DNA of 25,863 bases from a virus, in IMG/VR virus record IMGVR_UViG_3300049434_000098, positions 1 through 25,863 of that record. One strand, 5' to 3'. The position numbers and the translations under genes were made by a program. The notes below the pieces were generated by a model. That model made no database searches and was not told the DNA's origin. It saw only the letters and a list, made by a program, of their open reading frames with translations. Each line of letters starts with the position of its first letter. Position 1 is the stretch's first letter. Positions 1 to 25,863 of the stretch are shown here, one piece after another.

Positions 1-1251
1 TTAGCTTTTTGTTGAGCTTTTCCCGTTCCTTACTTTTCCCTTATGACGCGGCATGCGCGGATTAGGCGGCGTTGCAGGCGTAGAACCAGCCAATGAACCG
101 GCCAACGATTTACTCCCAAAACTATCAAGCGATGAGGCGGCGGCGCGACGTGAGCGAGCGGTCGCGTGCGCGTATCTGAACAGCATTGTTTTTGTCGAAT
201 GGCGCGTCTGGGCCTGAACGGTCGCAATGTCGTGTCCGGCATCGAGCATCGCTGTAGCCGCCGTGTGCCGCGTGGTGTAGAGCACGATTCCGCCTTCAGC
301 GTATCCCCATGCAATTTTAAGCTCATAGGCTGCGCGCCGTATCAATTCAGCGGGAGCGCGCACGAGATGTCGCCCGCGTTTGATGTCGGACGGAAATATC
401 CAATGAGAATCTTGATTCTGCTCGCGTCTGCGCTTGAGCATCTCCAGGCAGCTTTCCGGTAAATCTATCGTTCCTTCCTCATCCGTTTTCGTCGCGTCAA
501 TCAAAAGCCTGCTCGTGTGCCAGAGAACGTGCGACCATTCGGAGCGAACGATTTCATCCGGTCGCATGGCTGTTTGGAGCGCGAACTGAAAGAAGTCTGC
601 GGCGTCAAGACGAGCGCGATACTCACGAAGAGGCTCGACTTTGCAACGCTTGTGCGTGCTCTCACGCTCTCGCCTGAGGCGCGCAAGAATCTGCGCAGCT
701 TCGTCAGGCGCGATCACGCGGTTGCGGTTGCCTTTCGGGACTTTCAACTTTGGTCGGGCTGGCGGTCGCCAGTTGTCGAGTTGAGGGAAAGTCTCTCGCG
801 CAGAATTAAGACAGGCTTGGATATTCGTTATCTCTCGAAAGACGGTCTGAGGGGCAAGTCCGGCCCCAAGGCGCGCATCTCTGTATCTGGCGATGTCGGC
901 CGTCGTGAGTTGCGTGACGAGAAGTTTATCGGGAAGGAGAGCGAGGAATCGGTTGAGGTCAACTATCGCCTGGTTACGTGAGTGATGGCCGGGTGAGCCT
1001 TTAGGTACAGGGAGCTTTTTGATACGAGTCTCAATTAGTTCTTTGACAGTGACGGGCGCGTCGTCAGGTAAGACTCCTGCTCTGCGTTCACGAGCGGCAA
1101 CGCGCGCATTGTAAAAGGCGGTCTGCGCTTTCTCTTCTGTGGCGAAACCGAACTTGCGTTTACGCACGCCGTCTATGTAACCCACAAAGCCCCATACTTT
1201 CCTGTTGTACTTCTTGACGAACTCTTTTTTGAAGACGGCCACCGGACACAC
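1..1251 (-). CDS. int: Tyrosine-family site-specific integrase
   Basis: This is a 416-residue tyrosine recombinase that would integrate and excise the phage at an att site. The N-terminal third (about residues 1-60) resembles an arm-type DNA-binding region, residues 65-165 the core-binding domain, and residues 175-370 the catalytic domain. Visible catalytic residues are Arg230 in TAMRPDE, Lys255, Arg328 in TTRHTAA, His351 in TRHS and the nucleophile Tyr360 in FRYAH. The usual His of the H-x-x-R motif is Tyr325 here, and the usual LGHS motif is TRHS, both tolerated variants. The start is GTG; an in-frame GTG three codons later is possible. The stop is the first three bases of the window, so the att site is probably just outside it. 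The basic Ser/Ala/Gly/Pro tail after Tyr360 is longer than usual. Confidence 0.95.
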   Translation of the reverse strand: MCPVAVFKKEFVKKYNRKVWGFVGYIDGVRKRKFGFATEEKAQTAFYNARVAARERRAGVLPDDAPVTVKELIETRIKKLPVPKGSPGHHSRNQAIVDLNRFLALLPDKLLVTQLTTADIARYRDARLGAGLAPQTVFREITNIQACLNSARETFPQLDNWRPPARPKLKVPKGNRNRVIAPDEAAQILARLRRERESTHKRCKVEPLREYRARLDAADFFQFALQTAMRPDEIVRSEWSHVLWHTSRLLIDATKTDEEGTIDLPESCLEMLKRRREQNQDSHWIFPSDIKRGRHLVRAPAELIRRAAYELKIAWGYAEGGIVLYTTRHTAATAMLDAGHDIATVQAQTRHSTKTMLFRYAHATARSRRAAASSLDSFGSKSLAGSLAGSTPATPPNPRMPRHKGKVRNGKSSTKS

Positions 1252-1261
1252 CTATAGCGTA

Positions 1262-1280
1262 CAAAGTGAAGCACACTTTG
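1262..1280. promoter_or_regulatory. Short inverted repeat in the integrase leader
   Basis: The 7-bp arms CAAAGTG and CACTTTG flank the 5-base spacer AAGCA. The repeat lies 11 bases upstream of the integrase GTG, in the 62-base gap between integrase and the J-domain gene. On the plus strand it is followed by AGAATTTTT, so it looks like a terminator for rightward transcription. On the minus strand it would be a 5' leader hairpin or a protein-binding site for integrase control. I see no convincing promoter next to it. Confidence 0.4.
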
Positions 1281-1313
1281 AGAATTTTTCTGTATTGGAC
1301 TAATCAGCGCGAA

Positions 1314-2795
1314 TTAAGAAAAGTTTTTCTTTAATACTTCATAGGCAGCGTTGATTTCTTTCATTTTTTTATCTGCTATTTCTTGGAATTCAGGCCCTAA
1401 ACCAGATACACGATCTGGATGATACATCTTAGCCATGCGCCTATAAGCGAAATTTATTTCTTCAATAGTTGCGCCTACCTCAACCTCTAGCACTTCGTAA
1501 GGACTTCTTTTATTTGCTCTGTTTTTAGGTGCGGCTTTCTCTTGTTTAGCTCTAGGCGGTTTTTTAGTCGATGCCCGTTGTGAAGAATATCTTTCAGGCT
1601 CTTCACTCCGGTATTTCTTGTAAGCTTGGCCCGATAGCAGGCCATCCAAAATTGCAGAGAACATCCCCCGGTCATATTCGAGTTTATATATCTGGTTTTT
1701 TCCTGAGTCTTTTTCAACGACTAAGCCATCGTCGTAAAGGGTATAATTAATGATTTTATTTAGCGGAACATTGGTAGTTTTATTGTTGCCATTAAAGAGC
1801 AATCTTTGGTCTGTTAAATAAAGCGTGCCGGAATCAATATAAGTCATTACATCTTGCGTGATGTAGTCACGATTCATGTATCCTGAGCGATAGCGTAGAC
1901 TTCCTATAATCTTTACGGATGCGCCAACGCCGCCATAGCGGACGGCTCTTCCCTTTCTTCTCATCTCATAATGATGGGCCGGTAAATACATGGCGCATAA
2001 TTCACCATCTCGCAATCGAATAGGGACATCTACGGCTGGCAAGTCTCCCTGAGATACACGCCAATAATATCTGAATTTTTCAAGGGCTATTTTTGAAGAA
2101 TCGTCAGATGTGGGAGCAATGCTTAAATTTCTTGCTAGGTTTGCGAGATTTCTTTCTTCTTCAGGCGAAAGTCGCAAGTCCTTTAAAGCATCATCAACCG
2201 CTTGTTGGTACAGCGGTTGTGCGTATCTTCGATAAATATCATCCGCAATCTCTTGAGGGATGCGAAGCTGTTTTGCTAGTTCGTCTAATTTGTCTTTTGT
2301 CTCAGGTTCAATAATTGATTGTGAGAGTCTGGCTTTAACTGCATTCTCGAACACAGGAGCAATTGTATTTTTTTGTAAGTAGGCTAGCTCTTGATCGCTT
2401 ATCTCAAAAATCGTCTGCAAATGCTGAATCTGGTGAGCCTCTTCATCTGTGATTTTTTGGTCGTTTGCGAAGTGTTGAAGAACCTTAGAGAAGAGCTTCA
2501 AAAAGTGAGGCTTTGAACCCTTAAAAGTAACTCCATATTTAGCTAGGATCGCTCTGATGATTTCAGGGGAAATGTGGGAAATATACATAGTAGCCAGAAG
2601 ATTTTGAATTTCACGATAGGCGTTCTCAGTAATTTCTTCCGACACTTCGCCAAAAATCCGCGCAATGAAACTCGGCTTTTTAACCTCTACCGTCGAAAGT
2701 CCATTCTTCTGAACAAACGTGTGGCCGCAACGCTTACACCTTTCTTGACTTGCGAAGTTGACGAGACTGCACTGAGGACACTTAACGCTATTCAT
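1314..2795 (-). CDS. Zinc-ribbon / TerB-like / PH-like / J-domain protein
   Basis: This 493-residue protein has an unusual domain order. An N-terminal zinc ribbon (Cys6, Cys9, Cys20, Cys23) comes first. A helical region (about 80-245) follows, with acidic DEEAHQIQ and LSPEEERNL segments resembling TerB-like helical domains. A beta-rich segment (about 260-385) with GTLYLTDQRLLF resembles bacterial PH/GRAM-like domains. A Lys/Arg-rich linker leads to a C-terminal J domain (about 432-493) with the HPD motif at 459-461. The J domain predicts recruitment of a host Hsp70 (DnaK). I chose the ATG at 2795 because it follows AAAAGG; an in-frame TTG at 2819 overlaps the upstream stop. The gene is visibly more AT-rich than its neighbours, suggesting separate acquisition (a moron). 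A defence or superinfection-exclusion role is possible but inferred. Confidence 0.85.
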   Translation of the reverse strand: MNSVKCPQCSLVNFASQERCKRCGHTFVQKNGLSTVEVKKPSFIARIFGEVSEEITENAYREIQNLLATMYISHISPEIIRAILAKYGVTFKGSKPHFLKLFSKVLQHFANDQKITDEEAHQIQHLQTIFEISDQELAYLQKNTIAPVFENAVKARLSQSIIEPETKDKLDELAKQLRIPQEIADDIYRRYAQPLYQQAVDDALKDLRLSPEEERNLANLARNLSIAPTSDDSSKIALEKFRYYWRVSQGDLPAVDVPIRLRDGELCAMYLPAHHYEMRRKGRAVRYGGVGASVKIIGSLRYRSGYMNRDYITQDVMTYIDSGTLYLTDQRLLFNGNNKTTNVPLNKIINYTLYDDGLVVEKDSGKNQIYKLEYDRGMFSAILDGLLSGQAYKKYRSEEPERYSSQRASTKKPPRAKQEKAAPKNRANKRSPYEVLEVEVGATIEEINFAYRRMAKMYHPDRVSGLGPEFQEIADKKMKEINAAYEVLKKNFS

Positions 2796-2815
2796 TGGGA
2801 AACCTTTTGTGAGAG

Positions 2816-3265
2816 TCAAACCCCGTATAGCTCTAAAACCTTTAATCTGAATTCAACCATCTCGCGCGTGTAACCGTGCTCGTCTTCAATTTCTCCGGCG
2901 AGCATAGAGCGCAACATAGGCTCTGGAATAAGCGCGATTGCAGCGAAAGCTTCAGCCTCAAACAAGACTTTCGACTCTTCTCTGACTTGAAAGAAGCTCA
3001 CGGATGCTGCCCGTTTCGGAGCGTGTAAGAAATGATGCGCGAGTTCATGCCAGGCGACGTGTAGCCAGCGCACGCCGCGCACCCTTGAATCTATGACGAT
3101 AAAGCGGCGACCCTTGCATAGCATGTAGAAACCGGGCACAAGCAAGGGCATCTCGACAACCTTAATCCGCTCGCGTCGGCAGATGCGGTAAAAGTCGGCT
3201 TCTGTCAGAGAGCGTGTGTTCAGGCCGGGCACTGATCCAAGTAATTTTGCGAGGGCGAAATACAT
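2816..3265 (-). CDS. ImmA/IrrE-family metallo-endopeptidase
   Basis: This 149-residue protein carries the zinc-protease motif HELAH at residues 73-77, followed by His78 and a downstream FEAEAFA segment (Glu105) typical of the third ligand in ImmA/IrrE proteases. In integrative elements such as ICEBs1, ImmA cleaves the XRE repressor to trigger induction. Here the XRE repressor lies about 450 bp upstream in the same orientation, so the same role is a reasonable inference. It lacks an N-terminal HTH domain, so DNA binding would be left to the repressor. The start ATG has no clear ribosome-binding site. The TGA lies 20 bases before the ATG of the J-domain gene, suggesting cotranscription. Confidence 0.88.
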   Translation of the reverse strand: MYFALAKLLGSVPGLNTRSLTEADFYRICRRERIKVVEMPLLVPGFYMLCKGRRFIVIDSRVRGVRWLHVAWHELAHHFLHAPKRAASVSFFQVREESKVLFEAEAFAAIALIPEPMLRSMLAGEIEDEHGYTREMVEFRLKVLELYGV

Positions 3266-3303
3266 TTATTCCCATGCTTGACACGTCAGTTAGAATATCT
3301 GCC

Positions 3304-3525
3304 ATGAAGAAACTTGTAAGAATGGGCGCGGCCATCGTTGATGTAAATCAGATTCACCATGCGATTGCCTTCAAAGACGAAAGCGGCAAGGTTAATAAGC
3401 TAAGAATAATCTTCGATGGCGACCAGCAGCCGCCGCCTGAATTCCTCATCTTGAATGGGACCGATGCTCAGGCCGGATTTACTTACCTTGCGGCGACCTT
3501 GCCGGGCGTCAATCTTCAGGAATGA
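3304..3525 (+). CDS. Small hypothetical protein on the opposite strand
   Basis: This 73-residue reading frame lies on the plus strand within the minus-strand lysogeny cluster, divergent from the ImmA-like gene. The protein looks folded, with alternating hydrophobic strands (VRMGAAIVDV, KLRIIFDG, FLILNG), and matches no family I recognise. Starts at 3274 (ATG) and further upstream are also open, but the latter would overlap the protease gene. None has a good ribosome-binding site. Its 3' end overlaps the convergent small gene by 17 bases. It could be a real small regulator or a spurious frame; the coding quality of the last 60 residues favours a gene. Confidence 0.5.
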   Translation: MKKLVRMGAAIVDVNQIHHAIAFKDESGKVNKLRIIFDGDQQPPPEFLILNGTDAQAGFTYLAATLPGVNLQE

Positions 3526-3694
3526 TGGCGCGCACTTCCGACCATACAATCGCTATGTCAGGGTCTTCTTCTGACTCTGATTTGTAAAACACGCAGATAT
3601 GGCTCCTTGAGTCAAACTGAAAGTGGTGCGCCTTCACCACAAAATTAATCTGGTCTTTTAGAATCACGCGAAACTTTTTCTTTTCGTCTGCCAT
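3509..3694 (-). CDS. Small hypothetical protein downstream of the repressor
   Basis: This 61-residue protein is mixed alpha/beta with many charged residues (N-terminal ADEKKKFRV, C-terminal acidic VRAIIPED). I do not recognise a family. It follows the repressor gene by about 20 bases in the same direction and probably shares its transcript, so it would be made in lysogens. The ATG start follows AAGGAG at a very short 2-base spacing; a GTG one codon upstream is even closer. Its 3' end overlaps the convergent frame ending at 3525. Confidence 0.6.
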   Translation of the reverse strand: MADEKKKFRVILKDQINFVVKAHHFQFDSRSHICVFYKSESEEDPDIAIVWSEVRAIIPED

Positions 3695-3714
3695 CACTCC
3701 TTCTTTCTCGCACG

Positions 3715-4116
3715 CTATTTCTTACCTTTGCCCTTACCTTTATTGTCCGGCGGCTTCTTCGGTTTCTTAGGTCTGCGTCGTTGAATCTCGCTTCCTAGCA
3801 TCCTGACAGTGGCAAGCATTTCTGCCTTATCTTCATCCGACAGTTCCTCAAAACCCATGAAGGCGACATAGATTTCACTGTCAAAAGATTCTGCGTCTGT
3901 AAGGGATTTGCCCTCTGTGGCCGCTAAAACCTCTTTATATGGCACGCCCAATCCCTCTGAGATTGCCTCAAGCTTTTCTACAGACGGATTAGAGGCCGCG
4001 CCGCTCATAAGCTTGCTCAAGTAGCTGTGTGTCACCCCGCCGCCGCTCCGCTCCGCAATCCCGCGAAGCCTCAAGCTTGGGTTCTCCTTTAGCTTCTGGC
4101 GTAGATAGTCCGCCAA
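3715..4116 (-). CDS. XRE-family phage repressor (CI-like)
   Basis: This 133-residue regulator has an N-terminal helix-turn-helix beginning almost at the start codon (LRLRGIAERSGGGVTHSYLSKL, split as LRLRGIAER and THSYLSKL, about residues 14-38). An acidic middle and a basic Lys/Pro/Gly tail follow. It is the likely lysogeny repressor and presumably binds the palindrome at 4232-4253. I chose the TTG at 4116 because it follows AAGGAG at 5 bases and because the HTH fold normally starts at once. The only upstream ATG (4215) has no ribosome-binding site and lies inside the rightward promoter. With that ATG the protein would be 166 residues. It lacks an obvious LexA/CI-type peptidase domain, consistent with inactivation by the nearby ImmA-like protease. 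Confidence 0.85.
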   Translation of the reverse strand: MADYLRQKLKENPSLRLRGIAERSGGGVTHSYLSKLMSGAASNPSVEKLEAISEGLGVPYKEVLAATEGKSLTDAESFDSEIYVAFMGFEELSDEDKAEMLATVRMLGSEIQRRRPKKPKKPPDNKGKGKGKK

Positions 4117-4121
4117 GTTTT

Positions 4122-4127
4122 CTCCTT
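4122..4127 (-). promoter_or_regulatory. Ribosome-binding site that fixes a TTG start for the repressor
   Basis: On the minus strand AAGGAG is followed by AAAAC and then TTG. This is the best ribosome-binding site upstream of the HTH domain and argues that the first 33 codons of the ATG-initiated frame are untranslated leader. Confidence 0.6.
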
Positions 4128-4199
4128 GCTTCGCACGCACACCAAAAAGGTTAATATATTCAACGTTTCCCAGGCGAACATCTTTGGTGAATATTTTGC

Positions 4200-4228
4200 T
4201 TGACACAAAATTCATAGTTGGCTATTCT
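4200..4228 (+). promoter_or_regulatory. Rightward early promoter (sigma-70 type)
   Basis: A perfect -35 hexamer TTGACA (4200-4205) is followed by a 17-base spacer and a -10 hexamer TATTCT (4223-4228). Transcription should start near 4235, inside the palindromic operator, and read into the early operon. The hexamer match and spacing are seen directly; promoter activity is inferred. Confidence 0.72.
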
Positions 4229-4231
4229 GTG

Positions 4232-4253
4232 TGTGGTTCATATATGAACCACA
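4232..4253. promoter_or_regulatory. Perfect 22-bp palindromic operator
   Basis: The arms TGTGGTTCATA and TATGAACCACA are exact reverse complements with no spacer. The palindrome covers the predicted start point of the rightward promoter and ends directly before the AAAGGAG of the first early gene. A repressor dimer bound here would block initiation. I see only this one full copy in the window, unlike the multi-site lambda operators. Confidence 0.75.
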
Positions 4254-4265
4254 AAGGAGAACCGA

Positions 4266-4448
4266 ATGAAACAAGAGCCGAACAAAGCCACTTCCCCGAA
4301 AAGACTGCACATCAATTTTGTGCTTCAGGATGATGAAGTTGCCCGATTCCTCAAATTCAAGGCAGAAGCGTTTCTGCGTAACAACTCGGAAGCCGGACGC
4401 AAACTCATGCTCGAACGCCTACAACAAGTCGAGCAGCAAGCCGCATAA
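4266..4448 (+). CDS. Small early protein, possible ribbon-helix-helix regulator
   Basis: This 60-residue protein is the first gene of the rightward operon. It has AAAGGAG 6 bases upstream of its ATG and sits just after the operator. A short strand (LHINFVL) followed by two helices (DDEVARFLKFKAEAFL and SEAGRKLMLERLQQ) resembles the ribbon-helix-helix fold of Arc/CopG-type proteins. Its position is that of Cro or an antirepressor. The family match is by pattern only. Confidence 0.7.
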   Translation: MKQEPNKATSPKRLHINFVLQDDEVARFLKFKAEAFLRNNSEAGRKLMLERLQQVEQQAA

Positions 4449-4458
4449 GGAGCGCACC

Positions 4459-4683
4459 ATGAAAGCAATTCGCACGCCTGACGACGCAGCCGCGCCGAAA
4501 GATAAATTGGCATTTCAAGCCGATGTTCACCCGAAGGTGAAGGCGACCGAAGTCATTGTCGTTTTTCAGGACGGCGTGTCTCACGCTTACACGGCAGATG
4601 GTTTTTTGAAGCGTCTGACAGACCATCTTGAGCAGCACCCAAAAACGGAGCTAATCACCTGCGAATGTGAGTTCCACTCCTGA
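4459..4683 (+). CDS. Small hypothetical early protein
   Basis: This is a 74-residue protein that I do not recognise. The ATG follows AAGGAG at 7 bases, just 10 bases after the previous stop, so it belongs to the same operon. It has a predicted strand (TEVIVVFQDG) then a helix (ADGFLKRLTDHLEQH), and ends with a CECEFHS tail holding two Cys and one His. In-frame codons upstream extend into the previous gene but lack a ribosome-binding site, so I use the ATG at 4459. Confidence 0.7.
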   Translation: MKAIRTPDDAAAPKDKLAFQADVHPKVKATEVIVVFQDGVSHAYTADGFLKRLTDHLEQHPKTELITCECEFHS

Positions 4684-4711
4684 ACACAAAATAGCCACAC
4701 AAGGAAACACT

Positions 4712-4990
4712 ATGAGCAACAGAAACTACTTTGACCCCGCGCTGATAGCCCTTCGGAAACTTCGTGACGCGTGCGCGTCCGGCGACCTGCACTTGATGAA
4801 CATTGTCAACATTGAAGCTGTCAACGCAGAAGATTTATCGCCGTTCGTAAAAGCTGGCGTGCCGACAGGAGAAGGTCGGTTAATTACCGCGACGATTCAT
4901 GTGCCGCTACACGCCAACGCCGCGCGGACAGAGCAAAACAAAAAGCCGCACGCGCCCGACTCCGAGCACAGTGCGGCCACAGAAGATTAA
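4712..4990 (+). CDS. Hypothetical early protein
   Basis: This 92-residue protein is not recognised. The ATG follows AAGGAAAC. Its N-terminal half is amphipathic (YFDPALIALRKLRDACASGD), its middle contains a short GEGRLITATIHV strand, and its last 25 residues are polar and probably disordered. It ends just before the structured, gene-free stretch at 4991-5173. Confidence 0.65.
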   Translation: MSNRNYFDPALIALRKLRDACASGDLHLMNIVNIEAVNAEDLSPFVKAGVPTGEGRLITATIHVPLHANAARTEQNKKPHAPDSEHSAATED

Positions 4991-4992
4991 TA

Positions 4993-5150
4993 CGTGATTC
5001 CTAGTCCGCACTCCCAAGAATCACGCAAGGCTAAGAAGAGAGCGAATCGAACAGCTATTCCATTTTCAATTTGCGGCCTTTCGGGGGCGAGGGGTCGCAA
5101 AGAGGCGGCGGGAGTGCTTTCAGAGGGTGGCTCTGTTAGCACCCCGCCGC
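4993..5150 (+). ncRNA. Candidate structured RNA or long structured 5' leader
   Basis: Three consecutive hairpins fill a gene-free stretch. Hairpin 1 (4993-5025) has 8-bp arms CGTGATTC/GAATCACG. Hairpin 2 (5070-5101) pairs TTTGCGGCC with GGTCGCAAA, with one G-U pair. Hairpin 3 (5105-5150) has three stacked segments: GCGGCGGG/CCCGCCGC, GTGCT/AGCAC and CAGAG/CTCTG, with one bulged A, a small TT/TT internal loop and a GGTGG loop. Neither strand has a T-tract after hairpin 3, so it is not an ordinary terminator. It ends 23 bases before the ATG of the following HTH gene. It could be a leader attenuator, a small RNA or a protein-binding element. The weak frame 4994-5173 that joins the HTH gene is probably not translated. 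Confidence 0.45.
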
Positions 5151-5173
5151 AAAACAAGACGAGGACAAGACAA

Positions 5174-5458
5174 ATGCCGAAAGAAACTCAAACGCGAGAG
5201 CCGCAACGCCGAAAGCGCACCCCGCGCACCCGCGCTCTCTCGCCAAAGTACATGACTTTGCAGCAGGCGGCAGATCACTACCAGGTGAGTGAGAGTTCAA
5301 TCCGCAAGGGCTTGGCCGTCTTCTCTCGCCTCGCGCTCATTCCCACAGGTCGCCGCACACTCGTGCTCCGTTCATCGGTTGAACGTCTCGACAGAGAATT
5401 AGAGCGGAGCGTGCTGTCTGATGTTGTTGATATTAACGAGCACAGGCGAAGTGCTTAA
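5174..5458 (+). CDS. Excisionase-like / MerR-like HTH DNA-binding protein
   Basis: This 94-residue basic protein has an N-terminal Arg/Lys-rich tail, then a helix-turn-helix of the excisionase/MerR type (MTLQQAADHYQVSESSIRKGL, residues 27-47, shown as MTLQQAADHY and VSESSIRKGL). A hinge (IPTGRRTLVL) and a final helix (SSVERLDRELERSV) follow. It may be the excisionase or an early regulator. The ATG follows GAGG at 9 bases; the frame is open for 60 codons upstream, but that part overlaps strong RNA hairpins and looks non-coding. Being far from the integrase is unusual for an excisionase. Confidence 0.7.
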   Translation: MPKETQTREPQRRKRTPRTRALSPKYMTLQQAADHYQVSESSIRKGLAVFSRLALIPTGRRTLVLRSSVERLDRELERSVLSDVVDINEHRRSA

Positions 5459-5550
5459 AAAGAAGATGAGGGCCGGTTTCGAGTAAGCGACGTGCGAAGT
5501 CTTCACCCGAAATCAGCCCCTTTTGAGTCCCACGAAAGGAATCACCGTCA

Positions 5551-5868
5551 ATGGTAGCACCTAAGAGCAGAATCACTAAGAATATTTTCAAGTCAATGCT
5601 TGCGATGCAACTCCGCAACCTAAATCCCGCGCCAACCCCGCGCGCCGATACGTGGAAAGTTCCTTCCGCGACTTTTCCCTGCCAGACCTACACCGTGATC
5701 GTGAAAGACGTTGCCGCGCATCTGGAAACTGATTGCACTTGTAAGGCCGGTCAAGCGAAGCGCAGTTGCAAACATCAATTGCTCGTGCTCAACGAGTTCA
5801 ATCGTGACAACCGGCATTGGATAGACTTGCTCGCGCTACAGGCGGCAGAGAGTCGAGCGGCAGCGTGA
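5551..5868 (+). CDS. SWIM-type zinc finger protein
   Basis: This 105-residue protein contains the SWIM signature C-x-C-x(8)-C-x-H, with Cys62, Cys64, Cys73 and His75, preceded by strands (YTVIVKDVAAHLETD) as in the SWIM fold. SWIM domains bind DNA or proteins and usually occur in larger proteins such as SWI2/SNF2 ATPases; here it stands almost alone. The ATG follows GAAAGGA. Its stop overlaps the GTG of the next gene (GTGA), suggesting translational coupling. Role in the phage is unknown. Confidence 0.8.
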   Translation: MVAPKSRITKNIFKSMLAMQLRNLNPAPTPRADTWKVPSATFPCQTYTVIVKDVAAHLETDCTCKAGQAKRSCKHQLLVLNEFNRDNRHWIDLLALQAAESRAAA

Positions 5869-6137
5869 GCCTGAGTATTTTGGACCACACGTCTTATGTG
5901 GAAAGGCGACTGAGAGACGCCGACGACGCAGAGGCGAGAGTTGATGCTGTCGCAGCACAGGCCGCGCGCCGCCATCTCGCAATCGAACTCGCACAGAGGC
6001 GCATCGCGGGCGTGCGCGAGCTTCTAGGACAAAGGGCTTTAATAACGAGCGCAAGTCTGGATGAATTGCTTTGCGAGATTGCACGCGATCTGGAAAACGC
6101 AAACAAGGTGCGCGCAAGCGATGAGGTAAAAAAATGA
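5865..6137 (+). CDS. Hypothetical helical protein
   Basis: This 90-residue, Ala/Arg/Glu-rich protein is almost entirely helical and likely coiled-coil (DADDAEARVDAVAAQAA, ELAQRRIAGVRELLGQ). I do not recognise a family. The GTG at 5865 overlaps the previous stop, and its own TGA overlaps the next ATG (ATGA), placing it in a tightly coupled chain of three genes. In-frame codons back to 5817 would overlap the SWIM gene more deeply and are less likely. Confidence 0.65.
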   Translation: MSLSILDHTSYVERRLRDADDAEARVDAVAAQAARRHLAIELAQRRIAGVRELLGQRALITSASLDELLCEIARDLENANKVRASDEVKK

Positions 6138-6370
6138 TTAGTTTCAAAGCGGCAAAAGAAGCTCACGATTTAGTGAAGCGCGACTTTCAGACCGTGACAG
6201 ACCCGAATGCTCGCACCGCCGCTTCTCTCTCTCTATCTGTCTTGTGCTGGGTGATTGATTGTCGAGAGCCTGATTGCCCGCCGCGCTTTGACTTGATGAT
6301 AGCGACGATTAAGAACAGGCCAAAAGTTGTGCAGGAAATAATGCGGCGCGCGAAAGCTAATCAGAATTGA
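6134..6370 (+). CDS. Hypothetical early protein
   Basis: This 78-residue protein is unrecognised. It is predicted helical (AAKEAHDLVKRDFQTV, LMIATIKNRPKVVQEIMRRAK) with a central Cys pair in DCREPDCPP. The ATGA overlap with the previous gene indicates translational coupling. The following gene starts 2 bases after its stop. Confidence 0.65.
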   Translation: MISFKAAKEAHDLVKRDFQTVTDPNARTAASLSLSVLCWVIDCREPDCPPRFDLMIATIKNRPKVVQEIMRRAKANQN

Positions 6371-6371
6371 A

Positions 6372-6638
6372 ATGAAGCGCATCTCTCAACACTTAATTCA
6401 TCACCGCGAGAGCGTAGCGCACGGCTCTGAGCTTGCTTTCTGGCGCGAGATGCTGACAGAGAAACGCGCGAGCGACTACGAGGGCTACATACGCCTGCGC
6501 GCTTCAATTCCTATCAAACTGTTAATTGAGATTGATGGCGAGTGGATGATTAACACTCTCACGAATCGCGGCACATTCAAGCGTGAAGAAGTCACGCTCT
6601 TACAGTTCAACCAAAGAAGGGCGGGTGACGACGCTTGA
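6372..6638 (+). CDS. Hypothetical early protein
   Basis: This is an 88-residue basic protein of unknown family. Helices at the N-terminus (HGSELAFWREMLTEKRASDY) precede strands (IPIKLLIEIDGEWMINTL). The ATG lies 2 bases after the previous stop, so expression is probably coupled. A 71-base gap follows before the next gene and holds only its ribosome-binding site. Confidence 0.65.
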   Translation: MKRISQHLIHHRESVAHGSELAFWREMLTEKRASDYEGYIRLRASIPIKLLIEIDGEWMINTLTNRGTFKREEVTLLQFNQRRAGDDA

Positions 6639-6709
6639 CCTTGACGCTGGAATCAAGAAGCACGTCTGATGCTTTCCCGCCCGCCAGATAAATCAGAAAG
6701 GAATCTTTC

Positions 6710-6916
6710 ATGTGGCAGCGAATAGAAGTTAGAAGCAAGCATACGGGTGAGAGCCGCTATGTCGAAATGAACGTCTTTCCAAAAGGCGACATTATGAAAT
6801 ACGGCCTTATTTGGTTTCCTGTTACGCACTACACGGACCACCGCGTTCTACCGATTCTGACCATTAACGCAAGGGAGACTCAAGACAATGCCGGAAGCAA
6901 TAAAAGACGCGTTTGA
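6710..6916 (+). CDS. Small hypothetical protein
   Basis: This 68-residue protein begins with beta-strands (RIEVRSKHTGESRYVEMNVF) and contains TGESRYVEM, a pattern reminiscent of small beta-barrel proteins. I cannot assign a family. The ATG follows AAAGGA. Its last 29 bases overlap the start of the next gene in another frame. Confidence 0.6.
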   Translation: MWQRIEVRSKHTGESRYVEMNVFPKGDIMKYGLIWFPVTHYTDHRVLPILTINARETQDNAGSNKRRV

Positions 6917-7223
6917 TTGCTGGGCCGTCCTTGAACTATTCGGACACGTTCGACTCGCCGGGCACGTTACCGAAGCGACGATAGGCGGCTGCTCTTTCCT
7001 TCGCGTAGACGTGCCGGACAAAGACGGCGAGACGCAGTTTACGCGCTACTTCGGAAACGGCGCGATCTATTCAATGACGCCTGTGACTGAAGAGGTTGCG
7101 CGTCGTGTCGGCAACGGCTCTGCACAGCCGCCCGTGAAGCCCTGGGAGATGCCGAAGGCGTTGCCCGCCGCAAACAATGAAGATGGCGGCGACGGCGACG
7201 TTGAAGACTATTCCGATTACTAA
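6888..7223 (+). CDS. Conserved phage protein of unknown function
   Basis: This 111-residue protein shows the ELFGHVRLAGHVTEATIGG, FLRVDVP, FTRYFGNGAIYSMTPVTEE pattern that I recognise from a widespread phage and prophage family without known function. The fold should be mostly beta. An acidic Asp/Gly tail (NNEDGGDGDVEDYSDY) ends the protein. The ATG follows GGGAG and overlaps the end of the previous gene. It directly precedes the larger recombination-context gene. Confidence 0.75.
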   Translation: MPEAIKDAFDCWAVLELFGHVRLAGHVTEATIGGCSFLRVDVPDKDGETQFTRYFGNGAIYSMTPVTEEVARRVGNGSAQPPVKPWEMPKALPAANNEDGGDGDVEDYSDY

Positions 7224-7250
7224 CTTAACTTTTCACCAAAGGAGATTTTT

Positions 7251-8174
7251 ATGAGTCAAGCCCTAAAAGCTGTCACGGCTGAGCTACAACCAACCGACAC
7301 CGATCTCATCTTTCAGGAGTGGACGCCTGAGCAGTTACAGGAAACTGTCGAGCGCGAGCACAAGATGCGCTCTATCATCATCGCCTATTGCCAGAAAGCG
7401 ATGAAGGACGGCCATCACTACTACAACCTTTCAAAGCAGGACAAGGACAAGGTTAAACCCGCGCTCGGCAAAGAAGGCGCGCTCAACCTGTTTTCACTCT
7501 TCAAAGTCACGGCAAGCCCGGAAGAGCCGCGAGAGACTTACGCAGGGGATGGTCATTATTCCGTTCGCTCGCGCGTCCTCGTTATCTCAAACCGTTCCGG
7601 CGCAGTTGTTGCCACAGGAGACGGCCTCTGCACGACGCGCGAGAGCAAGTACGCCTATCGCTGGGTGTGGCCTAATGAAATCCCAGCGCACGTTGATAAA
7701 GACAAATTAGAGCGTAAAGAGTGGGAAGGGAAAGACAGCAGGAAGCTCACGAAGTACAAGTTGCCGAATGAAGACTTAGCGGACCTCTACAATACCGTTC
7801 TCAAGATGTCGGCAAAGCGAGCCATCGTTGATGCCGCCTTAAAACTCCCGCTCGTCTCGGAACTCTTCACGCAAGACTTAGAAGAGCAGATTGCTGGCAA
7901 CGTCACTGAGAAAGCACAGCAGACGCGCTCTCGCAATTCTTCAACACCTTCCGCCACGTCCGGCGCGCAAACCCCTAAAGTCGAGATGAAAAAGCGCGCG
8001 GTCAATCTCAAAAATAAGTTGATTGCGGAGCACGGGATTGACGAGACGGATACTTTGAACGTGTTGCCGGAAGGCGTTCATAACTTCGATGAGCTAACAG
8101 AAGAGCAGGCGACTGATGTCGTACCGAAGCTTTCAGGCTGGCTCAATACCTTGAAGACTGCCGCGAAGCCTTAA
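7251..8174 (+). CDS. Conserved phage protein, possible DNA recombination factor
   Basis: This 307-residue protein has a central conserved block: KPALGKEGALNLFSLF, then VISNRSGAVVATGDGLCTTRESKY, then NTVLKMSAKRAIVDAAL and SELFTQDLEE. I recognise this block from a broad phage and mobile-element family usually left unnamed, often near single-strand-annealing or replication genes. A link to recombination is by context, not by motif. The C-terminal 70 residues form a separate helical tail. The ATG follows AAAGGAG. A 12-bp hairpin follows the stop. No nuclease or Walker motif is visible. Confidence 0.7.
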   Translation: MSQALKAVTAELQPTDTDLIFQEWTPEQLQETVEREHKMRSIIIAYCQKAMKDGHHYYNLSKQDKDKVKPALGKEGALNLFSLFKVTASPEEPRETYAGDGHYSVRSRVLVISNRSGAVVATGDGLCTTRESKYAYRWVWPNEIPAHVDKDKLERKEWEGKDSRKLTKYKLPNEDLADLYNTVLKMSAKRAIVDAALKLPLVSELFTQDLEEQIAGNVTEKAQQTRSRNSSTPSATSGAQTPKVEMKKRAVNLKNKLIAEHGIDETDTLNVLPEGVHNFDELTEEQATDVVPKLSGWLNTLKTAAKP

Positions 8175-8181
8175 AACTAAA

Positions 8182-8221
8182 GAGCCGTGAGCGCGACCTG
8201 ACCAAAGGACGCTCACGGCTC
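8182..8221 (+). terminator. Intrinsic terminator or attenuator hairpin
   Basis: Perfect 12-bp arms GAGCCGTGAGCG and CGCTCACGGCTC enclose a 16-base loop, followed by AACTTTTC. The U-tract is short and displaced, so partial termination within the early operon is likelier than a full stop. Confidence 0.6.
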
Positions 8222-8247
8222 AACTTTTCACGAGAAAGGAAAGAACG

Positions 8248-9219
8248 GTGCAGAACATACCATCATCCACAACTTCAAATCAACAACCATCGCCGCGCGG
8301 TAAGAAAAAGAGTGCGAAAGACGAGCGCGTAAATTCCGCTCTCCGCTATGCGCTTTTTATGCATACAGGCTCGCAAGAGTCTTGGGAAAAACTGATGGCA
8401 GCAGGCGCAAGCGGTGAAACGATCTCCCACTATCTGGTTGACGAGTTCGGAGACGGCGGAGGCTCTCAGACTGAAGAGGGAATCCAGTTCGCTTACGCGG
8501 GCTTGCCGGTCCCGCGCTTCTGGCTCGACTGTTCAAGTCAATACACGACTGCGAAGCCGACCTTACAGGAAGGTCGGCTCGTCAAGCGCGTGCGCGAGCT
8601 ATTGCAGATTCCAGAATTGAAGGCTCTCGACGATACCGCCGCAAATAGCGATGCTTCAGAAAAGGCGGCTGCTCAGAACTATGACGCGCACGAGTTCGTG
8701 CCGAAATCGGATAGCAAGACTATCTGTGCTCTTTGCTTTCAAGGGCGCAGAGGCAAGCCGCATCGTGCATGGAAAGAAGCGCAGAGCGGCTCGACCATCG
8801 CAACTTCCGGCGATGAGTCCGGGACATCCACCGTGACAGACCAGGCAGACGCCGACGCTACGCCGTCACAACTTACACCCACCATCTTCACAAAAGAAAT
8901 CGAAGTCGAATTGTCAGACGCTGACTACAAAACCAAGTCGCGCCAGCTTGCCTTTCTTCGCGTCCAGATCGAAGAGCTACAGGCTGAGAAGAAAGCGACT
9001 GACGAAGGCTATAAACAGAAGATTGGCGGGCTTGAAGAGCAATGCGCGGAACTCTTTCGCTCAATTCGCAAAGGGCGTGACACGCTCGAATTAGAAGTGT
9101 TCGAGCGGCGCGACTTTGAACTTAAAGTCGTTGAAATCGTGCGCGCTGATACGAACACGGTTGTCGAGTCGCGCGAGATGCAGGAGCGCGAGCTACAGCA
9201 AAAATTACCGTCAATCTAA
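8248..9219 (+). CDS. Hypothetical protein with C-terminal coiled coil
   Basis: This 323-residue protein is not recognised. The polar N-terminal 30 residues precede a globular part (NSALRYALFMHTGSQESWEK through VPRFWLDC). A low-complexity linker with LDDTAANSDASEK follows, then a small CALC segment with a downstream His (residues about 155-175). The last 110 residues form a long coiled coil (FLRVQIEELQAEKK, KIGGLEEQCAELFRSIRKG). The GTG start follows AAAGGA. The linker DNA is nearly identical to a stretch in the adenine methyltransferase gene. Confidence 0.7.
   Translation: MQNIPSSTTSNQQPSPRGKKKSAKDERVNSALRYALFMHTGSQESWEKLMAAGASGETISHYLVDEFGDGGGSQTEEGIQFAYAGLPVPRFWLDCSSQYTTAKPTLQEGRLVKRVRELLQIPELKALDDTAANSDASEKAAAQNYDAHEFVPKSDSKTICALCFQGRRGKPHRAWKEAQSGSTIATSGDESGTSTVTDQADADATPSQLTPTIFTKEIEVELSDADYKTKSRQLAFLRVQIEELQAEKKATDEGYKQKIGGLEEQCAELFRSIRKGRDTLELEVFERRDFELKVVEIVRADTNTVVESREMQERELQQKLPSI
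8626..8659 (+). repeat. Dispersed 34-bp repeat, copy 1
   Basis: This segment matches 13099-13132 at 30 of 34 positions by eye. It encodes LDDTAANSDAS in the linker of the coiled-coil protein, in the same reading frame as copy 2. Confidence 0.65.
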
Positions 9220-9235
9220 TTTTCAAGGAGCCAAC

Positions 9236-9520
9236 ATGAGCACAGAAAGAATTATCCCGAAAGTTTTGACGGGACACGGTAAAGACTTGTCGGAAGCTAT
9301 CCGTGACGCCACGTTTGAATTAATGAGCCTCCATGAAAGGCCGGAACACGCAGGCTCCCCGTGCGGCATGAATCGCATTTCACACGTCGCATGGATAGCT
9401 CACTCGCTAGGTGTTGGATCGGCACACCTTCAGAAGCTGATGGCCGCTATCGCCATGTACGAAGCGGATTGCCCGTGCGGAGTGCCGACGCTCGCGCCCG
9501 AGCATTTCGAGAATCATTAA
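9236..9520 (+). CDS. Hypothetical early protein
   Basis: This is a 94-residue protein with AAGGAG 6 bases upstream of its ATG. It is mainly helical and contains four Cys and several His (SPCGMNRISHVAW, EADCPCGVP), which might bind metal. I do not recognise it. In-frame codons upstream run into the previous gene and lack a ribosome-binding site. A 9-bp hairpin follows its stop. Confidence 0.65.
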   Translation: MSTERIIPKVLTGHGKDLSEAIRDATFELMSLHERPEHAGSPCGMNRISHVAWIAHSLGVGSAHLQKLMAAIAMYEADCPCGVPTLAPEHFENH

Positions 9521-9528
9521 ACTTTAGC

Positions 9529-9554
9529 AGGGGTGTCTTTTTCAGGACACCCCT
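9529..9554 (+). terminator. Hairpin between early genes, possible attenuator
   Basis: The 9-bp arms AGGGGTGTC and GACACCCCT flank the loop TTTTTCAG. The T-run lies in the loop rather than after the stem, and only TTACC follows, so it is more likely an RNA-stability or translational element than a full terminator. It lies just before the initiator-like gene. Confidence 0.4.
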
Positions 9555-9577
9555 TACCTTCCGTCAACTTGAAACAC

Positions 9578-10123
9578 ATGATTAGCGTTTTCAATGGACG
9601 CGCGCGGTCACTTGGACGCGGCAACAAAGATGAAGTTTACATGCAGGTGACTGTCTCTTTGCGTGAGCACCTGCACCTGTTCAAAGGCGCGCGTCTCGCT
9701 GTGTTCATGGCAATCGCACTGCATTCTGACTCGCGCGGTTGGTCGCACCCTTCCGTTAGGTTAATGACAGAAGAAACCGGACTCGACAAGAATACGATAT
9801 TTCGCGCGCTGAATGATCTCTGCACTTTGGAGATTGACGGGATGCGCGTCCTCTTGCGCGATTCCGGTAAGGGCAGAAAGAACTCCAGCGGCACGCACGT
9901 TACAAATCGATACCTGATTTTTCCGAGTGAGACAGACATTGCAGAGCACGAAACGCCTGCGCCTGAATTGCCTTTTGATGGTGTGCCGATGTCGCAAAAT
10001 GCGGACACGGCGATGTCGCAAAATGCGGACACGGCGATGTCGCAAAATGCGGACACAGAAGTAGAACCATTCTTAACAAGAACCAGTTTGAACAAGAACC
10101 AAGTTGAAGAAAAACCACCCTGA
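9578..10123 (+). CDS. Replication-initiator-like winged-helix protein
   Basis: This protein of about 181 residues has the pattern of a phage helix-turn-helix family: VSLREHLHLFKGARLAVFMAIALHSD, WSHPSVRLMTEETGLDKNTIFRALNDL, then TNRYLIFPSE. Its C-terminal third holds three tandem MSQNADTA units encoded by 24-bp direct repeats, an arrangement common in this family. Lambda O carries its origin iterons inside its own gene, and I infer the same here. The ATG at 9578 is chosen; a GTG at 9533 lies inside the preceding hairpin, and ATG 9644 is a shorter option. No helicase loader follows, which is a weak point. Confidence 0.75.
   Translation: MISVFNGRARSLGRGNKDEVYMQVTVSLREHLHLFKGARLAVFMAIALHSDSRGWSHPSVRLMTEETGLDKNTIFRALNDLCTLEIDGMRVLLRDSGKGRKNSSGTHVTNRYLIFPSETDIAEHETPAPELPFDGVPMSQNADTAMSQNADTAMSQNADTEVEPFLTRTSLNKNQVEEKPP
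9987..10058 (+). repeat. Three 24-bp direct repeats (candidate origin iterons)
   Basis: Three head-to-tail 24-bp units begin CGATGTCGCAAAATGCGG and end ACACGG, ACACGG and ACACAG. Units 1 and 2 are identical and unit 3 differs only at the second-last base. Each encodes the same 8 residues. Their location inside an initiator-like gene, with an AT-rich palindromic stretch about 65-125 bp downstream, fits a phage replication origin. Confidence 0.8.
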
Positions 10124-10147
10124 ACACTTGCTTGAAAGCGCAAGTGT
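10124..10147 (+). terminator. Hairpin after the initiator-like gene
   Basis: The 8-bp arms ACACTTGC and GCAAGTGT flank an 8-base loop directly after the initiator-like gene's stop. No T-tract follows, so its role as terminator is doubtful; it may belong to the candidate origin. Confidence 0.4.
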
Positions 10148-10157
10148 GTTGAGATTC

Positions 10158-10183
10158 GTAAATTTTCCTGATGAAAAATTTAC
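10158..10183. repeat. AT-rich inverted repeat downstream of the iterons
   Basis: The arms GTAAATTTT and AAAATTTAC flank the 8-base spacer CCTGATGA. This AT-rich segment could be a DNA-unwinding element for the origin proposed at 9987-10058. A CATCATCATCATC run follows directly. Confidence 0.45.
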
Positions 10184-10255
10184 TTCATCATCATCATCTC
10201 TTTCGGGGCGTGGGTGTCGAGTAAGTGCATGAACGGGCGGCTTTCGAGGCTTGGA

Positions 10256-11266
10256 ATGGGATTGATGATGATTTTTGAGAGAAATTTTATGCAGCCGGAA
10301 ATCCTAAAACTCAAAATTGGCACGGCTGACAAGCTCTACCACTTCTCAAAAAGTGGCAAGCCGATCATGTATCACGTCGGAATATCCGGCGGCAAAGATT
10401 CGACGGCCTTGCTGCTTTGGATGGTCAATGAAAGCGGCATACCACATGAGCAGATTAGCGTCACCTTTGCCAATACGCACAACGAAGCAGACGAGACCTA
10501 CACTCACGTTGAAATGCTATCCGAGCGCGTCTTTCTTATTCAATGGCTAGAGCCGGAGATGGGTTTCTATGAACTCGCGCGACATAAGAAAAGGTTTCCT
10601 TCTCAACTAGCACGATTCTGTACTCAATTTCTAAAAATGAAGCCCGCCAAAGCTTTTATTGATGCGCTTCTAGAGCAAGGCTACGAAGTTATAGCTGTTA
10701 GTGGTGTGCGCGCAGATGAGTCAGACGAGCGGCGCGATTTACCTGAATGGGGTGAGCCGATGAACTCATACTTTGGGCTTTGGGAGTGGAGGCCGCTACT
10801 TCGCTGGCGAGTCGAGCAAGTTTTCTTGCTGCACGTGCGATACGGCATTCCGCGCAATCCGCTTTACGACGCTGGCGCGCTACGCGTCGGCTGTTTCCCC
10901 TGCATCAATTCGCGCAAACCTGAAATCAGGATGATGTCTCGGAAATTCCCGCGCTATCTAGACCGCGTTCGAGCGATGGAGGGAGGCGTCCAAGAAGCCA
11001 ACGCTAACTCAACTTTCTTCCAAAGATTCAAAATTCCGTTGGTTATGCGAAGCAAGGAAATCATTGCTAAGAACGGCGAAAAGATGAGGGTAGCAACTGT
11101 TGACGATGTTGTTCGCTGGTCGAACACGACGCGCGGCGGCAAGGTTTATTTGAAGTCCTACAAAGATCAACCGCAGCAACATCTCATCGAAGACCTTGAC
11201 AGCGATGTCGTGTTAACGAGTGACGACACGGGCGTCTGCTCAAGTCAATTTGGAGTGTGTGAATAG
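10256..11266 (+). CDS. PAPS-reductase / DndC-like ATP pyrophosphatase
   Basis: This protein of about 336 residues carries the PP-loop SGGKDST (44-50) of the phosphoadenosine-phosphosulfate reductase/DndC superfamily. Other features are GVRADES (150-156) and three conserved Cys, in RFCT (122) and GCFPC (213 and 216), that could hold an Fe-S cluster. The C-terminal ECGLH of true assimilatory CysH is absent, so sulfate reduction is less likely than thio- or other modification of DNA or a nucleotide. Phage relatives commonly neighbour DNA methyltransferases, as here. Start options are GTG 10214, ATG 10229, ATG 10256 (GAGG 6 bases upstream) and ATG 10289 (GAGAG upstream). No other dnd genes are visible. 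Confidence 0.85.
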   Translation: MGLMMIFERNFMQPEILKLKIGTADKLYHFSKSGKPIMYHVGISGGKDSTALLLWMVNESGIPHEQISVTFANTHNEADETYTHVEMLSERVFLIQWLEPEMGFYELARHKKRFPSQLARFCTQFLKMKPAKAFIDALLEQGYEVIAVSGVRADESDERRDLPEWGEPMNSYFGLWEWRPLLRWRVEQVFLLHVRYGIPRNPLYDAGALRVGCFPCINSRKPEIRMMSRKFPRYLDRVRAMEGGVQEANANSTFFQRFKIPLVMRSKEIIAKNGEKMRVATVDDVVRWSNTTRGGKVYLKSYKDQPQQHLIEDLDSDVVLTSDDTGVCSSQFGVCE

Positions 11267-11280
11267 GGAGGTGAAATCTT

Positions 11281-11736
11281 ATGCCGTCCAGATTCGATAG
11301 AGACACCATCCGAGAGTATTTCGAGTATTGCCAGCGCGCAGGCAAAAAGCGCGTGACGAGCATTAACGCGCTCACAGATCACGCTCACAAGACGGCCAGC
11401 AACGATGAAGAGATACGCGAATGGCTTTTCCCTGCACAGCAGGCGCAGACAATGACTTGCCCGACCTGCAAAGGTTCAGGCCAAGTGCAAAGGCGCGCAG
11501 CTTCGGATGAACCTTGCTACATGTGCAAGGGCACGCGCTTACAACGATTCAATCCGGCCTCAGATGAAGATGAAGATTGGCCGTGTCCGGTGTGCCAGAG
11601 CGCAGAGTTTGACGAGCAGGTGCAATCTCGCGGCGGTATTCGTGAGCCTGCTATTCGGTTTTCAGGTAGAGGCGGGCTTGTGAGCTTAAAGGATGCGAGG
11701 TTGTTGCAGGGAAATAACGATCCTGAAGCGGCCTGA
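11281..11736 (+). CDS. DnaJ-type zinc-finger-like protein
   Basis: This 151-residue protein holds three CxxC pairs: CPTCKGSG (Cys60/63), CYMCKG (Cys79/82) and CPVC (Cys102/105). The CxxCxGxG form of the first pair matches the DnaJ cysteine-rich zinc domain, but the pairs are too few and irregular for a full DnaJ domain. The N-terminal 55 residues are helical and basic. The ATG follows GGAGGTG, one of the strongest ribosome-binding sites in the window. It probably acts as a small nucleic-acid- or protein-binding factor; I cannot be more specific. Confidence 0.75.
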   Translation: MPSRFDRDTIREYFEYCQRAGKKRVTSINALTDHAHKTASNDEEIREWLFPAQQAQTMTCPTCKGSGQVQRRAASDEPCYMCKGTRLQRFNPASDEDEDWPCPVCQSAEFDEQVQSRGGIREPAIRFSGRGGLVSLKDARLLQGNNDPEAA

Positions 11737-11765
11737 AGTTTGACGGAATTTGACGCGAGGGAAGC

Positions 11766-12302
11766 ATGGCAATTCTCAATTACACAACGAAAGTGCCCGT
11801 TGATAAGACCGTTGCCGAGATTCAAAAGACGCTTGGCTCGAAGGGTGCGCGTTCTATCACGACGGACTATGACGCGCAAGGTCGCACGGTGGCGATCACA
11901 TTCATGTTGCACTTACGTGAGCAGCAAATCAGCTTCAGATTGCCTGTAAATCCAGAGGGAGTTTTCGACGCTCTCTACAATCAAAAGGGCGTTGAGAAGA
12001 AGTATAAAACGAGAGAGCACGCGCGGCTTGTCGCGTGGCGCATCCTGAAAGATTGGATTGAAGCTCAACTTGCAATCGTTGAAGCAAATCAAGCAAAGAT
12101 GGTTGAGGTCTTTTTGCCTTATGCGCTCGACAACAAGGGGCTGACATTCTTTCAGGCGTTTGAAGAAAACACGTCTCGGAATCCGTGCGAAAAGAAAATA
12201 CCCGGACAAGCCGGGCAACACACTTCACCTTTACACGGGTTTGAGAGCGAGAGTGAAAGGACAGACGCAACTCCTGATGCGCGCCCCGTGTGTGAAAGTT
12301 GA
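11766..12302 (+). CDS. Conserved phage protein with an odd C-terminal extension
   Basis: This 178-residue protein matches a conserved phage family I recognise by pattern: MAILNYTTKVPVDKTVAEIQ, GARSITTDYD, then EHARLVAWRILKDWIEAQLAIVEA and VEVFLPYALD. The function is unknown. The family usually ends shortly after the FLPY segment. Here about 40 extra polar residues (from NPCEKK onward) are encoded by DNA that overlaps the ASCH-like gene in another frame, suggesting that the native stop was lost in a deletion. The start ATG follows GAGGGAAGC. Confidence 0.75.
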   Translation: MAILNYTTKVPVDKTVAEIQKTLGSKGARSITTDYDAQGRTVAITFMLHLREQQISFRLPVNPEGVFDALYNQKGVEKKYKTREHARLVAWRILKDWIEAQLAIVEANQAKMVEVFLPYALDNKGLTFFQAFEENTSRNPCEKKIPGQAGQHTSPLHGFESESERTDATPDARPVCES

Positions 12303-12486
12303 AGACATTCTCATCACGCCACACTTTGAAGTTTTGATTGACGGCAACCCGCTCGACAATTCCGAGCGTGAAGGATTAGCCCGTCGTGACGGCTTTGAAA
12401 ACTTCTCCGATATGGCCGCTTTCTGGAAAGGCCGCGTGCCATTTAGCGGCGATGTTATTCATTGGAGGACTCCTGATGTTGGATAG
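12160..12486 (+). CDS. ASCH-domain-like protein lacking its N-terminus
   Basis: The 108 residues match the later part of phage ASCH-domain proteins: IRAKRKYPDKPGNTLHLYTG, then LARRDGFENFSDMAAFW and PFSGDVIHW. ASCH domains are RNA-binding folds related to PUA. Family members usually begin with about 20 more residues (an MLxF...G.K.QTIR stretch), which are missing or unreadable here. The first usable start is a TTG with a poor ribosome-binding site, and 143 bases overlap the preceding gene. It is either an N-terminally truncated remnant or translated from an unusual start. Its stop overlaps the start of the next gene. Confidence 0.6.
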   Translation: MKKTRLGIRAKRKYPDKPGNTLHLYTGLRARVKGQTQLLMRAPCVKVEDILITPHFEVLIDGNPLDNSEREGLARRDGFENFSDMAAFWKGRVPFSGDVIHWRTPDVG

Positions 12487-12604
12487 GTTTCTCCGTCAAT
12501 ATTCCGGCAAGCTGCTCTGCCTTATCTGTGCGCGCGAGTTCACGGAGCGAGCCGCGCGCTTTCATGTGCTGACTGTAAGGCGAAGGTTGCTACAGGGAGC
12601 GTGA
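12476..12604 (+). CDS. Small zinc-ribbon-like protein, probably frameshifted
   Basis: This 42-residue frame starts at an ATG with GGAGG 7 bases upstream and reads LLCLICAREFTERAA, the first half of a zinc ribbon. The second CxxC is missing in this frame. A -1 shift, or loss of one CG in the CGCGCGC run at 12553-12559, reaches a frame reading SCADCKAKVATG that ends in a TGA overlapping the next ATG. See the finding for details. As annotated it would be a truncated, perhaps non-functional, protein. Confidence 0.5.
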   Translation: MLDRFLRQYSGKLLCLICAREFTERAARFHVLTVRRRLLQGA

Positions 12605-12638
12605 TTGATGGTCAGAGACAGAGAACAGAATCGCATCA

Positions 12639-12845
12639 ATGACCAACTCAGATAAATCTAATCTCGCGCGCTACAAAGAACTGCTCTCACGCGCTCTTTT
12701 CGAGTTGAAGTTGGCGCATGACTTAAGCGTTGCTTTGAAGCTTCCCTACAGGCGCACCGCCCGCTTGCAACGTGCGAGAAAAGAACTCTTCGATGAGAAG
12801 GAAGAATTGAAAGTTGAGACGGCTGCAAAATCTTTGCAGGGGTGA
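12639..12845 (+). CDS. Small hypothetical helical protein
   Basis: This 68-residue protein is wholly helical and highly charged (NLARYKELLSRALFELK, ARLQRARKELFDEKEELK) and likely forms a coiled coil. I do not recognise it. No clear ribosome-binding site precedes the ATG, but the ATG would overlap the stop of the upstream zinc-ribbon frame if that is read with its frameshift, so it may rely on translational coupling. Its stop falls in a 12-bp tandem duplication. Confidence 0.55.
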   Translation: MTNSDKSNLARYKELLSRALFELKLAHDLSVALKLPYRRTARLQRARKELFDEKEELKVETAAKSLQG

Positions 12846-12857
12846 TTGCAGGGGTGA
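12834..12857 (+). repeat. Exact 12-bp tandem duplication across a stop codon
   Basis: TTGCAGGGGTGA occurs twice head to tail. The first copy supplies the stop codon of the preceding gene, so the duplication leaves the protein unchanged; it lies just upstream of the next gene's ribosome-binding site. Confidence 0.8.
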
Positions 12858-12869
12858 AGGAAATTTTTC

Positions 12870-13085
12870 ATGGTGAAAACACGACGAGTCGTTTTTAGTT
12901 TCGATGATAGAAGCCTTGAATCGCTTGAAAGAATGATTGCTCAGGGCCGCGCGCCTTTGGCGCAAAGTTCTTCAAGCTATTCGGGGCAATACAAAGAAAT
13001 AGAAGTTACGAATCCAGGGACAGGCGAGACGCGCGTGATTGTAATTCCCATTGAAGATTATGCAGGACCTACACACCACAAATAG
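12870..13085 (+). CDS. Small hypothetical protein
   Basis: This 71-residue protein is unrecognised. It has a helix (SLESLERMIAQG), a Ser-rich linker and two strands (KEIEVTNPGTGETRVIVIP). The ATG follows GAAGGAAA. Its last 26 bases overlap the start of the adenine methyltransferase gene, so the two are probably translated together. Confidence 0.6.
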   Translation: MVKTRRVVFSFDDRSLESLERMIAQGRAPLAQSSSSYSGQYKEIEVTNPGTGETRVIVIPIEDYAGPTHHK

Positions 13086-13854
13086 CGATACCGGATCGCT
13101 CGACGACACCGCCGAAAGTAGCGATGCTGCAGCAACGTCGAATGTGGTGAGCGCGCCAGGTCTAAAATCTTATCCAGGCGGCAAGTCAGGCGCGGGCGTC
13201 TATCAATCAATCATCTCTCTCATGCCGCCTCACGAAACTTTCATAGAGGCATTTCTCGGCTCAGGCGCGATTATGAGAGCAAAGCGACCAGCCGTGCGCA
13301 ACATCGGCATTGATTTGGACGAAGCTGCTATCAACGCCTTTCCCGGCGATGCAGTACCAGAGCTAAATCTCATTAACGGAGATGCGCTTACTATTTTACG
13401 TACACCGTTTTGGTATGACGAAGACTATAAACGCACGCTCGTCTATTGCGATCCCCCCTACCTACTTTCTACCCGTCGGTCGTCTCGCCCTATCTACCGG
13501 TACGAGCTATCAAGTGAAGCTGAGCACGTTAAGCTTTTAGAAGTCCTGATGAACTTACCGTGCATGGTTATGCTCTCAGGCTATCGCTCAGAGCTATATG
13601 ACCGCGCTCTGTCTCACTGGCGGCGCGCAGAGTTTCACACGACGAACCGTGCGGGCAAGCGCACGCTCGAATGCGTGTGGATGAACTTCACAGAGCCTTT
13701 GGAGCTACACGATTACAGATTCTTAGGAAAAGGTTTCAGGGAGCGCGAGAGGATTAAGAGAAAGCGTTTGAGGTGGCGTGCGCGGCTCGAAAGAATGCCC
13801 GCGCTTGAGAGGCACGCGCTGATGGCGACGATTGAAGAGTTGCGAAAACAGTAA
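13060..13854 (+). CDS. dam-like: DNA adenine-N6 methyltransferase (D12/Dam class)
   Basis: This 264-residue enzyme would transfer a methyl group from S-adenosylmethionine to adenine N6. It shows YPGGK (38-42), the SAM-binding FLGSGA (65-70) and catalytic DPPY (131-134), in the D12-class order. The 35 residues before YPGGK form a polar linker, LDDTAESSDA, encoded by the dispersed 34-bp repeat. The C-terminus is very basic and helical (FRERERIKRKRLRWRARLERM). The ATG at 13060 is preferred over a TTG at 13051. No restriction endonuclease gene is adjacent, so it is an orphan enzyme, plausibly protecting phage DNA or controlling gene expression. The recognition site cannot be read from sequence. 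Confidence 0.9.
   Translation: MQDLHTTNSDTGSLDDTAESSDAAATSNVVSAPGLKSYPGGKSGAGVYQSIISLMPPHETFIEAFLGSGAIMRAKRPAVRNIGIDLDEAAINAFPGDAVPELNLINGDALTILRTPFWYDEDYKRTLVYCDPPYLLSTRRSSRPIYRYELSSEAEHVKLLEVLMNLPCMVMLSGYRSELYDRALSHWRRAEFHTTNRAGKRTLECVWMNFTEPLELHDYRFLGKGFRERERIKRKRLRWRARLERMPALERHALMATIEELRKQ
13099..13132 (+). repeat. Dispersed 34-bp repeat, copy 2
   Basis: This segment matches 8626-8659 at 30 of 34 positions. It encodes LDDTAESSDAA in the N-terminal linker of the adenine methyltransferase, in the same frame as copy 1. Confidence 0.65.
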
Positions 13855-13881
13855 AACGTAGAAAGTTGAGAGGTTTTAATT

Positions 13882-14100
13882 ATGCAGTGGACAAGAGAGA
13901 CGCCCTCAAAGGCTGGATACTATTGGCTTAGAAATTATCTTATAGAAGGCGATTCCGGCGTTAGTACAGAAGCGTTGATTGTGCATGTCTATAGCTCGTT
14001 CGGACTGCCGTTTGACGTGTCATTTACTGGCAACGATATGACGTTTGGTATAGGGGAAGTGAAAGGCGAGTGGGCCGGGCCTTTAGACCCGCCGGAATAA
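13882..14100 (+). CDS. Small phage protein (DUF551-like pattern)
   Basis: This 72-residue protein begins MQWTRETPSKAGYYWLRNY and ends GEWAGPLDPPE. The W..(T/E).P...GYYW start and the W.GP..PP end are common in small phage proteins of the DUF551 type, which have no known function. It has no signal or membrane segment. It ends 6 bases before the cytosine methyltransferase start, consistent with cotranslation. Confidence 0.65.
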   Translation: MQWTRETPSKAGYYWLRNYLIEGDSGVSTEALIVHVYSSFGLPFDVSFTGNDMTFGIGEVKGEWAGPLDPPE

Positions 14101-14106
14101 TATTTT

Positions 14107-14916
14107 ATGCTCGTCTTGTCTCTCTTTCCCGGAATAGATTTGCTCGGTAGAGGTTTCGAGCTAGAAGGCATGTGCATTGTGCGCGGCCCAGATAAGCTTT
14201 GGGGCGGCGACATCAGAAGCTTCCACGCCCCGCCAGGACTCATTACCGGCCTTATAGCAGGCTCTCCCTGTCAAGACTTCTCTCTAAAGCGTCGCGCGCC
14301 TCCAACCGGCGAAGGATTAGAACTCCTGCGCGAATTCGGGCGCGTCGTCTTTGAATCACAGGCTGCATGGTTTCTGCTAGAGAATGTTCCTACCGTTCCT
14401 GATATTCAGATAGAAGGCTATACAGTCCAACGCTTTGACTTGAACTCGCGCGAGTGCGGCGCATCTCAATCCCGCCTGCGCCATTTTCAATTCGGCTCCA
14501 AAGAGGGGCTTGTTATCTCTCCACACCGAACGAAGCCGAAAGGAAAAGCAGAGCCGATCTGTCTGGCAAGTGAAGGCGAGAGCACGGACAGGCGCAGCTT
14601 CGCGGACTTTTGCGAGCTTCAGGGCTTGCCGCGCGACTTCGACTTGCCGGGCTGGTCTATTGCTGCGAAGTATCGCGCTGTAGGGAACGGCGTTCACGTC
14701 GAGGTTGCGCGCACCATTGCCCGCGCGATCCGTGACGCCACGTGCGGCGGGAACTGCCGTCGAATCACAGATGTTCGCCTGTGCGCGTGTAATTGTGGTC
14801 GCATCTTGACGGGGAGACAAAAGGCGGCGACGGCTGGCTGTCGAAAGCGATTAGAGCGAGCGCGCAAAGAAGTGTGCCCCTCACGCCATCCTCCACTATC
14901 GAGCGGTCACGTTTAA
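14107..14916 (+). CDS. dcm-like: DNA cytosine-C5 methyltransferase with C-terminal Cys cluster
   Basis: This 269-residue enzyme has the ordered C5-methyltransferase motifs: SAM-binding LFPGIDLLGRGFE (6-18), the catalytic GSPCQDFS (Cys55), ENV (92-94), QSRLRHF (121-127) and GNGV (193-196). The stretch between the QSRLR motif and GNGV, where the target-recognition domain lies, is only about 65 residues, so the enzyme is compact. The last 60 residues add a basic Cys-rich module (Cys213, 217, 226, 228, 230, 245) resembling a small zinc finger (CACNCGRILTG...GCRKRLERAR). No endonuclease is adjacent, so it is an orphan modification enzyme. The ATG has only weak ribosome-binding sequence. Confidence 0.9.
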   Translation: MLVLSLFPGIDLLGRGFELEGMCIVRGPDKLWGGDIRSFHAPPGLITGLIAGSPCQDFSLKRRAPPTGEGLELLREFGRVVFESQAAWFLLENVPTVPDIQIEGYTVQRFDLNSRECGASQSRLRHFQFGSKEGLVISPHRTKPKGKAEPICLASEGESTDRRSFADFCELQGLPRDFDLPGWSIAAKYRAVGNGVHVEVARTIARAIRDATCGGNCRRITDVRLCACNCGRILTGRQKAATAGCRKRLERARKEVCPSRHPPLSSGHV

Positions 14917-15318
14917 TCTGTGACTGAGTTCAACGGCAACTAGCCTGGTGAATCACAATCTGTGACTTCGCAGCGCATCTCTTCACCGGCCATCTCACAC
15001 TTTACCTTTGTGACTCGCTGAACGATTCAAGGCGCAGCGCCGTCACACGTTGGACCCTATCGTTGAAAGTGGCGATGGCCGCGTGTATCGCCATCCCTGG
15101 CGGTGCGTGATCACGATGGATAGCGAATGCGACGCATTAATTCTATAATTCAAACGGGATGCTGCTCGACAAGAGCGGGAGAGCACGTAGCCAAGCCACA
15201 CCCTGGATTTGGAAGGCGGCTCGCTTTCTACCGTAGCGGGCACATCCCTTATATGTTACATTCCCAAACGGCGCGTGCGAATCATCCGAACCTCATTGTT
15301 TTTAAGGAGACTCGCACT
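14917..15318 (+). other. Gene-poor stretch, possibly a decayed gene
   Basis: No convincing intact gene is present in 402 bases. TGTGACT occurs three times (14920, 14963 and 15009). A 44-codon protein-like frame starting LAERFKAQRRH and containing GDGRVYRHPWRCVITM runs 15014-15148. Another protein-like frame (AGEHVAKPHPGFGRR) follows in a different phase. A 7-bp hairpin (TGGCGAT/ATCGCCA) and the pair GGGATG/CATCCC (15160 and 15242) are seen. I tested it for tRNA and found no T-arm. It looks like a frameshifted remnant, but this is weak. Confidence 0.3.
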
Positions 15319-15543
15319 TTGCCTGAAACGCCTCGCACCAATGGACGCCGCGCTGGAGATAAGGAACGCGCACACCTTCGCCGCCTCGAACTCAGCATCC
15401 GCAACTTCATAGCCCACTACGAAGATCACCCGGAAGAGCGTTTTGCGCCCCGCACACAGGCTCTCGTCAAAGAGTCGCGCGAAGTCTTCAAAGAGCTTGA
15501 CGCCTTGCGCTCGAAAGCACGAAACCCTCAAAACACGCAGTAA
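15319..15543 (+). CDS. Small hypothetical helical protein
   Basis: This 74-residue charged protein is mostly helical (RAHLRRLELSIRNFIAHYE, TQALVKESREVFKELDAL). I do not recognise it. I use a TTG start because AAGGAG lies 9 bases upstream; the frame is open back to 15127, with an ATG at 15253, but the upstream part is poorly supported. A short GAGGC/GCCTC hairpin follows 38 bases after its stop. Confidence 0.55.
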   Translation: MPETPRTNGRRAGDKERAHLRRLELSIRNFIAHYEDHPEERFAPRTQALVKESREVFKELDALRSKARNPQNTQ

Positions 15544-15581
15544 AAATAAGAAATCCCCTAAATATAAACTCTTCCTTGTCA

Positions 15582-15604
15582 GAGGCAATTAAGCCTCATC
15601 TTTT
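15582..15604 (+). terminator. Weak intrinsic terminator
   Basis: A 5-bp stem GAGGC/GCCTC with loop AATTAA is followed by ATCTTTTC. The stem is short, so efficiency is probably low. Confidence 0.35.
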
Positions 15605-15625
15605 CTCAAGAAGGAACTCGCTAAC

Positions 15626-16114
15626 ATGTTATCTCGCACGGACACGCCCGCACGCGCCCGCCGAAACACACGCCTTAACTCTGCCAAGCAAGACACAGCT
15701 TCCAACGTAAACGAGTGTCCGCGCGAGATTCCGGCTTCGACACCGCACTATAACTCCTTCGGACATATCCGCGATCCGAAGCTGCGCCGCGCGAAAGAAT
15801 ATGAGCAGCATCTTTTAATCCTGAAAGATATGTTTCCTCAGTACGGCGCTGGGATTGATGAACAAATTGCATATGCAAAATCTCAGCAGGATAGAAACCA
15901 CGTCTCAGACCGCGACCGCGTTATAAAGCAGCTTGAGTCTTGCCCTTTGACGTGCGCCGAAGTCGCGGAGGATTTGAATATGCCGCACGCGACCGCTTAC
16001 AAGATTTTGCGGGCCTTTGCAGAGTGCGGTTTGGTTATCATTGCGCACCGGCCCAGGCGCGACGGTAAGAAACCTCTCTGCGTTTATTCACTCTCGCATA
16101 GCCGCTCTCTATAA
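15626..16114 (+). CDS. Winged-helix DNA-binding regulator
   Basis: This 162-residue protein has a polar, probably disordered N-terminal 45 residues, a helical middle (KEYEQHLLILKDMFPQYG) and a C-terminal winged helix (about 96-155). The latter reads RVIKQLESCPLTCAEVAEDL, then MPHATAYKILRAFAECGLV and a basic wing (HRPRRDGKKPLCVYSL), as in MarR/IclR-like folds. It sits near the end of the early operon, where phages often place the late-gene activator. That role is an inference from position. The ATG follows AAGGA. Confidence 0.75.
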   Translation: MLSRTDTPARARRNTRLNSAKQDTASNVNECPREIPASTPHYNSFGHIRDPKLRRAKEYEQHLLILKDMFPQYGAGIDEQIAYAKSQQDRNHVSDRDRVIKQLESCPLTCAEVAEDLNMPHATAYKILRAFAECGLVIIAHRPRRDGKKPLCVYSLSHSRSL

Positions 16115-16121
16115 AATCAAC

Positions 16122-16274
16122 ATGGCAAAGCTCGAAAAATACATTCCCTTTTACCCTTCGATTATATTGCTCTTGTCATACCTCTTATTTGAAGGGTTTG
16201 CCTCTTTTGTATGCGCCCTGATATGGGGCGGCATCGCATTCGCGCTAGGCAAATGTTGGTCAAGTCTTAAATAA
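16122..16274 (+). CDS. Small two-segment membrane protein
   Basis: This 50-residue protein begins MAKLEKYIPFYP and has two hydrophobic segments, SIILLLSYLLFEGFA and FVCALIWGGIAFALG, separated by only a few residues, ending in a short WSSLK tail. Such a hairpin is compatible with a small holin, antiholin or other membrane protein, but no endolysin gene is next to it. It starts 7 bases after the regulator's stop and is the last gene before the strong terminator. Confidence 0.6.
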   Translation: MAKLEKYIPFYPSIILLLSYLLFEGFASFVCALIWGGIAFALGKCWSSLK

Positions 16275-16302
16275 AGCGTTCCGTAAAAATAAACTCACGC
16301 CC

Positions 16303-16338
16303 GCCCCTACTCTCTTTCTCGGAGAGTAGGGGCTTTTT
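16303..16338 (+). terminator. Strong intrinsic terminator closing the early operon
   Basis: Perfect 12-bp GC-rich arms GCCCCTACTCTC and GAGAGTAGGGGC enclose a 7-base loop and are followed by TTTTT. This is the clearest rho-independent terminator in the window and separates the early operon from the virion operon. About 90 bases without a recognisable sigma-70 promoter lie between it and the next gene, so the late promoter may depend on an activator. Confidence 0.9.
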
Positions 16339-16427
16339 GATGTGCCCGTGACGCTGGGAAAAGACCGCACGTCCGCACTTATTCAAAAGCCTCTCTCTCT
16401 CGAAACCTCGCTTTGGGAGAAAAGGAT

Positions 16428-16655
16428 ATGGCCGACGAAAACAAGAGCACAGTTGATATGAGCGGATGGACGGTCGCTGAAAGGTACGTCATCGCGCGCA
16501 TGGATAGAATTGAAAACAAGGTTGATTCATCTGCTGAAAAAATCCTTGTCATTCACGGCGAAGTCGCGGGATTGAAAGTGCGGACAGGCTTGTTCGCTTC
16601 AGCCTTCGGCATCGTCGGCGGCTTCCTCGTAGCGCTCCTAAAAGGTCACTTCTAA
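16428..16655 (+). CDS. Small one-TM protein (XhlA/holin-accessory-like)
   Basis: This 75-residue protein has a polar N-terminus, an amphipathic helix (AERYVIARMDRIENKVDSSAEK) and a C-terminal membrane segment (LFASAFGIVGGFLVALL) ending GHF. This layout resembles XhlA-type holin-associated proteins, but it is placed directly before the terminase genes rather than in a lysis cassette. The ATG follows AAAGG at a short spacing; a TTG at 16413 is an unlikely alternative. Confidence 0.6.
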   Translation: MADENKSTVDMSGWTVAERYVIARMDRIENKVDSSAEKILVIHGEVAGLKVRTGLFASAFGIVGGFLVALLKGHF

Positions 16656-16657
16656 AA

Positions 16658-17182
16658 ATGAGACTGAAGAAAAAGCAAAAAGAGTTTGTCTTGAAGTGCG
16701 TCGGCGAAGGGCTTGAGACGGATGAAATCAACGCCCGCGCGTCGCGCTGTAAGCCTGCGTTCTCTGTCTCGCGCCAGCAAGTGGATTTCTATAGAGCATC
16801 GCGCGGCGTGCAGATAAAAGAGATTGCCGCGACTGATGAGATGGAAGCTCTGCGCTCTGGCCTTGCGCTTCGCTCTGAGCGCGTCGCGCGTCTCGAAAAG
16901 CTATTCAATCGTGTCGAGACAGACTTACTTGAAAACAACCTTGTCTGGCTTCCGCGCAAGCGTGCGCTTGGGAAAGGCAAGGACGCAATCGTTATTGACG
17001 AGTTACACCTCAATGCGGCGGAAATGAAGATTTACCGCGACCTGCTAGACGACGTTGCGAAGGAAATGAACCAGCGCACCTACCAGATGCGCGAGTCTCT
17101 GCCCGAAGTCGAAGAAAGCACGGATGAACTGAAGATCACCGTCGCCTATGAAGAAAAACCGAAACAAGCGACCGAAGAATAA
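16658..17182 (+). CDS. terS: Terminase small subunit-like protein
   Basis: This 174-residue protein starts with an HTH-like segment (KEFVLKCVGEGLETDEINARA then SVSRQQVDFYRASRGVQI) typical of phage DNA-recognition subunits. A long helical region with ERVARLEKLFNRVETDLL and a conserved YRDLLDDVAKEMNQRT segment follow. I recognise this pattern from small terminase-like proteins next to large terminases. It would bind the packaging site and regulate the motor. It overlaps the large subunit gene by 35 bases and starts 2 bases after the previous stop, without its own clear ribosome-binding site. Confidence 0.8.
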   Translation: MRLKKKQKEFVLKCVGEGLETDEINARASRCKPAFSVSRQQVDFYRASRGVQIKEIAATDEMEALRSGLALRSERVARLEKLFNRVETDLLENNLVWLPRKRALGKGKDAIVIDELHLNAAEMKIYRDLLDDVAKEMNQRTYQMRESLPEVEESTDELKITVAYEEKPKQATEE

Positions 17183-18401
17183 CATCCGTCTCGTGCTGCC
17201 GAGCTTGCACACCGGGCAGCAGACTGTGATGGACACGCACGCCAGATTCAATGTCTTGGCGTGCGGGCGTCGCTTTGGCAAAACAACGCTTGGCACGAAC
17301 CTTTTAATGCCGCCGATGCTCGAAGGCTTTCCCGTCGCATGGTTCGCTCCCACCTATAAATTGCTTTTGGAAGTTTGGGATGAGTTTGAACGACTGCTCG
17401 CGCCCGTCACCCGCAAGAAAGACTCGCAGCAAAAGCGCATCAAGATTTACGGCGGCGGCTCTATCGAATTTTGGTCGCTCGACTCCGGCACGGTCGCGCG
17501 CGGTCGAAAGTATAAGCGTGTTGGCATTGACGAAGCGGCGATGGCCGCGAATCTCGAAACGCAGTGGCAGGAAGAAATCCGCCCGACGCTCGCCGACTAC
17601 ATTGGCGATGCGTGGTTTTTTTCCACTCCGAAGGGCCGCAACTTCTTTTACAAATTGTTTGCGCGAGGGCTTGACGAGCTTCAAAAGAAGTGGCGCAGCT
17701 TTCAGCTTCCTACGCGCGTTAATCCCTACATCGCAGGCTCTGAGATTGACGAAGCCGAAGAGGAATTGCCGTCAGATACTTTCGAGCAGGAATACCTTGC
17801 GCGCTTTCTTGAGAACGCAGGCTCCGTCTTTCGCAACATTCTTGCGCGCATGACGAAAGCTTTAACCGTTCCCTCTGAACACGTCGGACACACAAAGGTG
17901 CTGGGCGGCGATTGGGGCCAGAAAGACGATTTTACAGCCCTCTCAGTCGGCTGTGTCGAGTGTCGCCGCGAATTAGAGCTACTTCGCTTTAACAAGATCG
18001 GCTGGGCGTTTCAGCGCGCGCGCATTGCTGAACTCTATAAGAAGTGGGATGTGACATTCGGGCTGATGGAAACAAACTCTATCGGCTCTCCAAACCTTGA
18101 AGCTTTGCAGGCTGAGGGCTTGCGCCTCGCCGGTTTCGAGACTACCGCGCAATCTAAATCACCTCTGATTCAGAGCCTGGCACTCACTTTAGAAAACGAG
18201 CCTTTTCTATTCGTGGACGATCCGCAAGGGACAATCGAATTAGAAGCTTATGAATCGAAGCGAAACGCGAACACTAACCGCATTACTTATAGCGCGCCGC
18301 GCGGGATGCACGACGACACGGTTATAGGCCGCGCGCTCATGCGTGAGGCTATAGAGCGTTTCAAGGTAAGCAGGGCCGAACACGGCGAATCACTCTGGTA
18401 A
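17148..18401 (+). CDS. terL: Terminase large subunit
   Basis: This 417-residue DNA-packaging motor has an N-terminal ATPase with Walker A CGRRFGKT (39-46), Walker B VGIDEA (Asp128, Glu129) and the FSTPKGRNFFY motif (158-168). The C-terminal RNase H-like nuclease has GGDWG (Asp255), METN (Glu308) and GMHDD (Asp389/Asp390). It would cut concatemers and pump DNA through the portal. Length and motif set are complete. The ATG lies within the small subunit gene, so translation is probably coupled. The portal gene follows after 15 bases. Confidence 0.95.
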   Translation: MKKNRNKRPKNNIRLVLPSLHTGQQTVMDTHARFNVLACGRRFGKTTLGTNLLMPPMLEGFPVAWFAPTYKLLLEVWDEFERLLAPVTRKKDSQQKRIKIYGGGSIEFWSLDSGTVARGRKYKRVGIDEAAMAANLETQWQEEIRPTLADYIGDAWFFSTPKGRNFFYKLFARGLDELQKKWRSFQLPTRVNPYIAGSEIDEAEEELPSDTFEQEYLARFLENAGSVFRNILARMTKALTVPSEHVGHTKVLGGDWGQKDDFTALSVGCVECRRELELLRFNKIGWAFQRARIAELYKKWDVTFGLMETNSIGSPNLEALQAEGLRLAGFETTAQSKSPLIQSLALTLENEPFLFVDDPQGTIELEAYESKRNANTNRITYSAPRGMHDDTVIGRALMREAIERFKVSRAEHGESLW

Positions 18402-18416
18402 ATCAGGAGAATAACA

Positions 18417-19847
18417 ATGAATAACTTTCTAAATGGCATCACAAATAGATTCTTAAACCTCTTTCGCGGGCAATCTATCGCTGGCGGGAACTCTGAAGCT
18501 ATCGCGCGCCTATCAGCCGCCGCAAACGCTCTTACTTATTTCGAGGGCTACGCGCCGCAGACGCTCAAGGTTGAATTTGATAAGCCTGACGATAATGTTC
18601 ACATCAACTATGCAGAGGTGATTGTCAGCAAGGGCGTGGCTTTCCTCTTCGGAGAGAATCTGAAAATCAGTATCGGTACGGATGAAGACAAATCCGGCGA
18701 GGAACTGTTAGAGCAGCTTTGGCCGGAAGACGCACGCGCGGAAGATTTCACCGAAGCTGCGACGGAAGGCGGAATCTCAGGCGATGTGTATCTAAAGATT
18801 TCTATTCAGGCCGACGGCAAGCCCCGCGTCACGGTTGGCGACCCGAACACGTATCAGGTGGAGACCGACCCGCATGACGTGACGCGCGCCCGTCGCTTCG
18901 TCTGTCAGTATGAGATTCCGGGCACAGGCGACAATTCCGCTGTTTATAGATTTCAGGCTCCGAGCGGCAACAAAAACATCCTCTACAAAGAAGAGACGAC
19001 GCGCGCCGCAGACGGTAAGTCATGGCAGATTCAGGAATTTCATTCTTACAATGGCGGCAATTCGTGGTCGCCTGTCTCTGATGGCGTGACGTGGAACTTC
19101 TCATTCGCGCCTATCTTCCATTGCAAGAATCTGCCGAACTCGAAATCTTTTCACGGTCGCGCCGATCTGCGTCACGACGTGCTGCGCCTTATCTCTGCCA
19201 TCTCTCGCATTGATAGTCTCTGCAATAAGGTTGTGAGAGCGCATTCGACTCCGAAGCCTTACGCGACCGGACTCCGCAAGCAAGACTTGGAAATGGGAAC
19301 GGACAAGATGATGTACTTGCCCGCGCAGGGGATTGGCAATATTGAGCCGAAGCTGGCCCTGCTCGAAATGAAGGGCGACCTGTCAGGCGCGCGTGAATTT
19401 CGTAAAGACTTGCGCGAGGGACTTGCCGAAATGACCAAAGTGCCGGAAGTCGCCAGCGGTAAGCTTCCGAAGGTGGGCGCGATCCCGGGCGTTGCGCTCA
19501 GAATTATGCACGGACCCTTGCTCGATCAAACGAAGGTCAAGCGTCGCTTGTATGGCAAGATGATTAAGGACGCGGTTATTGCGCTTCTGACGGTTGCGGG
19601 TAAATCAGAGTTGGCTAAATCGGTACAACTTCATTGGGGCGACCCGCTGCCTTCAAACGAAGTCGAAGCTGTTGCTGTGGCAGAAGGAAAGAAAAGGCTC
19701 GGATTCAGCGAGCAGACGCTAATCTCTGAATTAGGCGGGGATGCTGCGAAGGAAAAGGAGCAACGCGCAAATGATTCGCAGACGATGGCGAGCACGATGC
19801 TGGGAGCGTTTGACAACGGCGCGGGCGCAGACCAGCTTGCGGCGTAA
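18417..19847 (+). CDS. Portal protein (SPP1 gp6-like)
   Basis: This 476-residue protein matches the SPP1-type portal family, which forms the dodecameric ring at the capsid vertex. Visible features are an N-terminal amphipathic region, the VHINYAEVIVSKGVAFLFGE segment, the central beta-rich part (VYLKISIQADGKPRVTVGDP), ISRIDSLCNKVVRAHSTPKP and a C-terminal acidic/Ala tail. The position after terL supports the assignment. The ATG follows AGGAG. A 15-bp hairpin starts 14 bases after the stop. Confidence 0.9.
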   Translation: MNNFLNGITNRFLNLFRGQSIAGGNSEAIARLSAAANALTYFEGYAPQTLKVEFDKPDDNVHINYAEVIVSKGVAFLFGENLKISIGTDEDKSGEELLEQLWPEDARAEDFTEAATEGGISGDVYLKISIQADGKPRVTVGDPNTYQVETDPHDVTRARRFVCQYEIPGTGDNSAVYRFQAPSGNKNILYKEETTRAADGKSWQIQEFHSYNGGNSWSPVSDGVTWNFSFAPIFHCKNLPNSKSFHGRADLRHDVLRLISAISRIDSLCNKVVRAHSTPKPYATGLRKQDLEMGTDKMMYLPAQGIGNIEPKLALLEMKGDLSGAREFRKDLREGLAEMTKVPEVASGKLPKVGAIPGVALRIMHGPLLDQTKVKRRLYGKMIKDAVIALLTVAGKSELAKSVQLHWGDPLPSNEVEAVAVAEGKKRLGFSEQTLISELGGDAAKEKEQRANDSQTMASTMLGAFDNGAGADQLAA

Positions 19848-19860
19848 ATGATGAATGATG

Positions 19861-19897
19861 AATAGGGTATCTATAGGTAATGTATAGATACCCTATT
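19861..19897 (+). terminator. 15-bp perfect hairpin after the portal gene
   Basis: Arms AATAGGGTATCTATA and TATAGATACCCTATT flank the loop GGTAATG, followed by CTTTGAAAATTTATT. It may attenuate transcription or protect or process the mRNA between the portal and head genes. The absence of a good T-tract and the need to express downstream head genes argue against full termination. Confidence 0.6.
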
Positions 19898-20059
19898 CTT
19901 TGAAAATTTATTACTTCGGAGGGCTGCGAAGGCCGTTTGCTAGTCGGCAACCTCGGCGCAAAGCCGTTGGCAGAGTCTGTGCGTTTAGTCCCTTAACCTT
20001 CGACTCCCGGAGCAATTTCAGCGTGAGACACCGCCCAGCGCAACCAACTAAATTATATC
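19898..20059 (+). other. Gene-free, potentially structured leader
   Basis: These 162 bases hold no convincing gene. Short hairpins are visible: GCCG/CGGC around 19932-19948 and CGGC-GCAAA-GCCG around 19954-19966. An imperfect repeat of GCCGTT also occurs. TTCGACTCC near 20007 recalls a tRNA T-loop, but its stem does not pair. No ribosome-binding site precedes the next ATG. It is probably the 5' leader of the head-protein gene. Confidence 0.4.
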
Positions 20060-21052
20060 ATGCAGGACATCTACTCAATCGCTGAATCACAAAAGCAGGA
20101 GCTTCTAGCGCGAGAGCGCAAAGTTGCATCCGAGCTTGTTCGTGCTTATGGCCTTGCCTACAGCCGCATTCAAGCCCGCGTAGCTGAACTGACCGCGCAG
20201 ATTGAAGCTGCAAAACTTCACCCTGAAATTTCCGCTTCATCCTTCCTTTACGAGCGCGACCGTCTCAGAAATCTTAAAATTGAAATAGAGCGCGAGTTGC
20301 GCCGCTTCTCTCGTTTGGCTACAGAGCGCGTCACGAGCGAGCAGGGCTTGGCTATAGAAACAGCTACAGGCGACGCAGAGCGACTCGTGAGCGCGTCTAT
20401 AGAAGAGACAGGCTCTACCTCTGGCCTCTCGTTTGGTGCACTCAATTCTGAGGCGGCTGCCGCTATCGTCGGATTCGCAGGTGACGGCCAGCCCTTGCGC
20501 CTGCTCTTTGACAAGATCGCTCCGCAGATGGCGACGGCGATTTCTGATGAGCTTGTCTCTGGCGTTGTAGAGAATGCGCCAGCGCGAGTGATTGCATCTC
20601 GGATACGTGAAAAGTCAGGAATTGGCCTGGCGCGCTCGCTACTTATTGCGAGACAAGAGACGCTCAGAGCTTATCGCACGGCAACCTTAGAAAACTATAA
20701 AGCTTCCGGCGTCGTCACGCGCTGGCGTTGGCTCGCCTCGCTCGACACGCGAACCTGCATCATTTGCTTTTTGATGGATGGCAAGGAATTCCCGCTCGCC
20801 GTGAATCTTAATTCTCATGTTGGTTGCAGATGTTCGCTCGTGCCTGTTACCGCACAGACTCCGCCGCGTAAAACAGGAATAGAGCGTTTTCAGGAATTAG
20901 AGCCGGGCGTGCAGAAAGATTTGCTTGGGTCCGCGAAGTATATAGCGTATCAGGCCGGGAAGTTTCAGCTTGAAGATTTAGTGGGCGTCGGCTACTCACC
21001 GCAATGGGGCACGGTTCGCTATCAGAGAAGTTTGAAAGATTTGCTCGCCTGA
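20060..21052 (+). CDS. Minor head / head morphogenesis protein (SPP1 gp7, Mu gpF-like)
   Basis: This 330-residue protein begins with long helices (1-100). Residues about 195-263 contain the family signature: ARQETLRAYRTATLENY, WRWLASLDTRTCIICFLMDG, then HVGCRCSLVP. Cys233, Cys236, His253, Cys256 and Cys258 could hold a metal. Members associate with the portal and are needed for head assembly or DNA ejection. The C-terminal QAGKFQLEDLVGV...WGTVRYQRSL block is also typical. The ATG lacks an obvious ribosome-binding site and lies after a structured leader. Confidence 0.88.
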   Translation: MQDIYSIAESQKQELLARERKVASELVRAYGLAYSRIQARVAELTAQIEAAKLHPEISASSFLYERDRLRNLKIEIERELRRFSRLATERVTSEQGLAIETATGDAERLVSASIEETGSTSGLSFGALNSEAAAAIVGFAGDGQPLRLLFDKIAPQMATAISDELVSGVVENAPARVIASRIREKSGIGLARSLLIARQETLRAYRTATLENYKASGVVTRWRWLASLDTRTCIICFLMDGKEFPLAVNLNSHVGCRCSLVPVTAQTPPRKTGIERFQELEPGVQKDLLGSAKYIAYQAGKFQLEDLVGVGYSPQWGTVRYQRSLKDLLA

Positions 21053-21184
21053 TTGGATCGGCTCTCGTCATATCCGGCGAGACGATCACTCCGGCACCTC
21101 ATCGCCATTTCCAGTGTTACTCGATCCACGTCAATTCAAGCGATAGTCGACGCCGTAAAAATAAACCCCACGCAATCTCTAAAA

Positions 21185-21242
21185 TCTCCAATTGTGAAGC
21201 CGCATATCAAGCGGCAATTAAATTCTAAATTCCAATTGGAGA
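21185..21242 (+). promoter_or_regulatory. Nested hairpin that can hide the scaffold ribosome-binding site
   Basis: The outer 10-bp arms TCTCCAATTG (21185-21194) and CAATTGGAGA (21233-21242) are perfectly complementary. An inner hairpin GCCGC/GCGGC (21199-21215) lies between them. The right outer arm contains GGAG, the only good ribosome-binding sequence of the next gene, so folding would reduce its translation. The rest of the 200-base gap from 21053 shows nothing else I can name. Confidence 0.6.
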
Positions 21243-21252
21243 CTTTTTGATT

Positions 21253-21816
21253 ATGGACGAACCTATTACCACAACCACAGACACCACAGGCACACCGGCA
21301 CCCGTCGTCAATGATGGCGATGCTGGAGCGCCGCCCGTTACGCCACCCGTCGTGCCGCCAGTAGTTGAGCCGCCCGCCGCGCCTGTCGTGCCGGAAGGCT
21401 ATGTTAAGGCTGAAGACGTTGAAACGGAGCGCACGGCCCGCACCGCCGCAGAGACGGCACGTACCGAAGCGGAGACGCGCGCAAGTGCCGCTGAGGCTCG
21501 CGCGCGACAGGCAGAGATTAATGCTGCCGCGCAAAAATTAGGCTTTAACGACCCCGCCGATGCTGCGCTCTACGTCGGCGCGGACGTGACAGACATTGAA
21601 GGCGCGCTGGCAAGCGTGATTGAAGCGAAACCTTATCTGAAGAGAGCGGTTGAAGTCGTCACGCCGCCCGTTACTCCGACCAGCCCGACGAATCCTGCGC
21701 GCACAAGTTCTGCCGCTCCTACTTTCACGCAGGCGCAGATTTCGGACCGCACTTTCTGGGCCGCGAACAAGCCAGCAATCATGCAGGCGATGAAGGAAGG
21801 CAGAATCACCAGCTAA
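21253..21816 (+). CDS. Scaffold-like head assembly protein
   Basis: This 187-residue protein lies between the head morphogenesis and capsid genes, the usual scaffold position. Its N-terminus is Pro/Val/Thr-rich and disordered, its middle is an Ala/Glu/Arg coiled coil (ETERTARTAAETARTEAE) and its C-terminus carries the RTFWAANKPAIMQAMKEGRI helix, probably capsid-binding. These are typical of phage scaffolds. GGAG lies 11 bases before this ATG but 5 bases before an in-frame TTG at 21247, so translation could begin two codons earlier. No protease gene is visible nearby. Confidence 0.8.
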   Translation: MDEPITTTTDTTGTPAPVVNDGDAGAPPVTPPVVPPVVEPPAAPVVPEGYVKAEDVETERTARTAAETARTEAETRASAAEARARQAEINAAAQKLGFNDPADAALYVGADVTDIEGALASVIEAKPYLKRAVEVVTPPVTPTSPTNPARTSSAAPTFTQAQISDRTFWAANKPAIMQAMKEGRITS

Positions 21817-21835
21817 ACCAACCTCGACTTACAAC

Positions 21836-21888
21836 AAAGTGTCACCAAAAGTTACAGCCTCGGCTTGTGTAACTTTTGGTGACACTTT
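21836..21888 (+). terminator. 21-bp perfect hairpin before the major capsid gene
   Basis: The left arm 21836-21856 (AAAGTGTCACC then AAAAGTTACA) is an exact reverse complement of the right arm 21868-21888, with an 11-base loop that itself contains GCC-TC-GGC. It ends in ACTTTATAG, a weak U-tract. It may be an attenuator or an RNase III-type processing site. It is 75 bases upstream of the capsid ATG. Confidence 0.75.
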
Positions 21889-21907
21889 ATAGTGTGCTCC
21901 AAGACAG

Positions 21908-21934
21908 AGCGGCTCTATACGTTGGGCCGCTTTT
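21908..21934 (+). terminator. Second terminator-like hairpin before the capsid gene
   Basis: The 6-bp arms AGCGGC and GCCGCT flank a 12-base loop, and the stem runs into TTTT. It is terminator-shaped but weak. It follows the 21-bp hairpin by 19 bases and ends 29 bases before the capsid ATG. Confidence 0.5.
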
Positions 21935-21963
21935 CATATCCACCACCTGCAAAGGAGCACCGT

Positions 21964-22887
21964 ATGTCAACCAATATTACTGGCGCAGTTGCAACTACCG
22001 CCGGATTCGTCCCTACAATCTGGGCGCAGACGGCTCTGGACGTGCTGCGCGCAAACATCGTGTTAGCCAAGCGCGTCGCGCGAGATTACAAATTTGACGA
22101 TCAACAGACGCAGGGCAAGACAATCAACATCGCGTATCCTGGTAAGTTCACCGCGCGCAAGAAAGCGGCGAACACGCCAGCGACAACGCAAGTGCCCGCT
22201 GGCGGAACTTTCATTCCCGTGACACTCTCAGAGCACAGTTACGTTGATTTCATCATTGAAGACGTTGCGGAAGTACAGTCTAACGCGCCGCTGATGATGC
22301 GCTACGTTAAGCCCGCGATTATCGCACTTGCGGAGACGCTCGAAGACGACCTATTTACGCTCGTCTCTTCTTTCACGCACAGCATCGGCGCGTCAGGAAC
22401 GGACGTGAGCCGCGCAACAATTGTTTCGGCTCAGAAGCAATTGAATCAGCAGAAAAATCCGAAGACGGACCGCACGCTTGTGATTTCCGATAAAGACCAA
22501 GCGGGACTTCTGAATGATCCGACGCTCGCCTACTATTTCGCCAACGTCCAACCTGAAGCTGTGCGCGAGGGAATAATCGGCCACATGTACGGCTTTGATA
22601 TTTTCCCGTCACAGCAAGTGCCCGTCGTTGCTGGCACGCCCGACTCGACAAAGAATTTCGCGTTCCATGAAGACGCGATTGTGCTGGCGACGCGTCCCTT
22701 CAAAGGCATACCGGAAGGCGCGGGCGCGGGCGCGCAGAGTTACACGCAGGTTGACGAAGAGTCTGGCCTGCTACTGCGCGTGATCTATCAGTACAGCATG
22801 GCAGAGCGCGGCGCGCGTGTCGGCTTCGATATGCTGTATGGCTTTACGAAGCTGCGCGACGAAGCGGGCGCAGTCGTCCTCTCGTAA
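21964..22887 (+). CDS. Major capsid protein (P22-coat-like pattern)
   Basis: This 307-residue protein is the likely HK97-fold shell subunit. It starts MSTNITGAVATTAGFVPTIW and contains the QTQGKTINIAYPGKFTARKK, VTLSEHSYVDFIIEDV, DDLFTLVSSF and ERGARVGFDMLYGF segments seen in P22 gp5-like coat proteins. Position after the scaffold supports this. The ATG follows AAGGAG, and two hairpins lie just upstream. It ends 9 bases before a small gene with AAGGAGG. Confidence 0.9.
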   Translation: MSTNITGAVATTAGFVPTIWAQTALDVLRANIVLAKRVARDYKFDDQQTQGKTINIAYPGKFTARKKAANTPATTQVPAGGTFIPVTLSEHSYVDFIIEDVAEVQSNAPLMMRYVKPAIIALAETLEDDLFTLVSSFTHSIGASGTDVSRATIVSAQKQLNQQKNPKTDRTLVISDKDQAGLLNDPTLAYYFANVQPEAVREGIIGHMYGFDIFPSQQVPVVAGTPDSTKNFAFHEDAIVLATRPFKGIPEGAGAGAQSYTQVDEESGLLLRVIYQYSMAERGARVGFDMLYGFTKLRDEAGAVVLS

Positions 22888-22896
22888 GGAGGACAC

Positions 22897-23205
22897 ATGC
22901 CGCGCTACATAGTGAACCCCGGCAATGCGGTGCACTCGGTGGAGGAGAGTGAGTTCAAACGGCTCACTCTCTTGCCGGGGTATCGTGAAGCCACAACGGA
23001 TGAGATAGCCGGATGGTATGCCATGCAAGGCTTGAGCGTGCCGCCGGATTTGCAGCCTGACCGCCAACCCCTAACAGACTCTCAGGCAACGGCCACCGAC
23101 GTTGACGATGCGAGTAATAACAAAAACTCATCTAAGCTCCCCGATCTTCCAACCGGGAACGCTCCAAAGCAGCCTCGAAAGAATCGTCGCGCAAACGGCG
23201 TTTGA
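22897..23205 (+). CDS. Small virion-operon protein, possible head decoration or connector
   Basis: This 102-residue protein has a folded N-terminus (MPRYIVNPGNAVHSVEESEFKR, then LLPGYREATTDEIAGWYAMQG) and a long polar, basic tail. The N-terminal pattern is common in small proteins after phage capsid genes, but its role is unknown. AAGGAGG precedes its ATG. The tail overlaps the next gene by 98 bases in another frame. Confidence 0.7.
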   Translation: MPRYIVNPGNAVHSVEESEFKRLTLLPGYREATTDEIAGWYAMQGLSVPPDLQPDRQPLTDSQATATDVDDASNNKNSSKLPDLPTGNAPKQPRKNRRANGV

Positions 23206-23593
23206 TTACGAGCGCAAGGTGAAGGAGCAAATGCGTGCGCCGAAGTCGGGGCGTACGTATCGTCGCGGCGCAATCACCCGCGCCGCATCTTCTAATCTCC
23301 CAAAAGGCTTGCGAACTCGGACGACTGAGAAGGGCAATGTGCGCGCCATTGTCGGCTACAGGCTTCACAGAGCAAGCGCGCCCGGCGAAGCTCCCGCCGT
23401 TGACGAAGGAACACTCATCAATTCAATCGTGGCGAAGCCTGACGGCCTTCGAGCAACTATCACAGTCAGCGCGCCTCAGGCTGAAATTCTCGAATACAAA
23501 AAAGACCGTCCCGTGTTCGAGCCAACCCTTGAAGAGATGCGCCCCGGATTCATCGCCGCCTGTGACGAGGAAGTGGGAAGACTATGCCAGTAG
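23108..23593 (+). CDS. HK97 gp10-like neck/tail-completion protein
   Basis: This 161-residue protein matches the HK97-gp10 type by pattern: a long N-terminal helix (LERIVAQTAFDYERKVKEQM), a basic GRTYRRGAI segment, LRTRTTEKGNVRAIVGY, APAVDEGTLINSIVAK and a C-terminal EILEYKKDRPVFEPTLEEMRPGF. Such proteins join the head to the tail. The ATG lies inside the previous gene, a 98-base overlap that is unusually long for this operon; the first residues could start later. Confidence 0.72.
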   Translation: MRVITKTHLSSPIFQPGTLQSSLERIVAQTAFDYERKVKEQMRAPKSGRTYRRGAITRAASSNLPKGLRTRTTEKGNVRAIVGYRLHRASAPGEAPAVDEGTLINSIVAKPDGLRATITVSAPQAEILEYKKDRPVFEPTLEEMRPGFIAACDEEVGRLCQ

Positions 23594-24276
23594 CAAACCT
23601 CTACGCCACTGTTGAAGATTTGAGCCAACGCGCTCCCGCAATCTTCGGTCAGACGGTCGGGGAGATAACTGATGAGCAGAGGGCTTCGGCTGAAAGTTTG
23701 CTCGAAGCAATCTCGCGCGCAATTGATTCAAAGACGCGACGGCACGCGGGCGCGTTCTCGCCAAGCCCTGACACGGCAACCGCTTTAGTCGTTTACGGCA
23801 ACAATAAATCCTGTCTTGAAATCCCCGCGCACATCAAAGGCACGGTTAATACAACTGTAACGACGATTGCAGGCGTGGCCGCGCCGCACTGCGTAGAGCA
23901 TCGCGGGCTTCTCTGCATCGTGGACTCGTTAGGCGTGATGCTCAGAAACGCGCGCTGGCGTGAAGGTGTGCCGTACACGATACAAGCGCGCTGGGGATAT
24001 GACTCGACACCGGCAGACATCCGCGAAGCTTGTTTGTTAGAGGCGGCGCGGCGTGCGCGCTTGAACAGTGGCGATATAGCCGGGATGGTGACGACCATCA
24101 CGCGCGACGGCTCGACTTTGCAGCGTGACGATTTCCCGCCAGCCTTTAACAATTTGATTGCGCCTTACATCTTGCCTGAAAGGGAGAATGAGGACGACCA
24201 GGCGGGGATTGTAGAAACAGGGGATATTCGTTCTTCGGACGATCACCCTTATGACCCGTTCAAGCGTTATTGGTAG
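23584..24276 (+). CDS. Head-tail connector protein
   Basis: This 230-residue protein begins VANLYATVEDLSQRAPAIFG, a form common in head-tail connectors (gp6/gp15-like adaptors), and has YATVEDL, LLEAISRAIDSKTRRHAG, YTIQARWGYDSTPADIREACLLEAARR and a final DPFKRYW. It would attach to the portal and seal the DNA. It overlaps the previous gene by 10 bases and precedes the tail-terminator-like gene by 6. Confidence 0.72.
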   Translation: MPVANLYATVEDLSQRAPAIFGQTVGEITDEQRASAESLLEAISRAIDSKTRRHAGAFSPSPDTATALVVYGNNKSCLEIPAHIKGTVNTTVTTIAGVAAPHCVEHRGLLCIVDSLGVMLRNARWREGVPYTIQARWGYDSTPADIREACLLEAARRARLNSGDIAGMVTTITRDGSTLQRDDFPPAFNNLIAPYILPERENEDDQAGIVETGDIRSSDDHPYDPFKRYW

Positions 24277-24282
24277 AGATTT

Positions 24283-24786
24283 ATGTCTTCACCTTTGCCG
24301 ACAGACCCCGTTGCCGTTGAGTTGCATATTCGCTCGCTGATTGTGGCGAAACTGCAAGCCGTTGATGCGACGTGGAAAGCGCAGGATAAGCCGCGCTACA
24401 TCGTTGGCGAAAAAGAATGGCTTGCGGCTGCTGCCTTTCGCGTTGGCAACGCATTCGAGACGCGCGGCGCGTTTCTAAAGCTCGCTGGCTTTAGTGAAGT
24501 AGACGAAGGCAAGTGCGACCAGACCATACTGAGGCTTAACTATGAGCTTCATCTTTTCACGTCAATTATTGACCGCCGCGCCGATGGCTCGAACTCGCAT
24601 GACGATTTAGTGAGCTATGAGTTGCGCGTGCGCGCTTCCTTCAAGGCGGATCGCACTTTCGGTTATTCACGCTCTTTCGTTGAGCACAAACTCTGGCAAA
24701 CCACTGAGGCTCTACACAGCGCAAACGTGGACGGCGCAGACCTCTATCAAACGAAACTTGAACTTGTCGTTGAGATAGACCAATAG
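24283..24786 (+). CDS. Tail terminator-like protein
   Basis: This 167-residue alpha/beta protein sits between the connector and the tail tube, the normal place for the tail terminator or completion protein. It has an N-terminal helix (VAVELHIRSLIVAKLQAV), strands (LRLNYELHLFTSI, LVSYELRVRASF) and a final VDGADLYQTKLELVVEIDQ strand, typical of that fold. No sequence motif is decisive. The stop is 12 bases before the next ATG. Confidence 0.62.
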   Translation: MSSPLPTDPVAVELHIRSLIVAKLQAVDATWKAQDKPRYIVGEKEWLAAAAFRVGNAFETRGAFLKLAGFSEVDEGKCDQTILRLNYELHLFTSIIDRRADGSNSHDDLVSYELRVRASFKADRTFGYSRSFVEHKLWQTTEALHSANVDGADLYQTKLELVVEIDQ

Positions 24787-24798
24787 GAGACAATTAAA

Positions 24799-25863
24799 AT
24801 GTCAACAACCTTCAAACAGAAAAACGTGGTCGCGGCCTGCTCGCCTACTTTCGAGGCGCAAGAAAACCTTGTAACGGCTCTTGCTTCAGCCAAACTTACC
24901 GCGACGCTTCCACTTTCGCGCGACAATCGCCCGCTCCCCTCAATTCGTAAGACGAGAGACGAGACGCGCGAATGCAGGGGCAAGTATTTAATCGGGCGTC
25001 GCATCACGAGCCGTCTCGCGCTCTGGACTCTGCGCTTTAGCGATGTGAGCGCGCAGCTTGTCACTGGCATTCTCGCTCTCGCGCAAGGCGCGGCGGCGGC
25101 ACTCTCTGGCGGCACTAACGAAATCCAGACTTTGACCATCACGGCGACGGGCGGCACTTATCCACTGCGCGTCACTGTAGGCGATGACACGGAGACTACC
25201 TCTGCGCTCGCTTACAATGCGAATGCGGCAGCAATCCAAGCGGCGCTTAATGCGCTCTCAAACCTTGCCGATGGCGATTTGGTTGTCACGGGCACTAACC
25301 CATTCACCATCACTGCTGCCGGAAATCTGCGCGACACAGACATCTCGCCTATCATCGTTATAACTTCGGCTCTAACGGGCGGCAGTGCTTCTATTGCTCA
25401 GACCACAGGCGGCGCAGGCGCTATCCACGAGATCACGCACGGCATTTCTGACGACGTTCCGAAGACGAGCTTCATCATTGGCACTGAAGGCGACGACGAT
25501 GAGCCATCAGAGCTATACAAAGGCATGTGCGTCAATCGCGTTGTGCTCACAGGCGAAGTGCGCGGCAAGGTTTCGATGGACGTGGAATTTTGCGGGAGCG
25601 CGGACGTTGAAGTGATTGACCCTTTCACGTTCAATGCGTGCCGGACTTTCAATCCTGTCTATGCGAACGACTGTCAATGGACCGTCAACGCTATTGACAG
25701 GACGGCGGACCTGCGGCGCATTCAATACACGTATAACCAAAACTTGGCAATCAGCGACGACCCGTTTGTCTTCGACGCGATTGATGCTGTTCGGATTGAG
25801 AGGGGCGACCAAGCGGAGGATTCAATCTTCAACCTTCAGGTTTACGGTACGAAGATGCATCCG
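24799..25863 (+). CDS. Major tail tube protein with inserted Ig-like domain (partial)
   Basis: This frame encodes 355 residues and is open at the right edge, so the C-terminus is missing. Residues 1-100 and from about 205 onward read as one tail-tube-like protein (ACSPTFEAQENLVTALASAK; SRLALWTLRFSDVSAQL). Residues about 104-200 form a separate beta domain with NEIQTLTITATGG, then ALAYNANAAAIQAALNALSNL and a final ALTGGS. I recognise this repeat type from phage tail and bacterial surface proteins. Ig-like insertions in tube subunits decorate the tail exterior. The ATG follows TAGGAG. A tube gene implies a long-tailed phage. Confidence 0.8.
   Translation, partial: MSTTFKQKNVVAACSPTFEAQENLVTALASAKLTATLPLSRDNRPLPSIRKTRDETRECRGKYLIGRRITSRLALWTLRFSDVSAQLVTGILALAQGAAAALSGGTNEIQTLTITATGGTYPLRVTVGDDTETTSALAYNANAAAIQAALNALSNLADGDLVVTGTNPFTITAAGNLRDTDISPIIVITSALTGGSASIAQTTGGAGAIHEITHGISDDVPKTSFIIGTEGDDDEPSELYKGMCVNRVVLTGEVRGKVSMDVEFCGSADVEVIDPFTFNACRTFNPVYANDCQWTVNAIDRTADLRRIQYTYNQNLAISDDPFVFDAIDAVRIERGDQAEDSIFNLQVYGTKMHP

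Follow-up and report, generated by a model that had tools for sequence, protein, structure and literature searches.

Phages whose head genes form one operon require several hundred capsid proteins for each portal, a difference that is usually ascribed to translation rates. In phage lambda, pR'-tR' is a promoter-terminator unit that is passed by antitermination. Units of this kind, with an intrinsic terminator after the promoter and processive antitermination, have been described for AlpA-alpB (PMC7969949) and GafZ-GTA (PMC11150451). In SPP1, the late gene clusters are bounded by stem-loops, and the only characterised late promoters, PL1 and PL2, lie upstream of gene 1, with no related late promoter found elsewhere (PMC6316719). 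Phage T7 (NC_001604) places a promoter, phi10, at 22904, between the end of gene 9 at 22873 and the start of gene 10 at 22967.

We have analysed the 25,863 bp of a fragmentary phage record in IMG/VR (hereafter, the window). Judged from its sequence, its scaffold/capsid gap most likely holds a capsid-dedicated promoter followed by a structured leader. This cassette shares its layout with the phi10/gene 10 leader of T7, namely a dedicated promoter in the scaffold/capsid gap, a 5'-proximal stem-loop, a U-rich stretch, a strong Shine-Dalgarno (SD) sequence and the capsid gene; no sequence relation is claimed. T7 differs in using its own single-subunit RNA polymerase, whereas the cassette promoter is sigma70-like, and in having a stem that begins at +1 without an immediate T tract. 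No single-subunit RNA polymerase was found among the window proteins scanned, which cover part of the ORFs of a fragmentary record. With lambda pR'-tR', AlpA and GafZ, the cassette shares a promoter and then a stem of the intrinsic terminator type, which those systems carry in leaders of late or lysis operons. It differs from them in that its terminator-shaped stem lies nearly at the predicted 5' end of the transcript, and in being internal, placed before the capsid gene. SPP1 has the same portal type and stem-loops at its late clusters, but PL1 and PL2 are its only characterised late promoters.

Rather than a series of hairpins acting together along the operon, the finding is best read as a capsid promoter whose leader hairpin has the shape of a terminator, a known kind of arrangement in a new form. 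If the reading is correct, a conserved capsid promoter and leader, independent of the capsid type, would be a simple answer to the capsid requirement for this group, and would parallel the solution of T7 while being reached with host-type promoters. Since the cassette spans about 150 nt, it is directly testable in a reporter.

Gene content of the window

An integrase gene (1-1251, minus strand), a helix-turn-helix repressor gene (3715-4215, minus strand) and an early promoter with a classical 22-bp palindrome (4232-4253) suggest that the phage is temperate. A protein with a C-terminal DnaJ domain (1314-2819, minus strand) adjoins an M78-type peptidase and the repressor. This temperate-looking phage also carries a PAPS reductase-like gene (10214-11266) and two DNA methyltransferase genes (13051-13854 and 14107-14916). 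A winged-helix protein is encoded at 15626-16114, just upstream of the late operon. Ahead of this gene (15544-15640), there is a short GAGGC..GCCTC stem, then ATCTTTTCTC and an SD sequence, a layout that resembles the capsid leader.

The late region includes the gene for the terminase large subunit (17148-18401) and, on the plus strand, those for the portal protein (18417-19847; Pfam SPP1_portal, E 1.7e-19; phrog_64), a MuF-like minor head protein (20060-21052; Pfam Phage_Mu_F, E 1.5e-11), a scaffold-like protein (21253-21816) and the major capsid protein (21964-22887; P22 coat/phrog_283). The family search gave no match for the scaffold-like gene, which has homologues at the same place in relatives. 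The late genes 3' of the capsid are tightly packed, and one of them has a head-tail adaptor match. The untranslated gaps between the virion genes measure 212 nt (portal/MuF), 200 nt (MuF/scaffold) and 147 nt (scaffold/capsid).

Conservation of the scaffold/capsid gap

Relatives were collected by capsid and portal searches. The cassette group has ten members, all uncultured phages: a discovery set of six (the window, L003, L008, L020, L027 and L098) and four found via the portal search once the motif had been defined (L121, L125, L126 and L127). In all ten, the scaffold/capsid gap is 116-161 nt long and has the same order of elements, with a sigma70-like promoter, a stem-loop, in most members a T-rich tail, the SD region and the capsid ATG. 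L004, L005, L007, L024, L026, L029 and L036 form a second group, more distantly related, in which the capsid gene abuts the scaffold gene with almost no gap; L004, L026, L029, L036 and L097 instead have a hairpin directly 3' of the capsid gene. In Streptomyces phage Spocter, Mycobacterium phage Krypton555 and Microcystis phage Mae-JY09, cultured relatives with approximately 25-30% identity in capsid or portal, the scaffold/capsid gap measures about 14-59 nt and lacks the cassette. Genomes labelled as Armatimonadota and Chloroflexota yielded just distant portals of the second clade.

In the portal tree, every cassette carrier falls in one clade, and the sister of this clade, L100, has no scaffold/capsid gap. 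L123 nests among the carriers, and its contig stops before the gap. The capsid tree divides the carriers over two very different capsid types, approximately 20-26% identical; the capsids of the four members found later are only about 20-26% identical to that of the window. The cassette is therefore retained while the downstream capsid gene changes. This speaks for a regulatory unit and against a mere side effect of the capsid coding sequence. A reading made from the window sequence alone had placed points at which protein output is reset at the junctions of the virion genes. For the scaffold/capsid junction this proposal is supported, as position and structure are kept in ten phages and the changes in the stem are compensated. 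With a promoter-like sequence at this site, however, output would be reset by fresh transcription initiation together with a structured leader, and not by RNA hairpins alone.

The putative capsid promoter

The putative promoter, Pcap (21865-21893, plus strand), consists of a -35 hexamer TTGTGT (21865-21870), a 17-nt spacer and a -10 hexamer TATAGT (21888-21893), with a predicted transcript start near 21900. The motif was first spotted by eye in the six discovery members. Searched on both strands of the 25.9-kb window, the pattern TTGnnn-N17/18-TATA(G/T)(A/T) matches Pcap only; it occurs once in the scaffold/capsid gap of each of the other five discovery members, and elsewhere there is one stray match in approximately 208 kb, both strands. 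At the same place, the later members have TTGGTA-N18-TACAAT (L121), TTGACA-N18-TATAAG (L125), TTGTCT-N17-TACAAT (L126) and TTGACT-N18-TATAAG (L127). All ten gaps thus contain a -35 element starting with TTG, a -10 element of the form TATA.. or TACAAT, and a spacer of 17 or 18 nt.

The gaps were also scored with a generic sigma70 matrix of the E. coli type, which was not trained on these sequences and is not specific to the host. The best -10 element by this matrix lies 87-93 nt before the capsid ATG in eight members and 76 and 101 nt before it in the other two. With the distance preset, the four later members gave a combined P of 1.7e-7, relatedness ignored; the members are related and not independent samples, so the P values overstate their independence. 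Scored singly and without position, the gaps reach just P 0.005-0.24, and the case for the promoter rests for this reason on position and repetition. Control gaps gave no such promoter signal (P 0.24-0.96). The 17-18 nt spacers contain no element common to the members. An SP6-like promoter, which the 3' arm of the upstream dyad described below presumably resembles, was rejected, as no RNA polymerase was found among the scanned proteins and the likeness is not common to the relatives.

The predicted leader stem-loop and the capsid ribosome site

Downstream of Pcap, a stem-loop termed HP2 (21909-21930, plus strand) has a 7-bp GC stem, a T-rich tail (TTTT, 21931-21934) and a terminator score of 17.8. 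A stem of this type follows the -10 element in all ten members. In eight it begins 9-18 nt downstream, corresponding to approximately +4 to +13 relative to the predicted start; the predicted leader is 64-89 nt long. The stems of L125 and L127 overlap the -10 box, which puts the predicted start inside them. The sequence 3' of the promoter-like box folds better than its shuffles in every member (z -2.2 to -7.5). The stem sequences vary widely between members, with compensated changes at five pairs in L003/L020/L027 and at three pairs in L125/L127, and no pair is broken.

T residues cluster beside the stem far beyond what shuffles give (Fisher P 9e-15) and are packed against it in eight of the ten. 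By the d'Aubenton-Carafa score, HP2 is positive in nine members, and with the clustered T residues it has the form of an intrinsic terminator; the exception is L008, with a weak leader stem, no T tract and a score that is not positive. Further downstream, the capsid SD sequence AAGGAG (21952-21957, plus strand) lies inside AAGGAGCACC, which is kept upstream of the capsid ATG in eight of the ten members. Sequestration of this site, by pairing of GTGCTCC (21894-21900) with GGAGCAC (21954-21960), was considered and rejected, being strong in the window and L098 only and weak or absent in the others.

Proposed function of the cassette

We propose that the gap is a conserved capsid-gene cassette, made of a promoter and a leader stem-loop, with a lean towards a promoter-proximal terminator as the role of the stem-loop; we hold this reading as a whole with about even confidence. 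Its parts would be a host-type sigma70-like promoter, a stem-loop that in most members lies a few nucleotides past the predicted start, an adjoining T-rich tract, a brief stretch without structure and the SD sequence of the capsid gene. If, as we infer, the promoter is active, the cassette would late in infection add capsid mRNA beyond the operon read-through from the portal side, and these extra transcripts would raise capsid over scaffold and portal. In the lysogen and in the early phase, HP2 would block capsid transcription as a promoter-proximal intrinsic terminator, and in the late phase RNA polymerase would pass it with a phage antiterminator, as at lambda pR'-tR'.

The same promoter cassette may instead carry HP2 as a 5'-proximal stem-loop that protects the capsid mRNA and leaves a U-rich, open stretch for ribosome loading, as in the gene 10 leader of T7. 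This is a genuine possibility, though it falls short of an even chance. The gene order and the place are those of T7, with phi10 between the scaffold gene (gene 9) and the capsid gene (gene 10), and the T7 leader folds as a 5'-terminal stem before its U-rich stretch and SD sequence. HP2 also lies near the predicted 5' end in the eight members given above, and mRNA is stabilised by 5' hairpins in E. coli and B. subtilis (PMC3997798). However, several unpaired 5' nucleotides would weaken such protection, and T residues packed so closely against the stem look terminator-like and not merely like a U-rich leader.

For HP2 itself, the terminator role and a leader role of the T7 type appear roughly equally likely, with a slight lean to the terminator. 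The T tract favours termination, while the placement and the lack of a recognised antiterminator among the scanned proteins count against it: without antitermination, it would be odd for a terminator to separate a dedicated promoter from the gene that it serves. The only match of this kind in the proteins scanned is a marginal one to phrog_6060 ('Q-like') at 11281-11736 (E 0.011, over a short stretch). The Q, AlpA and GafZ systems have a cognate antiterminator and an element between -35 and -10, neither of which was recognised in the scanned proteins and spacers. The winged-helix gene just ahead of the late operon would be the obvious candidate regulator. A more specific proposal is tentative and somewhat unlikely: the cassette would be a capsid-specific antitermination switch, in which the terminator directly after the internal promoter is overcome by a phage-encoded antiterminator that loads within the structural operon, and which a temperate siphophage clade has retained through capsid exchange.

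The dyad over the putative promoter

The putative capsid promoter is overlapped, including its -35 element, by a perfect 21-bp inverted repeat, HP1 (21836-21888, plus strand; arms 21836-21856 and 21868-21888). Its sequence occurs once in the window and varies strongly among the relatives. HP1 may be an operator or may simply be lineage-specific. The former would make it a DNA element, a phage-specific dyad over the promoter for a repressor or late regulator, and not an RNA element, and we regard this as unlikely. Differing dyads do lie over the -35 element or spacer in most members (the window, L003, L008, L020, L121 and L126), HP1 scored as a non-terminator in the relatives that have one, and the early promoter of this phage carries a classical palindrome. 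These dyads, however, do not recur elsewhere within their own records, their position relative to the -35 element varies, and the upstream fold in L121 and L127 is no better than that of shuffles. The operator reading concerns HP1 only and fits either role of HP2.

Hairpins at the other junctions

The portal/MuF gap contains a perfect 16-bp stem (19860-19875/19883-19898; hairpin 19860-19898, plus strand) that is weakly terminator-like (d 5.8). The MuF/scaffold hairpin (21185-21242, plus strand) has an outer stem of 10 bp (21185-21194/21233-21242) and an inner stem of 5 bp (21199-21203/21211-21215). The 3' arm of the outer stem includes the scaffold SD sequence GGAG (21238-21241), so that in this phage alone the stem may hold back translation of the scaffold gene. 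No other short-range perfect stem in the whole window is as long as the 21-bp or the 16-bp one; among 200 dinucleotide shuffles of the gaps, none equalled either of them and one equalled the 10-bp stem. The sequence-only reading had reported the nested 10-bp and 5-bp stems and the 21-bp stem as we find them; the virion-gap stems it described are real and beyond chance, with two sizes adjusted, from 15 to 16 bp (portal/MuF) and from 6 to 7 bp (HP2).

In most relatives, the genes at these two junctions overlap or lie close together. L020, L027, L123, L125, L126 and L127 have a very short portal/MuF gap or none at all, and that of L121 is shorter and has a differing hairpin; the MuF/scaffold gap is approximately 15-25 nt in L003, L020, L027, L121, L125, L126 and L127. 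By this comparison, both hairpins are peculiar to the lineage of the window and outside the capsid cassette. Stem conservation with compensatory changes, which had been suggested as a check, is seen at the scaffold/capsid site and is lacking at the other two in most relatives, and the idea of a single RNA-based dosage programme along the operon is not supported by this comparison. In L008 the portal and scaffold genes are separated by a 90-nt gap (9189-9278) with no MuF gene, and none was found in the 20.9 kb searched; its TerL belongs to phrog_38, against phrog_2 for that of the window.

It is quite improbable that each of the three junction stems acts as a partial terminator or a processing site that steps transcript or protein amounts down or up along one operon: all three exceed chance and two have weakly positive terminator scores (portal/MuF, 5.8; scaffold/capsid, 12.2), but most relatives lack two of these gaps, the MuF/scaffold stem scores as a non-terminator (-16) and would make the SD sequence of the scaffold gene inaccessible although scaffold is needed in quantity, and a stem after the capsid gene and others in non-virion gaps break the pattern. 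Long stems are not specific to the virion junctions. A gap in the early region (8175-8247) contains a perfect 12-bp stem at 8182-8221 (z -7.2), and a canonical terminator with a d score of 46 lies at 16303-16333. A known structured RNA or a tRNA in the gaps was rejected, as they gave no Rfam match at the gathering score and no ARAGORN match. Mobile repeats and a multi-copy operator were rejected as well, since no stem sequence is repeated within its record. When IMG/VR was scanned for exact copies of an 18-nt stem arm, only two single matches came up, both in contigs that showed no homology to the head genes of the window.

The sequence-only reading had noticed no hairpin at the tightly packed junctions after the capsid gene. 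A nested hairpin (22916-22981, plus strand; outer stem of 10 bp, 22916-22925/22972-22981; inner stem of 9 bp, 22945-22953/22963-22971) in fact begins 29 nt past the capsid stop, within the opening codons of the gene that follows; the stretch of 110 nt past the stop folds with z -3.8. At the later junctions, the absence of hairpins is uninformative because there is almost no untranslated space. L008 has DNA near-identical to 22916-22981 (z -4.7), while its portal protein is just 54% identical to that of the window, which suggests a recent exchange.
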